Source: Nitrospirota bacterium (GTDB lineage: Bacteria > Nitrospirota > Nitrospiria > Nitrospirales > UBA8639). Taken from it: a stretch of 63,369 nucleotides of DNA. Below, one piece after another: positions 1 to 63,369 of the stretch (the stretch's first letter is position 1; each line of letters begins with the position of its first letter). Below the pieces are notes generated by a model. That model saw nothing but the letters and a program-made list of their open reading frames with translations, ran no database searches and had not been told where the DNA came from. Location: contig JAQBUF010000012.1 in NCBI GenBank assembly GCA_027623995.1, forward strand, positions 1 through 63,369, written 5' to 3'. A program made the translations under genes and the position numbers.

Positions 1-2
1 AC

Positions 3-1490
3 AGCGATCCGAATAGCGATCCGCTGACCGCCGTACTCGACACGAATGCGAGCAATGGCACGGTAGTCTTGAATGCGGATGGCAGTGTCACCTATACGCC
101 AACTGGGGGCTTCAGTGGGACGGATAGCTTTACCTACCATGCGCATGATGGGGCGTTGAATTCCAATGTGGTGACGGTGACGGTGATGATCAACGGCGCG
201 CCGGTGGCCAATGCCGACAGTGCCATGACCGTCGAAGGGGTGGCCGTCAGTATTGCCGTGCTGACAAACGATACGGATGATGGCGGGCTCAATGCCGCCA
301 GTGTGGTGGTCGAGAATGGGCCCACGAATGGGACCACGAGTGTGAACAGTGGCACGGGGGGGATCACGTATACCCCGAATGCCGCCTATCTTGGGACCGA
401 TAGCTTCACCTATACCGTGCAGGATCTCCAAGGGGTGACGTCCAATGCCGCGACCGTGACCGTGGAGGTCACGGATGGCAATGTGGCGCCAACGGCCGTG
501 GCGGATGGGTATAGCGGGACGCAAGCCCTCCAGCTCAGCATCGTCGGCCCGGGCGTGTTGACCAACGATAGCGATCTCAACAGTGATCCCCTGACCGCCG
601 TGTTGGACACGAATACGAGCCACGGGACGGTGGGACTGAATGCGGATGGCAGTTTCACCTATACGCCGACGGCTGGCTTTAGTGGAACGGATAGCTTTAC
701 GTATCACGCGCATGATGGGGCGTTAGATTCGAACGTGGTGACGGTGATCCTCAATATCAATGGCGCGCCCGTGGCCAATAACGATAGTACAACCACTGTT
801 AAAGGGGTGGCTACCACGATTGCCGTACTGACCAATGATACGGATGACGGGGGTCTCAATGTGGCCAGTGTGATCGTACAGAGTGGCCCCACGAATGGGA
901 CGACGAGTGTGAACAGTGGCTCGGGGGTGATTACGTATACGCCGAATGCCACCTATCTTGGAACAGATAGCTTCACGTATACGGTGCAGGACTTGGCTGG
1001 CATACTCTCGAATGTGGCGACGGTCACGGTGACGGTGAATGAGGCACCTCAAGGACCGCTGATAACCTCGGTCTCCGTCTTGAGTGGGAAACCCTATACC
1101 CTTGGAACCTTTGCGACCGGGGAGCTATTGTATATAGACCGAAATTATACGGTTCAGGCCAATCATTCCGCCATCTTGGATGGGCAGGAGTACATTCGCA
1201 CGGCCAATAACGATAAAAATGGGACAAGTGCCAACTATCTTACGATGGAACTTTCTGCCCCGGCTATCGTGTATGTGCTTTACGATCATCGTGCCACGGT
1301 GCTGCCGGCTTGGCTTGATGACAATACTTGGACCTTGGATTCAGGAGTCGTTGAGACGACGGACGTCGACCGGGTACTGTATTTTAAAAACTTTCCCGCA
1401 GGCACGGTGGAACTCGGGGGGAATGCGAATAGTCCAATGAGTGGAGCCAAAAGCATGTATTCGGTCGTGGTGATCGGCCAAGGCTGGTAA
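3..1490 (+). CDS. Large repeat-containing surface/adhesin protein, C-terminal part (5' end outside window)
   Basis: The reading frame is already open at the left edge, so this is the C-terminal ~495 residues of a larger protein. It consists of cadherin-like/Ig-like bacterial surface domains that repeat in pairs. One type carries SDPLTAVLDTN, NADGSxTYTP and GTDSFTYHAHDG; the other carries APVAN.DS, LTNDTDDGGLN and YLGTDSFTYTVQD. The pair recurs every 567 bp (189 residues). From about 1050 on there is a different, non-repeated terminal domain rich in Tyr, Asn and Thr, ending VVVIGQGW. Domains of this sort are usual in secreted or cell-surface adhesins with calcium-binding Asp-rich loops. No sorting signal or transmembrane anchor is visible at the C terminus, which would suit type I secretion (inference). 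The true start is not in the window. Confidence 0.85.
   Translation, partial: SDPNSDPLTAVLDTNASNGTVVLNADGSVTYTPTGGFSGTDSFTYHAHDGALNSNVVTVTVMINGAPVANADSAMTVEGVAVSIAVLTNDTDDGGLNAASVVVENGPTNGTTSVNSGTGGITYTPNAAYLGTDSFTYTVQDLQGVTSNAATVTVEVTDGNVAPTAVADGYSGTQALQLSIVGPGVLTNDSDLNSDPLTAVLDTNTSHGTVGLNADGSFTYTPTAGFSGTDSFTYHAHDGALDSNVVTVILNINGAPVANNDSTTTVKGVATTIAVLTNDTDDGGLNVASVIVQSGPTNGTTSVNSGSGVITYTPNATYLGTDSFTYTVQDLAGILSNVATVTVTVNEAPQGPLITSVSVLSGKPYTLGTFATGELLYIDRNYTVQANHSAILDGQEYIRTANNDKNGTSANYLTMELSAPAIVYVLYDHRATVLPAWLDDNTWTLDSGVVETTDVDRVLYFKNFPAGTVELGGNANSPMSGAKSMYSVVVIGQGW
15..1040 (+). repeat. 567-bp coding tandem repeat (189-residue two-domain unit)
   Basis: The segment starting at 15 (coding SDPLTAVLDTN) recurs at 582 with the same frame and only scattered substitutions, giving a 567-bp period. 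One full unit and most of a second are visible. The array probably extends to the left, beyond the window. The near-identity at DNA level suggests recent duplication or gene conversion. Confidence 0.85.
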
Positions 1491-1708
1491 AGTGGGAGTA
1501 TGTCGAAGCAGGGATATTGGGAACCAAGACTTGCTTTGGTCATAGATAGCGTTTTAGAGGGTGACCTAATACCGGTGTGTGGAAAACAGCTTCCGTCATA
1601 ACAACTGTCGTTCTGAATATTGAGGTACAGCTTTCCCTAGGCCTAAAGTAGAGTACTTAGTGGTTCGGATGGTGTTTCCTTCCATGGCCATATGATGTCC
1701 GTTTGAAT

Positions 1709-2416
1709 TTAGATGTGGTGGTCTTGTGAAGGTAAGTGTTGAGGAGTGGAGGGTCGGATATTGTTGAGATATGGGCTTTGATGCGTTATTTGGAGAAAAC
1801 CTACTCCTGGACGTAATCCAACCAGTTCGAGCATGAGAATCCCTCCTTTAGGCGTTTCCCAAATTGATTGCCATTGGCCGCATGTTTCCTCTTGCAGGCA
1901 TTGATAAAAGCTTCCATGGAATCCCTGGAGTCTCACGGAGAGTTCCTCCTGGGTAGTGTCTGGAGGGCCATATTGTTGTGATAAGGTTGCCTTGAGTTGT
2001 TCGAATGCGTTCAGGCCTTTTATTCCGGGTTCATCTCGTTCGATGAGCATGCTCGCCCATTGTGTTTTGACTAAACCAACTTCTTGGTCAAAAACAAGAA
2101 GTAGCGATCCGCCGTCAGGTAACGTTTGGGAAGGTGGCCTCAATCGGATTGCTGTTGACCGATCTCCCATTGGCCATTCTTCTTCAATGTCAAAATTCAT
2201 TTGGCGAAAGTCAGAAAGTTTAAGGCCCCATTTCAATCCAAGGGAGTCTGGAAATGCGGCGTGGGCAGAGGTGGCAAATAAAAATAGGATGAAGACCTCA
2301 AAGATTCCTCTCCCGAGATAGTTCCATGTTCGTGCCAAAAAAACATGCTGGTCCCAGGAGTCTGGATTCCTCATTGGTTGGAGTCGTCGCTTGTGTATGA
2401 AGGCTTCAGGATTCAC
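1709..2416 (-). CDS. Hypothetical secreted protein
   Basis: A 235-residue protein that I do not recognise. The GTG start at 2416 is supported by an upstream AAAGGA about six bases away. A hydrophobic stretch (about residues 38-53, FEVFILFLFATSAHA) ends in AHA, a plausible signal peptidase I site, so the mature chain would begin near AFPDSLGLKWG. The long pre-region before the hydrophobic core is unusual; an internal ATG at 2374 would shorten it but has no clear ribosome binding site. The mature part is mixed alpha/beta with no motif I can name. It stands alone, with gaps of about 220 and 250 bp on either side. Confidence 0.6.
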   Translation of the reverse strand: MNPEAFIHKRRLQPMRNPDSWDQHVFLARTWNYLGRGIFEVFILFLFATSAHAAFPDSLGLKWGLKLSDFRQMNFDIEEEWPMGDRSTAIRLRPPSQTLPDGGSLLLVFDQEVGLVKTQWASMLIERDEPGIKGLNAFEQLKATLSQQYGPPDTTQEELSVRLQGFHGSFYQCLQEETCGQWQSIWETPKGGILMLELVGLRPGVGFLQITHQSPYLNNIRPSTPQHLPSQDHHI

Positions 2417-2668
2417 TCTAATCCTTTAGGGTGTGAAGGGGGCGAATGATCATATGAAATAGGGCGTTTCAGATTACCTGCCAGAGGGAGGATTCGCGAA
2501 TACGTCATTTGGCGTATGGATTTCATTCAGGGAATTCTGCGATAGGAATGGAGGGCAATGTTGCACAATCGAGAAGAAGGGCCTTCTGGTCTTTCGAACT
2601 TAATTGATTCCGCTTCAATAGAGCTTGGGGAAGTTGGGAATTTTGTTCCTGGCCTCATCGACTAAATT

Positions 2669-3304
2669 ATGGCTAAACTACTGTATATAGATTCTACTGT
2701 CGGGAAGGATCGGTCTGCCCCGATGCATGAAGTTGGGAAGGTTTTTTTAGATGCGTATCAAGAAACCCATCCAAATGATCAACTGGAAACCCTGAAGCTC
2801 TGGGATGTGAATCTTGAAGACTTGGATGAGTTAACCTTGGATGCCAGCTATGCCATTATTCATCGCATGAATCATACGCCGGCCCAGGCTGAGGCATGGG
2901 AGAAAGTTGTCAAAATTGTCAGCCAGTTTAAATCTGCCGATAAATACCTCTTCACCGTGCCCATGTGGCATTTAGGTCTTCCCTATCGATTGAAACACTA
3001 TCTTGATCTTTTGATCCATCCTGGCCAATCCTTTCAATATGCCGTGGGGGAAAAGGCGCAAGGTCTTATTACCGGAAAACCTGCGGCGATCATGTATTCT
3101 CGATTTGATGGTTATCGACAGGGTTCAGGGTTTGAGAACTTTGAATCGCAGAAACGGTTTATGGAGAAAGCTCTTAACCTGATTGGCTTTACTCGAGTCC
3201 ATTCTCTCGTGCTGGTTGAGCCAATGCCAGGATCCCAGTTTTCCTCCGACCCAGAGAATTCGCGGGCCAAGGACCAAGCCATCCGAATGGCCACCAGTTT
3301 CTAA
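2669..3304 (+). CDS. azoR: FMN-dependent NADH-azoreductase / NAD(P)H quinone reductase (flavodoxin-like)
   Basis: This 211-residue protein has the layout of the AzoR/flavodoxin_2 family: an N-terminal strand MAKLLYIDST followed by a phosphate loop, the segment YLFTVPMWHLGLPYRLKHYLD (FMN-binding PMWN-like loop plus helix), and a region around GKPAAIMYSR before the last helices. Family members use FMN and NAD(P)H for two-electron reduction of quinones and azo compounds in the cytoplasm. The length is normal (about 200-210). It is monocistronic, followed by a gap before the ElyC-like gene. Physiological substrate unknown; a role in quinone detoxification is likely. Confidence 0.88.
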   Translation: MAKLLYIDSTVGKDRSAPMHEVGKVFLDAYQETHPNDQLETLKLWDVNLEDLDELTLDASYAIIHRMNHTPAQAEAWEKVVKIVSQFKSADKYLFTVPMWHLGLPYRLKHYLDLLIHPGQSFQYAVGEKAQGLITGKPAAIMYSRFDGYRQGSGFENFESQKRFMEKALNLIGFTRVHSLVLVEPMPGSQFSSDPENSRAKDQAIRMATSF

Positions 3305-3337
3305 AATCCCTTTATTCCTAGAACTATTCAGACCAAT

Positions 3338-3679
3338 TCAGTAAAAATTTGAGCCGAGGGATTTCTTCTCGGCACAATCGCCTATTTTGGTAATTTCTGG
3401 TTTCGTCATTAAAGAATCGATTTCTTGAAGAAATTCTGTTATCTCTCCATTTTCGTGGGAGAGAAGAGCCTTGCAAGCAACTTTCCCGTTATTATCTTGT
3501 CTTGATCTCCTTTCAAATATTGGAAACCCAACTCCAAGCCAAATGTTTTGTTGCAGTGGATCTGTGTAACATGGAATGAGAATGAGTCCTGGATCTTGGA
3601 ATTGTCGAAGGACAATGGACGGTAACGATTGGTTTTGATGGCTCAAGGTTGAATGATGGGAAGTAGGAGAGGTCGACAT
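3338..3679 (-). CDS. Possible hypothetical protein in the azoR-elyC gap
   Basis: A 113-residue reading frame on the minus strand fills most of the otherwise empty gap. It starts at an ATG that shares the CATG palindrome with the plus-strand ElyC-like start, so the two would be divergent and abutting. Composition (PCYTDPLQQNIWLGVGFPIFERR) looks more protein-like than a chance frame, but there is no good ribosome binding site and no motif I recognise. It may be spurious. Confidence 0.3.
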   Translation of the reverse strand: MSTSPTSHHSTLSHQNQSLPSIVLRQFQDPGLILIPCYTDPLQQNIWLGVGFPIFERRSRQDNNGKVACKALLSHENGEITEFLQEIDSLMTKPEITKIGDCAEKKSLGSNFY

Positions 3680-4451
3680 GTTTTTGTTTAAAAAGATATT
3701 TTCTCGATTATTTTTTCCTGTTCCCTTAAGTCTTGAATTGATGTGGGTTGGGTTAGTGTGCATGTGGCTGTGGCCACAGCGACGATTTGGAAAGTTGATT
3801 TTGATGAGCGGTGTTCTGACCTTAACGCTTTTGAGCTTTTACCCACTTTCGCAAGTGTTACTTAAACCCTTGGAATCTCAGTACCCGCCGTTACTTATTC
3901 GCTCCACAGCCGAGGGTGGTGTCTTAGCTAAATCTCATCAAGTGAAATGGATTGTGGTGTTAGCCGGTGGGGCAATGAACGAACCCAGCTTGCCTCTGAT
4001 GAGTCAACTCTCGAGTTCTTCCGTCCTTCGTGTGGTTGAAGGTATTGCGTTGTATCGGTTTGTTCCAGGTGTCAAGTTATTGGTGTCCGGATCGCTGGTT
4101 GAAGCAGAGCTTATGTCTCAATTGGCTTTATCTTTTGGGGTGCCTGGGGAAGACGTGGTTTCTGAGTCGAATTCCCGTGATACGAAGGATCAGGCACTGC
4201 GCATTGCCAACATTGTGGCCAAGGACCCATTGGTGCTAGTGACGGAAGCTTCCCATATGCCACGTTCCATGGGCTTGTTTCACAAGCAGGGCCTTTCTCC
4301 CATTGCTGCTCCAGTTGGCCATCGAGTTGCCCTCAATCCAGAATATAAATGGTGGACGCTTTTCCCCAATGCAGAGTCTTTAAAAATTGCGCAGCGAGCC
4401 ATCTATGAATATCTAGGGTTGGCGTGGGCGATGGTAAGAGGGCAAATTTAG
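3678..4451 (+). CDS. YdcF/ElyC-like DUF218 membrane protein
   Basis: A 257-residue protein with two N-terminal membrane segments (about residues 13-32 and 38-58), then a periplasmic DUF218 domain. Family hallmarks are present: VVLAGG at the first strand, LLVSGS, the SRDTKDQA segment corresponding to the conserved S.nT.eNA motif, and LVTEASHMPRSM near the end. ElyC in E. coli influences envelope biogenesis and undecaprenyl-phosphate lipid carrier metabolism; the exact reaction is unresolved. The start is supported by an AGGAG about ten bases upstream. A role in envelope or polysaccharide lipid-carrier biology would fit the neighbouring exopolysaccharide locus (inference). Confidence 0.85.
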   Translation: MFLFKKIFSRLFFPVPLSLELMWVGLVCMWLWPQRRFGKLILMSGVLTLTLLSFYPLSQVLLKPLESQYPPLLIRSTAEGGVLAKSHQVKWIVVLAGGAMNEPSLPLMSQLSSSSVLRVVEGIALYRFVPGVKLLVSGSLVEAELMSQLALSFGVPGEDVVSESNSRDTKDQALRIANIVAKDPLVLVTEASHMPRSMGLFHKQGLSPIAAPVGHRVALNPEYKWWTLFPNAESLKIAQRAIYEYLGLAWAMVRGQI

Positions 4452-4473
4452 GATGGTGTTGAGGTCCGAATCT

Positions 4474-4515
4474 GGATGTCTACGATTCATCCAGTTTCAT
4501 TCTGAGTAGACATCC
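4474..4515. terminator. Inverted repeat between convergent genes
   Basis: GGATGTCTAC (4474-4483) and GTAGACATCC (4506-4515) are perfect 10-bp arms with a 22-base loop, lying between the convergent ElyC-like gene and bactofilin gene. A second small hairpin, CCTCCC/GGGAGG, lies at 4567-4585. Neither is followed by a strong T-run, so a terminator role is only plausible. Confidence 0.4.
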
Positions 4516-4674
4516 TGATTTCGAGTTTTAATATTGAGGGGGAGGTACATAGCCGAACGGTAGCTCCTCCCGATAATAGGGAGGGTCTAAAGTTCCAGCA
4601 TGTAAGGATTCGCAGATCGGCAAACCCTCGTTTTTGTGAACAATCTGAGAGTCCTATTGAGTGTTGCGCGAGTG

Positions 4675-5169
4675 TTATAGTTGAGCCAAGTGTTTGGCCT
4701 CCCACTCCTTTTCCTCTGAATTCTTTCCGTTCTTTTCATACTTTTTTGAAGAATGACCATTCGAATCTGCTGTGGTCTCCTGCCGTTTGAGGTCAAATTG
4801 CTCAAGATTGGTCAATCCCATATCACACAAACCTTGAAAGCAGACGCCTTCTTCCATCGAGAAGTTTGGTGTGCGGATATCACCAATTACGACAGCGGGG
4901 TTAAAGAGTTGGACCCGTTGATGTGCCGTGATGTTGCCTTGAACTTTTCCCCCACTGACGACGACGTTCCCGGAAATATTTCCTTTGATAACAGCATGTT
5001 CACCAATGATGAGGGTGTCATCGGTGTGCATTTCTCCTTCAAAACGTCCATCAACTCGAACGGTGCCTTCAAACTGAGCCGTTCCCTTAAAGTCAACACC
5101 TTTCCCTAAAAAGGTATAGTGTTGGTCATCAAAAATGGTTTCACGTTTCTTGGTTTTTTCACCCCACAT
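4675..5169 (-). CDS. Bactofilin (polymer-forming cytoskeletal protein)
   Basis: A bactofilin of 164 residues. The central beta-helical core runs from about residue 20 to 120, with the regular hydrophobic/Gly pattern GKGVDFKGTAQFEGTVRVDG, then GEMHTDDTLIIGEHAVIKGNI and QGNITAHQRVQL. The tail is highly charged and Lys-rich. Bactofilins self-assemble into nucleotide-free filaments at the inner membrane and scaffold cell-wall or polysaccharide machinery. I chose the ATG at 5169 because GAAGGAG lies seven bases upstream; the ATG at 5184 precedes this site and is less likely. It is a paralogue of the next gene and probably co-transcribed with it. Confidence 0.92.
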   Translation of the reverse strand: MWGEKTKKRETIFDDQHYTFLGKGVDFKGTAQFEGTVRVDGRFEGEMHTDDTLIIGEHAVIKGNISGNVVVSGGKVQGNITAHQRVQLFNPAVVIGDIRTPNFSMEEGVCFQGLCDMGLTNLEQFDLKRQETTADSNGHSSKKYEKNGKNSEEKEWEAKHLAQL

Positions 5170-5286
5170 GAAGTGCTCCTTCATCTCGTGTTGTGAAGTC
5201 CATTACTTATTCAACAATGGGCTTACAGGTCAAAATGTCAGTTTGCGGATAGGGTCGGGTTGAAAAGGTTCTTTTCACGACCACTA

Positions 5287-5793
5287 TTATTTTCTTTTAG
5301 CTGCTGTCAATGTCTCACGGGGTGTTGTTGAGGTATATGAATCCTCTAATTCAGGAAGAGCGGGCGGCACTGCGCTCATTTCAAGGGTTCCGTTAAAGGT
5401 GACTCCTTCTTCCATTAAAAGGGAAGGGGTCAGGATCGATCCATCAATAATTGCTGGTGCGAGTAATTGTACTTTTTCTCGAGCCGTAATATCGCCGGTG
5501 ATTTGTCCTTTGCTAATGACCGCCTGTGCTGAAATCTTGGCCCTTAGGACTGCTTGCTCACCTAAATAGAGTGTGCCATTGGCATGAACCTCTCCCTCGA
5601 GTTGTCCATCAATACGAACATTGCCTTCGTATTTAATGATGCCTTTAAACTCGACACCATGCCCAATAAATGCTGCGACATTGGCTTGATCCATACTAGC
5701 TCCTCCATTATTTCTGGGGCGGGAATAGTTGTCTGTGTTAATTGATGGGACGTACGTTTGCGGGTCTTCCTCATAAATCATGGCGGTACTCAT
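5287..5793 (-). CDS. Bactofilin (second paralogue)
   Basis: A 168-residue bactofilin. A disordered N-terminal tail of about 40 residues precedes the beta-helical core (IGHGVEFKGIIKYEGNVRID, GEVHANGTLYLGEQAVLRAKI, GQITGDITAREKVQL). A short disordered C-terminal tail follows. The start at 5793 is preceded by GGGAGGAATC. It lies about 117 bp upstream of the other bactofilin on the same strand. Two paralogues encoded together may co-polymerise, as known in other bacteria; placement beside exopolysaccharide genes suggests a scaffold for envelope synthesis (inference). A sigma-54-like promoter match sits upstream at 5846-5860. Confidence 0.92.
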   Translation of the reverse strand: MSTAMIYEEDPQTYVPSINTDNYSRPRNNGGASMDQANVAAFIGHGVEFKGIIKYEGNVRIDGQLEGEVHANGTLYLGEQAVLRAKISAQAVISKGQITGDITAREKVQLLAPAIIDGSILTPSLLMEEGVTFNGTLEMSAVPPALPELEDSYTSTTPRETLTAAKRK

Positions 5794-5845
5794 TATCTGA
5801 TTCCTCCCTTGAGTAGAATTGAAAGTTTTCGATGTTCTGTATCCT

Positions 5846-5860
5846 TCAAATCTGGTGCCG
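5846..5860 (-). promoter_or_regulatory. Possible sigma-54 promoter facing the bactofilin genes
   Basis: Read on the minus strand the sequence is CGGCAC-N5-TTGA, close to the sigma-54 consensus TGGCAC-N5-TTGC. Initiation would fall near 5834, about 40 bases before the bactofilin ATG at 5793. The -12 element has GA instead of GC, so this is a weaker match than the one at 6306. Confidence 0.35.
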
Positions 5861-6305
5861 GTCTAGTATTGTTTCCCCTTGTCTTTAGCACTTGTCGGTT
5901 GTTGCTGAAGATAACTTAACTAATTTTTACATTGCGAGATATTTTTGGAAATTTTGTTGGAACTAGCATGTGATTTCAAGAAAAGTTGAAGGGATCAGGA
6001 AAGTCAACCTTCCTCATCTCTTCCCTAAATATTTGGATCAAATAATCTACAATGATGAGACATTCTGAATGTCAGGAATTTTTCCAGAGGGAAATATACG
6101 AAGATTGTGTTCAGTCGTACGGTTTCTGGTTGTTTTGTTGAGGATTTTGGGTATTCCTGGAAGGAAGGTGTCAGGATATTTTATATATTTTGAGAATGTT
6201 CTTGTGATCAATATATTTTTGAGAACGTGGAGTCGGTTTTAAATTCCACGAAAAATTAAGAAGTTAGAGATGAAATACGCTCTTATGATTTATTAGAGAG
6301 TATCC

Positions 6306-6321
6306 TGGCACGGATATTGTA
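6306..6321 (+). promoter_or_regulatory. Sigma-54-type promoter match upstream of the secreted protein gene
   Basis: TGGCAC (6306-6311), five bases, then TTGTA (6317-6321): a near-perfect fit to the -24/-12 sigma-54 consensus with only the last C of TTGC changed to T. A transcript would begin near 6331, leaving a leader of about 75 bases before the ATG at 6409. Exosortase-associated PEP-CTERM genes are often controlled by sigma-54 and the PrsK/PrsR pair, so the site fits the locus. The rest of the 5800-6408 gap is AT-rich; it also holds a near-repeat TTTGAGAA at about 6186 and 6214 but no gene I can support. Confidence 0.6.
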
Positions 6322-6408
6322 ATACCTAAGGCAGGTTGGGATGTTATTTCAGATTCCGTGCTGGGTGACAAATGAGAACTAGGGCTGATTCATCAAAGGA
6401 GGTATCTC

Positions 6409-7221
6409 ATGAACTCTTTTTACCGTTATCTTATTCAAGGTCTAATAGTTTGCTTGGTTCTAGGGATGGTCAATGTTGCCATTGCTTCTCCCCTTTCAAG
6501 AGAAATGACTGGGGTGGAGTCTTATGACGAGCGGTCTAATATGAAAAATCAAAAGAAGAGCACGGGCTTTAATTATGAGGTTGGTACCAGGGACGGAGGT
6601 TGTTGGAATCAACCGAATCATGGGCCTGATTTATACTTCCTGTCGCTTCATGAATTTGGTGCAGGAAATTGTTCCCCGCAATTGGGGGAAGAAACAGGGA
6701 GATTGGGGGCACCAGGATGTTCCATTGTGGGGACTCCCGTCCATGGAATATCAAGTGGGCAATGTGCTGTAGACGGACAGTTGGTGACGAACATTGGACA
6801 TCTGATGGTGTATTCCTCTGATGAGGTATTAGGTCGAGTTGATATTCTCGAGAATTTTCCTGACCCAGCGAATTCTCCTTCTAGGATCGTCTCAGGCAAT
6901 CATCAGGAAAACGAATCTTGGAATAAATTGAGTCCATCAATTGGATGGGACGATGCCTCTACGACCCAGATTTTTCGTTACGATCGGATGAGTGCGGGAT
7001 TATTTGATGGTGGAAACGATGATGGGAAAAGCCCCAACCTATCCTTTGATCATTACCTGGTCATGTCTGGGAAGTTAGCTCATCTGGTTCCGAAGGTCGG
7101 GCAAAGTCCAAGATCTTTAGAACTGGGAGATTTTGTCATCCTGTTACTCTTTGCGATGTTGCCGGAGAAGAAACACATTAAGCATCTTATTCACAGGACT
7201 CGACAATTCAGGTTTTTTTAA
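6409..7221 (+). CDS. Secreted protein of unknown function, possible exosortase-linked substrate
   Basis: A 270-residue protein. The start is certain: a complete AAAGGAGGT lies six bases upstream. A clear signal peptide (residues 1-27, ending VNVAIAS) is followed by a soluble region rich in Gly, Asn and Asp with several cysteines (GGCWNQ, GNCSPQ, GAPGCS, GQCAVDG) and Trp/Tyr-rich stretches. Close to the C terminus is a hydrophobic segment GDFVILLLFAML followed by a basic tail (EKKHIKHLIHRTR). That architecture resembles a sorting tail, but the canonical Pro-Glu-Pro motif is absent (SPRSLELGD lies in its place). I do not recognise the family. Its sigma-54-type promoter and the nearby exosortase locus suggest an exported product regulated with that system (inference). 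Confidence 0.7.
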   Translation: MNSFYRYLIQGLIVCLVLGMVNVAIASPLSREMTGVESYDERSNMKNQKKSTGFNYEVGTRDGGCWNQPNHGPDLYFLSLHEFGAGNCSPQLGEETGRLGAPGCSIVGTPVHGISSGQCAVDGQLVTNIGHLMVYSSDEVLGRVDILENFPDPANSPSRIVSGNHQENESWNKLSPSIGWDDASTTQIFRYDRMSAGLFDGGNDDGKSPNLSFDHYLVMSGKLAHLVPKVGQSPRSLELGDFVILLLFAMLPEKKHIKHLIHRTRQFRFF

Positions 7222-7956
7222 GCGAAATGGATGGAGCCTTATATTTTCCTGGTGCCTTGGTCGTCTGAGAGAATGGTTGGCAGTCTTACGGTATTCATGG
7301 AAAGATCTCGCTAAAGCTCTGAAGTGCCTCTCGAGTTTAGCCCTTTCCGCAGAGTTGTTCCCAACATTCTTATCCTTGAAGAATTTGAAATTTTCACACT
7401 CTACCATCGTATGTTTATGGGGTTTTGCCTTATATCGACAGGCCGTCCCTTATGTAGGAGGCGAATTTTTGTGGGTCGTTCATACAGTGTAACGGGATAA
7501 TTTTTGTCTATCCTGGTCTTTTTTCAGTGACTAGTTCCTGCCTTTTTGTTCTCTCTTCCTGACATTATTACACCCGTGGATACCCGTTTACTGACGGTGC
7601 CAAAATTGTTGCAAATCGTTTTGTCCTCAGGTGCGTTCAAAATCATGCCAAAAGTTAAAAGTCGAAATTGCTCATGAGTTAAGTTTGTCGAGTAGGTGAC
7701 CGATTTGGTGATCATCAGTGGAATAACGCGATATGTAATACCTGTGCCGATACATACCCGGCAGAGTAACATTCAAATATGACATGCAAAAAGTTTAGAA
7801 AATTACATAGGACTCTTAAGTCTGTCACGGGAGTCGCCGAATTTACTAGCAAATGCCAATAACAGGACCCTGCCTCCGATATTGAGGAATGTAAAAGGTC
7901 AGGTGCCCAAGTATCTATCAACCGTATGGATTGTTTTTGATCACAGGAGGTCAGTT
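7222..7956. other. Non-coding gap before the exopolysaccharide operon
   Basis: About 735 bp without a convincing gene; the short frames here have no start signals or protein-like composition. It probably contains the promoter and leader of the exopolysaccharide operon. I found no clear sigma-54 match: GGTGCCAAAATTGTTGCA near 7593-7610 has the -12 half but lacks the -24 GG. Confidence 0.5.
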
Positions 7957-8583
7957 ATGAAAATGCTGAAAGTGTTGTGTGTGGGGTTAGCGATTTGTGG
8001 AAGTTCTGGGGTTGGAATGGCTTGGGCTGATTCTGGGGTGATGGGGGCTTCTGGACAATCAAAGTTTACTGTCACGAATGATTACATCATTGGGCCACAA
8101 GATGTTTTGGAAATTAGTGTGTGGCGAAACCCCGATCTCTCTCGCCAAGTGACTGTGCGTCCGGATGGGCGCATCTCACTTCCCTTGATCGGCGACGTCA
8201 AAGCCGTAGGGGGAACGACTGGGCAATTGAAAGATGCCATTACCGAAAAACTCAAAGAGTATAAAGAAAACCCCACTGTGGCGATTGTGGTCCAGCAAGT
8301 AAATAGCTATTTCATTTATGTGCAAGGCGCAGTGGGCACACAGGGCCGTTATCCGTTGTTAACCAAAACCTCTTTGATTCAAGCCTTGACGCTTGCAGGA
8401 GGATTAGCCCCCGATGCGGTTCGAAGCCGTGTCGTCGTATTTCGGATGAGTGGTGAGGGGAGCGAGCCTCAACGAATGACGGTCAACTATGACGATATCA
8501 TTTTAAATGGTGCCGCCAATTTTGAATTGCAACCTGGCGATACAATTGTTGTTCCCTCTGAAACCATGGTGTTGTTGCCATAA
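7957..8583 (+). CDS. Polysaccharide export protein (Wza-like, PES/SLBB domains)
   Basis: A 208-residue periplasmic/outer-membrane export protein. The ATG at 7957 is preceded by AGGAGG six bases upstream. A signal peptide (about residues 1-25, ending AWA) is followed by the poly-export domain with its signature YIIGPQDVLEISVWRNPDL and VRPDGRISLPLIGDV, then an SLBB domain (YFIYVQGAVGTQGRYPLL). The family forms the outer-membrane channel for capsule and exopolysaccharide. There is no lipobox, unlike its neighbour. It is the first gene of the exopolysaccharide operon and lies 18 bp before a paralogue. Confidence 0.92.
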   Translation: MKMLKVLCVGLAICGSSGVGMAWADSGVMGASGQSKFTVTNDYIIGPQDVLEISVWRNPDLSRQVTVRPDGRISLPLIGDVKAVGGTTGQLKDAITEKLKEYKENPTVAIVVQQVNSYFIYVQGAVGTQGRYPLLTKTSLIQALTLAGGLAPDAVRSRVVVFRMSGEGSEPQRMTVNYDDIILNGAANFELQPGDTIVVPSETMVLLP

Positions 8584-8601
8584 AGAAAATGGAGTCAAGC
8601 A

Positions 8602-9234
8602 ATGCACAGAAGGTGGCTTATGAAAACTCGTGTTACTCAATTGATTGTTTCCATGGTGGTGGCAGTTGGCGTAGGAATCTCAGGGTGTGCCTACAACGAT
8701 CCAAAAGTTGTGGTGGCTCCAGGTGCGCCTGAGGAAGGCTTTCGTTTAGGCGCCGAGGATGTGATCGACGTCGTTGTGTTCCGAAGTCCTGATCTGACAC
8801 GTGGGGATATTGTCATTCGGCCTGACGGCAGAATCTCTTTGCCGCTGATTGGGGATGTTCGGGCGGAAGGGTTAACTGCTGATGAATTGGCCAAGAATAT
8901 CACGGAGCGATACAAAGAATACAAAGATAATCCTGCGGTTTCTGTGGGTGTGAAGGCCGTGAATAGCTACAGCATTTTTGTTCTTGGGGAAGTCAAATCT
9001 CCTGGAAAGTTATCGTTGAAATCCTATGCGACCGTGTTGCAAGTGATTTCCATTGCTGGGGGTTTTACGGAATTTGCATCAGAAAATTCTATCCAGGTGG
9101 TTCGGCGTACCGTGGGAGAGGATGGCAAGAGTCAGGAAATCCGAATTCCTGTGAACTATGATTCTCTTCTATCGGAATCAGGCGCTGAATATAATTTTAT
9201 CCTGCGATCCGGTGATACGATCGTGGTGCCTTGA
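8602..9234 (+). CDS. Polysaccharide export lipoprotein (Wza-like, second paralogue)
   Basis: A 210-residue protein with a lipoprotein signal (hydrophobic stretch ending GISGC, the Cys at about residue 29), then a poly-export domain (FRLGAEDVIDVVVFRSPDL, IRPDGRISLPLIGDV) and an SLBB segment (YSIFVLGEVKSPGKLSL). It would be the lipidated outer-membrane part of the exporter. It is clearly homologous to the gene before it. Two starts are possible: 8602 (GGAG seven bases upstream) and 8620 (GAAGGTGG upstream). A hairpin follows the stop codon. Confidence 0.92.
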   Translation: MHRRWLMKTRVTQLIVSMVVAVGVGISGCAYNDPKVVVAPGAPEEGFRLGAEDVIDVVVFRSPDLTRGDIVIRPDGRISLPLIGDVRAEGLTADELAKNITERYKEYKDNPAVSVGVKAVNSYSIFVLGEVKSPGKLSLKSYATVLQVISIAGGFTEFASENSIQVVRRTVGEDGKSQEIRIPVNYDSLLSESGAEYNFILRSGDTIVVP

Positions 9235-9251
9235 TGGCTTCCGATGTGTCA

Positions 9252-9288
9252 ATTTTGCCTGATGGTTTAATGACCATCAGGGCAAAAT
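9252..9288 (+). terminator. Stem-loop inside the exopolysaccharide operon
   Basis: ATTTTGCC-TGATGG (9252-9265) pairs with CCATCA-GGGCAAAAT (9274-9288), a 14-bp stem with one bulged G and an 8-base loop. No T-run follows, so it looks more like an RNA-stability or attenuation element than a full intrinsic terminator. It separates the exporters from the Wzz-kinase gene. Confidence 0.5.
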
Positions 9289-9400
9289 GTTGTGCGTTCG
9301 TAGAACACCAGAGAGTCGGGTGTTAGGCAAAAAGTGTTCAAGGTGGTTGTAGGCTGAGTAAATGTCAGTAAAAAATTTTTGAACGATGGAGCGAAATCCT

Positions 9401-11737
9401 ATGGAACAGCATGACATGGAACGAAAAGGCCTTGAATATGTGGGGCGCGGTGCATCCCCATCCCTACAGGGGTATGTTCAAGACTATATTGATATCGCGA
9501 TCCGCCGTAAATGGCTCATTCTTTCGATTGTCATGATTTCGGTAGGCGTCGCTGGTACGGTGGCCTGGTTTAAGAAGGACGTATATCGTTCGAGCACCGT
9601 GATTCTAGTTGAACAGCAGACGATTCCTGAAAAGTATGTGAGCTCGGTGGTCGATGATGTCGCCAGTCGAGTGTCAACGATTACCCAACAGGTGTTGAGC
9701 CGAACAAGTCTTGTGAAGGTAATTGAGGAATTCGGTCTTTTTCAGAATGTCATTCAGGAAGAAGGGTTTGAACAAGCCATTCTGAATATGAGGGAAAACA
9801 TTCTCGTCGAGACAAAGGGGCGAAATCGGATTGAGGCATTTACGATTTCGTTTGAACACCAAAACCCGACGACGGCCATGAAAGTGACCTCGCGGTTAGC
9901 GTCACAATACATTGAAGAGAATCTGAAACTGCGTGAGCAATTCGTTGAAGGGGCATCGGATTTCCTTGAAACCGAGCTTCGTGGGGCTCGGGAGGAACTG
10001 GAATCCAAAGAACGGACGTTAAGTCAATTTAAGAACCAGTTTATGGGTGAATTGCCGGGTCAATTGAAAACGAACATGGGTACTCTGGATCGAATGCAAA
10101 AAGAGAGAGATGCCACACAAGAGTCCGTGAATACCACCACGAGTCGTCTTATGTTGGTTGAGCAAGCGATTCGAGAGTATGAGGCATCCGGAGCTATCAG
10201 TACCGATGCTCAACTCAAATTGAGCAGTAGCCGTACGGGTAGTCGATCGCAAGCGGGAGGGCGATCTGCCGTGGATTCAGAGGAAGTATCACTCAAGAAA
10301 CTAGAACAGGAATTAGTTAAGTTAACAGCCGAATATACGCCTGCCTATCCTGATGTGATTGCGATTAAGCAGCAAATTGCCTTGTTGAAGGGTGAAATTG
10401 CCGGTCGACCTTCTGTCGCTGCGGCCGTGGCCTCTAATCCTCAATCCGTTGAAGTCTTTGATCCGTATTTAAAAGGCTTAGTCAAAGATCGCAATGAATT
10501 AAAGCTTCAAATCGATGGTCAGAACAATCGGTTGGCCAACTTGGCTGCGGCCATGGAAAAAATCCAAATGCATGTTGATCATACTCCAGCCCGAGAGCAG
10601 GAGATGCTTGCCTTGGAGCGTGACTATGGCAACATGCAAGCCAACTATCAAAATATTCTTGAGAAACGCCTCAATGCACGAATTTCTGAGAATTTAGAAA
10701 AACGTCAAAAGGGTGAACGTTTTAGGATTTTAGATCCAGCCAATTTACCCACGGCACCAGAAGGCCCTCAACGATTAATTATCCTCGTGGGTGGGTTGGT
10801 GATCGGTCTTGGCCTGGGATGTGGTCTGGCATTTTTGATCGATCAATGGAATCCCACCTTTCGTCGCTCTGAGGACGCGGAAATTTCTCTTGGATTTCCC
10901 ATCTTGGCCACCATTCCAAGTTTTCAAGGTGCCTATGGTAAGTCTTCAGATGGGTTGTTGCTTGGCGGACCGATGGGCGCGAGTGCGAATGGGGACCTCA
11001 TGTCTCGCGACCCTGCGGCTGGGAAGTGGCAGGGAGGGAGTAATCCTAATCCTTCGTTAGTGAGTCGGTGGAGACCAAATTCTAATGTTGCCGAACAATA
11101 CCGAGTGGCGGCGACTCGACTGGTGTTGATGAATGATGATCGGCCTAATACCGTATTGCTGGCGACGAGCGCCATGAAAGGCGAAGGAAAAACGTCTTCA
11201 GTTGTCAATCTTGGCTATACGTTGGCTCGCGATTTAGAGAAACAAGTGCTCTTGATTGGTTGTGATTTTAAAGCCCCAAGATTGCATGAGGGGGTAGGAA
11301 TGCCATCTGCTCCAGGGTTGGCTGATTACTTCCATGGAAATATCGGGCTGGAAAGTTGTATCCATCGCATGGATGAGGTGCCTCTTTGGGTATTGCCAGC
11401 GGGAGACGTCGAAGAACATGCTGTTTCCCTGTCGCGTCTGCCACAGCTGGCGTCGTTGATTGAATCTCTGAGATCTCGTTTTGATTATATCTTATTAGAC
11501 GGGCCACCTATTCTGCCGTTGGCAGATATGAACGTTCTCGCGGGATTGGCGGATGTCTTGGTTCTGGTGGTTCGGGCGGGGGTGACGCCGCAAGAAATTG
11601 TGGTGAAGGCTATGGATATGTTGCGACCGACGGTTCAAGCCCGAATCTTATTAACGGATGCATCATCTCAAGGCATGCCCTATTTTATGGCCCAAGAAGT
11701 GTACGGGGCTCCCTATTCGGCTAGAGAGCAGGGATGA
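9401..11737 (+). CDS. Chain-length determinant fused to tyrosine-kinase-type ATPase (Wzc-like)
   Basis: A 778-residue inner-membrane protein. It has an N-terminal Wzz domain with a first membrane helix (WLILSIVMISVGVAGTVAW), a long periplasmic coiled coil (about residues 150-430), and a GNVR-like segment before a second helix (LIILVGGLVIGLGLGCGLAF). A cytoplasmic P-loop domain follows, with Walker A (SAMKGEGKTSS), Walker A' (VLLIGCDFKAPRLH) and Walker B (YILLDGPPI). The C-terminal tail has only three tyrosines (YFMAQEVYGAPY), far fewer than a classical BY-kinase cluster. It sets chain length and couples polymerisation to export. In many exosortase loci the Wzz and kinase parts are separate genes. 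The ATG at 9401 has GGAG nine bases upstream; 9386 is an alternative. Confidence 0.92.
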   Translation: MEQHDMERKGLEYVGRGASPSLQGYVQDYIDIAIRRKWLILSIVMISVGVAGTVAWFKKDVYRSSTVILVEQQTIPEKYVSSVVDDVASRVSTITQQVLSRTSLVKVIEEFGLFQNVIQEEGFEQAILNMRENILVETKGRNRIEAFTISFEHQNPTTAMKVTSRLASQYIEENLKLREQFVEGASDFLETELRGAREELESKERTLSQFKNQFMGELPGQLKTNMGTLDRMQKERDATQESVNTTTSRLMLVEQAIREYEASGAISTDAQLKLSSSRTGSRSQAGGRSAVDSEEVSLKKLEQELVKLTAEYTPAYPDVIAIKQQIALLKGEIAGRPSVAAAVASNPQSVEVFDPYLKGLVKDRNELKLQIDGQNNRLANLAAAMEKIQMHVDHTPAREQEMLALERDYGNMQANYQNILEKRLNARISENLEKRQKGERFRILDPANLPTAPEGPQRLIILVGGLVIGLGLGCGLAFLIDQWNPTFRRSEDAEISLGFPILATIPSFQGAYGKSSDGLLLGGPMGASANGDLMSRDPAAGKWQGGSNPNPSLVSRWRPNSNVAEQYRVAATRLVLMNDDRPNTVLLATSAMKGEGKTSSVVNLGYTLARDLEKQVLLIGCDFKAPRLHEGVGMPSAPGLADYFHGNIGLESCIHRMDEVPLWVLPAGDVEEHAVSLSRLPQLASLIESLRSRFDYILLDGPPILPLADMNVLAGLADVLVLVVRAGVTPQEIVVKAMDMLRPTVQARILLTDASSQGMPYFMAQEVYGAPYSAREQG

Positions 11738-12792
11738 GGACGGGGTCGATGTCGGCCCCTCAGGTAAAAGATCAGGCCGCGGTTTCCATTTTCGACCAAG
11801 TTCTACACTCGCTGGATACTCGCAAACGGGTATTAATTCTCGGGGAAAGCGAGTTGATGGGGGACCTGATCAGGATCCTGACTACCAAGCGTCGTCATTG
11901 GTTTGACGTCGTTGGGGTTCTTACGAATGAGAGCAATCGGGTTGGGCAGTCCATTCTTGGAAAGCCCATCTTGGGACTGGTTACCGAGTTATTTGAATTG
12001 GTTGAACGGTTCCAGGTCCAGACCATTGCCATCTGCGTGACGGACCGTCGGGGAAGTATGCCTTTGGATACGCTCTTGGATCTCAAATCCATGGGACTAG
12101 AGGTCATTGATGGCCATCAGCTGTATGAAAGTGAGTGTGGTCGGCTATCCATCGACGAGTTAAAGCCTAGCGCGCTGATCTTTTCATCAGGTTTTCAGCG
12201 TCGCACTGGCATGTTGTTGCTGAAACGTCTGGAAGATGTGATTGGGGCTTCATTGGGTTTAGTCTTACTGGCTCCGTTGATGGCTTTGGTTGGTTTTTTG
12301 ATTAAGCTCGATTCAACTGGTCCGGCCCTTTATAAACAAACACGGATTGGACATCGGGGTTGTCCCTACGTGTTATGGAAATTTCGATCCATGCGCCAGG
12401 ACTCTGAAGGGGATACTGCACAATGGGCGCAGGTGGGTGATGGTCGAGTGACCCGAATGGGTCGATGGCTTCGATTACTTCGTATCGATGAATTGCCTCA
12501 GTTCTTTAACGTCTTGAAAGGCGAAATGAGCTTGGTGGGGCCACGACCTGAACGGCCCATATTTGTTCAGAAATTACGACAACAGATTCCGTATTACGAC
12601 CTGCGTCATACCATTCGACCTGGCCTTACAGGATGGGCGCAAATCCGCTTTAATTATGCTGCGTCCGTTGAGGACTCACATATGAAGTTACAGTATGACC
12701 TGTATTACGTGAAACATTTATCAGTCTGGTTCGACCTTTCCATTCTTTTTCGGACCATCCGAGTGATACTGATGGGATCTGGAGCTCGCTAA
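11734..12792 (+). CDS. Undecaprenyl-phosphate sugar (hexose-1-phosphate) transferase, short form
   Basis: A 352-residue protein of the bacterial sugar transferase family (WcaJ/WbaP/EpsB type) that starts glycan assembly by moving a sugar-1-phosphate to undecaprenyl phosphate. The N-terminal 150 residues form a Rossmann-like domain (RVLILGESELMGDLIRIL). A membrane hairpin follows (ASLGLVLLAPLMALVGFLI), then the catalytic region with KFRSMRQD, LRIDELPQFFNVLKGEMSLVGPRPE and the RPGLTGWAQIRF signature. The exosortase-associated form normally begins with four or five membrane helices; none is present here. The start overlaps the preceding stop (ATGA). Confidence 0.9.
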   Translation: MRTGSMSAPQVKDQAAVSIFDQVLHSLDTRKRVLILGESELMGDLIRILTTKRRHWFDVVGVLTNESNRVGQSILGKPILGLVTELFELVERFQVQTIAICVTDRRGSMPLDTLLDLKSMGLEVIDGHQLYESECGRLSIDELKPSALIFSSGFQRRTGMLLLKRLEDVIGASLGLVLLAPLMALVGFLIKLDSTGPALYKQTRIGHRGCPYVLWKFRSMRQDSEGDTAQWAQVGDGRVTRMGRWLRLLRIDELPQFFNVLKGEMSLVGPRPERPIFVQKLRQQIPYYDLRHTIRPGLTGWAQIRFNYAASVEDSHMKLQYDLYYVKHLSVWFDLSILFRTIRVILMGSGAR

Positions 12793-12795
12793 TCT

Positions 12796-13728
12796 ATGGA
12801 TGAACGCATGGTTGAAGAGAGCATCGTGGGTGGTCGAACGCATTGCTTGAGCTTCGATATTGAGGAGCACTTTCAGGTTGCGGCGTTTGATAGCCCGGCA
12901 AGGCGTCGTCAGTGGCAATCACTGGAAAGTCGTGTCGAAGAGAATACAGAAAAAATATTGGAATGTTTGGATGCCCATCATGTCAAAGCCACGATGTTTG
13001 TGTTGGGGTGGGTCGCTGAACGATATCCCCAATTCGTTCGACGGATGGCTGAGGCTGGGCATGAAATTGCGTCGCACGGATATGGGCATGATCTTATTAC
13101 CGTTCTTACTCGAGATCAATTCCGCGAAGATGTGAAACGGGCGAAAGCCGTACTGGAAGATGCCACCGGCATGCCGATCATCGGCTATAGAGCTCCGACC
13201 TTTACGATTACACAAGAAACATTGTGGGCGGTCCCGATTCTGATCGAAGAAGGGTATGCCTACGATTCAAGTATTTTTCCTGTCTATCATGACCAATACG
13301 GAATTCCCGGTGCAAATCCATCTCCACATTTGCTCTCGACGCATTCAGGGACGTTATGGGAAGTCCCTCCTTCTACGTGCAAAATTGGGTGGACGAGAAT
13401 TGCGGTCGCTGGCGGTGGATATTTTCGATTTTTCCCGTTCTGGCTGTTGATGAGTCTCATGCGAAAAGTAGAACGTGAGGGGGAATCGTTAGTGTTCTAC
13501 TTGCACCCGTGGGAATTTGATCATGGCCAACCACGGATGACGGGCCCTCTTCGGTCACGCATTCGCCATTACTTCAATCTCAATAAAACCGAAGAACGGT
13601 TCCGGCGCTTACTTCAAGAGTTTCCCTTCGCACCCATTCGGGAATCTCTTCCGATGATCGGCCGACTCTACCGTCAATCTCAGCAGGACCCTAAGGGTAT
13701 TTTTTGTTCAATACCAGCGACCGTATGA
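12796..13728 (+). CDS. Polysaccharide deacetylase, exosortase-locus type (NodB fold plus DUF3473)
   Basis: A 310-residue protein with the NodB-type deacetylase motifs SFDIEEHFQ (catalytic Asp and first metal Asp/Glu region), EIASHGYGH (metal-binding His pair) and GYRAPTFTI, and a C-terminal DUF3473 region with FYLHPWEFD. This exact combination is typical of polysaccharide deacetylases in exosortase/PEP-CTERM loci. It removes N-acetyl groups from an exopolysaccharide; no signal peptide is visible, so action in the cytoplasm or at the membrane face is likely. It follows the sugar transferase by three bases, so translation is probably coupled. Confidence 0.92.
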   Translation: MDERMVEESIVGGRTHCLSFDIEEHFQVAAFDSPARRRQWQSLESRVEENTEKILECLDAHHVKATMFVLGWVAERYPQFVRRMAEAGHEIASHGYGHDLITVLTRDQFREDVKRAKAVLEDATGMPIIGYRAPTFTITQETLWAVPILIEEGYAYDSSIFPVYHDQYGIPGANPSPHLLSTHSGTLWEVPPSTCKIGWTRIAVAGGGYFRFFPFWLLMSLMRKVEREGESLVFYLHPWEFDHGQPRMTGPLRSRIRHYFNLNKTEERFRRLLQEFPFAPIRESLPMIGRLYRQSQQDPKGIFCSIPATV

Positions 13729-13753
13729 CCGATGAAGTGGTAGTAGGATAATT

Positions 13754-14323
13754 ATGGTTGCTTCTTCAATCCTTGATCTTCCCATCCCGGCTCCAACTGA
13801 GTCCCTGGTTTCCCCATGTGACCCCCACTCATGTTGGTATCTCGTGCACGTCAAATCTCGGGCGGAAAAATCTGCCGCCGTTCATCTTGAACGACTCGGC
13901 CTTGAATCTTTTTGTCCTCAATTGAAACAAGAAAAGATCATTCGGCTGGTTCGGCGAGATATTATGGTCCCATTTTTCCCAGGCTATGTGTTTGTGAAGT
14001 TTGATCCTATGTTTCAATATCGAGCCGTCCAGTATTCAACGGGGGTTCGAAAAATAGTGACCTTTGGAGACACCCTCGCGCGGGTGGATTCATCCATTAT
14101 TGAGACTCTGCGCGAAAGAATGACTAAGGGGTGTGTGGACGTGTCAAACTCTTCTAGCTTCCAAGCAGGACAAAAAGTTCGAATCCATGAGGGCCCTTTG
14201 CAGGGCTTTGAGGCGGTATTCGAATGTGAAATGAGTGACCACCAACGAGTCACCTTGCTCTTGAAAACCGTGGCGTATCAAGCTCGAGTTGTTGTTCCGG
14301 TTAGGCAGATCACCACTCTCTAA
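13754..14323 (+). CDS. NusG/RfaH/UpxY-family transcription antiterminator
   Basis: A 189-residue NusG paralogue. The N-terminal NGN domain starts at WYLVHVKSRAEKSAAVHLERLG and includes the FPGYVFVKFD strand. The KOW domain (QAGQKVRIHEGPLQGFEAVFE) is at about residues 130-160. Specialised NusG paralogues inside polysaccharide operons (RfaH, LoaP, UpxY) help RNA polymerase read through long operons; this one likely acts on the surrounding cluster. The start has AGGA five bases upstream. No obvious ops element (GGCGGTAG) was seen in the locus. Confidence 0.92.
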   Translation: MVASSILDLPIPAPTESLVSPCDPHSCWYLVHVKSRAEKSAAVHLERLGLESFCPQLKQEKIIRLVRRDIMVPFFPGYVFVKFDPMFQYRAVQYSTGVRKIVTFGDTLARVDSSIIETLRERMTKGCVDVSNSSSFQAGQKVRIHEGPLQGFEAVFECEMSDHQRVTLLLKTVAYQARVVVPVRQITTL

Positions 14324-14807
14324 ACATTCACACTTGAAACCAGACGTGCTTAATGAGGATGAAGACTCCTAAGGGAATGGTGAGCCTCGTGCCTTTCTTG
14401 TGAACATGGCTCTGTTCATTTTTTCTTTGATTTCGAGTGATGTCGTCAATAATTTCTTTGTGGTTCGTTAATAAAAAGAAGATGGTCTCCGAAGTTATTT
14501 AGTAAGAAGATGTGTGTGGTTATACGGTATTCCCGCGACATTGAGAGGACACTAGCTCTTTCACCCTTTTAGGCCATGGACGCCTCGGGGGAATTGAATA
14601 GTGGGAATGGATTGATGACAGGACGGTTCTCTGGTCATGCACCGGAATGGCGGCAGCCCGCGTATCGAATGTTTGAGAAGTTTTTGTGATTGAATGGTGT
14701 TGGTGGAAGAAAATCTTCTACTGAGGGTCACTCAGTGAGTTGAGCCACTTGGTGTATGCTCCAAAATCCCCTGTAAAGAAAAGCCGCGAATGTCATTAAC
14801 AAAGCTT
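14324..14807. other. Intergenic gap, no gene seen
   Basis: About 480 bp between the antiterminator and the convergent epimerase gene. There is no supported reading frame, no clear hairpin with a T-run and no sigma-54 match that I could see. Confidence 0.5.
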
Positions 14808-15794
14808 CTACATGAGGGAGGCGTGGCGGATTCGTTCCTCAAAATATTCAATCGTTTTCAGGAGCCCGTCTTTTAATGGAATCTGTGGCTCCCATCCGAG
14901 TCTTTCCTTCGCCAGGCTAATATCAGGACATCGTTGCGTTGGATCATCCGACGGCAGCGGTTGGTACTCGATAGTCGTCTTGGCCCCCGTCAGTTCGACA
15001 ATGAGATTTGCCAATTCGGCAATCGTAAATTCTTCAGGATTGCCGAGATTGACGGGGCCAGGGAAATCATCAGGGCTGGCCATAAAGGCGATGAAGGCCC
15101 GGATCAGGTCGTCAACATAGCAGAACGATCGTGTCTGCGATCCATCACCAAAAATAGTAATGGGTCGATTCAGCAAGGCTTGAATAATGAAATTGGAAAT
15201 GACCCGTCCATCATTCGGGTGCATATGCGGACCGTACGTATTAAAGATGCGTCCCACTTTCACGGGGAGCTGAAATTGTCGGTAGTAATCAAAGAATAAC
15301 GTTTCCGCGCATCGCTTGCCTTCATCGTAACAAGCGCGAAGTCCTACGGGATTCACATTTCCAAAATAATCTTCTTTTTGCGGATGCACATGAGGGTCGC
15401 CGTAGACTTCGCTTGTTGAGGCTTGAAAGATTTTCGCTTTCAGTCGTCTTGTTAGACCTAACATATTAATGGCGCCATGAACGCTTGTTTTCGTGGTTTG
15501 CACTGGATCAAATTGGTAGTGGATTGGAGAGGCCGGGCAGGCCAGGTTGTAAATTTCATCGACTTCGACGAACAGGGGAATCGTGATGTCATGCCGGACC
15601 ATTTCAAATTGGGGATGGTAGAGCAGAGGAAGAATATTGTCTTTCGTGCCAGTATAAAAATTGTCCGCACAAATAACTTCATGCCCTTGATCAAGAAGTG
15701 TTCGGCAGAGGTGGGACCCGAGAAACCCAGCGCCGCCAGTCACTAATATTCGTTTTCGTTGAAATTGCTTCATGGTATTGAGTTGTTCATGCAT
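14808..15794 (-). CDS. UDP-glucuronate decarboxylase-like SDR (UDP-xylose synthase)
   Basis: An extended short-chain dehydrogenase with the NAD-binding motif GGAGFLGSH, then [21 protein letters not shown] and the active-site YDEGKR (Tyr-x-x-x-Lys), followed by [28 protein letters not shown] and LACPASP are typical of UDP-glucuronic acid decarboxylases, which make UDP-xylose for glycans. It is about 315-330 residues depending on the start. I give 15794; 15773 starts just ahead of the conserved N terminus and is equally possible. It is divergent from the next glycosyltransferase, which shares its promoter region. Confidence 0.88.
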
Positions 15795-15918
15795 AACGAG
15801 AGAAGTCCTAGATCGTATTTGTCTTAAGTGGGTAAAAGCCCGAGGGACTATACCAAACACGGTCTCTCTCAGCAATTCACTGGCAGATCAGCTTTATTGG
15901 CTAGACACCTGACAGATT

Positions 15919-17088
15919 ATGAAAATCCTCATGATTGCCCCACAACCGTTTTTTGAACCACGAGGAACACCGTTCAGTGTTCTCGGACGACTGAAGGCGT
16001 TGTCATCACTTGGTCATGAAATCGATTTGGTGACGTATCATATTGGGCAAGATGTGCCAATTCAAAATGTCGTAATTCATCGCATTCCTTCGATATTTTT
16101 CATCAAGCGTATTTCCATTGGTCCTTCAGTGACCAAATTGTTTCTGGATGGGTTTCTCTTGGCTAAAACTGTCCAAATGCTGTTTCGAAATTCGTATGAT
16201 CTTGTGCATACCCATGAAGAGGCGAGTTTCTTTGGATTTATGCTGGCGAAGCTCTTCAATATTCGTCATCTCTACGACATGCATTCTTCATTGCCTCAAC
16301 AGCTTGGCAATTTTCAGTACAGTAAATTTGCTCCTTTGATTCACCTGTTTCGTTGGTTTGAGGAAACCGTGATCCATTCGAGTCATGCCGTGATTACGAT
16401 CTGTCCTGCACTGAAAGAGCAAGTAGAAAAGATCAATACTGGGGTGCCTCACGTCATGATCGAAAATGTGTCGACGGAGGGAGACCCTCAGGCGGTTCCT
16501 GCCAATGTCATTCAGGAATTTAAACAGCAGTATGCTTTAGAGGGTCGAAAAGTTGTCTTGTATTCAGGAACGCTTGAATCCTATCAAGGCCTAGATCTCT
16601 TGTTTTCGAGTGCAAAAGTCGTGAGTCGTATTCACAAGGATGTGCTGTTCTTGATCATGGGCGGAAGGCCGGATCAATTGGAAGCCTGCCAACACACGGT
16701 GGCGCAGCTGGGGCTTGAGGCTCATGTGCGCTTTACGGGAATGCAAGCACCGAGTGAAGTCTTGAAAGCCACGGCGGCTTGTGATGTGTTGGTTTCTCCA
16801 CGGATTAGCGGAACCAATACCCCCTTGAAAATTTATAGCTATCTGCAATCAGGAAAGCCCATCGTGGCGACGGATTTATATACGCACACTCAAGTCTTAA
16901 GTCGGGATGTGGCGGTACTCGCCGCGCCAGAAGATGAAGCGTTTGGTAAGGGTATTTGTCAAATGTTGGAAGATCTTCGATACGCGCAAACTCTCGGGCG
17001 TAACGCACGTGCCTTATTCGATCGAGATTATAGTTACGACACCTTTCTTCAAAAGACGAATCGCGTCATTCAACTCGCAATGAGATAA
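15919..17088 (+). CDS. Glycosyltransferase family 4
   Basis: A 389-residue GT-B glycosyltransferase. The N-terminal nucleotide-fold half begins MKILMIAPQPFFEPRGTP, and the PRGTPF segment forms the acceptor loop. The C-terminal half carries VVLYSGTLESYQGLDLL, VLFLIMGG and the donor-binding region VSPRISGTNTPLKIYSYLQSGKPIVAT, matching the GT4 E-x7-E area although the first Glu is replaced. It adds a sugar to the growing lipid-linked glycan in the cytoplasm; donor and acceptor cannot be read from sequence. The asparagine synthase-type gene follows after only five bases. Confidence 0.9.
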   Translation: MKILMIAPQPFFEPRGTPFSVLGRLKALSSLGHEIDLVTYHIGQDVPIQNVVIHRIPSIFFIKRISIGPSVTKLFLDGFLLAKTVQMLFRNSYDLVHTHEEASFFGFMLAKLFNIRHLYDMHSSLPQQLGNFQYSKFAPLIHLFRWFEETVIHSSHAVITICPALKEQVEKINTGVPHVMIENVSTEGDPQAVPANVIQEFKQQYALEGRKVVLYSGTLESYQGLDLLFSSAKVVSRIHKDVLFLIMGGRPDQLEACQHTVAQLGLEAHVRFTGMQAPSEVLKATAACDVLVSPRISGTNTPLKIYSYLQSGKPIVATDLYTHTQVLSRDVAVLAAPEDEAFGKGICQMLEDLRYAQTLGRNARALFDRDYSYDTFLQKTNRVIQLAMR

Positions 17089-17093
17089 CGATT

Positions 17094-19013
17094 ATGTGTG
17101 GCATTACGGGAATGGTGTATCACCAAGAGGGGGAACGGGCATCGCAAGATGTCCTGCAACGGATGTGCCGTTCACTGATTCATCGCGGCCCTGACGATGA
17201 AGGATATTTCGTGGACCGAACGGTTGGTCTGGGTATGCGCCGACTTCAAATTATTGACCTTTCCACGGGGCACCAACCTATTTCCAATGAAGATGGACGG
17301 TATTGGATTGTCTTTAACGGCGAAATTTTTAATTACCAGGAATTGCGTGATGATTTGGAGCGAAAAGGACATCGATTCAAAACTTCGACGGATACCGAAA
17401 CAATTATCCATGCGTATGAAGAATATGGATTGGACTGCGCGTCAAAACTGAATGGCATGTTCGCGTTTGCTATTTGGGATAAAGAGCTGAAGCAATTAGT
17501 GATTGCCCGTGATCGATTGGGTGTCAAGCCCTTGTATTACTATATGGACGAACGATGCCTGGTGTTTGGCTCGGAGCTGAAGGCCTTGTTGGCTTGTCCC
17601 GAGGTGCCGCGATCGGTGAATTTTGAGGCCCTGGATGTCTTTCTGACTTTTGAATATGTTCCCTCTCCCATGTCGATGTTTCAGGGGATCAAAAAGCTAC
17701 CACCAGGCCATTTTTTGATTCTCCGGCATGGCGTCATTGATATCAAGCCGTATTGGGCTATCGACTATGTCAGTGAGACACGAGAACATCCTGCTCAGGA
17801 CCTTTATGAATTATTAAAAGATGCTGTTCGCCTACGAATGATCAGCGATGTGCCGCTTGGGGCGTTTTTAAGTGGAGGCGTCGATTCGAGTGCGGTCGTC
17901 TGTATGATGAGCGAACTGGCCGATCAACCGATAAAAACCTTCTCCATCGGCTTTGATGATCCCTCCTACAACGAATTGAGTTATGCCCGTCAGGTTGCCA
18001 ATCATTTTAAAACCGACCATCAGGAACTGACGATTCAGCCAGACATTGTGGGATTGGTCGAAGGGCTCATTCACTATTTGGATGAACCGTTGGCTGATGT
18101 GTCGGTCTTCCCGACGTATCTGGTTTCCAAGTTGGCTCGCGAACATGTGACGGTGGTCCTGTCTGGAGATGGCGGTGATGAGTTGTTCGCGGGGTATGAT
18201 TGGTATGTCGCGGATCGTGTGGATCAATACTACCGACGTTTGCCCAAGTTCCTGCGAGAATCCTTGATGCCTGGCTTATTGAATCTCCTCCCTCCTTCAT
18301 CGCAGAAGAAAGGGCTGGTGAATAAAGCCAAGCGATTTGTGTCAGGCGCAGCGCAAGGCGAGCACCTTCATCATTATCGATGGACGATGTATGCCAATAA
18401 GGCCATGAAGCAGGAATTATATGATCCTTCGATGTGGGGGCGGATCCCGGCACGCGAGACTGAGGCCCGATTTGTGCCCTACCTCAACCAATTTCCACAA
18501 GCTCCACGAGTGTGGCGTCAGCAATATGCCGACATTCATTCCTTTATGGTCGATGATATTTTGGTCAAAGTTGATCGAATGAGTATGGCGAATTCTCTTG
18601 AGGCACGAACCCCATTTTTAGACTATCGATTGGTGGAGTTTGCCATGAGTCTACCCAGCGATCTTAACCTGCAAGGGCTCCAAACGAAGGCGCTTTTGAA
18701 ACAGTCGTTGAGAGGGAAAGTTCCTGATGAGATTTTGTATCGCAAAAAAGAAGGCTTTAGCATTCCCATGAAGAATTGGCTTCGCAAAGAATTAAAGCCG
18801 ATGATGGGCGATATCTTGTCAGCGGACCGGATTAAACGCGATGGGTACTTCAATAGCGTCTACATTGACAAACTCAAGGATGAGCATTGGCGTGGCACGG
18901 CGAATCATGCCCATGAGTTATGGTCACTCATGATGTTTGAAATTTGGAAAGATAAAATTTTCGACCCAACGCCTTCTCAGGCTCATGATCACGCTCAACT
19001 GACCCAGGCGTAA
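17094..19013 (+). CDS. asnB: Asparagine synthase-type amidotransferase, exosortase-locus type
   Basis: A 639-residue protein. The N-terminal class II glutamine amidotransferase domain begins MCGITGM with the catalytic Cys2, then HRGPDDEG and NGEIFNYQELR. The C-terminal ATP-pyrophosphatase domain carries SGGVDSSAV. The length and gene context match the amidotransferase found next to exosortase A systems, which probably amidates a sugar acid or other precursor rather than making free asparagine. All catalytic motifs look intact. It follows the glycosyltransferase closely and precedes the GlpD-like gene. Confidence 0.9.
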   Translation: MCGITGMVYHQEGERASQDVLQRMCRSLIHRGPDDEGYFVDRTVGLGMRRLQIIDLSTGHQPISNEDGRYWIVFNGEIFNYQELRDDLERKGHRFKTSTDTETIIHAYEEYGLDCASKLNGMFAFAIWDKELKQLVIARDRLGVKPLYYYMDERCLVFGSELKALLACPEVPRSVNFEALDVFLTFEYVPSPMSMFQGIKKLPPGHFLILRHGVIDIKPYWAIDYVSETREHPAQDLYELLKDAVRLRMISDVPLGAFLSGGVDSSAVVCMMSELADQPIKTFSIGFDDPSYNELSYARQVANHFKTDHQELTIQPDIVGLVEGLIHYLDEPLADVSVFPTYLVSKLAREHVTVVLSGDGGDELFAGYDWYVADRVDQYYRRLPKFLRESLMPGLLNLLPPSSQKKGLVNKAKRFVSGAAQGEHLHHYRWTMYANKAMKQELYDPSMWGRIPARETEARFVPYLNQFPQAPRVWRQQYADIHSFMVDDILVKVDRMSMANSLEARTPFLDYRLVEFAMSLPSDLNLQGLQTKALLKQSLRGKVPDEILYRKKEGFSIPMKNWLRKELKPMMGDILSADRIKRDGYFNSVYIDKLKDEHWRGTANHAHELWSLMMFEIWKDKIFDPTPSQAHDHAQLTQA

Positions 19014-19051
19014 TTCATTCTATTTCGTGAGGTGTCTGGTCTTGCCATTGT

Positions 19052-20827
19052 ATGGGTGATGCCGACACTGGAAATATCCATTCCCATATTTCACCAGAAT
19101 TTAAGTGCATGATGGAACGAAATCTTTCTCGGATGGCTCAAGACTCCTACGACCTTTTGGTCATTGGTGGTGGAATTTATGGGGTGTCGATTGCTAGAGA
19201 TGCTGCCCTCAGGGGGCTCCGCGTGGCGTTGGTCGAAAAAGTCGATTTTGGACATGCGACATCGTTTAATAGTTTGAAAATTATGCACGGAGGGTTTCGC
19301 TATTTACAGCACCTCAATATTACCCGCATGCGAGAGTCGATTGCGGAGCGTTCCACGTTAATGCGTATTGCGCCGCATCTGATTCGTCCGCTGCGTTTTC
19401 TCATGCCTACGTATGGACATGGACTCAAGAGTAAAGAAGTCATGCGTATCGCCCTCATGCTCAACGATCTCATTGGGTGTGATCGAAATTATCAGGTGCA
19501 AGCCCAATGTCATCTACCAAACGGATATGTGATTTCTAAGTCAGAATGCCTCGATTTTGTGCCAGGGTTGCGCAAGGAAGGCCTCACCGGTGGGGCGATT
19601 TGGTTTGATGGACAACTTCAAAGCTCTGAACGACTGATTATGGGTGTATTGAAAAGTGCAGTGTCGGCTGGAGCAGATGTGGCGAATTACGTCGAGGTGA
19701 CGGGATTGATGAAACGGCAGGAAGCTGTCTGTGGTGTTCATGTACAGGACCGCTTCACGGATGAGCGGTTTGATATCCAGGCCCGCATGGTGGTGAATGC
19801 GTCGGGTCCTTGGGTGTCAGATGTGTTGGGGTTGTCTCCTCGTGAGTCAGTGGGTGCGCAACAGCCGTTATCCAAAGCCATGAACCTTGTGGTGAAGCGT
19901 CCTTTGACCACCCAATATGCCGTTGGCGTGTCAACACCGAAGGAATATCGGGATCGTCAAGCCGTGTTTCATAAAGGGTCGCGGTTATATTTTATGGTGC
20001 CCTGGCGAGGCTATTCTTTGGTAGGGACCACGCATACCTACTATGATAAATCGGCCAGTCAATTTCAGATCACGGCCGACGACATCCAAGACTTTCTTGA
20101 TGATTTTAATTCTGCGTATCCGCCAGCCAATCTTCAACGAGAAGATTTGTGCTTTGTGTATGCTGGGCTGCTCCCACGGAGTGAATGTGTGGATGGGAGT
20201 CAAGACGTGTCGTTACTGAAGCGCCCCAGCATTGTCGATCATGAATGCCAAGATCACCTCAAAGGGTTGGTGTCGGTGATTGGCGTGAAGTTAACCGAGG
20301 CACGATATGTCGCGGAGCAAGTGATCGATCTGGTATGTCAAAAGTTCGGCCAAGACCGAGGGGCTTCTCAAACGGCCATTCTTCCAATTGATGGGGGAGA
20401 AATACATCCTGGCCAGATTGATGAACGGAATGCTGAGCCGATGTGCCCGCAATACCTGACAAACCTCTATGGTTCTGCATCTGATCGGGTATGGAACTAT
20501 GTCAGAAACGATCCTGATCTCGGTCATCCCGTATGTGCTGACTCTCCAGTCCTTAAGGCGGAAATCGTTCATGCTGTTCGTGAAGAAATGGCCATGACGC
20601 TCAGCGATATCGTGCGGCGACGAACAGAGTTAGGGACGTTCGAAAGTCCTGGCAAAGAGGCGTTGAGAACGACAGCGGCGGTGGCCGCACGTGAGTTGAA
20701 CTGGAGCCCAGAACGGCAGGAATCCGAATTGACACAAGTCATGAATTCATATGCCACGCGGTTTCCTTGGCCTCAAGCCCAGAAAAATATTTCTCGTGTC
20801 GAGTCTTTTGTCGAGGTCGGGTCCTGA
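19052..20827 (+). CDS. glpD: GlpD-like FAD-dependent glycerol-3-phosphate dehydrogenase
   Basis: Up to 591 residues. The FAD motif (LVIGGGIYGVSIARDAALRG) is followed by the GlpD hallmark HGGFRYL and by VNASGPWVSDV, with the GlpD C-terminal helical domain at the end (REEMAMTLSDIVRRR). The family oxidises glycerol-3-phosphate to dihydroxyacetone phosphate and passes electrons to quinone. Its place within the polysaccharide cluster suggests a specialised role, perhaps on a glycan precursor (inference). The N terminus is uncertain: ATGs at 19052, 19109 and 19112 all lack a strong ribosome binding site, and homology starts around residue 33. Confidence 0.85.
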   Translation: MGDADTGNIHSHISPEFKCMMERNLSRMAQDSYDLLVIGGGIYGVSIARDAALRGLRVALVEKVDFGHATSFNSLKIMHGGFRYLQHLNITRMRESIAERSTLMRIAPHLIRPLRFLMPTYGHGLKSKEVMRIALMLNDLIGCDRNYQVQAQCHLPNGYVISKSECLDFVPGLRKEGLTGGAIWFDGQLQSSERLIMGVLKSAVSAGADVANYVEVTGLMKRQEAVCGVHVQDRFTDERFDIQARMVVNASGPWVSDVLGLSPRESVGAQQPLSKAMNLVVKRPLTTQYAVGVSTPKEYRDRQAVFHKGSRLYFMVPWRGYSLVGTTHTYYDKSASQFQITADDIQDFLDDFNSAYPPANLQREDLCFVYAGLLPRSECVDGSQDVSLLKRPSIVDHECQDHLKGLVSVIGVKLTEARYVAEQVIDLVCQKFGQDRGASQTAILPIDGGEIHPGQIDERNAEPMCPQYLTNLYGSASDRVWNYVRNDPDLGHPVCADSPVLKAEIVHAVREEMAMTLSDIVRRRTELGTFESPGKEALRTTAAVAARELNWSPERQESELTQVMNSYATRFPWPQAQKNISRVESFVEVGS

Positions 20828-20891
20828 TTGGGGCAAAAACTTTGAACCATGGGATTGATCCCACTATCGCAAAATCATAGGTGAGCAACAT

Positions 20892-21884
20892 ATGGAAACT
20901 GGACAACGACTCTTAATTACCGGCGTATCGGGTTTCACCGGTGGGCATTTGTGCGAACGTCTCGCGAGTCAAGGATATATCATCAAGGCCTTGGTGCGCG
21001 ATCCTAGTAAGTGTGAACGATATAGCCGAATGGGCGTGGAACTGGTGAAGGGCGATTTACGTGATCCGCATGCTGTGGAAATCGCCATGAAGGGGGTGGA
21101 TGTGGTGTATCACATTGCCGCCTTGTTCCGGCAAGAAAATGTGTCCCGGAAGGACATGTGGGACTGCAATCTTGAAGCCACTCGTCATTTGTTGGATGCG
21201 GCAGTCAAGGAAGGGGTCAAACGTTTTGTCCACTGTAGCACCATTGGCGTTCATGGAGATGTGAAGAATCCCCCAGCGACTGAAGAGTCCCCCTATGCCC
21301 CTGGTGACTATTATCAGGAATCAAAAACTGAGGGAGAGTTATTGGCCTTAGAATATAGCGCCCAAGGAAAATTACCGATTGTGGTGTTTCGTCCTGGGGG
21401 AATCTATGGGCCGAGGGATATTCGATTTTTAAAACTGTTTAAGGCGATTCAACGTGGACGATTCGTTATGCTGGGGTCGGGAAACATTTTGTATCAACTC
21501 GTGTATATCGACGATTTGGTTGATGGCATTATTCTGTGTGGGACGAAACCAGAAGCCGTGGGTAATGTGTATGTGCTGACGGGTGATGCCCCATTTACGT
21601 TGAATGAATTTATGGCCACGATTGCCAAAGTGGTGGGGAAGTCTCCACCTCGGTGGCGCATTCCAGTCTGGCCCGTCTATCTGGCCGGGTTTGCCTGTGA
21701 GTTGTTGTGTAAGCCCTTTGGCATTAATCCTCCACTCTATCGACGCCGAGTTGATTTTTTTAGAAAAACGCGATCCTTTGATATCAGTAAGGCCAAGCGG
21801 GAGCTTGGGTTTCAGCCAAAAGTTGATACGTTGAACGGTCTGACGCGAACAGCGGAATGGTATAAACAGGAAGGGCTCTTGTAG
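20892..21884 (+). CDS. NAD-dependent epimerase/dehydratase (dihydroflavonol reductase-like)
   Basis: A 330-residue extended SDR. The NAD(P) motif is GVSGFTGGHLCERL, and the Tyr-x-x-x-Lys site is in DYYQESKTEGE. HCSTIGVHGD and FRPGGIYGPRD are typical of the family. Probable function is modifying a nucleotide sugar or lipid-linked sugar for the polysaccharide; the substrate cannot be read. The start is supported by AGGTGAG six bases upstream. It lies between the GlpD-like gene and the truncated carbamoyltransferase on the same strand. Confidence 0.9.
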   Translation: METGQRLLITGVSGFTGGHLCERLASQGYIIKALVRDPSKCERYSRMGVELVKGDLRDPHAVEIAMKGVDVVYHIAALFRQENVSRKDMWDCNLEATRHLLDAAVKEGVKRFVHCSTIGVHGDVKNPPATEESPYAPGDYYQESKTEGELLALEYSAQGKLPIVVFRPGGIYGPRDIRFLKLFKAIQRGRFVMLGSGNILYQLVYIDDLVDGIILCGTKPEAVGNVYVLTGDAPFTLNEFMATIAKVVGKSPPRWRIPVWPVYLAGFACELLCKPFGINPPLYRRRVDFFRKTRSFDISKAKRELGFQPKVDTLNGLTRTAEWYKQEGLL

Positions 21885-21953
21885 AAAAAGCCGAGTCGAG
21901 AAATATTGGAAATCCATCGTTCATTTTGAATAGACCCATGAAAAGGTGAGACC

Positions 21954-22811
21954 ATGATTGTTTTAGGCATTACGGACAGTATTACAAGTGGAGCTTCGAT
22001 TGTCGCTGACGGGAAGGTGTTAGCTGCCGTAGCGGAAGAGCGATTAAATCGTCAAAAAATGGCGATGGGCTTTCCTCGGCTTGCGATTTCGGAAGTGCTA
22101 AGAATTGCGTCATTGGACATCAAGGATATTGATCATATTGCCGTGGCGACCAACAGTTTATTTTGGCGTCCCGAGTCAACAAAGCTCGAAGATTACTTTC
22201 GGAAATCCAAAGAGAAAAGTCGCGATCTCTTTTTGGCTACGGGCTCATTTTTTGCCAAAGTGACGAATGGCAGTCCCATGAGCCGAAAAATTTATTACGA
22301 ATTAAAAGCCATGTTGACCAGGGGGCGAAAAGCCAAGATGCGTCAGTTGTTGGCGGAGGAATGGGGATATCGAGGCGAGGTATCCTTTATCGATCATCAT
22401 CTCGCGCACTGCGCGTCGGCATATTTTACCTCGGGCATGGAGAATGCCGTATCCATCAGCTTAGACGGGGCTGGGGATGGATGTTCTAGTCATGTCTATA
22501 AGGTGGAGAATGGCCAGTTTAAATTGCTCCATAAAATCGATAGTTACGATTCTGTGGGTAATTACTACGCCTATGTGACGCACCTCTGTGGGTTTCATGC
22601 GCATAAACATGAAGGCAAGATCACGGGCCTTGCAGCCTATGGAAAACCGACCTATGTGGATATGTTGAAAAAGTATGTGAGCTACAATGAAGGCAGTATT
22701 CACAATATTGGCGGATGTTTTGATTGGTCGGCTATTCGAAAACTAGAAGAAGAGCTCGGTCCCAAAACCGTCTTTTTTGGTGGTTTTGAAAGGTTGGAAC
22801 AGCGTGCGTAA
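21954..22811 (+). pseudogene. Carbamoyltransferase (NodU/CmcH family), truncated at 3' end
   Basis: The N-terminal 265 or so residues are intact: MIVLGITDSITSGASIV, AVAEERLNRQK, IDHHLAHCASAYF and SLDGAGDGCSSHVY (the ATP-binding kinase-like fold), and HKHEGKITGLAAYG. Normal members are about 570-620 residues, so the C-terminal half is missing. After ELG (about 22760) the frame runs into sequence that is antisense to prsK and stops at 22811. The start is good (AAGGTGAG). The protein would normally carbamoylate a sugar hydroxyl with carbamoyl phosphate; this version has lost the second half and is probably inactive. The truncation lies at the junction described in the findings. Confidence 0.85.
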
Positions 22812-24719
22812 TTGAGACTGGGGAATTCCTGGTCCAGAATCGATAATGGTAATGGCAACATTTCCATCTGTGGAGTCGGTGCGAACCTGAATCTTCCCTG
22901 CCCCTCCAGACGATTGTGAGGCATTCATCATGAGGTTCATAAATAATTGCTTAAATTGATCTGGTACGATTGAGACCGGAGGTAAAACTTGTTTCATGGA
23001 TAAGGCTGGTTCTTGCATGCTTGTGGATAGGGAGCGAATCGCCTCAATAATGATGTCATTGATATTGACGGTATGAAAAGACTCGGCTTGTTCGACGGTG
23101 ACCGACTTCGATTGTACGGAGAGCTTATTGATGAGGCCGGTCAGTTTCGTGACCGTATTCGTGACCGTTCGCATCGCGGATTCTTGGAAGGCGGGATCAT
23201 GGCCAAGAGTCTTCGCATTTTGAGCCACCATGGATAACCCCGCGATGAGCGTTTTGAGGTCGTGTAAATAAAAGGCTGAAAATCGACTGACCGCCTCCCA
23301 TTTCGCGGCGGCTGTTCGTTCCTCAGAAAGCTTGGTTTGCATTAATTGCACTGAGACGTAATGGGTGATTGAAGTGATGAGATCAAAGTCATCTTGCTGG
23401 TAGTGGCGGTCTCCAAATTGACGACTGAGGGTCATAAAGCCGTGTAAGGTCCCGGTAGTTCGTAAGGGAACGCAAAGAAGGGCTTTCGTCGAATTTAGGA
23501 AGGAATTCCATTCAGGTGATTCAGGTACCTCAACCTGTGAGAGCTCAATGATTGCCTCGTCTGATTGCAACAATTGATGGATGGGGTGGTTAAAGGGAAG
23601 GGGTTGGGGCGGTGCTTCGATATTCGCGGATCGAACCTGGTGGAATCGGCCGTCAGCTTCATACAGTAGCCAGGTGGTGACGTGCTCGGCTCCAAATGTC
23701 CGAATCATCAATTCCAAACAATTGTCCAAAATGCTGTCAACCGAATCACACGTGCGAAATGCATCGGTCACCTCAATCCATTTGAGACGATAATTGTATT
23801 TTGATCGAAGGAAGTGTCGTGCGAGTAGCAGTCGAAGTTCAGTTTTGACTTGTCGTGAAGAGAGAATCACGATCAGCGCGATACTCGCTATGAATATGAC
23901 CAGCACGCTAATGGATTCACTCAGGGCCCAATCTGTTCTCCTGATTAATTCGCCAAGCCCGCCGACCACAATGAAATAGCCTCCAACAATGAGTAGGGTC
24001 ATTGAGGTGTAGAGAACTTGAGGGGAGATGGAAATGGCTCGGCTCATATTGAAAAACTGCCATCGTGCTAGACCAAAGCCGATGAGAATGATGGAGAGGA
24101 AGGTCAGGAGACCTTCCGATAACACCAAGCCCTCATTCCCTTGAAGGAAAATATCCAACTGACTCGATTTAATGATCGCAATCCCTGCCAAACTTCCAAA
24201 GCCAATGATGACAAACTTTATCTGATAGCGCAGAGGGTCACGGGAGGCTCGAAGCACTTGTTCCAATTGGGCTAATCCAACCACTAAGGTGACTAAAATA
24301 AAGAGACTGATGAGTTTGCCTTGAATGGCATAGATCTCGTGAAATTTTACAGATGAGAACAGCGTTGGGAAAAAGAGAAAGATTGTACAGAGGAGGCTCA
24401 GGGTGCAGAGCGCACGAAATCGCCAGGTTGTTTCGGAAATTTGTTCACTATGGTGCTCGTCAATGAAGGACGCACCCACTTTATACAAAGCGACGGGAAA
24501 CACAATTTATCCTGCCATAGACAACTGCTTCCACATAAGCGCTTGCTCGCTATCAAGGATTCCCAATAGGGTGCTGGCTTGAATCCAAGCGGTGCTGCCC
24601 AAGATGGCCACTAAGGCTTTTTCAACAGGACCGCGAGATCGTTTGAGAAGAATAACACCTGAGAGTATTAAGCATGAGAGGCAGCTAAGGAATAATGGGG
24701 TAAGCCAAACAAGGGGCAT
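22743..24719 (-). pseudogene. prsK: prsK histidine kinase (exosortase system), disrupted by a stop codon and 3' truncation
   Basis: On the minus strand the natural start is the ATG at 24719, with GAGG six bases upstream. The frame runs MPLVWLTPLFL... to WKQLSMAG, then hits a single in-frame TAA at 24507-24509. Without a frame change it continues for about 580 residues with membrane helices (to about residue 300), a GAF domain, a HisKA-like region (FSAFYLHDLKTLIAGLSM) and a HATPase domain (MNASQSSGG, DSGPGIP). It ends abruptly after TTKKDGFG, where the G2 box should follow. The layout is that of PrsK, which with PrsR controls PEP-CTERM genes. GTG at 24503 with AGGAT upstream could restart translation, but the ATP-lid end would still be missing. 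Confidence 0.85.
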
Positions 24720-24727
24720 AACCAACC

Positions 24728-25408
24728 TCAAGTCATGGCGGGAGGTGGCATATGGGTCAACAATGCTGGCCACATGTCATTGAGAAAAGTCACGCCGACC
24801 TCAAAGGCTTCTTCTGTGGTGCCGGAGACGGGGACAATAATGCGAACCAAGGAACCATCTGTTCGGTTGTTGGTCATCGAATCCCAGATCATATAGCCTT
24901 TGGCCCAGTATTCGCTTGCAATTACCCGACCGCGGTCATGGTACCAATATAAGACGAGTTGTTTATTATCGCCCTTTTGAATGAGGACTTTGTTAATGAG
25001 AATGGATTGTCCTCCGTGGGCAATGGGAATCGAAGCCATACTCGTGTCGGCAAAACTCCATCCTGCCCCAGGGAGACAGTTTTTTGGAGAATGGTAGGTG
25101 GCTCCAGATTTTTGGCTTTCATAATATCCAATGTAGAGTGAAATGGGGGCCAGGGGGGTCGTCTGTGTGACCTCTGACGATGAGGCCGTTGGATTATAGA
25201 TGCGCATTAAGTAATCGCTGACCTTAAGAATATCCAGAACTTTTTCTTCGAGAGGAAGTTCCTTCCCTTGCCAGTGGTTGGCAAGTACCATTGGAAATTC
25301 AGAGAAGGGCTTCTTGGCAATAATCAGTTCTCCATGCGAAAGCGATTGCATAAGACCTAACGTTCCCACGAGGATGAGCGATGCCACCACAAAAGGCCAA
25401 GGTTTCAT
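24728..25408 (-). CDS. epsI: Exosortase-associated EpsI family protein
   Basis: A 226-residue protein of the EpsI/DUF3485 family. One N-terminal membrane segment (PFVVASLILVGTLGLM) is followed by the extracytoplasmic domain with YIGYYESQKSGATYHSPKNCLPGAGW (the conserved H-SP-x-x-C-x-PG-x-GW block), INKVLIQKGDNKQLVLYWY and a conserved Arg-rich stretch. It accompanies exosortases and is thought to act in polysaccharide assembly or sorting; its reaction is unknown. The start at 25408 has GGAG six bases upstream. It lies just downstream of xrtA and ends eight bases before the prsK start, so the three genes form one operon. Confidence 0.92.
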   Translation of the reverse strand: MKPWPFVVASLILVGTLGLMQSLSHGELIIAKKPFSEFPMVLANHWQGKELPLEEKVLDILKVSDYLMRIYNPTASSSEVTQTTPLAPISLYIGYYESQKSGATYHSPKNCLPGAGWSFADTSMASIPIAHGGQSILINKVLIQKGDNKQLVLYWYHDRGRVIASEYWAKGYMIWDSMTNNRTDGSLVRIIVPVSGTTEEAFEVGVTFLNDMWPALLTHMPPPAMT

Positions 25409-25493
25409 AGTTTCTCCATTTGAAACAATCCGTGGGTTTTTGTGTTTCGAGAATGCCTCATATCTGATAGCAATTGGTTGGGTGTCATCATGG

Positions 25494-26384
25494 TTATAGC
25501 CTAGTTGCCGAATGGTGTTGCGGTTGCTTGCCGATTTTTGCGATGAGGATGCCGCAGCCAAGCAACAAGATAAATGCCACGACAAAAACGATCCATCCTT
25601 CAAAGGTATGATAAAAACCTTCCGCAGCTTCAGCGCCCCAATAGTTGGCTAATATGCCTGTTCCCGTGACTCGAAAGGCATTGGCAATAATGGCGATGGG
25701 GATGGAGAGCAATACTAGAGCCCAACGTTTCCACATTTGCCGCTGGGAAAAATAGGCATACACCGTTCCCAATGCCAGCAACGCCACGAGTGACCGAAGA
25801 CCACTGCACGCCTCGGCCACCTCTAATGTTGTTCCTGCTAAGGAAATGAGATTGCCTTCTCGTAGGACCGGAATACCTAAATTAAAGAGGCAAAAGGATG
25901 CGGTTTGTGCGGCAAAAATTTGCAAGGGAAAGGCGATCGTATTCACCACGATGGCTGGGAGCGGAATCATAAACAGGAGAAACACGATGGGAAGACTGAG
26001 TGTTATGAGAATACGTCTCCCGAGAATGAGAAGGATCAGTCCGATGATGACTCCAATAAAAGACACGCGTTGTGCAAATAATTCTGCGCCAACGGACCCG
26101 ATGATGAGCATGGTGACTCCCAGGATGAGGATGGGAATCCCAAACATATTCGGTTGGATGGGCAGGGTTCGAAGTTGGCCCCATCGCTCATAGACAAAAT
26201 AGGCCGACATAAAGGGGACAATAAAACCATGCGAATAGTTCGGGTCATTATCCCAGTCATAGAGTAAGCCTGCAAAAATTTCGTGATATAACGCTACCAT
26301 TAATCCAAGTAGGATAGTGCCGAGAGCGAGACCGAACCCCATCCCGAGGCTTTCACGTTCCTGTTGCTGTAACCCGACATTCAT
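25494..26384 (-). CDS. xrtA: Exosortase A
   Basis: A 296-residue integral membrane protein with about eight helices. The catalytic triad of the exosortase/archaeosortase family is present: Cys193 in EACSGLRS, Arg238 in NAFRVTG and His259 in FYHTFEGW. The family is believed to be a transpeptidase that recognises C-terminal PEP-CTERM tails, cleaves them and attaches the protein to an extracellular polysaccharide. It looks intact, although its partner prsK is broken. No canonical PEP-CTERM protein is encoded in the window. It is the first gene of the xrtA-epsI-prsK minus-strand group; an inverted repeat lies just upstream. Confidence 0.95.
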   Translation of the reverse strand: MNVGLQQQERESLGMGFGLALGTILLGLMVALYHEIFAGLLYDWDNDPNYSHGFIVPFMSAYFVYERWGQLRTLPIQPNMFGIPILILGVTMLIIGSVGAELFAQRVSFIGVIIGLILLILGRRILITLSLPIVFLLFMIPLPAIVVNTIAFPLQIFAAQTASFCLFNLGIPVLREGNLISLAGTTLEVAEACSGLRSLVALLALGTVYAYFSQRQMWKRWALVLLSIPIAIIANAFRVTGTGILANYWGAEAAEGFYHTFEGWIVFVVAFILLLGCGILIAKIGKQPQHHSATRL

Positions 26385-26417
26385 AATTTGTTACGACCCC
26401 ACTTCGCGAAATGTCAT

Positions 26418-26440
26418 CCTTAGGCGTAATGCCCCTAAGG
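26418..26440 (-). promoter_or_regulatory. Inverted repeat upstream of xrtA (possible operator or leader hairpin)
   Basis: CCTTAGG (26418-26424) and CCTAAGG (26434-26440) form 7-bp arms with a 9-base loop, 34-56 bases before the xrtA start on the minus strand. No T-run follows, so I read it as a candidate operator or leader structure. No sigma-54 match was seen in the 26385-26766 gap. Confidence 0.35.
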
Positions 26441-26684
26441 CAGTGTTCATTATTCTGAATCTTTACACTTTATAGGGATTTAGTCGGACGAGGTGACGAA
26501 ATTCTTTACAGTGCCTGCGTTGGTTCACTTCCTCATTGTGTCTTGAAATTTCCTAGACTTGCCAGCTTTTTTTCTTGTTATGGCGTATTGATGCATATTA
26601 ATCATAAAAAATGAATGTTGATGAGAGATGTAACCAGGGATTGATTGCAGTGTGAGGCTGGTATGGTCAATTCAAAATAATCCA

Positions 26685-26704
26685 GTCTCCCCATATTTGG
26701 AGAC
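26685..26704 (-). terminator. Small hairpin downstream of glrR
   Basis: GTCTCC (26685-26690) and GGAGAC (26699-26704) pair around an 8-base loop, about 60 bases beyond the glrR stop on the minus strand. The following bases contain a short ATTATTTT run but not directly adjacent, so this is a weak terminator candidate. Confidence 0.35.
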
Positions 26705-26766
26705 GTGTTGGTGGGAGTTATATAGCAAGAATACTCGGTGGTAGTGAAAATGGGGAAATAGCGTTT

Positions 26767-28149
26767 CTAATTGGATTGCTCGGGTTTAATCGTCGGGTAC
26801 AAATGATATTTTTTCAGCAACTTATAGAAGTCAGAGCGATATCTTCCGGCGATTTGAGAAGATCGTGAAATATTGCCTTCGGTAATCTGTAGCAAGGTTT
26901 TGAGGTAGTCACGTTCAAAGGATTCCTTGGCTTCGGTGAGTGGTGACAACATGCCTTTGCCGGATTGGCGAATAATGGGAAGAAGGTCTGGGGTAATCAT
27001 ATCTTGGGTAGACATAATCACTGCGTGCTCCACGACATTTTCTAATTCTCGAATATTGCCCGGCCAGGAATACACCGTCAATGTTTGTAGGGCATCGGGG
27101 ACAAATCCCCGAATGGCTTTATTGGAGCGTACGGCACTTTTCTTCAAAAAATGTTGTGCCAGCGAGGGGATGTCTTGTCTTCGTTCCCGAAGTGGCGGAA
27201 TAGCAATAGGAACAACCTGGATGCGGTAAAATAAATCCTCTCGAAAACGGCCTTCTTGGACAGCCAGGCTCAGGTCCTTGTTTGTCGCGGTAATGAGGCG
27301 GACATCAATTTTAATAGGTTGGCGAGCGCCAATGGGGACCACTTCACGCTCTTGGATCGCCCGCAACAGTTTGCCTTGCAGTGCAAGCGGCATTTCCCCA
27401 ATTTCATCAAGAAATAAAGTCCCACGCTGACCGGTTTCAAAAAGCCCCATTTTTGTTTGATAGGCCCCGGTAAAAGATCCTTTAGTGTGACCAAATAATT
27501 CGCTTTCAAAAAGAGACTCGGGAATCGCGGCACAATTGACCGCAACAAATGGCCCTGTTGATCGTGCGCTATTACAGTGGAGGACCCGTGCAATAACTTC
27601 CTTTCCAGTTCCCGTTTCCCCAGAAATACAGACGGTGGCATCGGTATTGGCCACTCGGCTCACTTGTTGCAAAATTGCCTGCATTTGTGGACTTCGCGCC
27701 ACAACATTGTCCATTCCATATAATTCCCCTACCAACATTTTGAGACGATGAATTTCCTGAGTCATGCGTTGTTGGGAGAGGGCTTTTTCGATGCACGCAT
27801 GCAGCTCCTTATCATCAAAGGGTTTGGTGAGATAGGAGTAGGCTCCTTTCTTCATCGCTTCGACCGCATCGGGAATGCAGCCATGAGCCGTGAGAATGAG
27901 GATGGGAAGCGCCGGGTGGAGTTGGAGCAATTCCTCCATGACTTGCATTCCGCTCATGTCCGGCATTCGGACATCGAGGATCACGAAGTCGTAGAGCGCT
28001 TCTTGAAGGTGAGCAATCGCGGCCTTGCCATTCGAGCAGACCGTGACATCAAATCCAAAAGAGGTTAAACGCATTCGTAGCAAGGTCAAGAGGCCTTCAT
28101 CATCGTCCACGACAAGAATGCGTTCCAGCGAAGTATTAGGGGTTGGCAC
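26767..28149 (-). CDS. glrR: Sigma-54-dependent response regulator (GlrR/QseF-like)
   Basis: A 460-residue NtrC-type regulator. The receiver domain has VVDDDEG, the phospho-acceptor in VILDVRMPD, and LTAHGCIPDAV. The AAA+ domain has the Walker A GETGTGKE, a sigma-54 contact loop of GSFTGA form (usually GAFTGA), Walker B LFLDEIGEM, and the R-finger region FREDLFYR. A Fis-type helix-turn-helix (LLQITEGNISRSSQIAGRYRSDFYKLLKKY) ends the protein. The pattern, particularly AHGxIPDAV and GRxRxxFYKLL, matches GlrR/QseF. The GTG at 28149 has AAGGAGG six bases upstream and overlaps the end of qseG by 14 bases. It should activate sigma-54 promoters once phosphorylated by the upstream kinase. Confidence 0.9.
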   Translation of the reverse strand: MPTPNTSLERILVVDDDEGLLTLLRMRLTSFGFDVTVCSNGKAAIAHLQEALYDFVILDVRMPDMSGMQVMEELLQLHPALPILILTAHGCIPDAVEAMKKGAYSYLTKPFDDKELHACIEKALSQQRMTQEIHRLKMLVGELYGMDNVVARSPQMQAILQQVSRVANTDATVCISGETGTGKEVIARVLHCNSARSTGPFVAVNCAAIPESLFESELFGHTKGSFTGAYQTKMGLFETGQRGTLFLDEIGEMPLALQGKLLRAIQEREVVPIGARQPIKIDVRLITATNKDLSLAVQEGRFREDLFYRIQVVPIAIPPLRERRQDIPSLAQHFLKKSAVRSNKAIRGFVPDALQTLTVYSWPGNIRELENVVEHAVIMSTQDMITPDLLPIIRQSGKGMLSPLTEAKESFERDYLKTLLQITEGNISRSSQIAGRYRSDFYKLLKKYHLYPTIKPEQSN

Positions 28150-28930
28150 GTGCTTCCTCCTTAGGTGGCAAGATGGTTTCAGATGGTGTAGTCGGAGGGG
28201 ATTTTTCCTTGAGCTCTTGATCAATTCGTCGGAGCGCATCGAGTTGCCTGGTCAGTTCCGACACCTTTTTTTCGCGGGCGTGTAAGGCTTGTTGCAGCGA
28301 ATAGTTGGAGGCCGACCCAGTTTTGAGTGCCCCAACTTCTTGGGTCAGTTCATGAACCTGCGCACTCAGGGATTTGACTTTGGTGTCCTGGGCTAACAAG
28401 AGTTGTTTGAGATCAGATGGCAGAAGCGGTTGGGGTGAATCGGGGGATCCCAACAATCCAAGGTCTCGTTCCAGTAATGCCTGAACCAACTCCCTCGTGA
28501 GATCAACGTGTGATGAGCCTTGAGATTGGGAGCGATTGAGTTCCTCTAAAAGCCATAACCACACGCGACTGGCTTGACTGAGGCGATTGGAGGGGGGCGA
28601 TTCCATAACTTTTTGAAAGTGATAGATCGCCGCATCTCGATTGGAATGTAGGGCGGTTAAGGCTTTGAGGAAATGTGCGTGATTGCACGTCTCGGACGTT
28701 CGACATTGAGACAATTGGTTGTCGGCGCGAGTCCCTAGCCCTTCAAGAAACTTTATCTCTTGGGGAGGAGGAGAGAAAATCGTCGAAGGAGACAGAACCG
28801 TTGATGCGCTAGATGGCGAGGCCATCGTATAGGGTGAAAATTCCTGGCACCCTGTGGTTCCCAGCAAGGAGGCATACATCAAAATGCTTCTTAGCCAATT
28901 GAAGGTGTTATGAAAATATTTACGATACAT
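28136..28930 (-). CDS. qseG: Lipoprotein of the GlrK-GlrR operon (QseG-like)
   Basis: A 264-residue protein with a lipoprotein-like signal (ILMYASLLGTTGC, Cys near residue 28), a Pro/Ser-rich linker, an all-helical middle region (NHAHFLKALTALHSNRDAA), and a C-terminal coiled coil (about residues 175-245). It lies exactly where qseG (yfhG) lies in the enterobacterial glrK-yfhG-glrR operon. In E. coli QseG is an outer-membrane lipoprotein that activates the kinase by contacting its periplasmic domain; by analogy this one likely senses envelope state. The sequence is divergent, so the assignment rests on position and architecture. The start at 28930 overlaps the glrK stop region by 11 bases. Confidence 0.72.
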   Translation of the reverse strand: MYRKYFHNTFNWLRSILMYASLLGTTGCQEFSPYTMASPSSASTVLSPSTIFSPPPQEIKFLEGLGTRADNQLSQCRTSETCNHAHFLKALTALHSNRDAAIYHFQKVMESPPSNRLSQASRVWLWLLEELNRSQSQGSSHVDLTRELVQALLERDLGLLGSPDSPQPLLPSDLKQLLLAQDTKVKSLSAQVHELTQEVGALKTGSASNYSLQQALHAREKKVSELTRQLDALRRIDQELKEKSPPTTPSETILPPKEEARANP

Positions 28931-30425
28931 GAAGGGCCTCTTGTTGTAATCCTGAAGGAATCCTGATGTTGACGCATGTCCCTTTGCCTCGTTCGCTGTC
29001 AATCCAAATGTTTCCCTGGTGAGCTTCCACGACTTTCTTGACCAAGGCAAGACCAATGCCACTGCCAAATCGTGCTCCGCCTTCAGGTGATTTTCCTTGG
29101 TAGAATCGCTCGAAAATATGAGGAAGGTCTTCTGGTGCTATCCCTGGACCTTCATCTCTCACCGTCAGAGCTGTCATGTGGGTGGTGACCTCATGACTAA
29201 GCGTCAGTGTAATGGGTGATCCATTGGGGCCAAATTTGAGGGCATTGGAAAGGAGGTTTTCTATGGCTTGCTCGATCCGAGTGCTGTCCAGGTTAAGAGT
29301 ATGATCTGTCGGTAATTGATCATTGAGTATAATCGGAATTTGCTTACGCTCAGCCAGGAATTGCACTTTATGCACGGATTGCTGAACAAGGTGAATCAAT
29401 CTTGTGGGCATAAAGCAATACGCCATCATATTGGCTTCCATTTTAGAGAGATCCAATAAGCTGGCGATGAGTTGGTTTAATCGTTGGCTACTGTCCAGCA
29501 AGATCTCAAGGGTCTGGCGTTGTTCGGGAGTCAGAGGCCCAGGAATTTGATCGAGGAGTAACTGAGTCCCTTCGCGAATGGAGGTGAGTGGTGTTCGAAA
29601 TTCATGAGAAATATTCGCCAGGAATTCGGCCTTCATCTGATCGAGTTCTTGGAGCTGTGTGCCCATTCCATTCACGGTATTGACGAGCTCTCGCAATTCT
29701 TGCGGAACCTCTCCTTGCACCGAAGCGTTAAAATTTCCTTCTCCAATTTGGCGGATTTGTCTTTGAACTCGTCGCAACGGTCGTAAAATACTAAAGGTGG
29801 CGACCCCAGCCATTCCCATGCCGAACACCACCACGGAGACCATTAACTGGCGGGTAATAGTTTCTGCCTGTTTCGCTCGTTCATGCGAATCACTCAACAC
29901 GGCGCTGATTTGCCGCTCGTGGAGGGCAATGTATGAGCGTATGGTTTGTGTCATTTCGTCGATGAGCGTATCTCGCTTGTTTTCGTATTGCGCTAAGGTC
30001 TGGGTGTACCGGCTGGCCCGTTCTACACCTTCACTGAGGAAGAGTGTTTGAAATTGATCGTGTGAATCCTGAATCTGTAGAAGCAGTGATTGGCCTTCTT
30101 CTGAAGGGTCCTGGTCAATGAGGGAAATCAACGTTTTTTTAAATTGCCCGGCTTCCTGAAGAAATTCTTTCAACAGGCTCGTATCTCGTAGGACGAGATA
30201 TTGCTTGTCACTTTTAAGCTGAACGAGCAGGCTAGTAATGAGGCGTTTCCCTGTTTCCACCGTGGGGTAATAGTAGGAGACTAATTCGGTGCCTAACTGC
30301 GATAACGTCCGCAGCTGGTTTAAAATAAACCAGTTCACCCCAATGACCAAACTCATGATCGTCAGGTATCCCAACGTCAGACGGACAAATATTGAAAGTT
30401 TGGAAATTTGATTCCAGAAATACAT
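28920..30425 (-). CDS. glrK: Sensor histidine kinase (GlrK/QseE-like)
   Basis: A 501-residue sensor kinase. The first membrane helix (LTLGYLTIMSLVIGVNWFIL) is followed by a periplasmic helical sensor domain (about residues 40-170) and a second helix (VVVFGMGMAGVATFSILRP). A HAMP domain leads to HisKA with the phospho-acceptor His in ANISHEFRTPLTSIREG. The HATPase domain has ENLLSNALKFG, DEGPGIAPED, FERFYQG and GSGIGLALVKKVVEAH, all intact. The upstream in-frame extension (to 30659) overlaps the argJ end and is doubtful, so I start at the ATG just before the first helix; it lacks a clear ribosome binding site. Operon order is kinase, lipoprotein, regulator. Confidence 0.9.
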   Translation of the reverse strand: MYFWNQISKLSIFVRLTLGYLTIMSLVIGVNWFILNQLRTLSQLGTELVSYYYPTVETGKRLITSLLVQLKSDKQYLVLRDTSLLKEFLQEAGQFKKTLISLIDQDPSEEGQSLLLQIQDSHDQFQTLFLSEGVERASRYTQTLAQYENKRDTLIDEMTQTIRSYIALHERQISAVLSDSHERAKQAETITRQLMVSVVVFGMGMAGVATFSILRPLRRVQRQIRQIGEGNFNASVQGEVPQELRELVNTVNGMGTQLQELDQMKAEFLANISHEFRTPLTSIREGTQLLLDQIPGPLTPEQRQTLEILLDSSQRLNQLIASLLDLSKMEANMMAYCFMPTRLIHLVQQSVHKVQFLAERKQIPIILNDQLPTDHTLNLDSTRIEQAIENLLSNALKFGPNGSPITLTLSHEVTTHMTALTVRDEGPGIAPEDLPHIFERFYQGKSPEGGARFGSGIGLALVKKVVEAHQGNIWIDSERGKGTCVNIRIPSGLQQEALHVS

Positions 30426-30601
30426 AGGTTTTATTTTCGGGTGACGATAATCCTCAAACACATAAGTATAGAGTTGTGGGCATGGCATTGATGTGACCCA
30501 GGTCATACTTCTGAGAGTATTTCCCGTCGTGAGTTTTTTTACAGAAAATGTTGGAAATACTGTTTTGCGTGAGGGGGAGTAGATCTTATGGTTCGGAATG
30601 C

Positions 30602-31825
30602 TTAGGTGGTGTATGAGGCGTTGATCTTCACATAACCGTAAGAAAGGTCTGTGGTCCATAGGCGGTGAGAGCCAGGACCTTTTCCCATCGAGACCGACAA
30701 GGTTAATTCTTTTTGTCGCATCACCTTTTGTGCCTGTTTGTCGGCTTGTGTGCTGACCCGTTGTCCTCCTTGAACAACGAAGACCTCATTAAATTTCAAC
30801 GAGATATTTTTGGGATTGAGCGGAATGCCTGCTCGGCCTATGGCCGCAATAATACGGCCCCAATTTGGGTCTTCGCCAAAAATCGCTGTTTTGACGAGCA
30901 TTGATGTGGCAATCGTCTCCGCAATCTGTTTGGCATCACAATGAGACTTAGTTCCTTCCACCTTGATGGTGACAAGTTTGGTGGCACCCTCGCCATCGCG
31001 GCAAATTTTCAAGGCAAGGAATTCGCAAGCATGTTGTAGTAAGGCCTGAAAAGCCATCCAATGTTGGGTCCCGTGGGTGATGAGTGTGTTGTTGGCCAGT
31101 CCATTGGCCAGGCAGAGAACGGTATCGTTGGTACTACTGTCGTTATCCACGGAAATGCAATTAAAAGAATGATCCACGGCTTGTGTCAGGGCGCGTTGTA
31201 GAGCTTGAGGTGTGATCGCCACATCAGTCGTGAGATACGCTAACATCGTCGCCATATTTGGATGAATCATCCCTGAGCCCTTGGCCATTCCGCCGATGGT
31301 GATGACATGTCGTCCAATCTTGGTCTGGCAGGCAAATTCTTTCGATATGGTGTCGGTGGTCATGATGGCCCTGGCAGCTCGAATATGCCCAGACGGACTC
31401 AGGCGTTTTACAATGGTGGGAATGCCCTTCCGTAGGGCTGTCATGGGAAGTGTGCGGCCAATGACTCCAGTTGAACCGACAAACACGGTGTGCTTGGGAA
31501 TGCCTAAGAGCTGAGCGGTGAGTTTTTGTATTTCCTTCGCATCAGCTAATCCTTGAGTCCCAGTACAGGCATTCGCATTTCCACTATTCACGACAATGGC
31601 CTGGCCAGTTTTTTTCTTGATCTGATGCTGATTAAGAATCACGGGTGCCGCGAGGATTTGATTTTTAGTGAACACCCCGGCTATGGGACCTGGCCGTTCA
31701 GACATTACAAGGGCGAGGTCTAAGGCTTGAGAAGGTTTCACGCCTGCATGAATCCCAGCAGCAAGAAAACCTTTAGGGGCGGTGACGCCACCCGATACTT
31801 TTTTGATGGATAAAGTTTTCGGCAT
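30602..31825 (-). CDS. argJ: Bifunctional glutamate N-acetyltransferase / ornithine acetyltransferase
   Basis: ArgJ transfers an acetyl group from N-acetylornithine to glutamate in arginine biosynthesis, and many forms also make N-acetylglutamate from acetyl-CoA. The 407-residue sequence has the autoprocessing site KGSGMIHPNMATMLAYLTTD, in which the chain is cut before Thr193, the nucleophile. Other family marks are VNSGNANACTG and the C-terminal FGEDPNWGRIIAAIGRAG. It lies 50 bp downstream of argC. I chose the ATG at 31825 at the start of the conserved region; a GTG at 31849 would add eight residues. Confidence 0.95.
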   Translation of the reverse strand: MPKTLSIKKVSGGVTAPKGFLAAGIHAGVKPSQALDLALVMSERPGPIAGVFTKNQILAAPVILNQHQIKKKTGQAIVVNSGNANACTGTQGLADAKEIQKLTAQLLGIPKHTVFVGSTGVIGRTLPMTALRKGIPTIVKRLSPSGHIRAARAIMTTDTISKEFACQTKIGRHVITIGGMAKGSGMIHPNMATMLAYLTTDVAITPQALQRALTQAVDHSFNCISVDNDSSTNDTVLCLANGLANNTLITHGTQHWMAFQALLQHACEFLALKICRDGEGATKLVTIKVEGTKSHCDAKQIAETIATSMLVKTAIFGEDPNWGRIIAAIGRAGIPLNPKNISLKFNEVFVVQGGQRVSTQADKQAQKVMRQKELTLSVSMGKGPGSHRLWTTDLSYGYVKINASYTT

Positions 31826-31875
31826 CTGTTGAGTACGTTTTTGTTGCACTGTGTTCAGTCAGGAGAAATTGTGGG

Positions 31876-32958
31876 CTAGGGGAAAATCCCCGGTGAGGCC
31901 AATCCCGTGTCTTCAGGGTATCCCATCATCAGGTTCATGGATTGAATGGCTTGACCTGCAGCGCCTTTGACGAGGTTGTCAATGGCTGCCACCGTAATAA
32001 TATTACCTGTGCGAGAATCTGCGACCATCGAAATGTCACAAAAGTTTGATCCTCGAACTTGATTGGGACTTACCGCAGTGGTTTCATTTCGAATTCGAAT
32101 GAAACGTTCATCACGATAGAATCGGCGATAAAGATCTTGAAGCGTTTTTGTTGTTATTGGCTTCCTCATCTTGGCATAAGCCGTGCTCAAGATTCCCCGG
32201 TTCATTGGTGTCAGGTGAGGAGAGAAGATGACCTTTAATGGCTCGGCATGACTCGTTGAACGTGCTCGTGGTTTCAGGAAGACCTTATTGAGCTCCTGTT
32301 CGATTTCCGGAGTGTGACGATGTTGTCCAATCTTATAGGCCGTCATAGAGTCATGAGCTTCAGGAAAGTGATAGCTAAGGCTTGGACTTCGACCAGCACC
32401 TGAAATGCCGGATTTTGCATCAATCACAATTGAATCCTCTTTGATCAATCCCTTAGCTAAAAGCGGAGCTAATTGGAGAATTGCTGCGGTAGGATAACAC
32501 CCTGGGACGGCCACGAGTTTCGCGCGGGAAATTTTCGATCGATACAGTTCGGGCATGCCATAGACGGATTGTCGTAGAAGGTGCGGTGATGAATGAGTGA
32601 CCCCATACCATTCTTCATAGGTGTTTAGATCATTCAGGCGATAGTCAGCGCTTAAATCAATGACGCGTTTTTTGGCTTTCATACAATGCGCCACAGGCTC
32701 CATTGATTTGGTATGAGGCAAGGCCATGAAAATGAGGTCTACAGATTGAACAATGCGTGGCAGGTCCATGGGTTGAAACGTCAGAGAATAAAATGATTCC
32801 AGGTTTGGAAAGTGTGAGGACACTGGAAGTCCGACAGCCTTATCTCCGGTCACCATGGTGACCTGTGTATTTGGGTGTTGAGCTAACAGTCGAAGAAGTT
32901 CTCCCCCTGTATACCCGCTACCTCCAAGGACCGCGATTTTTAGTCGAGCTTTAGCCAT
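31876..32958 (-). CDS. argC: N-acetyl-gamma-glutamyl-phosphate reductase
   Basis: This 360-residue enzyme catalyses the NADPH-dependent third step of arginine synthesis. The nucleotide-binding N terminus has VLGGSGYTGGELLRLL, and the catalytic cysteine is Cys154 in VPGCYPTAAI. DLSADYRL and the later GISGAGRSP and HTPEIEQEL segments are typical. Together with argJ it forms an arginine pair on the minus strand, placed after the ribosomal protein genes and separated from them by a strong terminator hairpin. Confidence 0.97.
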   Translation of the reverse strand: MAKARLKIAVLGGSGYTGGELLRLLAQHPNTQVTMVTGDKAVGLPVSSHFPNLESFYSLTFQPMDLPRIVQSVDLIFMALPHTKSMEPVAHCMKAKKRVIDLSADYRLNDLNTYEEWYGVTHSSPHLLRQSVYGMPELYRSKISRAKLVAVPGCYPTAAILQLAPLLAKGLIKEDSIVIDAKSGISGAGRSPSLSYHFPEAHDSMTAYKIGQHRHTPEIEQELNKVFLKPRARSTSHAEPLKVIFSPHLTPMNRGILSTAYAKMRKPITTKTLQDLYRRFYRDERFIRIRNETTAVSPNQVRGSNFCDISMVADSRTGNIITVAAIDNLVKGAAGQAIQSMNLMMGYPEDTGLASPGIFP

Positions 32959-32994
32959 GAGAAATGAGTACTTTTTATGATAAGGTGGTTACAG

Positions 32995-33030
32995 AAAAAA
33001 GGGAAGGCCATATGGCCTTCCCTTTTTAAA
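32995..33030 (-). terminator. Intrinsic terminator after rpsI
   Basis: A perfect palindrome GGGAAGGCCATATGGCCTTC-CC lies at 33001-33022, flanked by A-runs on the left and T/A-runs on the right. On the minus strand this gives a GC-rich stem followed by TTTTTT, a classic Rho-independent terminator for rplM-rpsI. The symmetry would make it work in both directions. Confidence 0.92.
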
Positions 33031-33054
33031 AAAAAACTTGCAGCCGGAATGCAC

Positions 33055-33447
33055 TTACCGTTTTGAATATTGGAAGAGGGCCCTTGCTCCCTTTTGCCCA
33101 TATTTCTTTCTTTCCTTCACTCGTGAATCTCGAGTCAGCATCCCATCTTTCTTGAGCGGGCCACGAAATTCAGGGTTCACCTGAACCAAGGCTTTGGCAA
33201 TGGCATGTCGTAAGGCTCCAGCTTGGCCAGCAACCCCTCCTCCAGAAATCGATGCACGGATTTGGAATTGACCGAGCGTGCTGGTTTTTTCTAGTGGCGA
33301 CTCGACATGTGTACGGTGGGGAAGCAGTGTGAAGTAGTTTTCGAAGGTTCTTCCGTTAATCGTGATTTCACCCTGCCCTGGTTGAACCCAGGCGCGAGCG
33401 ATCGCATTTTTCCGTTTCCCCGTTGCGTAATGACGCTGACTTGCCAT
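33055..33447 (-). CDS. rpsI: 30S ribosomal protein S9
   Basis: A 130-residue protein of the normal length for S9 (uS9). It has YATGKRKNAIARAWVQPG at the start, GGGVAGQAGALRHAIAKAL in the middle and the characteristic basic C terminus RDSRVKERKKYGQKGARALFQYSKR, which reaches into the ribosomal P site. The start has AAAGG upstream. It directly follows rplM, the conserved bacterial order. Confidence 0.98.
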   Translation of the reverse strand: MASQRHYATGKRKNAIARAWVQPGQGEITINGRTFENYFTLLPHRTHVESPLEKTSTLGQFQIRASISGGGVAGQAGALRHAIAKALVQVNPEFRGPLKKDGMLTRDSRVKERKKYGQKGARALFQYSKR

Positions 33448-33500
33448 GTATAAACCTTTCTGTTGAAGAAGAGATGCTTGTTATGTTTTTGAGTAGAAAC

Positions 33501-33926
33501 TTACGACCAGGCCTCTGGGTTTTGTGCTGCATGCGGATGGTCTGATCCAGCATAAATTCGTAGTTTCTTAGCCATTTGTTTTCCTAGTGGAGTCTTTGGA
33601 AGCATGCCGCGAATGGCTTTGTTGACGACTTCCGTTGGTTTCTTTTCCATCAGGCGTTCCGCAGTAATGGATTTAAGCCCTCCTGGGTATCCGGTATGAT
33701 GATGATACGTCTTGTTTTTCATTTTCTTCCCAGTCAAGTGGACTTCTTTGGCATTGACGACAATCACGTGGTCACCCGTATCAACATTTGGTGTGAAAAT
33801 GGGTTTGTGCTTGCCGCGTAAGAGTGTGGCGGCTTGAGTGGCCAATCGGCCAAGTGTGGCGCCTTTGGCATCAAGAATATGCCATTTTCTGGTGACTTCA
33901 AGAGGTTTTGCTTGAAAGGTACGCAT
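33501..33926 (-). CDS. rplM: 50S ribosomal protein L13
   Basis: A 141-residue protein of normal length for L13 (uL13). Recognisable segments are WHILDAKGATLGRLATQAA, LRGKHKPIFTPNVDTGDHVIVVNA and RAIRGMLPKTPLGKQMAKKLRIYAGSDHPHAAQNPE, broken here for length. The start has GGAG about nine bases upstream. It is the first gene of the rplM-rpsI pair, and follows the two DUF151 genes on the same strand. Confidence 0.98.
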   Translation of the reverse strand: MRTFQAKPLEVTRKWHILDAKGATLGRLATQAATLLRGKHKPIFTPNVDTGDHVIVVNAKEVHLTGKKMKNKTYHHHTGYPGGLKSITAERLMEKKPTEVVNKAIRGMLPKTPLGKQMAKKLRIYAGSDHPHAAQNPEAWS

Positions 33927-33962
33927 CAGTGCTTCTCCATGTAAATTCGTCAGTATCCTAAC

Positions 33963-34448
33963 CTAAGCGTCGGATGTTTCAGATTGGCCAAATTGTTGAG
34001 GATCTAATTTCGCAAGCCAAGCGTCAAGATTATCACCACCACGTCGTTTCAACACATCCGAGGTGACATATATAGGACTTTTTGCTCGCAATGCCACGGC
34101 AATGGCATCACTGGGTCTGGCGTCCACTGTTCGTTCCAAACCATTGGAAATAAAGTGGATCGTGGCATAATAGGTATTGTTTTTCACATCTGTCACAACA
34201 ACATGACTGACGGTCATGCCTAGATGGTCAGTCATGCTGGTGATGAGATCATGACTCATTGGGCGAGGAGGCACGACGTCTTCAAGAGCCAATCGTATAG
34301 ATGTACCTTCAGCTGTTCCCACCCAGATGGGTAGCACGTCAGCATTGGTCTCATCACGCAAGACCACGATTTGTGTGTCGGTGTTCGGATCCACGAGTAC
34401 CCCATGCACCTTGAGTGGGATGAGATCAGTATTTTGTTCAACACTCAT
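33963..34448 (-). CDS. Bifunctional nuclease-family protein (DUF151), first copy
   Basis: A 161-residue DUF151 protein. It opens with VHGVLVDPNTDTQIVVLRDE, then VLPIWVGTAEGTSIRLALE, PRPMSHDLI and the conserved SDAIAVALRAKSPIYV. Plant and bacterial relatives have been described as nucleases acting on both DNA and RNA, although the physiological role in bacteria is unclear. It is a close paralogue of the neighbouring gene, with a gap of 53 bp, pointing to tandem duplication. The start lacks a strong ribosome binding site. Confidence 0.88.
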   Translation of the reverse strand: MSVEQNTDLIPLKVHGVLVDPNTDTQIVVLRDETNADVLPIWVGTAEGTSIRLALEDVVPPRPMSHDLITSMTDHLGMTVSHVVVTDVKNNTYYATIHFISNGLERTVDARPSDAIAVALRAKSPIYVTSDVLKRRGGDNLDAWLAKLDPQQFGQSETSDA

Positions 34449-34501
34449 TGGTATTTTTTCATGTATTTCAGGAAAGATATGCAGCCCTAAAAACTTCTTG
34501 G

Positions 34502-34957
34502 CTAGGCCTCAAATTTTCCAAAATCTTCGGGTTTAAGGTTTTCAAGCCAGCGTTCAAGTTCCTCAGAATTTTGTTTGCGAAGAACTTCTTCTGTAGTGAA
34601 AATTGGGGCCTCAGCGCGTAGGGCTAGAGCAATAGCGTCACTAGGACGGGAGTCAATAGAATACTCCGAGTCACCATACCACAGATGTATTTTGGCAAAG
34701 TAGGTATTGTCTTTTAAATCGGTTACGACAGCGCTTAAAACTTTTGCATCAACATTGTCCAGAATGGATTTCATTAAATCATGAGTCATCGGGCGAGGAG
34801 GAGCGATACTTTCCAACGCAAAACTGATCGCACTGGCTTCAGATTTCCCTACCCAAATAGGGAGCATGTCGGCGTTTTCTTCGTCACGAAGGATGACAAT
34901 ATAGGCATTGTTATAAGGGTCGAACAAGAGACCCCGGACGTTCATTTGTGTAATCAT
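34502..34957 (-). CDS. Bifunctional nuclease-family protein (DUF151), second copy
   Basis: A 151-residue paralogue of the preceding DUF151 protein. The same signature segments are present: VRGLLFDPYNNAYIVILRDE, MLPIWVGKSEASAISFALE, PRPMTHDLM and SDAIALALRAEAPIFT. The paralogues differ mainly in their C-terminal 25 residues. A GTP- or ATP-binding motif is not visible. It is the promoter-proximal member of the pair; a 180-bp gap separates it from proS. An internal Met (MNVRG) at 34945 is an alternative start. Confidence 0.88.
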   Translation of the reverse strand: MITQMNVRGLLFDPYNNAYIVILRDEENADMLPIWVGKSEASAISFALESIAPPRPMTHDLMKSILDNVDAKVLSAVVTDLKDNTYFAKIHLWYGDSEYSIDSRPSDAIALALRAEAPIFTTEEVLRKQNSEELERWLENLKPEDFGKFEA

Positions 34958-35139
34958 TAGAAATAGGCCACAGGTTTAGACACACTTCCCCAACAAAAGC
35001 GATACGATAGCATCGACTTCCTGGATTTGTCAACGTAAGTCCGAGATTTTAAAGGAATTCCAGGCTTTTTCCCTTTGATGCCTTGAGGCCTATGAATTGG
35101 GTATGATTTGGCATCTGGATTGATAAAACATGGGGATGT

Positions 35140-36846
35140 TTATAAGGAAGCGAGGTGTTGGGACAAATAGGAAGTGGCTTCTGATGGCGCAACCTTTACC
35201 ATCTCTCCTGTGCGTCGATGCTTAATTTCGATGACCCCATTTTTGAGGCCTTTATCCCCAATAGTGACGTGGTACGGAGCCCCTATGAGGTCGGCATCAT
35301 TAAATTTTACCCCCGCGCGTTCGTCTCGATCGTCCCATAAAACTTCAATCTCGGCCTCAATCAATGATTGGTATAAGGTCTCTGTGGTTTCCTGTACCAG
35401 CTCAGAGTTGGTTACCGGAAGGAGGTGAACATGAAATGGGGCAATTGGGGTTGGCCAAATCATGCCTTTGGCATCATGATTTTGCTCAATCGAGGCTGCG
35501 GCGGTTCGACTGACCCCAATCCCATAGCATCCCATAATGGCCATGGTGTCTTTTCCTTGATCATCAAGAAAGTTCGCGCCCATGGCTTCGCTATATTTGG
35601 TGCCGAGCAGGAAAACATGCCCAACTTCAATGCCTTTGGCGGAACTTAAGGGAGCATTTGTTCGTGGTGAGGGGTCTCCGGCTTTGGCTTGACGTAGGTC
35701 TGCAAAGGTTTCTACCTGGAAATCGCGATCACAGTTTACATTAAGGAAGTGCGTGTCGTTGGCATTTCCGCCGACCACAAAATTCTTCATTCCTTGGACG
35801 GCTTGGTCTGCAACAATTCGAATATTCTTCAAGCCCACTGGGCCAGCAAATCCTACCGGAGCAGACGTCACTTTGGTGACGATCTCTGGATCGGCAAGGA
35901 TGATTTCGGTTGTCCCCAACAAACGGTTCACCTTAATTTCGTTGGCTTCATGGTCTCCTCGAACCAACACGGCAACGATCGTGTTATCCGGTGTTTGGTA
36001 CAGCAATGTTTTCACCAAGTGGTCGGGAGTGAGTGATAAAAATTTACACACATCTTCGACGGTTTTCATCCCCGGGGTACTGACTGTCTCAAGAGGTAAA
36101 GGTTGGTCTGTTGAGACGTCTGTTGGTGGCAAGACCTCAGCTCGTTCCACGTTCGCAGCATAGGTCCCACCCTCCTCATAGAGAATTGTTTCTTCGCCGG
36201 TTTCAGCGAGCACCATAAATTCATGGGACATGCTGCCACCAATCATTCCGTTGTCTGCTTCAACAGGGCGAAAGTTCAGACCGCACCGGGTAAAAATGCG
36301 TTCGTAGGCGTCATACATTTTTTGATAGCTGACCCGAGCGCTTTCCTCATCACGATCAAAACTATAGGCATCTTTCATGATAAATTCGCGTCCACGCATG
36401 AGGCCAAACCGAGGACGAATTTCATCACGGAACTTTGTTTGGATTTGATAACAATTCAGGGGGAGTTGTCGATAAGAGCGTACTTCACGTCTGAATAGGT
36501 CGGTAATGACTTCTTCGTGAGTCGGCCCAAAGCAAAAGTCTCGGTCATGCCGGTCTTGGCATCGAAGTAATTCTTTGCCATAAAAATCCCATCGTCCCGT
36601 TTCACGCCAGAGTTCCGCGGGCGAGAGGATCGGCATCAATATCTCCTGCGCTCCCGCACGATTCATCTCTTGGCGAATGATATTCTCAATTTTTCGGATA
36701 ACCCGAAGCCCCAATGGCAAATACGTGTAAATTCCCGCTGCGACTTTTCGGATCATGCCAGCTCGTAACATGAGTCGATGGCTGACAATTTCGGCTTCAA
36801 CCGGATCTTCACGTAGTGTCGGAATCAAGACTTGAGAGGTACGCAT
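35140..36846 (-). CDS. proS: Prolyl-tRNA synthetase, bacterial (editing) type
   Basis: A 568-residue class II aminoacyl-tRNA synthetase that charges tRNA-Pro. Motif 1 (GIYTYLPLGLRVIRKIENII), motif 2 (TKFRDEIRPRFGLMRGREFIMKDAYSFD, given in part) and motif 3 (GCYGIGVSRTAAASIEQNHD, given in part) are present. The central insertion (about residues 230-390) is the editing domain that clears Ala-tRNA-Pro. The C-terminal anticodon domain begins near PFHVHLLPV. Length and layout are those of the E. coli type. It appears monocistronic; repeat sequence occupies the gap upstream. Confidence 0.97.
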   Translation of the reverse strand: MRTSQVLIPTLREDPVEAEIVSHRLMLRAGMIRKVAAGIYTYLPLGLRVIRKIENIIRQEMNRAGAQEILMPILSPAELWRETGRWDFYGKELLRCQDRHDRDFCFGPTHEEVITDLFRREVRSYRQLPLNCYQIQTKFRDEIRPRFGLMRGREFIMKDAYSFDRDEESARVSYQKMYDAYERIFTRCGLNFRPVEADNGMIGGSMSHEFMVLAETGEETILYEEGGTYAANVERAEVLPPTDVSTDQPLPLETVSTPGMKTVEDVCKFLSLTPDHLVKTLLYQTPDNTIVAVLVRGDHEANEIKVNRLLGTTEIILADPEIVTKVTSAPVGFAGPVGLKNIRIVADQAVQGMKNFVVGGNANDTHFLNVNCDRDFQVETFADLRQAKAGDPSPRTNAPLSSAKGIEVGHVFLLGTKYSEAMGANFLDDQGKDTMAIMGCYGIGVSRTAAASIEQNHDAKGMIWPTPIAPFHVHLLPVTNSELVQETTETLYQSLIEAEIEVLWDDRDERAGVKFNDADLIGAPYHVTIGDKGLKNGVIEIKHRRTGEMVKVAPSEATSYLSQHLASL

Positions 36847-36945
36847 AATCGAATGGCCCTTATTCGGTTAAAAATTTATGGAAAATGTCCCAATGGCTTC
36901 AAAGATACCTTTGAAGCCATATGTCAGAAATCATAAAAATGACGA

Positions 36946-37067
36946 GGGAATGGTCAAAAAGGTTCGTCCAGCAAGGCCGCAGGGGTTTTGGCGAGCGGAG
37001 CGTACATGAAGTACGTGAGCACGACAAAAGACCGAGAACGCCGCTGGCGGCCTTTTGGGCCATTCCC
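36946..37067. repeat. Dispersed extragenic palindromic repeat, copy A1
   Basis: A 122-bp element bounded by GGGAATGG (36946-36953) and CCATTCCC (37060-37067), with GTTCGTCCAGCAAGGCCGC inside and GAACGCCGCTGGCGG near the right end. The arms make a long imperfect hairpin. Related copies are at 47861, 48493 and 63159. It fills the proS-rseP gap. Confidence 0.9.
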
Positions 37068-37110
37068 TGTTATCAAGAGAAGAGGGGGGTGTTGTCAAGA
37101 GAGAAAGGGA

Positions 37111-38475
37111 TTATTGAAGCAGCCGTTGGATATCGTTGAAAAACGCAAAAATCATGATGCTGAAGAGAAGCACCAATCCAACCTGCTGGGCAAACTCCCG
37201 TTGGCGTTCACCGAGTGGGCGACGTAAGATCGCCTCGCAGGCAAAGAAAAAGAGATGGCCACCATCTAAGATAGGAATGGGGAGGAGGTTGAGAATCCCA
37301 AGGTTAATGCTCAAGATCGCGACCAAAAATGCCACATCGGCAATGCCATGTTCGGCAGCCGTCCCAGAAGCACTCGCAATCATAATGGGGCCGCCCAGAT
37401 GCTTGGATGAAATTTCTCCCGTTAACATTTTGTAGATGCCGACGACCGTGAGTTCTGACCATCCCCATGTGGCATGAATGCCTTGAAACAGAGCCATCAG
37501 GGGAGACTCTGAACGGAGGACGGATCGCCCAGGGCCGGTGATGCCAATTTTTCCAACTTCCACGGGCAGATCGTCTTTAATGGCGTTTTGGCTTTCTGGG
37601 GTAATCGTGAGCGTGAGTGGGGCACCCTGCCGGTCCACAAGAAATTCGAGTGGTTGATTAGCGCTTCCTTGCACGATGGTGGTCATTTGAGACCATGTGT
37701 GAATCGGAATGCCATCAATCTCAATGATCCGATCATTTTCTAGTAATCCCCCAATCATGGCAGGCATATCTGGCATGACGGAAGTGACTACTGGTTCCGC
37801 TTCTTCAATCCCAATGAGGTAGATCGGTTCATCGGTTGGATTTGGATCCATAAGCTCCGGGGTGATCACAAATGTTTTGTGTTGTCCGCGTCGAAGCACT
37901 TCAATCGTGAGCGCGCGTCCCTGACTTTCGGCGATCATTCCATAGACTTCGTGCTTGGTGGTGATTTCTTCTTCGTCGATCAAGGTAATCTTATCGCCGA
38001 CTTCGAGCCCGCTAGTGCTTGCTGGGGATTCGGCGCGTATGGCGGCAATGGTCGGAGATAATTCTTCAAATGTCGGAATGGGGAGTGCTGCGCCTGTGGC
38101 TAACCATGCGCTAAAGATAAGGTAACTCAGTAGAAAGTTAAAACCTGGTCCCGCTGCGACAATCAACGAACGTTTCAATAAAGATTTATGAACGAATGAT
38201 TGTTCCTGTTCTTCGGGAGAAATGGAACCCCCCAAATCCTCGCCAAACATTTTGACATACCCACCCAAAGGAATGAGTGACACGAGATATTCTGTGTCCC
38301 CCACTTGGCGGCTAAACAATTTTGGGCCAAACCCGAGCGAAAACTTGAGGACTTTGACGCCGGCCCATCGAGCGACAATAAAGTGTCCAAATTCGTGAAA
38401 GGTCACGAGGACACCGAGGACGACCAGGAACCACCAAAGTTTTTGAGCAACGACGTAAATGAGATCAGGAGACAT
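37111..38475 (-). CDS. rseP: Site-2 protease RseP family (intramembrane zinc metalloprotease)
   Basis: A 454-residue inner-membrane protease. The zinc site HEFGH (His27, Glu28, His31) is in the first helix, and the second metal ligand region LLPIPILDGGH is near the C terminus. Two PDZ domains lie between (EVGDKITLIDEEEI and LENDRIIEIDGIPIHTW). In E. coli RseP cuts anti-sigma factor RseA and clears signal peptide remnants. The order rseP, dxr, cdsA, uppS (read downstream to upstream on this strand) is widely conserved in bacteria. Confidence 0.96.
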   Translation of the reverse strand: MSPDLIYVVAQKLWWFLVVLGVLVTFHEFGHFIVARWAGVKVLKFSLGFGPKLFSRQVGDTEYLVSLIPLGGYVKMFGEDLGGSISPEEQEQSFVHKSLLKRSLIVAAGPGFNFLLSYLIFSAWLATGAALPIPTFEELSPTIAAIRAESPASTSGLEVGDKITLIDEEEITTKHEVYGMIAESQGRALTIEVLRRGQHKTFVITPELMDPNPTDEPIYLIGIEEAEPVVTSVMPDMPAMIGGLLENDRIIEIDGIPIHTWSQMTTIVQGSANQPLEFLVDRQGAPLTLTITPESQNAIKDDLPVEVGKIGITGPGRSVLRSESPLMALFQGIHATWGWSELTVVGIYKMLTGEISSKHLGGPIMIASASGTAAEHGIADVAFLVAILSINLGILNLLPIPILDGGHLFFFACEAILRRPLGERQREFAQQVGLVLLFSIMIFAFFNDIQRLLQ

Positions 38476-38511
38476 AGGGCTTCATTCAAACCAAGGTTAA
38501 AGTTGAGCGCT

Positions 38512-39672
38512 TCATGACGCCAGGCTGTGAATACATGAGGCGGCTGTTTCTCGCGCCCATCGATCGGCTTCCAAGGCATCCTCAAGGCAAATTAATGTCT
38601 GCGGAGTTGACGATTGCATCGTTTGTTCAATCACTCGGGCGATGGCCACAAAGGAGATAGCTTTATTCAGAAAGGCGTCAACCGCTACTTCATTGGCCGC
38701 ATTTAACACAGCAGGCAATGTGCCGCCACCCTTGAGGGCGTCATACGCTAAAGCCAAACATGGAAATCGTGTGGTGTCCGGTTGATAAAAGGTCAATTTA
38801 CCATAATTCCAGAGATCCAGCTGTGGGGGATCAAGGGGAACGCGCTCCGGGTAACTCATGGCGTAGGAAATGGGGGTGCGCATATCTGGCAGCCCAAGCT
38901 GAGCCATCACCGACCCATCACGATATTCTACAAGAGAATGGATGATACTTTCTCGGTGCACCACAATATCAAGTTGAGACGCGGGGCAATCGAATAGCCA
39001 ACGGGCTTCAATGACCTCAAGGCCTTTATTCATAAGAGTGGCCGAATCAATGGTAATTTTCGCGCCCATTTCCCAATTTGGGTGTTTGAGCGCCTTTTCC
39101 AGAGTCGCATCTTTCATTTGTTCGTAGGTGAAGTCCCAAAACGGCCCGCCGGAAGCCGTTAAGATAATTCGCCGAACGTCTTCCCGGCGATGGCCTTCCA
39201 GCGATTGGAAGATCGCACTGTGCTCGCTATCAATAGGGAAGATAGGTATTCCTTGTCGCTGCGCCTCTTCCTGCATCAACTGACCAGCCATCACCATCGG
39301 TTCCTTATTCGCAAGAGCGACACGACGTCCGGCCTGAATCGCAGCAAGTGTCGGAACGAGCCCCGCTGCGCCGACAATAGCGGAAATGACGAGATCGCTC
39401 TCCGGATGACAGGCGACTTCTTTGATACCCTCAGGGCCATCAAGAACTTGGACGGTTGGATCATTGAGCCGATCGCGCAATCGTTTGGCTGCTTGGGGAT
39501 TGGACAGGGCAACGACTTTGGGGCGGAACGTGCGAATCTGTTCTTCGAGTTTTTCGTCACTGGTGCCGGCGACTAGTCCGAGAACAGAAAATCGATCAGG
39601 AAATCTGGAGATAATGTCCAAGGTGCTGGCGCCAATGGACCCCGTAGAGCCAAGGATAATAATCTGTTTCAT
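38512..39672 (-). CDS. dxr: 1-deoxy-D-xylulose 5-phosphate reductoisomerase
   Basis: A 386-residue enzyme of the non-mevalonate isoprenoid pathway, converting DXP to MEP with NADPH. The N-terminal NADPH motif GSTGSIGASTLDII, LANKEPMVMAG, and the metal/substrate region PIDSEHSAIFQSLEG with TASGGPFWD are all present. Its product feeds the isoprenoid pool used by uppS next door and by the hpnD/hpnE genes further along. Confidence 0.97.
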   Translation of the reverse strand: MKQIIILGSTGSIGASTLDIISRFPDRFSVLGLVAGTSDEKLEEQIRTFRPKVVALSNPQAAKRLRDRLNDPTVQVLDGPEGIKEVACHPESDLVISAIVGAAGLVPTLAAIQAGRRVALANKEPMVMAGQLMQEEAQRQGIPIFPIDSEHSAIFQSLEGHRREDVRRIILTASGGPFWDFTYEQMKDATLEKALKHPNWEMGAKITIDSATLMNKGLEVIEARWLFDCPASQLDIVVHRESIIHSLVEYRDGSVMAQLGLPDMRTPISYAMSYPERVPLDPPQLDLWNYGKLTFYQPDTTRFPCLALAYDALKGGGTLPAVLNAANEVAVDAFLNKAISFVAIARVIEQTMQSSTPQTLICLEDALEADRWARETAASCIHSLAS

Positions 39673-39689
39673 GATGATGCCTTTGAGGA

Positions 39690-40493
39690 TTAAGAAATGG
39701 CCACAGAGCCTTTGATGAACACCATATAATAGTAAAATGTAGGCACAGTGAGAAGCAGGCTGTCAATGCGGTCCAAAAACCCACCATGCCCAGGGATCAG
39801 GTTCCCCGAGTCCTTGGCCCCGGTTTGTCGCTTAAATGCCGACTCCGAAAGATCTCCGATGGTGCCCAGGAGAGTCAAGAGGATTCCCAACACGAGGCAA
39901 TCGACCAGCGTGAAACTTGGTAAAAACCAGAGACTGGAAAGCCAGCCGATCAATATGGCACCCAAGACCCCACCGATTAACCCTTCAACGGTTTTCTTCG
40001 GGCTCAGAATGGGCGCCAATGGCCGAGAGCCATAGGTTCTTCCGACAAAATAGGCCGCAGCATCCGCCCCCCAAGATACGAGCAAGACAAAAAATATCAA
40101 GAAGGGTCCATCCGGGAGTTTACGGATCATGAGAAAATGTCCGAAGGTCAGACAGATATACATCACGCCAAACAACAAGATAGGAAGATGGCTGGGGCCG
40201 GATGTAGAGAGGGGGGCTAGTCCTACCTGGTAAGCGATCAGGATCGCGAGGATCGTGAGCAAGGCCGCTTGCAACCCAAACCAAGCAGACCATTGGAGTG
40301 AAAGCAATATGAGGCTGCCGCAGACCAAACCGATGATGGCCGGTAGATGTCCGGGCTCGCGAGAAAAGTGGAGGTCAAAAAATTCCCACATCGCCAAAAG
40401 GGACACGGCCAGAATGAGTACAAAGAAAAAGACCGGAGGCAGGTGGGTCGTCAGCGCATAAAACAAGGGAACGAAGACCAAGGCGGAATACAC
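39690..40493 (-). CDS. cdsA: Phosphatidate cytidylyltransferase
   Basis: A 267-residue polytopic membrane enzyme making CDP-diacylglycerol from phosphatidate and CTP, the branch point for bacterial phospholipids. The C-terminal signature SAFKRQTGAKDSGNLIPGHGG-FLDR (split here) is clear. The start is a GTG at 40493, right before the first membrane helix; no upstream in-frame ATG exists before a stop. It lies between uppS and dxr. Confidence 0.95.
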   Translation of the reverse strand: MYSALVFVPLFYALTTHLPPVFFFVLILAVSLLAMWEFFDLHFSREPGHLPAIIGLVCGSLILLSLQWSAWFGLQAALLTILAILIAYQVGLAPLSTSGPSHLPILLFGVMYICLTFGHFLMIRKLPDGPFLIFFVLLVSWGADAAAYFVGRTYGSRPLAPILSPKKTVEGLIGGVLGAILIGWLSSLWFLPSFTLVDCLVLGILLTLLGTIGDLSESAFKRQTGAKDSGNLIPGHGGFLDRIDSLLLTVPTFYYYMVFIKGSVAIS

Positions 40494-40591
40494 CCGTTTG
40501 GGGTCAAATCGTTTCTTCGTGTCCCGGGGATTCAGGGTGTGTGTCTTTCAAGATGAAGGTCAGGAACCCAACACCAATTGTTGAGTCCACA

Positions 40592-41377
40592 TTAGGGGGA
40601 AGCGGTTTGAGTCACCCGGCCAAACCGACGCTCGCGCTTTTGATAATCGAGTAAGGCTAAGAGCACCTCACGTCGTCGAAAATCTGGCCACAAGACTTTG
40701 GTAAAGTACAGCTCGGTATAGGCAATTTGCCAGAGCAGAAAATTACTAATCCTCGTTTCCCCACTGGTGCGAATAAGAAGGTCTGGATCGGGCAACTCCG
40801 CCGTCGTGAGATATTGTTCAAATTGCTCTTCCGTGATAGGGCTTGAAACCTTTCCACTCCGACTGTCGTCCACGATGTCATTTACGGCATCCAGGATTTC
40901 AGATCGCCCTCCGTAACTCAGCGCCACCGTGAGCACCCGATCAGTAAAATGCGCGGTTTCGTTGGCGATTTCGTGGACTAGGGCTTGCACTGCATCAGGC
41001 AACGCATGCAGCCGGCCAATGGGCAGAAACCGCATTTTTCGATCCTGAAAGGTCTGTCGCTCTTTTTTAAGAAATTGGTCGAGGAGCGTCATTAATAACG
41101 AAATTTCTGCACGAGGGCGATTCCAATTTTCATGAGAAAACGCATAGATCGTGAGAAGAGGAATATTCAGCTCGTCAAAAAAATTGAGGACTTCGCGGAT
41201 GGCCGATAAGCCTTCGCGATGCCCGGCGATACGAGGAAGGCCCCGGGCCGAGGCCCACCGTCCATTGCCGTCCATGATGATGGCCACATGGTGGGGCATG
41301 AGATCAGGGTCAAGGCCTAATCGCAATTCTTGCTCTGTGAGTTCTGATTGGATGTCGGTTGAAGAGGTAATATCCAT
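40592..41377 (-). CDS. uppS: Undecaprenyl (cis-prenyl) diphosphate synthase
   Basis: A 261-residue cis-prenyltransferase making the C55 lipid carrier for peptidoglycan and polysaccharide. The catalytic segment HVAIIMDGNGRWASARG contains the conserved Asp, and HENWNRPRAEI, ALSYGGRSEI and IRTSGETRISNFLLWQ are the remaining conserved regions. The ATG at 41377 has AGGA five bases upstream; further-upstream starts have no support. It is the first gene of the uppS-cdsA-dxr-rseP block. Confidence 0.96.
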   Translation of the reverse strand: MDITSSTDIQSELTEQELRLGLDPDLMPHHVAIIMDGNGRWASARGLPRIAGHREGLSAIREVLNFFDELNIPLLTIYAFSHENWNRPRAEISLLMTLLDQFLKKERQTFQDRKMRFLPIGRLHALPDAVQALVHEIANETAHFTDRVLTVALSYGGRSEILDAVNDIVDDSRSGKVSSPITEEQFEQYLTTAELPDPDLLIRTSGETRISNFLLWQIAYTELYFTKVLWPDFRRREVLLALLDYQKRERRFGRVTQTASP

Positions 41378-41604
41378 TCCGTCCTGGAAAGACCTTACGT
41401 AGAAACGATCCCCTCTAAAGAGGTATATGGCATAAAAATCTAGTCTAATCGCGATGTTGGGTATTGTCAATCATCTCATTTTGCCAATGAAATGAATTGT
41501 CATAGTGAGCCTTTCAGCGAAGGAGTGGCGTGTCGCATTTCAAAGGGCCTTATACTTCTTGTTGCGGGGCTTGTGATGTTTTGAAATATTTTTGACCTTC
41601 TTGG

Positions 41605-41826
41605 GAGCAGGGTTTCGCCTCTGGAGACGAGTCACTTTTGTTTCGGCAAAAGTGACCAAAACCATTTTTGCCCGTGCGCGACCCCCAGGGGGGCCCTGGA
41701 CCATCCCCCCCGAATCAAGATGGCGAGAGAACTCGCGGAGTTTATCCTGGGTCCTTCCCGAAGGACCCAAACAGCTCTCGCCGAGAGGTGGGATTCGGGG
41801 CGATGGCCCAGTCGCGCCCAAGGCAG
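41605..41826 (+). repeat. Dispersed repeat family B, copy B1
   Basis: Starts GCAGGGTTTCGCC, contains TCGGCAAAAGTGACCAAAAC and a GC-rich segment CCCCCGAATCAAGATGGCGA, and ends near GCCCAGTCGCGCCCAA. It is repeated at 43901-44142 in the same direction and at 44226-44421 inverted. It contains apparent open frames, but these are by-products of the repeat. Confidence 0.85.
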
Positions 41827-42041
41827 GAGAGGAAGTGGAAACGGAAACAAAGTGTATTTGGAATGATCAAGTCTACTTGAGGTTTTTCATTCTGTGGACA
41901 TCCTTTCATTCGAATGCGAGGGAGCAACAGATAAAGGAGTCTATTCTAACGCACGTCGACTGACCCCTCTACCTCAGGCTTCTCAAGTTCAGACTGCGGT
42001 GGGGAATTGAGTCTTCCCCAATCTAAGTGTATGATAAGTGC

Positions 42042-42275
42042 ATGGCTGTCAAAACCATCACCATAGATATGAAAGCGTATGCCATCCTTGCAAGTCGGAA
42101 ACGGGAAGGACAATCCTTTTCTTCTGTGATTAAAGAGAGCCTTGGAGGTAAAACTACCGCTAAAGATCTGTTGCAGGTGGTATCTTCTCTCAAAATCCAA
42201 GAGGGTTCGCTGGATCGAATCGATGAACAAGTAGCACGACGAAAGAGAAATACCGCAAAAGCCCCCCGCCTATGA
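42042..42275 (+). CDS. vapB: VapB-type antitoxin
   Basis: A 77-residue protein beginning MAVKTITIDMKAYAIL, a beta-strand followed by helices (KREGQSFSSVIKESLGG) like the DNA-binding half of a ribbon-helix-helix or VapB-type antitoxin. The basic C terminus would contact the toxin. The pair with the PIN-domain gene is translationally coupled: its TGA overlaps the next ATG (ATGA at 42272-42275). It would neutralise the toxin and repress the operon. A GTG at 42027 would add five residues. Confidence 0.82.
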   Translation: MAVKTITIDMKAYAILASRKREGQSFSSVIKESLGGKTTAKDLLQVVSSLKIQEGSLDRIDEQVARRKRNTAKAPRL

Positions 42276-42673
42276 GTTTTCTGGATACCTCCTTTATCAT
42301 TGATCTTCTCCGTGAAGAAAAACGAAAGACCAGAGGTCCAGCCCATCAAAAATTAGAACAGCTTGATGTGACGCCTGTGCGATTAAGCGTATTCGTTGTA
42401 TGTGAGCTCCAAGCTGGCATTTCATTAGCGGCTTCGAAAAAAGAGCAGGAGCAAATCCAGCTCCTCTGCGAACAGTGTGAGGTGGTATATCCTGATGAAC
42501 GTCTGGCTCCGATCTACGGGAATGTTCTGGCTCATCTTCAACGCCAGGGAACACCCATTGGTGTGATGGACCTGTTAATAGGTTCACAAGCCTTAGCCTG
42601 GGATGAACCGCTTATTTCCCGAAACCTTAAAGACTTCCAGAAAATCCCCAACTTGCAACTGGAATCGTATTAG
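42272..42673 (+). CDS. vapC: VapC-type PIN-domain ribonuclease toxin
   Basis: A 133-residue PIN-domain protein. The acidic active-site residues are visible at Asp5 (FLDTSFIIDLL), Glu45 (VVCELQAGIS) and Asp100 (IGVMDLLIGSQAL), followed by SRNLKDFQKIP. VapC toxins cleave specific RNAs such as tRNA or 23S rRNA loops when the antitoxin is lost. The toxin stop codon sits only a few bases before the left inverted repeat of an insertion sequence. The gene looks intact. Confidence 0.88.
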   Translation: MSFLDTSFIIDLLREEKRKTRGPAHQKLEQLDVTPVRLSVFVVCELQAGISLAASKKEQEQIQLLCEQCEVVYPDERLAPIYGNVLAHLQRQGTPIGVMDLLIGSQALAWDEPLISRNLKDFQKIPNLQLESY

Positions 42674-42674
42674 C

Positions 42675-43540
42675 TGTGAATTTTTCTAGCGTTGTTTACA
42701 TCTTTTTGCGAGGATGTAGACATGACCATACACAAAAGAACCCGTGTAACGCCGCTTGATCGACAAGAGGTCTGGCAACTGCATGGCACGAGGCAGTAGA
42801 CGGTTGTCGCGCTCGCGCAGCAATTCCGCGTCTCTCGGCCCACCATTTACAAGGTGATCGACCGGGCGCGAAAACAGGAGTTTGCGCCTCGACCATCCAC
42901 CAACAAGCGCTTTTTGCAGGCACAGTACGGGATGAAACGCCTGGCCAAGGTGGAGCCGGCTCTTGAGCGCAAGCTAAAACTTGCCGCGCGGCGCTACAAC
43001 CAAAGCTATCCCGGGGAGATGCTCCACTTTGCCACCAACCGCTTACCGTTGCTCACAGGCGAGAAGCAAACCCTCCCGCGGGAGCCTCTGTTCGTGGCCA
43101 TTGACGATTTCTCATGAGAGCTGTACGCGGCAATCCTGCCCGATAACACACAAACGTCTGCGGCGACGTTCCTGGAGCAAGTGCTCGAGGAATGCCCCTA
43201 CACGATCGAATGGGCCTATTCAGATAATGGCACGGAATATAAAGGCACCCCGGATCATGCGTTCGTGGCCAGGTGCAAGGCTCACGGCACGGGGCAGAAA
43301 TTTACCCGGGTCCGGCGCCCTCAGACCAATGGCCAGGCGGAGCGTGTGATCAAAACGCTTCTGGCAATGTGGCATGCCACCACGATTTTTCCTTCAAGGC
43401 AAGACCGGAGACTCGGGCTTGCCCGATTCGTCAATTTCTATAATACGGTCAAACCACATGCGGGAATCGACAACATAACGCCGTACGAAAAGTTACGAAC
43501 ATATTTCTTTAACCTGTAAACAACACGAGGAAATCTCACA
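42675..43540 (+). mobile_element. Decayed insertion sequence (IS481-like), 866 bp
   Basis: Bounded by imperfect 26-bp inverted repeats: TGTGAATTTTTCTAGCGTTG... at 42675-42700 and its complement at 43515-43540. The last ten bases of each inner arm (GTTGTTTACA) are identical. The element starts with TGT and ends with ACA. It carries one transposase frame broken by two stops. I saw no convincing target-site duplication beside it, which fits an old insertion. Confidence 0.88.
42722..43519 (+). pseudogene. IS481-family transposase with two in-frame stop codons
   Basis: A single uninterrupted frame of 266 codons runs from the ATG at 42722 to a stop at 43519, except for a TAG at 42797-42799 and a TGA at 43115-43117. 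An N-terminal helix-turn-helix (VALAQQFRVSRPTIYKVIDRAR) is followed by the DDE integrase core: VAIDDFS, WAYSDNGTEYKG, and the final acidic residue in QTNGQAERVIKTLL. Both stops are single transitions from plausible Gln/Arg codons. It is almost certainly inactive. Confidence 0.88.
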
Positions 43541-43900
43541 TCTTATACTGCCTCTTCCAGACGTCAGTGGGCCATAATGCGTGGGAAGAGGCACGACCTG
43601 CCTGCGCGAAGCCGCTTCGGCGGAGGCAGGTAAGATCGTGCAGCTACACCAGAAAGAAACCTCACAAGGAGGAGATGGCAGGGGCAAGAAATTTCCTGTA
43701 TCCAGAGATGATGGAAGGGGGAGAACTATGTTTTCAGTATGATCCGTCTTTTCCCTACCTCGAATGGGGGTCGTGCGTGCGGTGAGGAGGAGGCGGTTGT
43801 GGGGGAGAGGGGTGCAAAAGGAATAAGCCCAACACCCGGCGGGATGGGGTTCCCTTCTTGAAAAGGAAAAGGGAATGCTTCCACTATTAGGAATTAAAGA
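43541..43900. other. Gap with a strong GC-rich hairpin, no gene
   Basis: The stretch between the insertion sequence and repeat copy B2 has no supported gene. At 43597-43630 is CCTGCCTGCGCGAAGC...GCTTCGGCGGAGGCAGG, a nested inverted repeat resembling small repeat hairpins found in many bacteria. Confidence 0.6.
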
Positions 43901-44142
43901 TGCAGGGTTTCGCCCCTGCAGACGAGTCCCTTTTGTTTCAGCAAAAATGACCAAAACCATTCTTGCCTGTGCGCGGCCCCTCCGAACTTGCTCAGAATCA
44001 AGTTCTCCGGGGTGCCTGGTCCACCACCCCGAATCAAGATGGCTCAGAAACTCGCTCCGAGGTGCAAAGCCACCTCTCCACTCAAATAGTCTTCGGCAAA
44101 GAGGCTGGATTCGTGGTGCCGGCCCAGTCGCGCCCAACGCAG
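43901..44142 (+). repeat. Dispersed repeat family B, copy B2
   Basis: Direct repeat of B1: TGCAGGGTTTCGCCCCTGC at the start, AAAATGACCAAAACCATTC in the middle and GCCCAGTCGCGCCCAACGC near the end. It lies downstream of the insertion sequence, so B1 and B2 bracket the toxin-antitoxin genes and the IS. Confidence 0.85.
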
Positions 44143-44225
44143 GTGAACAGGGTCACTGGTTAGGATCAGTCCGATCAACCGGAAAAGCTGGTTTTGTTCT
44201 TTCGAGGTTTTTTTATTCTATTGGC

Positions 44226-44421
44226 ACCTCGCCTTCGGGTGCGGCGGAGCCGTAGCCCCGAATCGACTTTTTTGGCGAGGTTGTCTGAGCAGAGCGAGTT
44301 CCCTCGCCATCTTATTCGGGGCGTAGGTGGAGGGACCCCCTTGGGGCCGCAGAGGGGCGAACATGGTTTTGGGTCCTTTTGCCGAAACAAAAGGACCTCG
44401 TCGTATGGGCGCGAAAGCCCA
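44226..44421 (-). repeat. Dispersed repeat family B, inverted copy B3
   Basis: The reverse complement of B1/B2: CCGAATAAGATGGCGAGGG and GACCCAAAACCATGTTCGCCC read on the minus strand. The intact tldD frame begins further right, so the repeat lies in its upstream region and any frame through it is a repeat artefact. Confidence 0.82.
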
Positions 44422-44541
44422 TATTTAATAAATAAACAGTTAAAAGACATTGAAAATTGCGTGCCCCAAAGCCATAGGCTATACTTCCTTTCGATTCTTC
44501 ACAGTCATTCCAACTCCCCCAAACCCTTATTTGGAGAACTC

Positions 44542-45978
44542 GTGGAACAACAAGTCGTCGACCTTGCCCATTTCTCCCTTCACGAGAGCGAAATCCAGCA
44601 TGCCCTGGGTCGCGTCAAAGTGAAGGATGTCGATTACGCCGATATTTATATCGAATCGACGATCGCCGAATCGGTGTCCATGGAAGAGGGGATCGTCAAA
44701 CGGGCGGTCAAAAGTATTTCACAAGGCGCCGGGGTTCGGGCAACGGCTGGTGAAAAAACTGGGTTTGCCTATTCCGATGAACTGTCCAAACGAGATTTAG
44801 AAATCGCTGCCGATACAGCTCGATATATTGCGAACTCCCCACAAGGGGAAACACCCATTGCGGTGACCCATCGTCCCAAGCTTTCCCAAAATCTCTATCC
44901 CATCGATAAGCCCAATACCGAAATCGCCACGCAAGATCGTATTGATCTTTTGAATGTGATTGATGCAGAGGCTCGGAAATATGACACACGTATTACCAAA
45001 GTGATGGCGTCATTCAACACCGAACAAAAGATTATTATGGTGGCCACGAGCGATGGCTTGTTAGTCGGTGATATTCAACCGCTTTCACGATTACAGGTGA
45101 CGTGTATTGCTGAGGAGGGAACAAACCGGCAAGTCGGGTCGTATGGCGGTGGTGGGCGAATTGGGTTTTCGTTCTATCAGGAAGAGAATCGGGCTCGCGA
45201 GTATGCGCATGAAGCTGCTCGGCAAGCGATTTTGAATTTGAGCGCGGTGGATGCGCCTGCGGGCGTGATGCCGGTGGTGTTAGCTGGTGGGTGGCCTGGA
45301 ATTTTGTTGCATGAAGCGATTGGGCATGGGCTTGAAGCAGATTTTAATCGAAGGAAGACGTCGGCGTTTTGCAGTCTTATGGGGCAACGGGTCGCATCGG
45401 ATGTGTGTACCATCGTGGATGATGGCACCTTACCGTCACGGCGTGGGTCGCTGAATATCGATGACGAAGGCACTCCTACCACCCGAACGGTATTGATCGA
45501 AGATGGAATCCTGCGCGGATATATCACTGATCGGCTCAACGCCAGACTCATGGGCATCCCTCTGACTGGCAATGGTCGTCGCGAAGATTTTCGGAGTATC
45601 GTGTTACCGCGAATGACGAATACATTTATGTTGGCCGGACAATCGGATCCTGATGATATTATTGGCTCTGTGAAGAATGGCCTCTACGCCGCGTCCTTTG
45701 GTGGAGGGCAAGTGGATATCACCAATGGCAAGTTTGTGTTCTCGGCCAGCGAAGCCTATTTGATTGAAGATGGCAAGATCACGAAACCTGTGAAAGGGGC
45801 AACCCTGATTGGCAGTGGTCCTGACATTCTCAAACAAGTGTCCATGGTGGGGCATGATCTGAAACTGGATTCGGGCATCGGCACCTGTGGAAAAGAAGGT
45901 CAATCCGTGCCTGTGGGCGTTGGCTTGCCGACTATTCGGATTGACGAAATTACTGTGGGTGGCACTTCCGCAAGGTAG
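44542..45978 (+). CDS. tldD: Metalloprotease TldD
   Basis: A 478-residue zinc metalloprotease subunit. The zinc signature HEAIGHGLE (about residues 257-265) is clear, along with GGGGRIGFSF, LLHEAIGHG and the C-terminal GGGQVDITNGKFVFSASEAY. TldD forms a heterodimer with TldE and degrades unfolded peptides; in some bacteria it processes microcin precursors or degrades antitoxins. The GTG at 44542 has GGAG five bases upstream. An open frame continues upstream through repeat B3, but this is coincidence. Confidence 0.95.
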   Translation: MEQQVVDLAHFSLHESEIQHALGRVKVKDVDYADIYIESTIAESVSMEEGIVKRAVKSISQGAGVRATAGEKTGFAYSDELSKRDLEIAADTARYIANSPQGETPIAVTHRPKLSQNLYPIDKPNTEIATQDRIDLLNVIDAEARKYDTRITKVMASFNTEQKIIMVATSDGLLVGDIQPLSRLQVTCIAEEGTNRQVGSYGGGGRIGFSFYQEENRAREYAHEAARQAILNLSAVDAPAGVMPVVLAGGWPGILLHEAIGHGLEADFNRRKTSAFCSLMGQRVASDVCTIVDDGTLPSRRGSLNIDDEGTPTTRTVLIEDGILRGYITDRLNARLMGIPLTGNGRREDFRSIVLPRMTNTFMLAGQSDPDDIIGSVKNGLYAASFGGGQVDITNGKFVFSASEAYLIEDGKITKPVKGATLIGSGPDILKQVSMVGHDLKLDSGIGTCGKEGQSVPVGVGLPTIRIDEITVGGTSAR

Positions 45979-46064
45979 TTTCTGCTTCCCAAGAATCGTC
46001 ACATGCAAGATGTAGATTTTTTGTCACACCGTACCCCCCACTTTTTACCAAGGAACATACCATC

Positions 46065-47426
46065 ATGACAGACTCCTCAGACCACCTTCGCCAAGTGGCG
46101 GCTGATTTAATCAAACGTGCGAAGGCCCATGGTGTGACGAGTGCGGATGTGCTGGTGGCCGAAGGGGATTCCGTGTCGGTTCAGGTGCGGTTGTCGGCGG
46201 TTGATCGCCTGAGTAAGGCTCGGGAAAAGAGTCTTGGTATTCGGGTGTTTTTTGGTAAACGGTCGGCGAGTACTTCGACCTCGGACTTTACGCCGAAATC
46301 ATTGGATCAACTTGTGGCGGATACCTGCACACTCGCGAAAGCCGTGGCCGAAGATGAGAGTTCGGGGTTGCCGGATGCAGAGGCGATGGCCAGTGATCAT
46401 CCAGATTTGGATCTGTTTGATCCAACCACACTGACCATGGATGAAGAAATCTCTTTGGCGCGACGGGCCGAGGATGCGGCTATGGCTGTGGATGCACGGA
46501 TCACCAATTCAGAAGGCGCGGATTGTGGATATGGCAACGGCTTGGTGGTGTTGGCCAATACCCACGGGTTTCTCGACTCGCATCGTAGCTCGCGCTTTTC
46601 TTTGTCGGTGACGCCCATTGCGGTCGATGAAGAAAATGGCGGTGGGATGCAACGTGATTCATGGTATGCGGTCAAACGAAAGTTCTCTGAACTCGATACG
46701 CCGGAATCCATAGGCCAAATCGCAGCACAGCGAACCATCCGTCGCTTAGGCGCGAAAAAAGTCAGTACGCAACGGGTGCCCGTGATCTTTGATACGGAGA
46801 CGGCTGAGAGTTTGTTGGGGCACCTGGCGAGTGGTGTCTCCGGATATGCTTTGTACAAAGGCGCGTCCTTTCTCATGGGGCAATTAGGCAAGCGGATTGC
46901 TCCGGATTTTGTTTCCGTGGAAGACGATGGTCGAATGGTTGGTGGTCTGGGATCAAGGCCATTTGATGGTGAAGGATTGGCCACTCGGAAAAACATCATT
47001 TTAGAAAATGGGGTGTTGTCGAGTTATCTTTTAGATACCTATTCAGGGCGAAAGTTGGGGATGCCCTCGACAGGCAATGCCGCACGGAGTATTGGCGAGA
47101 ACCCATCAGTGTCAACCACGAATTTCTTTTTGCGACCGGGAACGACGTCTCCCAAAGACATAATCGCTTCGGTGAAACAAGGGTTGTATGTCACGGAATT
47201 GATTGGGTTTGGAGTGAATATGGTCACCGGGGATTACTCGCGTGGGGCTTCGGGGTTTTGGATTGAAAATGGTGAATTGGCCTATCCTGTGGAAGAGGTC
47301 ACGATCGCGGGAAATTTGAAGCAGATTTATGAACAAATCGAAGTCATCGGGAACGATCTTGAGTTTCGTGGGCGAATGGCGAGCCCGACGGTGAAAATTG
47401 CCCAAATGACTGTCGCTGGCAATTAG
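46065..47426 (+). CDS. tldE: Metalloprotease regulatory subunit TldE/PmbA
   Basis: A 453-residue TldE/PmbA protein, the partner of TldD. It lacks the HExxxH metal motif, as expected for TldE. Typical features are KRAKAHGVTSADVLVAEGDSVSVQ at the start, VIFDTETAESLLGHLASGVSG in the middle and GNLKQIYEQIEVIGND at the end. It lies 86 bp after tldD and probably in the same transcript. The C-terminal parts of TldD and TldE (GxxP-T-K-I or RIDEI..V) are related, as usual. Confidence 0.95.
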   Translation: MTDSSDHLRQVAADLIKRAKAHGVTSADVLVAEGDSVSVQVRLSAVDRLSKAREKSLGIRVFFGKRSASTSTSDFTPKSLDQLVADTCTLAKAVAEDESSGLPDAEAMASDHPDLDLFDPTTLTMDEEISLARRAEDAAMAVDARITNSEGADCGYGNGLVVLANTHGFLDSHRSSRFSLSVTPIAVDEENGGGMQRDSWYAVKRKFSELDTPESIGQIAAQRTIRRLGAKKVSTQRVPVIFDTETAESLLGHLASGVSGYALYKGASFLMGQLGKRIAPDFVSVEDDGRMVGGLGSRPFDGEGLATRKNIILENGVLSSYLLDTYSGRKLGMPSTGNAARSIGENPSVSTTNFFLRPGTTSPKDIIASVKQGLYVTELIGFGVNMVTGDYSRGASGFWIENGELAYPVEEVTIAGNLKQIYEQIEVIGNDLEFRGRMASPTVKIAQMTVAGN

Positions 47427-47505
47427 GTGGTATGAACGTAAGGTAGGATTGCGCGGAGCATGAGCCCTCCTGTAGCTTAAGTATCCTCACAGTTGGAAGA
47501 TTTCT

Positions 47506-47772
47506 GTGGCACGATTTACGTTAGATGAGTTTTTGGATCGAGGTCCTGAGCTAATCTATATCTCAGGGAACTTGGTTGACGCGGAACATGTGGAATCCGC
47601 ACTCGGTGGCAACGAGATTGATTACGCCATGAATATTGAGAACTATGAAAATAATTCATTCCTTGGAGGCACGTACCCAGGCGTATTTTTTTATGTGTCT
47701 AATCACGATGCCCAACGAAGTCGGGAATGCCTGCATGCCTGTGGGCTTACCGATACCATCGCCCCAGAATAA
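47506..47772 (+). CDS. Small hypothetical protein
   Basis: An 88-residue acidic protein starting at a GTG with GGAAGA about six bases upstream. It has an alpha/beta look (ELIYISGNLVDAEHVESAL, GVFFYVSNHDAQRSRECL). The pattern, with a pair of cysteines near the end, recalls DUF2007-like proteins but I am not confident. It follows tldE by 80 bp and may be the last gene of that transcript. Confidence 0.62.
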   Translation: MARFTLDEFLDRGPELIYISGNLVDAEHVESALGGNEIDYAMNIENYENNSFLGGTYPGVFFYVSNHDAQRSRECLHACGLTDTIAPE

Positions 47773-47860
47773 TGAACATTGACGAAGTGGGGTGTGTGAA
47801 TATTTTGAGAATTGCAATGTCGAAATGATCTACATTTTTTCTGAAACATCAAAAGCCGAG

Positions 47861-47980
47861 GCCCTGTTCAAAAAGGCCAGCCCAGCAATGCTGCAGGGGA
47901 TTTGGCGCGCGGAGCGTGCGCGAGTACGTGAGCACGACAAAGCCCCGAGAACGCCGCTGGCGGACTTTTTTAACTGGGCC
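47861..47980. repeat. Dispersed extragenic palindromic repeat, copy A2
   Basis: Diverged copy of the A family: TGTTCAAAAAGGCCAGCCCAG at the left, GTACGTGAGCACGACAAAG in the middle and GAACGCCGCTGGCGGAC at the right. It lies between the 88-residue and the 164-residue genes. A short open frame through it is a repeat artefact. Confidence 0.85.
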
Positions 47981-47996
47981 TGATTAGGAGTCACTC

Positions 47997-48491
47997 ATGC
48001 TAGATACCGAAGATGGAACCAAAGCCCTACAACTCATTACCTCTCGCTATGATGCGCGTGAGTGGCGAAAGAAAATTGAAAAAACCTTAAGTCTTCCCCA
48101 CAGTGGCTTAGAGGATGAAGCGCACCGAAAGATTTTTCTGCATCTCAAGCGTGGCTTGCAAGCGTATAAATCTCGACGAGCCGATGCTCCGTCATGGATT
48201 GTCGGTGGATATGCGACGAAAGAAGTGATCGATCGGGCCAAGATTCGTCCTGATGAAATTTCTCCGGGGATGACGACGGAACAGGTAGATTTCTTAGGGG
48301 TCGATCCTGGTGCTGAAGTTGACCTCGCTTGGTGGGAAGACATGCTGGTGAAATGGTTTGCAGGGTCAGACCAAGAATTACCTGAACTTGAACACCCCGA
48401 TGAAGAGGGTGAAGAAGATTCTGACACTGAAGCTGAAACTAATTCAGAAACTAATTCAGAAACATCCGACGACGCCAAAGAAACAGCATAG
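47997..48491 (+). CDS. Hypothetical protein with acidic C-terminal tail
   Basis: A 164-residue protein with a convincing start (AGGAG six bases before the ATG). The first 125 residues are mixed charged with two Trp-rich stretches (REWRKKIEKTLSLP, DLAWWEDMLVKWFAG). The last 40 residues are almost entirely Glu, Asp, Ser and Thr, with repeated ETNSETNSETS. I do not recognise it. An acidic disordered tail often mediates protein-protein or nucleic-acid-mimic contacts (inference only). The stop codon abuts the A3 repeat. Confidence 0.65.
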   Translation: MLDTEDGTKALQLITSRYDAREWRKKIEKTLSLPHSGLEDEAHRKIFLHLKRGLQAYKSRRADAPSWIVGGYATKEVIDRAKIRPDEISPGMTTEQVDFLGVDPGAEVDLAWWEDMLVKWFAGSDQELPELEHPDEEGEEDSDTEAETNSETNSETSDDAKETA

Positions 48492-48492
48492 G

Positions 48493-48777
48493 GGCCTGTT
48501 GAATATTTCATGTTCAGTGGCCATCGATGCTTCAGGACGGCAACCGACAGCAGTGAGAGGGACTGTTCAAAAAAGCATGGCCTGAGTCTTACCGAAGGGT
48601 TCGTCCAGCAAGGCCGCAGCCGTTTTGACGCGCGGAGCGTACTCCCAGTACGTGAGCGCGAGCGGCGCAAAGCGCCAAGTCTGCGAGCCCGAAGGTCAGG
48701 CAAAAGGGCGACTGTGCCTGTGCGAGCCATTTCGGCAAAGCCAGGGAACGCCGCTGGCGGCTTTTTTCAACATTCCC
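48493..48777. repeat. Dispersed extragenic palindromic repeat, long copy A3
   Basis: A 285-bp copy. Its left part (GGCCTGTTGAATATTTC, GATGCTTCAGGACGG) and core (GTTCGTCCAGCAAGGCCGCA) match copy A4 at 63159. A3 contains an extra inner segment (about 48660-48745, with GCGAGCCCGAAGGTCAGG) not found in A4, so it may be a nested insertion. Confidence 0.88.
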
Positions 48778-48947
48778 ATTCTATCCGATGAGACCTTTCC
48801 TTCTCTCTTGAGGAGGGAGGGTTCTTTCAACGGGCGCCGTTTTCTTGAATTTCACAGTTGGCAGGTCTGATTCATTTGCGTCTGCCGATTACGCCTCTCC
48901 TTCCCTATGTTAACAGCGTTCAATGAAGTGGGAGGTCGCGTTGCACT

Positions 48948-49592
48948 ATGGTACCCCCCACTACCTTTGCCTATCCCATTCTTCACTATCTGAATTCCCT
49001 CGTCTCTCGTGTCATGTATGGCGTGTCGCCTGTGCTTCCGACTCCTCTGCCTCCGACTGGCCCAGCTATTCTTGTCTCTGATCATTCAACGATGGGTGAT
49101 CCCTTGGTATTGCTGGCGACCGCAGGGAGGCCTCTTCAATTTCTCATGGCACAAGAGATTTATGAACGGTGGGGGACTCGATGGGTGTTTCGGGCCTTTC
49201 AAGTGATTCCCGTACGACGTGGTGCCAGAGATATTCGTGCCATTCGCTCGATGATACGAGCGCTCAATCGTGGGGAAGTGGTCGCGTTATTTCCGGAAGG
49301 AGGCATTGATAATTTTCGGGATGAGTCTGGTCATCTTGGCGTTGCCTATTTGGCTGCGAAAACTGGCGTGCCGATTATCCCAGTGTCAGTGACCTGGGCC
49401 GGCCAACGCCCCGAGTCTATGTGGGGAACGCTAGTCATCCCAGGAAAGGTTGTGGTGCGGTATGGTGATCACTTGCAGTTTCAAAAAATCCCCAATCCCA
49501 AGCGCGAAGAGCTGGCGGCGATGACCGCAGAAATTATGCGGGGCATTAACACCTTACGGGTCGCTGGGTTGGGGAATGAATCAAAAGAGTGA
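48948..49592 (+). CDS. plsC: 1-acyl-sn-glycerol-3-phosphate acyltransferase (PlsC family)
   Basis: A 214-residue acyltransferase. The catalytic H-x4-D motif is present in SDHSTMGDP, the glycerol-phosphate binding motif in ALFPEGG, and the third block in VPIIPVSV. These are the PlsC hallmarks. It acylates lysophosphatidate or a related lysolipid at the inner membrane. The N terminus has one hydrophobic helix-like stretch. It converges on the UDG gene, whose stop lies only seven bases away. No strong ribosome binding site was seen before the ATG at 48948. Confidence 0.9.
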   Translation: MVPPTTFAYPILHYLNSLVSRVMYGVSPVLPTPLPPTGPAILVSDHSTMGDPLVLLATAGRPLQFLMAQEIYERWGTRWVFRAFQVIPVRRGARDIRAIRSMIRALNRGEVVALFPEGGIDNFRDESGHLGVAYLAAKTGVPIIPVSVTWAGQRPESMWGTLVIPGKVVVRYGDHLQFQKIPNPKREELAAMTAEIMRGINTLRVAGLGNESKE

Positions 49593-49598
49593 GGTTGA

Positions 49599-50207
49599 TT
49601 AAAACAAATCCATTTGAACGGGTTTGTCTTGGACGGGTGACGAGTGTTCAGGCTCATTGGTCATTTCATCCAGGATTTTTTTGAGTTTTTGAAAATCTTC
49701 CCTGAGCGGTGCCATGAGATTTCCTTGGTGAAGGGCTGCAGCGGGGTGCAAGAGAGGAAAGAGAATGAATTCGGGCAACTGAAACACTTGGCCGCGAACT
49801 TTCGTAATCCCAATTTTTTTCCCGAGTAAGGTTTGCATGGCAAAGTTTCCCAATGAGCAGACCAGCTTGGGTTTGATGATTTGAATTTGCTGGAGGAGGA
49901 AGGGCTTGCAGGTTTCGATCTCATCTGTTTGGGGATTGCGATTGTCGGGTGGCCGACATTTGACGACATTCGCAATGTAAATCTCGTCACGAGAGAGTCC
50001 GACGGATTCGAGTAACTTCGACAATACCTTTCCTGCCGCGCCGACAAAAGGTACGCCCTGTTTATCTTCATTTAAGCCAGGGGCTTCCCCTACGAACATA
50101 ATAGAGGCATGAGGATTTCCTGTGCCAAACACCACCTGTGTCCGTCCTGACGCCAGTCGACAGGCTTGGCAATCTCGCAATGACTGATTTAGTTCCTCAA
50201 GAGTCAT
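49599..50207 (-). CDS. Uracil-DNA glycosylase, family 4 (iron-sulfur)
   Basis: A 202-residue DNA repair enzyme removing uracil from DNA. The motifs fit family 4/5 UDGs: Cys13 and Cys16 (DCQACRLA), FVGEAPGLNEDKQGVPFVG, the third iron-sulfur Cys in NVVKCRPP and the fourth in IETCKPFL, then SLGNFAMQTLLG and the HP motif in LLHPAAAL. The four Cys bind a 4Fe-4S cluster. A short unrelated tail follows (about 30 residues). The start at 50207 is reasonable. Confidence 0.93.
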   Translation of the reverse strand: MTLEELNQSLRDCQACRLASGRTQVVFGTGNPHASIMFVGEAPGLNEDKQGVPFVGAAGKVLSKLLESVGLSRDEIYIANVVKCRPPDNRNPQTDEIETCKPFLLQQIQIIKPKLVCSLGNFAMQTLLGKKIGITKVRGQVFQLPEFILFPLLHPAAALHQGNLMAPLREDFQKLKKILDEMTNEPEHSSPVQDKPVQMDLF

Positions 50208-50241
50208 AACGTCGCATCATAGGGGGCAGAGTTTTTCCTTG

Positions 50242-51642
50242 TCAATTCGCCTTGTAGCTTTGAGTGAGCACCGCTTGCGCACATAATTCTCCACTAGTAA
50301 TTGCGCTTTCTATTTCGGTAATGGCTCCAGTATCTGTCCAACTTCCAGTGAGCAGAAGATTGCGAATAGGGGTTTGATTGGAGGGGTGGTACGATTTCGT
50401 TCCCAATGGATGAGGAACAAACCCAAGGGGTTGGCGCACGATGTGAGATGAGTGCGGAGGATCGGAGGCCACATTTGTGTCATCGGCAAAGAGGTCGCGC
50501 AACGTTTCCATGGCACGAGCTGTGATTTCTTCATCTGACTGTGCGAGGAGGTCAGCGTCATGAGTCGATACGCATGAAAGGAGAGTGGATGTGCGGGTTG
50601 AGCGATGATGCGGTCGGCACAGTGTCCAGGAGAAGGGACCGTCATGAAGAAGCAGCCGAGGTTTATTCATCTCAAGATTGGTTTCCATCTGGAAGGTGAC
50701 GATGGGCGCAAAGGTCGTCTGGCTTAGCTGCTGAAACGATGAGTAGCGAGCCAGCAGACGTTCTGGGAGCAATGATGAAAGCGCCGAAGGATGAAGAGTC
50801 GAAACATACCAGTCTGCGGTATGAAGGGACCCGTGAGGTCCACAGACTCCTGTGATCTGTTCGGACTCGACTTGGAGATATTCAATCGTCGGCCCGCGAG
50901 CAATGGTCGCGCCGCGCGCTGTGAGTTGTTCTGTAAGTGTGTGCTCAAGGCTTGTTGAAAGGTTCGTCGTTTGAGCGAGATGAGGTCGATGGTGTCGCGA
51001 TAGAAAAAATACTTGGGTGAGCATGGCGGCGAAACTGCCTGCATGAGAGTGAGCCAGGCTTGTTCCGAGGAGGAATCGGCATAATGGATTCCAGACAGTT
51101 TTGTGCACAGGAGGAGGTTGGCCAATACTGAGCAACCATGATTCCGCTGTGTCAAGATTCAGTGCGTTGGGTAAGGTTGCCACGCCCTCCCAAACTTTTT
51201 CTACGAAATTGATCAAGTGCCATCGCTGGCTATACGGAAGTGCTGTAAAATTTAAGATTCCCAAGACCGTGTGCCAGGGAGCTGGGAGTAGGGTGTTGGG
51301 AAATCGAGATGGCGGTAACGATGGGGTCTTAAACTCAAAGGGGGCTGTCCTCCATCGTGGGGCGTGTGTTGCAATGTTCAATTCTTGCAACAACGAATCA
51401 GTCCGCTTGTGTGAGCCATACCAGACCAATGGGGTTGAGAGGCCGACATCATTGGGTTCCACGCGTTCGCTGTGAGGCGAATCCAAATTCTGAGAGATCG
51501 CTGGAGGAGGGAAGGAACTTGTGGTCTCGTCTGGATGGCCATTGGGCGTAAGAATGGTGACCTGGAATTCGGCCATGCAAAGCCGCCAGGCTGCGACTAA
51601 GCCTGACAAGGAATCGCCCAACACAAGAACACGAGGTTTCAT
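50242..51642 (-). CDS. hpnE: Hydroxysqualene dehydroxylase / squalene-associated FAD-dependent desaturase
   Basis: A 466-residue flavoprotein that pairs with hpnD. Together with HpnC, HpnE converts presqualene diphosphate via hydroxysqualene to squalene for hopanoid synthesis. The N-terminal dinucleotide-binding loop is degenerate: RVLVLGDSLSGLVAAWRL, with Ser in place of the second Gly of GxGxxG. The C-terminal FAD contact NLLLTGSWTDTGAITEIESAI is conserved. Start and end: the ATG at 51642 overlaps the hpnD stop as ATGA. Function is assigned from the tight operon with hpnD as well as the fold. Confidence 0.85.
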   Translation of the reverse strand: MKPRVLVLGDSLSGLVAAWRLCMAEFQVTILTPNGHPDETTSSFPPPAISQNLDSPHSERVEPNDVGLSTPLVWYGSHKRTDSLLQELNIATHAPRWRTAPFEFKTPSLPPSRFPNTLLPAPWHTVLGILNFTALPYSQRWHLINFVEKVWEGVATLPNALNLDTAESWLLSIGQPPPVHKTVWNPLCRFLLGTSLAHSHAGSFAAMLTQVFFLSRHHRPHLAQTTNLSTSLEHTLTEQLTARGATIARGPTIEYLQVESEQITGVCGPHGSLHTADWYVSTLHPSALSSLLPERLLARYSSFQQLSQTTFAPIVTFQMETNLEMNKPRLLLHDGPFSWTLCRPHHRSTRTSTLLSCVSTHDADLLAQSDEEITARAMETLRDLFADDTNVASDPPHSSHIVRQPLGFVPHPLGTKSYHPSNQTPIRNLLLTGSWTDTGAITEIESAITSGELCAQAVLTQSYKAN

Positions 51643-52529
51643 GACTTTGCAGACCATCGATTCTTGAATGACGTGCGAAGCCAACACCCGATGGCAATGA
51701 GAATGCGTTTGGCGGGATGAATCCTGATTCGCGATTGATACACCGCATAGTTTGACGTTTCGATACGGGTCAGAATTCGGTAATACACGCCGCGCATGAT
51801 TTCAGCCGCGAGAAGAGAACGGCGATCCTTGGGAGATAGGGTGCTATAAACGGCTTGGGCTTTATCATAAAATTCATGGGCTCTGGCCGCTTCGAATTTC
51901 ATGAGCTCAAGGAATTGAGGGGAGTATGTTTTGGCCAACAATTGTGGTTCCGTGTATTTAAATCTCGCCAGGTCTTCTTGGGGCAAGTAAATACGTTGCC
52001 GCTCAGCGTCTGCCCCCACGTCTCGTAAAATGTTCGTCAATTGAAACGCGACGCCTAAGTTGATGGCATATTCCTGTGCCCGTGGGTCTTGTGTGCTGAA
52101 AACTTTGAGGCAGATTAACCCAACGATGGATGCCACTCGGTAGCAGTAGGGATAGAGATCATCGAAGGTGGCATATCGTGTATGGGTCAAATCCATTTCC
52201 ATGCCGGTGACAAGTTCTTGAAGGTATTCTTCCGGAATGCTGAGTCGCTGAACATGCTCGGCTAAGCTGATGGTGACGGGGTATTGTGGTGTGCCTTGGT
52301 AGACGGCCTTAATTTCTTGCCGCCATTTAGACAGTTGTTCCTGGGGATCAGTGCCTGGTGGCGGTTCATCAACGGTGTCATCGACCTCATGGCAGAAGGT
52401 GTACACCGTATACATGGCCTCTCGACGAAACCGTGGCAGAAAGAAAAAGGAATAAAAGAAATTGCTTCCACTGGCTTTGGTCTTGGCCGTGCAGTAGGCA
52501 TGTGCTTCTTCAGGAGTCATCTGGGTCAT
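51639..52529 (-). CDS. hpnD: Presqualene diphosphate synthase
   Basis: A 296-residue squalene/phytoene synthase-family enzyme joining two farnesyl diphosphates head to head. The first Asp-rich motif is FCHEVDDTVDE (residues 46-55) and the second is NILRDVGADAERQRIYLP. These and the length fit HpnD rather than HpnC. It is followed directly by hpnE; hpnC and the squalene-hopene cyclase gene are not in the window. Confidence 0.93.
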   Translation of the reverse strand: MTQMTPEEAHAYCTAKTKASGSNFFYSFFFLPRFRREAMYTVYTFCHEVDDTVDEPPPGTDPQEQLSKWRQEIKAVYQGTPQYPVTISLAEHVQRLSIPEEYLQELVTGMEMDLTHTRYATFDDLYPYCYRVASIVGLICLKVFSTQDPRAQEYAINLGVAFQLTNILRDVGADAERQRIYLPQEDLARFKYTEPQLLAKTYSPQFLELMKFEAARAHEFYDKAQAVYSTLSPKDRRSLLAAEIMRGVYYRILTRIETSNYAVYQSRIRIHPAKRILIAIGCWLRTSFKNRWSAKS

Positions 52530-52717
52530 AGTAGCACGTCGTTCTAATAAGTTACTGGCAGAAGGGCTATAACGAATGATCTGCGGAATTGTAGCGAAAG
52601 TATCAGTGCGAGAAAAGGTGTTGTGGAAATTTGGGTGTTTCAGGGGTGGGGCTTGATCTCAATTCGACCAGTGGTGTGTCGAAGAAGGCCTTGGTCAATG
52701 TGTACGAAGGTAGGAGA

Positions 52718-53287
52718 TTAGGACTGGGTTTTTAGTTGGTGTTCGCCAATCCATCCCGAAGCCCCAGATTTGGTATGAACCAAGTATATCCACTCGCTAC
52801 CAATAATGGTGCCATCCAAAATTGTCAGGAGTTCTCCGGTTTTCACCGAAGGACCAGGATCTTTCCCTTGAGGATCCCCAGAAAGTTTCATGGACGTTTC
52901 CCCGGAATGTAGTGATGCGACCGCTACCAGCTGACCTTCTTGAAATGATGGCGTCGGAGCATGGGGCAGGGAATCGCCATGCTCTTCGTGAGTATCCGAC
53001 GTCGTTGTCTCTGCTGCGGGATCATGGGTTTTTGATGCTGGGGCCATGACCATGCTGGTCAGAGAGGAAAAGGCACCAGGGTCCATCATGAAATACCCCA
53101 CACCGGCCACTAAGAGAAGCAGGAGAATTAAGAGGAGGGGTCGTCGACTCGGTGGTTTTGGATCTAGATCATCGAGGTCATCCAAACCATCATCAAAATC
53201 GAGATCCTTGTCGGCATCTTGGGCAAACAAGAGAGCCCATGGGCGAAAAGAAGCAGAGGGCAAGGGCATGGAGAATTCTGGAGTCAT
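52718..53287 (-). CDS. Single-pass membrane protein with C-terminal SH3-like domain
   Basis: A 189-residue protein: an N-terminal cytoplasmic stretch with an Asp-rich patch (DKDLDFDDGLDDLDDLD), one membrane helix (PLLLILLLLLVAGVGYFMM), then a Ser/Thr/Pro/His linker and a C-terminal bacterial SH3-like fold (GELLTILDGTIIGSEWIYLVHT, SGASGWIGEHQL). Such domains often bind peptidoglycan in the periplasm. The orientation would put the acidic part in the cytoplasm and the SH3-like part in the periplasm. GGAGGG lies about nine bases upstream of the start. I do not recognise the gene. Confidence 0.72.
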   Translation of the reverse strand: MTPEFSMPLPSASFRPWALLFAQDADKDLDFDDGLDDLDDLDPKPPSRRPLLLILLLLLVAGVGYFMMDPGAFSSLTSMVMAPASKTHDPAAETTTSDTHEEHGDSLPHAPTPSFQEGQLVAVASLHSGETSMKLSGDPQGKDPGPSVKTGELLTILDGTIIGSEWIYLVHTKSGASGWIGEHQLKTQS

Positions 53288-53742
53288 GGAGAAAAACCCT
53301 CCGTCTCAGGTTGAGGGTAGGTCGTGTTCTTCAGTTTCGATTTTGTCTTTTGGGAAAATCTTTTATGTCTTCACACAAATGGCCTTACACAATACCATCC
53401 ATTCATACCACCCAACATAGGTCATGTCAATCAATCTGCTACGGCCGAGAGGGAAATTTTCGATCGTGAATCTGAGATGGAAAATTGGTTTCAGGGTGAC
53501 GGCTTACCACCGAATGGCGATCTGTTCCTCGTGAAGTGCGATGTGTAAATTTGGAGCTGTATGCATTCAGAGGATCTTGCATGACAGATGTCCTGCGAAA
53601 AATTTTCAGAAATATTTTTCTTTCAAGATCAATCATCGTTGGTGAGCATTCATAGACCTGAAAGCTCTGAGCATATGGGTTGCATATCCGTGTATCCTTA
53701 TGCAGAATGCACATCACACACGGTGATTGTGACGTATTGCTT
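53288..53742. other. Intergenic divergent promoter region, no gene
   Basis: About 455 bp between the divergently transcribed SH3-like and yjbQ genes. No frame with a start signal or coding character was found. Confidence 0.5.
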
Positions 53743-54156
53743 ATGAAGTCGTATCGAGAAGAACTCTGGGTTGAAACCCAAAGCCGTCGTGCCTACATGA
53801 ATATTACCCCTCAGGTTGAAGGGGCCATTAGGAAAAGTGGAGTCACGGAAGGACTTGTCCTGGTGAACGCCATGCACATTACCGCTAGCGTCTATATTAA
53901 TGATGATGAAGCGGGCCTGCTCAAAGACTACGATGAATTTCTTGAAAAGCTCGCGCCTCATGATGCGCCCTATCGACATAACGACACCGGGGAGGATAAT
54001 GGGGATGCGCATATCAAACGCCAAATCATGGGACGGGATGTGACCGTCGCCATTACCAACGGGCAGTTAGACTTTGGTCCGTGGGAACAAATTTTCTATG
54101 GCGAGTTTGATGGGCGGCGACGCAAGCGTGTATTGATCAAGGTGATCGGCGAGTAA
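53743..54156 (+). CDS. yjbQ: YjbQ family protein (putative secondary thiamine-phosphate synthase)
   Basis: A 137-residue UPF0047/YjbQ protein of typical length. Family motifs include the strand [31 protein letters not shown] and the [19 protein letters not shown] end. Family members are annotated from genetic data as able to make thiamine phosphate at low level; the real function is unsettled. The ATG at 53743 begins at the conserved N terminus; a longer frame reaches 53680. Confidence 0.9.
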
Positions 54157-54270
54157 GTCCTTGTGCCTTTCTGCCCTTGTGATTGCACAGTCAAATGCCG
54201 AAGAATACTGAAATGTGGAAACTGAAAATTGTTCAACCAAGATACACACCGCAATTGCGACGGAGATAGC

Positions 54271-55284
54271 ATGTCGAGTTGGTATCGCCCGGATCCGCTA
54301 ACGCGTGACTTAATTCATCTCATTAATGCCCGTCGCCATGATCACGGTGACTCGGAATTGGCACTTGAGGTGTTACAGGCATTGCTCGAACAGGATCGCG
54401 AGCACGATGTGTTAACTGTGCTTGCCGCGTTAGATGAAGAAATGGCCGAGTGGTTGTTCGACCTTCTTGCTGAAGCTTCTTGCTCCGTGATGATCGAAGG
54501 CGATCCTGAAGACAAGCCAGCCTATGCCGTACTTGGCGCTATTGAATTGCCGCTTCAGGTCAACCTTCCGAATCCACTGCAATTGAAACTAAATCCCGAG
54601 CGTACGGCAGAGTTATTGCGAGAATGTCTCCATATCCAACCTGGAACCGTGGTGACCGTGGAACGTCGGTTACTAACCGACACGACGCTGGACTTTCTCT
54701 CCCTTCAGAAAATTCATGACCATGTTTCGGCCATGGCGAGTTCGCATCGTCGCCTCCCCTTGGTGGCTCGATTGCATCCTCCCGTTGAATCCACGGCATT
54801 CTTATTCTTCGAACTGATTGGGGCCGGAGATTCTTCGTTGCCGGAAACGTTAGAAGAGAAAGACCGAGAGACATTGATTCAAGGCTTAGTGGATCAATGT
54901 CCGGAAATCGCGTTAGCGCCCAATACCCTGGAAGTGCCGGTGTATGCAGCGTATGCCATGTTCGATGCGCAAAATGCCGTGCGCTTACATCGATTGGCCG
55001 ATGAAACCGCAGCCGTCTGGCACGATCTCGATCCACCGGTTCGCAGCCGCACGATTGTGCATCTGCATACGCAATGTGGGAATGGTGTCTACATGCCTGT
55101 GTGGACCGATCTCTTTGATCCCGAACTCCCAGAAGACCATGGTCCCATCTGGACATCGCCCGATGTCTGGGTCTTTACCGCTGACTTACCCATCGAATGG
55201 CCCGGCGAAATGCTCACCAATCGACTCCTCGCCGAAGGCTGCACCCGATTCGAAAACCACATCGTCGAAGCGCCGGATAATTAA
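54271..55284 (+). CDS. Hypothetical protein, 337 residues
   Basis: A soluble, acidic protein I do not recognise. The ATG at 54271 has GGAG six bases upstream. The N terminus (residues 1-75) is helical (DLIHLINARRHDHGDSELALEVLQALLEQ), followed by an alpha/beta middle (LQVNLPNPLQLKLNPERTAELLRECL) and a C terminus rich in Trp and Asp/Pro (LFDPELPEDHGPIWTSPDVWVFTADLP). No signal peptide or membrane helix is visible. It follows yjbQ by 114 bp on the same strand. Confidence 0.68.
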   Translation: MSSWYRPDPLTRDLIHLINARRHDHGDSELALEVLQALLEQDREHDVLTVLAALDEEMAEWLFDLLAEASCSVMIEGDPEDKPAYAVLGAIELPLQVNLPNPLQLKLNPERTAELLRECLHIQPGTVVTVERRLLTDTTLDFLSLQKIHDHVSAMASSHRRLPLVARLHPPVESTAFLFFELIGAGDSSLPETLEEKDRETLIQGLVDQCPEIALAPNTLEVPVYAAYAMFDAQNAVRLHRLADETAAVWHDLDPPVRSRTIVHLHTQCGNGVYMPVWTDLFDPELPEDHGPIWTSPDVWVFTADLPIEWPGEMLTNRLLAEGCTRFENHIVEAPDN

Positions 55285-55421
55285 TCCATTTAAAAATTCT
55301 TAACTATTTGAATGATTGGCTTGCCCCAGTGAGAAGGGATAAGTGGGCCTGAAACTGAAATTCACCAGTTTTTTCAATGGTGCATGAGAGGAATGGAGAA
55401 TTTCTTTTTAGTCAAAAAAAT

Positions 55422-56429
55422 TCAACCTGTTTTCTTCGGGCCTTTTCTTTCACGAAAAAGAGGGCCAAAATTGTATCGCCATTGAAGTGCGAGTGACATC
55501 CCAATTAAGCCATCCAATGGGCTGCGAAGGAATCGCTCCCATTCGCTGTCATTGGGATACCTCCCAGCGTCCTTTTGTGTTTCGATTACCCAAGTATCGG
55601 CAGCATTTACAATTCCCATCCATCGTGGCGATAATCCTAGGATTGCCTGCAAACGGTCTAAGCTACTTTGAGAAATAAGTTCCTTACCTTCCTTTTCCCT
55701 CTTTGCGTTTGTTTTTTCAAATGCGACAGCTAATTTATCGATACTCTTTTCAATAAAGGCGTCATCTGTTTTCCCTGATAAGAGATTAAGGAGGGATTTG
55801 GCTTCCCAGTCGCTTTGATTGATATATGCAAGGAATCGTACAATTTTTTTTAACTCGGAAATATTATTTTCTCTGAGGCGCTTTCGATAAATTTTTGCGA
55901 TTACACAGAGGTTCATGTCTGCAATTTGGCTTCCGGTTAAATAAGATTGTTTAATTATTTGTATCCGCAAGGGCGGTGACTTTTTCCGAGATTGGTAATC
56001 AGTGAGAAGGATTACTGCATCATGCTCATTTCCGAGGAGTCGTTCATAAGCGGAGAAAAATGGTTCGCTTGTGCAGTAGTTCTCAGATGGGGACTTCACC
56101 CCGAGCTGTAAGTCTGGAATATCAATGCCTCGAGCGGGATTGACGCGAAAGGGAATCAATGGGCTTTTGTAGTAAAATTTACATTCCAGAGCTGCAACAA
56201 AAACCATCTCCAGCACACTGCCAAGACTTTTGCCGTCAAGATTTGGAAGAGTTCCATCACGTTCCAATGTTTCATACCAATGTGGAAGTTTCCCCCTGCG
56301 ACCGAGTCGTTCCACTGTAGGCTTCAACTCAATAAGGGCTTTCTTCCCCTTTAAGGCGGCGTTGACAACCGAAACAATATTGCTGAGTTTATCTCGAATG
56401 TCATCTCGAACTTCTTTTGCGGTGTTCAT
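55422..56429 (-). CDS. Probable type II restriction endonuclease
   Basis: A 335-residue protein in the third position of an operon with vsr and a C5 cytosine methyltransferase. The ATG overlaps the methyltransferase stop as ATGA. Possible PD-(D/E)xK nuclease residues are in GIDIPDLQLGVKSPS or in LECKFYYKSP, but I cannot confirm the family. A basic N-terminal half and helical C terminus are visible. By position it should cut the unmethylated form of the site protected by the methyltransferase; the recognition sequence cannot be read. Confidence 0.72.
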   Translation of the reverse strand: MNTAKEVRDDIRDKLSNIVSVVNAALKGKKALIELKPTVERLGRRGKLPHWYETLERDGTLPNLDGKSLGSVLEMVFVAALECKFYYKSPLIPFRVNPARGIDIPDLQLGVKSPSENYCTSEPFFSAYERLLGNEHDAVILLTDYQSRKKSPPLRIQIIKQSYLTGSQIADMNLCVIAKIYRKRLRENNISELKKIVRFLAYINQSDWEAKSLLNLLSGKTDDAFIEKSIDKLAVAFEKTNAKREKEGKELISQSSLDRLQAILGLSPRWMGIVNAADTWVIETQKDAGRYPNDSEWERFLRSPLDGLIGMSLALQWRYNFGPLFRERKGPKKTG

Positions 56430-57607
56430 AAATTTAAGACCATTTGTGTATCCTTGACGGGTTCGATTGATTCAAGAGGAATTCCTTTTTGTGCTAAAAC
56501 TTTCCCGATTACCCATTGTGCTAGAGGTGGCGGCACCGCATTCCCATAAAGACCATATTGATTAAAAATAGAGGTGTCTGAGCAATGATTGTCAGGAAAT
56601 CCCTGAAGCCTCGCATATTCTTTGTTGGTCAGACGACGATAGCGATTTCCTACTTTGTATCGTTCATAGTGTCGGCTATGGGACGCAGTGAGCGTCGGTG
56701 CTACCCCGTCGATTCCAAAAACAGTGTAGCCCATACGTGCGCCGCCGTTCTGGTTGTACAGTATTCGAACACCACCCACTAAACGGTTGACGAAGATGCT
56801 ATCTTGAATTCTTTGTCTTGTTGTTTTATCCATAAAGAAATCAGAATGTGGGTTTTCTTCCAGAACGGCAGCAAGTGTTCGTCCTGGCTGGCTTTCGTGG
56901 AAAGTGTCGAGATCGCAGGAATAGAAAGTTCCTTTATAACAGACCCCCCAACCAGGGAACGTCTTACGATGGTTGCCTAAGTTACGCCATCTGAAATGAT
57001 CCTTAAGTTCGGCCAGATCATGTCGTATCACATTGGTTAAATCATTTGCATTGGCTAGAGCTATTGATGCCGATTTTATGTTTTCAATTCGAGTCCCAAC
57101 CAATACAACTCTTTCTCGATTCTGTGGCAAACCAAAGAAGGTAGTATTGAGTAGTCTCCATTCAACGAAATAGTCTAGTTTAGATAGCCCTTGCAAAATG
57201 GTCGCAAAATGGTCGCCATGCTCCATTGAAATAAGTCTTTTTACATTCTCTAGTACAAACCATTTGGGAGAGTGTGTCCTTATTACGCGTATGATCTCTT
57301 CAAAAAGAGTACCTCGAGAATCTCGAATTCCTTGTTTTTTACCCGCGCTGCTGAAAGGCTGGCAAGGGAAGCCGGCTGTCAGAATGTCATGTGAGGGGAT
57401 TGTCTCATGAAGTGATCTAATATCACCCTCATGAAGCGCACTCTTTCCAAAAGCGGTTTTGTACACTTGGCAGCTAAGAGGGTTGATATCGTTGGCCCAT
57501 ACGGTCTCAAGCCCCAAGTTGTCGGTGGCAATGCGAAAACCTCCAATCCCACAGAAAAGTTCTATAGCCTTAACTTTTCGCTTGTTGATATCGACTATTT
57601 TGCCCAT
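56426..57607 (-). CDS. dcm: DNA (cytosine-5) methyltransferase
   Basis: A 393-residue C5 methyltransferase. Motif I is ELFCGIGGFRIA, motif IV GFPCQPFSSAG with the catalytic Cys82, motif VI VLENVKRL, motif VIII QNRERVVLVGT and motif X YGNAVPPPLAQWV. The variable target-recognition region is about residues 195-320. ATG at 57607 overlaps the vsr stop as TAATG, and its own stop overlaps the endonuclease start. The target sequence is unknown; a Vsr partner suggests that deamination at the methylated base is repaired. Confidence 0.95.
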   Translation of the reverse strand: MGKIVDINKRKVKAIELFCGIGGFRIATDNLGLETVWANDINPLSCQVYKTAFGKSALHEGDIRSLHETIPSHDILTAGFPCQPFSSAGKKQGIRDSRGTLFEEIIRVIRTHSPKWFVLENVKRLISMEHGDHFATILQGLSKLDYFVEWRLLNTTFFGLPQNRERVVLVGTRIENIKSASIALANANDLTNVIRHDLAELKDHFRWRNLGNHRKTFPGWGVCYKGTFYSCDLDTFHESQPGRTLAAVLEENPHSDFFMDKTTRQRIQDSIFVNRLVGGVRILYNQNGGARMGYTVFGIDGVAPTLTASHSRHYERYKVGNRYRRLTNKEYARLQGFPDNHCSDTSIFNQYGLYGNAVPPPLAQWVIGKVLAQKGIPLESIEPVKDTQMVLNL

Positions 57608-58035
57608 TAATTTTGATCGCGATGGTGGATAAGCGCACAGATTAAGGCTGCCGCAATTTCTGGTTTTTCGTGCTCCCAAATCCAAACGATAGTCCATCCT
57701 TCTGCAGAAAGCTCGGCATCGTGCCTACGGTCTCGCTCAATATTACCTAGGATCTTTTTTTTCCACCACGTGCGATTTGTTTTTGGCCAAGTGGCATGAT
57801 TTGGACAGGCGTGCCAGAAACAACCGTCCACATAAACCGCGACACGTGACTTTTTGAAAACAATGTCGGGCTTGGCCAGGGATTGCGTTATTGGGCGGGT
57901 GTGAACCAAAAATCTTAATCCAAGCTTGTGGATTTGGGAACGTATGGCCAACTCGGGGGATGTATTTTCCCGACGTATTTGTCGCATGCGGCTGCTAGTT
58001 GCTTTAGATTTTGGCTGTAATTTTTGGATTGGCAT
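57607..58035 (-). CDS. vsr: Very short patch repair (Vsr) endonuclease
   Basis: A 142-residue strand-specific mismatch endonuclease that nicks DNA at T-G mismatches left by deamination of 5-methylcytosine. The catalytic region KPDIVFKKSRVAVYVDGCFWHACP contains the Asp (Asp57) and His (His75) corresponding to E. coli Asp51/His69. The N-terminal SRMRQIRRENTSPE segment and the Trp-rich IVWIWEHE region are also typical. It is the first gene of the restriction-modification operon. Confidence 0.95.
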   Translation of the reverse strand: MPIQKLQPKSKATSSRMRQIRRENTSPELAIRSQIHKLGLRFLVHTRPITQSLAKPDIVFKKSRVAVYVDGCFWHACPNHATWPKTNRTWWKKKILGNIERDRRHDAELSAEGWTIVWIWEHEKPEIAAALICALIHHRDQN

Positions 58036-58101
58036 TAATCAGTTTTTAAGGAAAAGGTTCTTTGTCGTTTCTATTTGAGCGATAATATTATTTATGGAAA
58101 A

Positions 58102-58317
58102 TCAAGGAAAGCAGTTTTTGCAAGGCCTTCGGTTATTTGCCTTAGCCTGAGTTGTATTTTCAAAAGATCGCCAGTTTGCCTCTTTTTTATCTTTCCTTTT
58201 GACTTGAAAGCAATCAGGGCAATGAAACGGGCGCCGTCCCCAAGGTTCAGTTAAATTATTTTTGGCAACCACGACGCGTTTTTTAGAATGGTCATGTTTT
58301 TTGTTTCTACAAAACAT
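58102..58317 (-). CDS. Possible small CxxC zinc-ribbon-like protein
   Basis: A 71-residue basic frame upstream of vsr on the same strand. It contains two CxxC pairs, FHCPDCFQV and RRPCKNCFP, and a third Cys at residue 3, a spacing suited to binding one zinc. The start lacks a proper ribosome binding site and the frame is short, so it may be spurious. Confidence 0.35.
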   Translation of the reverse strand: MFCRNKKHDHSKKRVVVAKNNLTEPWGRRPFHCPDCFQVKRKDKKEANWRSFENTTQAKANNRRPCKNCFP

Positions 58318-58517
58318 ACCTTAGCTTTTGTGGGAACTCAAAAGTTTATCCTATCAATCTTCCATTTTCCAAATGGGAATAGGGGAGAAATCGTTAGCTA
58401 ATTAGCGGAATAGACTTATTTCTGATTATTAAAACTCTAGTAATTTATTTCGTATTGTCGAAGTGCCGGATGCCACACTTACCTTTTTTCTTTCCTAATT
58501 CAAATCCCATACTTTGG

Positions 58518-59363
58518 TTAAACTCTTGAGGCTGTCCTTAAAGACTCCAACAACTTATCCGTGACCTTTAAATCCCCTTTACCCCGTCCTACATAAATAC
58601 CTGGCTTAGCGGTGCCGTGGAAATCGCTGCCGCCGGTCATGAGCAAGTTTAGCTTTCTCGCCAGTTCGAGGTACTCGGAGGTTTGCCGTTTGGTGTGTGT
58701 GCTGTAAAAGACTTCGATACCCATGAGCCCGGCTTCCTTGAGTGTGCTACACATTTCGACAAGCTCCGGCCCTTTTCGTTTTGTCCAATGTGGATGCGCC
58801 AACACCGGCACCCCGCCTGCCTCGCGGATCCAGGTGATCGCCTCGCGCGTATCCGGTGACTCGCGTTCCACGTAGGCAGGAGCACCATCCGCAAGATAAC
58901 GGTCGAAGGCATCTTTGGTGGAAGTGACGTAGCCTTTGTCGACTAACACGGCTGCGATGTGAGGGCGACCTATCGAGCCAGCGCCTGCTTTAGCTTTGAC
59001 TTCTTCATAGGAAATGTCCAAGCCCAGTTGATTGAGTTTCTCTACCACCCGTGGGTTTCGTTGCTCGCGACTCTCTCGTAGTTCAGTGAGTCGGGCTTCA
59101 AATGTGGCATCCTGCCAATCAAAGAAATATCCCAAGATGTGCGTTTCCCGACCTTCATATCGTGAACTTAATTCGGTCCCGGAAATAATCTCGATGCCCA
59201 GACGTTCCCCTGCGGCCATGGCTTCGGGAAGACCTTCCACGGTGTCATGGTCCGTGATGGCCAACGCGGTGACGCCAGCTTCGTGGGCGAATTGAATGAC
59301 CTCATCGGGGGAATGGCTCCCATCCGAGTAGGTGGTGTGAAGGTGTAAATCTATACGTGGCAT
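58518..59363 (-). CDS. PHP-domain phosphoesterase (RNase AM / nucleoside-3',5'-bisphosphate phosphatase type)
   Basis: A 281-residue PHP protein of the TrpH/YciV type. Metal motifs are visible: MPRIDLHLHTTYSDG, ITDHDTVEGL, GTELSSRYEG, VLAHPHWTK and GGSDFHGTAKP. Members hydrolyse nucleoside 3',5'-bisphosphates and trim short RNA. All conserved His and Asp residues are present, so it should be active. It stands alone between the restriction system and a long palindrome. Confidence 0.93.
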   Translation of the reverse strand: MPRIDLHLHTTYSDGSHSPDEVIQFAHEAGVTALAITDHDTVEGLPEAMAAGERLGIEIISGTELSSRYEGRETHILGYFFDWQDATFEARLTELRESREQRNPRVVEKLNQLGLDISYEEVKAKAGAGSIGRPHIAAVLVDKGYVTSTKDAFDRYLADGAPAYVERESPDTREAITWIREAGGVPVLAHPHWTKRKGPELVEMCSTLKEAGLMGIEVFYSTHTKRQTSEYLELARKLNLLMTGGSDFHGTAKPGIYVGRGKGDLKVTDKLLESLRTASRV

Positions 59364-59374
59364 GAAACTCCTTT

Positions 59375-59520
59375 ATGGGTATCTTTAAAAACCGTCCTTT
59401 TTCGCGATGGCAGCGTCAACCGCGTGCTCAACTCCTCATGTATTCACCCATACACTCCGGGTTTCCGCGCGCGGCTTCCTTGCCCTCACAAAAAAATTCC
59501 TGGTTTTTAAAGATACCCAT
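59375..59520. repeat. Long palindromic repeat with perfect 19-bp inverted ends (family C)
   Basis: ATGGGTATCTTTAAAAACC (59375-59393) and its exact complement (59502-59520) bound 146 bp. The interior has CGCGATGGCAGCGTCAACCG on one side and CGCGCGCGGCTTCCTTGCCC on the other. The element lies between the PHP gene and the FolB fusion and is suitable as an extragenic repeat; it is unrelated to families A and B. Confidence 0.88.
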
Positions 59521-59525
59521 TATGT

Positions 59526-60452
59526 TTATACTTTTTGTGCGACGAGCCGTGCGGTGAATGGAGTTTCTTGCCCTGCCTGATCTGGATGTTGACCTTCTTC
59601 ATAATGAAGGACCCGCAGTCCGTGGGCTAATGACAACAACTCATTATAGTCCAAGCAAAATTCTTTTCGGCGTGGATGTTGAAAGTGGTGATGATTGTCG
59701 ATGAGAAACGTTTCGTAGATTAAGAGACCACCCGGCTTGAGTGCGTGAATGATATTCGGAAAGATCGGGCGGTATAAATAATAGAAGATGACTACCCCAG
59801 TGAATTCGTTTTCTCCAAGTGAGGGCGGGTTATCTACGTCGGTCTCAAGGTCGAGTTCCCGAACGGTCAAGTTTTTTAGATGCTTATCCTGAGCTGCCCG
59901 TGACAACGTAGCCAACGCCTCGGGGTTTCGATCAAGCCCCACGACTTCATAGCTTTGTTTAGCCAAATGAATCGCATGTCTCCCAGCTCCACAGGCGAGA
60001 TCAAGTACTCGGCCTTGTGGAATGTGCTGGCCATACTTCAATAAGAATGGAGACGGTCTACTCGATGATGAATCTTCAATTTTAGATAATTGCGAGCGGT
60101 GATAGGTTAATCGAACCCCAACTGATCCAATGACATGTTCAAGGGGTGGCTTAGATTTTCGTACCCAAATGCGAAGCGTTTCAATGGGGAACTCGGCTAA
60201 GAGCGTGCGAGAAATTCGATCCCCAAGCGTTTCAAGAAGTGCGCAGGATTCGGAGCGGCCGATATCGACAACTCGGGAAGAGACCTGAGCATAGTCAATG
60301 GTTTTAGATATGGCGTCGGTTTGAATCGCATTTTCCGCCGAGCAGGAAAATTCAAGGTCAACTAATAGGGGCTGGGGTTGGGAGCGTTCCTCCTGGGAAA
60401 CCCCACAGTGGCCCTGAAAACTAATGCCCTCAACGATAAGTCCTTCGTCCAT
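59526..60452 (-). CDS. folB: Dihydroneopterin aldolase (FolB) fused to SAM-dependent methyltransferase
   Basis: A 308-residue two-domain protein. Residues 1-118 are FolB: GVSQEERSQPQPLLVDLEF with the catalytic-region Glu, IDYAQVSSRVVDI, and WVRKSKPPLEHVIGSVGV with the conserved Lys. FolB makes 6-hydroxymethyl-dihydropterin for folate. After a Ser-rich linker, residues 138-308 form a class I methyltransferase (motif I at residues 149-157, VLDLACGAG; VVGLDRNPEAL; IHALKPGGLLIYE). The fusion partner's substrate is unknown. The ATG at 60452 begins at the conserved FolB start; 60482 is an alternative. No good ribosome binding site is present. Confidence 0.88.
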   Translation of the reverse strand: MDEGLIVEGISFQGHCGVSQEERSQPQPLLVDLEFSCSAENAIQTDAISKTIDYAQVSSRVVDIGRSESCALLETLGDRISRTLLAEFPIETLRIWVRKSKPPLEHVIGSVGVRLTYHRSQLSKIEDSSSSRPSPFLLKYGQHIPQGRVLDLACGAGRHAIHLAKQSYEVVGLDRNPEALATLSRAAQDKHLKNLTVRELDLETDVDNPPSLGENEFTGVVIFYYLYRPIFPNIIHALKPGGLLIYETFLIDNHHHFQHPRRKEFCLDYNELLSLAHGLRVLHYEEGQHPDQAGQETPFTARLVAQKV

Positions 60453-60594
60453 AGGGGCATTGTCAGAGAGCCACCAGAGCATGTCAAGCTGGTTAAAAGG
60501 CGTATTCCTTTGCTTGACCTGCTTTTAGCCCGACTCCTATAATGCCACTCGAGTGTTCGCTCCAGATAACCCCTTGGAGATTGAGTAATCACAC

Positions 60595-61134
60595 ATGGCT
60601 GATTTTACCCATTTTAATGATTCGGGCCGTGCGCGGATGGTCGATGTGTCGGCCAAAGCCAACACCGAGCGCGTGGCGGTGGCTCAAGCCCGGGTGTTCA
60701 TGTTGCCCGAGACCTTGCGTCGCATCCAAGATGGAAAAATTGCCAAGGGCGATGTCTTGGCTGTTGCCCAGGTGGCAGGAGTTATGGGCGCGAAACAGAC
60801 GCCAAACCTCATCCCGATGTGTCACCCCCTCATGGTGACTAGCGTGAATATCGATTTTCTCGAAAATTCTCAACCAGACAGTTCGGGGCAATGTTCATTG
60901 ACCATTCAAGCTGCGGTGAAAACCTCAGGACAAACTGGGGTCGAAATGGAAGCAATGACAGCGGTGTCGATTGCAGCCCTGACGGTCTATGATATGTGCA
61001 AGGCGGTAGATAAAGGCATGAGTTTCGGCGAGATGTTTTTGGTGTCCAAAGAAGGTGGGAAATCTGGCCTCTATATGCGTCCGGGTTCCGACGTGTTCGC
61101 GTCCACGACTTCTCCCAATGGAGGGCAATCATGA
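60595..61134 (+). CDS. moaC: Cyclic pyranopterin monophosphate synthase (MoaC)
   Basis: A 179-residue enzyme completing the second step of molybdenum-cofactor precursor synthesis, forming cyclic pyranopterin monophosphate after MoaA. Family motifs: [31 protein letters not shown] and [21 protein letters not shown] (split here), GKSG. The C-terminal 20 residues are longer and less conserved than usual. It is the first gene of the operon; its TGA overlaps the next ATG (ATGA). Confidence 0.97.
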
Positions 61135-61853
61135 CATTGACCGTGAAGTTGTTTGGCATGTTGAAGATGATGCTGAAACAGAATGATGATTTGACCCTAG
61201 ACCTCCAAGATGGCAGCCAGGTGAATGCCCTCATTCACGCGGTGCAAACCATCAATCCGGAGCTTGGGGATTTACTGCTCAAGAAAAAAGTGTTGGTGTC
61301 AGTGAACCATGATATCGCTCATGGGGAAACGGTCTTGGCCGCGACGGATGAAATTGCCCTACTGCCGCCATTCGCCGGTGGAGCCGATAGTCAGGAGAGC
61401 GAGCCCATGTCTACTGTTGATGACGAAGTCGCCATGTTAGTCCGTGTGCAACGCGAAAATTTTTCCATGGATGAAGAAATTGATCGGGTCAAGAAACGGT
61501 CCAAGCGGATTGGTGGCATTGCCACGTTTTTGGGAACCGCCCGCGATCGTTCGCAGGGACGAGATGTCAGCAGCATTACCTTCGAACATTATGATGGCAT
61601 GGCGCAAAAGAAGTTACGCGAAATTCGTGAACGTGCGCTGCAAGACTTCGACATCATTGAAGCGTTGATCCTTCACCGATTTGGCGCGATCGATATTGGT
61701 GAGAATATTGTGCTAATTGTGATTGGCGCCGAGCATCGAGCCGATGCCTTTAAGGCCTGTAAGTGGTGTATCGATGAGCTCAAACAAATTACCCCCATTT
61801 GGAAGTTGGAACAGACTCCCGAGGGGGAAGTCTGGGTGGAGCAACATCCATGA
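61131..61853 (+). CDS. MoaD-MoaE fusion (molybdopterin synthase small and large subunits)
   Basis: A 240-residue fusion. Residues 1-84 are a ubiquitin-like MoaD domain ending LPPFAGG, whose Gly83-Gly84 normally forms the free C terminus carrying thiocarboxylate sulfur. An 8-residue linker leads to MoaE (about residues 93-240): [36 protein letters not shown] and APIWKLEQ-like end. Because the Gly-Gly is internal, the protein must be cut, or the fused form must act differently. An internal ATG at 61407 (M93), with AGGAG nine bases upstream, could make free MoaE as well. Confidence 0.95.
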
Positions 61854-62908
61854 GCCTTGAATCCAAACAGTCCGTGACTAGCGATTTACTGGATACCTTT
61901 GATCGACCTCTCCGAAGTTTGCGGTTGTCGGTGACTGATCGATGTAATCTCCGTTGCCAATATTGTATGCCCGAAGAAGAATATGCCTGGTTGCCTCGCA
62001 ATACTCTCCTGACCTTTGAAGAGATTAATGTCCTCGTGAGTATCTTTACAGAATTCGGCGTGGATCGAGTTCGATTGACGGGCGGAGAGCCGCTCCTTCG
62101 TCGAGATCTTCCGACATTGATTCGGATGATTAGCCAGCATGCCCGTGTTCAGGATATTGCGCTGACGACGAATGGAATATTATTGGAAGAACAAGGGCAG
62201 GATTTATTTGATGCGGGCTTACATCGGGTCACGGTCAGTCTCGATACTCTGAAGCCAGAACGATTTAAAGCCTTAACTCGTCGTGAAACTTTTGACCGCG
62301 TGCTTGTCGGAATTCAAAGTGTTGAAAAGTTTGGGTTCAAGGGCCTGAAGATTGATACCGTGGCCATGAAAGGCTTTAACGACGATGAACTCGTCGATCT
62401 CATTGAATATGGCAAGTCAGTGAATGCCGAGGTTCGGTTCATTGAATATATGGACGTGGGTGGGGCGAACGAATGGGCCATGGAAAAGGTGTTGTCTCGT
62501 GCGGAAATCTTATTGTCCTTGAGGCAAAAGTATGGCCCCATTGAGCCTGTGATCGAGAACAGTTCCGCGCCAGCTCAACGGTTTTTGTTATCTGATGGCA
62601 CGACCTTTGGCATTATTCCATCGACGACCACGCCATTTTGTGCGACGTGCGATCGAAGTCGTCTGACGGCTGATGGGTTTTGGTATCTCTGCCTGTATGC
62701 TAAAGACGGTATTGATTTGCGAGAACCCCTTCGGATGAAAGACCTCGCTGAAGTCCGTAAACGAATTCAAACCGGCTGGAATGCGCGAACCGATCGTGGA
62801 GCCGAGGATCGGAAACAGCTTGAACAGGCGAGCATGCGTGGCCGATTTATCGAAATCGAAAAGCTGCGCCGTGACCCCAGACTTGAAATGCATGCCCGTG
62901 GGGGGTAA
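61850..62908 (+). CDS. moaA: GTP 3',8-cyclase (MoaA)
   Basis: A 352-residue radical-SAM enzyme that starts molybdenum-cofactor synthesis by rearranging GTP. The first cluster is CNLRCQYC (Cys32, Cys36, Cys39), followed by RLTGGEPLLRRDL. The second cluster site is FCATCDRSRLTADGFWYLCLY. The chain ends ARGG, the C-terminal Gly-Gly required for activity. The ATG overlaps the moaD-moaE stop (ATGA), giving a tight moaC-moaDE-moaA operon. About 240 bp of gap follow, with no gene seen. Confidence 0.97.
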   Translation: MSLESKQSVTSDLLDTFDRPLRSLRLSVTDRCNLRCQYCMPEEEYAWLPRNTLLTFEEINVLVSIFTEFGVDRVRLTGGEPLLRRDLPTLIRMISQHARVQDIALTTNGILLEEQGQDLFDAGLHRVTVSLDTLKPERFKALTRRETFDRVLVGIQSVEKFGFKGLKIDTVAMKGFNDDELVDLIEYGKSVNAEVRFIEYMDVGGANEWAMEKVLSRAEILLSLRQKYGPIEPVIENSSAPAQRFLLSDGTTFGIIPSTTTPFCATCDRSRLTADGFWYLCLYAKDGIDLREPLRMKDLAEVRKRIQTGWNARTDRGAEDRKQLEQASMRGRFIEIEKLRRDPRLEMHARGG

Positions 62909-63158
62909 TTTCCTCACTACTCCACTTCGCTCTTCTTACACTCAGTTGATGTTTTCTCACTTTCTCAGTCCAATCTTTCCCTGTTAAGTCCTTAGAAATT
63001 TTCACCTTCTGGAACTTCAGTTTTCCTTGGTGTGAAGTGTTGATGCTTTCCGATGGATTCCCTGGCAAAGGGGAGAGGTGAAATACTGTTTTCTTGATGG
63101 AAGGTAGATGCTGTGTTACATTTCCTCTTTTGTCCTCTGAGGTGTATTTCCTAATGAG

Positions 63159-63346
63159 GGCCTGTTGAATATTTCCTGCTCATTGGCCATAGATGCTTCA
63201 GGACGGTAACCGACATCAGTGAGAGGGAATGTTCAAAAAAGTTCGTCCAGCAAGGCCGCAGCCGTTTTGACGCGCGGAGCGTACTCCCAGTACGTGAGCA
63301 CGGCAAAAGGGCGAGAACGCCGCTGGCGGCTTTTTTCAACATTCCC
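63159..63346. repeat. Dispersed extragenic palindromic repeat, copy A4
   Basis: A 188-bp copy sharing GGCCTGTTGAATATTTC and GATGCTTCAGGACGG at its left and the core GTTCGTCCAGCAAGGCCGCA with copy A3, ending CAACATTCCC. It lies downstream of moaA at the right edge of the window. Confidence 0.9.
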
Positions 63347-63369
63347 AATGAAGATTCCGCAAGGGTTGA

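Follow-up and report, generated by a model that had tools for sequence, protein, structure and literature searches.

Two convergent genes, a carbamoyltransferase gene of an EPS locus and prsK of the XrtA/PEP-CTERM system, stop resembling their families at a single point and have both lost their 3' parts. We consider it probable that the two genes were truncated by a recent deletion in cis, in the variable interval separating the EPS operon from the convergent xrtA-prsK locus. The window, meaning the whole stretch of DNA analyzed (63,369 nucleotides), is an entire contig of a MAG-like draft assembly of 3.13 Mb, 99.7% complete and in 110 contigs. It was compared mainly with G002, a genus mate with a complete chromosome. 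The relevant features are as follows.

7882-15875, no strand assigned: conserved XrtA-type EPS block, orthologous to the block that faces prsK in G002 (G002 comparison).
15919-21884, plus strand: EPS genes upstream of the broken transferase, without a close G002 counterpart there (G002 comparison).
21954-22763, plus strand: truncated 5' part of the carbamoyltransferase gene of the XrtA/EPS locus (PF02543, Carbam_trans_N, match; no Carbam_trans_C).
22764-22811, plus strand: non-homologous tail of the transferase frame, KTVFFGGFERLEQRA and a stop, antisense to prsK (comparison with relatives).
22760-22763, no strand assigned: probable deletion junction TCCC, which fits both parent genes (codon-level comparison with G017 and G002).
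22743-22760, minus strand: non-homologous tail of the prsK frame, TELFF and a stop, antisense to the carbamoyltransferase gene (comparison with relatives).
22761-24503, minus strand: body of prsK (TIGR02916) without G2 box and C-terminus (profile match, alignment of relatives).
24507-24509, minus strand: in-frame TAA in prsK (Glu in 9 of 9 relatives covering the site).
24507-24773, minus strand: N-terminal membrane part of prsK, severed by the in-frame stop (same frame as the prsK body).
24728-26384, minus strand: EpsI-like gene and exosortase A gene (xrtA), intact and collinear with G002 (G002 alignment).

The whole transferase frame covers 21954-22811 on the plus strand. A domain search of its protein matched PF02543 at positions 10-227 of 346 (E 3.8e-25), showing that the N-terminal domain is present, and returned no match to PF16861 (Carbam_trans_C). 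Aligned to its relatives, the protein is family-like through RKLEEELGP, with the Pro codon CCC at 22761-22763 as the last family-like one; beyond it the frame reads prsK antisense and encodes the unrelated KTVFFGGFERLEQRA. About 270 family-like residues precede this point. The nearest relative, in G017, is 78% identical, and four genomes carry intact frames, 594-647 aa long, at 43-48% identity; compared with relatives of that length, some 320-330 residues are missing. The truncation would remove the second half of the Kae1-like domain together with the entire C-terminal domain. Judged from family architecture, a remnant without about half of the protein should be non-functional.

The prsK product matches TIGR02916 over positions 96-646 of 679 (3.6e-90), and its score of 303.5 bits stays above the cut-off of 300 despite the truncation. 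It is family-like through TTKKDGFG, where the Gly codon GGG at 22763-22761 is the last of the family, and then runs into TELFF and the stop. In all nine fetched relatives DGFG continues into the G2 region, (I/L)GLYQCK, which is gone from the window frame, and the HATPase domain is accordingly incomplete, without its G2 box (GxGxGLYQCK). About 37-39 residues are missing relative to the 689-aa PrsK of G002, its nearest relative (79%). The preliminary description had recognized two convergent genes truncated tail to tail, with more than 300 transferase and about 40 kinase residues gone; these figures hold up well, and the two frames indeed overlap at 22743-22811, where the alignments of both leave their families. 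PrsK would lose the G2 box, which is needed for ATP binding, and would also be cut by the in-frame stop. By the same architectural reasoning, a PrsK remnant that has no G2 box and is split in this way should not work.

That stop, at 24507-24509, was overlooked in the first reading of the sequence. The TAA replaces an invariant Glu at codon 89 and separates the first 88 codons, leaving the N-terminal membrane region interrupted. Fifty G002 proteins aligned to the window over most of their length, which after removal of a few paralogue matches gives roughly 45 orthologous genes, and among these the prsK TAA is the sole internal stop; every other stop in the alignments precedes the start codon of its window gene. 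The presence of two independent lesions in one gene argues that prsK is truly dying. Alternatively, the shortened products could be functional and selected, as a kinase-dead PrsK and a short protein resembling the transferase, and the long open frames and the purifying-selection-like divergence from relatives are in keeping with this. However, prsK is split at codon 89 and has lost the invariant G2 box, the transferase is without PF16861, and neither short end was found in any of the 49 family genomes searched. All fetched relatives covering the join continue beyond it, and none has the same short proteins, one of the two findings that the preliminary description had named as refuting its reading. 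Retained function of the short proteins is very improbable.

Between the window prsK and that of G002, dN was 0.129 and dS was saturated, and the PrsK identity to the outgroup G022 was 59.9% for the window genome and 60.2% for G002. Rates relative to G002 and G022 thus gave no sign of accelerated divergence or relaxed selection in prsK, which suggests that the loss is recent, or that the lesions are unfixed or restricted to the assembled strain. On this comparison of rates, prsK appears to have been selected until very recently, or to be so still in sister strains.

The similarity of both genes ends on the same three bases, 22761-22763, and T22760 is also compatible since it would come from a conserved PrsK Ile codon. 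Codon comparison thereby narrows to 22760-22763 a shared end that had been placed at about 22755-22770. Judged from relatives, the possible microhomology at the join is at most 3-4 bases (TCC or TCCC), which suggests an end-joining or illegitimate process, not homologous recombination or a mobile element. Neither a flanking inverted repeat nor an insertion sequence nor Ns are present at the join. No k-mer of at least 12 bases at the junction recurs within the contig, and a 301-bp stretch across the junction matches only one place in the genome, making a repeat-driven assembly join unlikely. The junction fits an end-joining-like or replication-slip deletion, and it fits equally a chimeric molecule from library preparation.

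If such a chimeric molecule, or a mixture of strains, had led the assembler to skip the interval in this variable region, the deletion would exist in no cell or only in a minority strain. Joins at short homology are typical of chimeric molecules, and the MAG-like, fragmented state of the draft speaks for an artefact, as does the unaccelerated divergence of prsK, although the rates as such date the event as recent and do not separate a real deletion from an artefact. It is harder to reconcile an artefact with the independent in-frame stop in prsK, with a join that shows neither repeat nor Ns, with flanks that border one interval in the orientation conserved in G002, or with the fact that the lost ends, which a plain misjoin would have left on other contigs, were not found there. 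We regard an artefact as rather unlikely, though a serious contender, and a deletion carried by living cells as the better account. For annotation, both short proteins are to be marked as pseudogene remnants or as a suspected assembly deletion, not as new short variants.

Gene order around xrtA, to which the preliminary description had pointed, was compared with G002; a scan of genome contigs yielded a single close relative. Nearly the entire window is collinear with G002:C1 1360-1448 kb. The EPS block at 7882-15875, which includes a chain-length determinant, an EpsB_2 glycosyltransferase, a polysaccharide deacetylase and others, has an orthologue in G002 that is separated from the xrtA-prsK locus by a variable interval; the two converge there as they do in the window. 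From the shared sugar-nucleotide gene (14808-15875) to prsK, G002 has 41 kb and the window about 7 kb. Encoded within the G002 interval are prsR, EPS genes, a second carAB pair and a repeat protein of 2646 residues. The window genes at 15919-22763 differ from those of G002, as expected for a variable polysaccharide region; upstream of the transferase (15919-21884) they comprise glycosyltransferase-like, XrtA amidotransferase, FAD oxidoreductase and epimerase genes. G002 has no orthologue of the window's carbamoyltransferase, a point that weighs against the deletion. On both sides of the join GC is even and the orthologues are genus-typical.

The conserved convergent flanks and the shortened distance fit a cis deletion and argue against an inversion and against the random joining of contigs. 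A single inversion breakpoint, with a flipped segment and the reciprocal halves of both genes elsewhere, would also cut two genes at the same spot, and a second junction could lie beyond the contig's left end, which falls in the repeat-rich gene at 69-1490. Yet the flanks keep the relative orientation seen in G002, the reciprocal 3' ends are not in the assembly, and no inverted repeat flanks the join. We rejected inversion on synteny with G002 and give it almost no credence. A misjoin of unrelated contigs was also considered and is unlikely, as the flanks border the same G002 interval, GC is even and the junction is free of repeats. Deletion, inversion and misjoin had been offered side by side; the first is favored by the G002 orientation, the absent parts and the independent stop, while the second is contradicted and a misjoin of distant contigs is improbable.

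The assembly was searched for the missing parts. The lost prsK 3' end was not found in this 99.7%-complete assembly, nor was the lost carbamoyltransferase C-terminus, for which the best match was a paralogue of 35-36% on contig C48; the only PF16861 copy in the genome belongs to that paralogue. A small unbinned contig of the draft could nevertheless hold the missing pieces. The gene prsR directly follows prsK in G002, G001, G022 and G019, whereas neither the window nor the rest of the genome contains an orthologue, in tandem or elsewhere; the best match to the G002 PrsR is a 40% paralogue, the neighbouring regulator at 26767-28239. The earlier guess that prsR had been lost is borne out. The flanks thus stand in ancestral order and orientation, as defined by G002, and the interval between them is absent from the genome.

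In the favored cis deletion, at least about 2.5 kb of the variable interval would have been removed, taking with it the 3' end of the transferase, everything in between and the ~37 terminal codons of prsK. The deleted stretch would almost certainly have included prsR. The ends would then have rejoined through the possible 3-4 bp microhomology, leaving two pseudogenes.

PrsK and PrsR have been proposed as regulators of PEP-CTERM genes on the basis of phylogenetic profiles (PMC1569441), and in Aquincola tertiaricarbonis a transposon insertion in prsK abolished floc formation, although complementation was unsuccessful (PMC9850573). Here both XrtA and EpsI are intact, and the genome's 11 above-cut-off PEP-CTERM matches indicate at least 11 such proteins. 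The sorting system thus probably continues to operate without control by PrsK/PrsR. If real, this would mean that an organism retaining XrtA and PEP-CTERM proteins has lost PrsK/PrsR very recently.

A second two-component pair, a histidine kinase and a sigma-54 regulator, lies upstream of xrtA at 26767-30425 and is conserved in G001, G002 and G018. Its regulator scores 422 bits against the PrsR model, below the cut-off of 502.6. This pair could substitute for PrsK/PrsR. It is unlikely that this lineage, while keeping XrtA and no fewer than 11 PEP-CTERM substrates, has just shed its dedicated PrsK-PrsR regulators and moved control to the pair; if true, the shift would be a natural experiment in the rewiring of a sorting system.

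Several further features were observed. The gene at the contig's left end (69-1490; VTYTPTGGFSGTDSFTYHA...) is 38% similar to the repeats of the 2646-residue G002 protein downstream of prsR. About 3 kb at 41471-44541, between two collinear genes, have no G002 counterpart and include an ORF that by eye is VapC/PIN-like (42272-42673). An apparent insertion relative to G002 at 55422-58035, also between two collinear genes, carries ORFs that by eye are DNA methyltransferase-like and Vsr-like, and is possibly a restriction-modification island. As carB is an essential gene, its absence would have betrayed an artefact, but the carB in the G002 interval (G002:C1 1430787-1433984, carA adjoining) is a second copy, also seen in G019 (C237 676-3861), and the window genome keeps a housekeeping-type carB, its only one, on contig C9. 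In G002 and G019 the second carB adjoins the XrtA EPS locus or shares its contig; the two match each other at 75% and the housekeeping-type carB genes elsewhere at about 41%. The second carB might provide carbamoyl phosphate to EPS carbamoyltransferases.

The transferase remnant shares with carbamoyltransferases of the NodU/TobZ type (PF02543 plus PF16861), in their EPS-locus subgroup, the N-terminal Kae1-like part and the KHEGKITGLAA motif. Unlike them, it stops after its ~270 family-like residues, without Carbam_trans_C. The window prsK resembles TIGR02916 PrsK, the XrtA/PEP-CTERM system histidine kinase, in its xrtA/epsI neighbourhood and in its H, N and G1 boxes; it differs in being stopped in frame after 88 codons, in lacking the G2 box and C-terminus, and in having no adjacent prsR. 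As to the probable deletion, the one-point truncation of two genes, the missing intervening genes and the conserved order of the flanks are shared with ordinary chromosomal deletions that have short junction homology, and such a loss would be ordinary gene loss.
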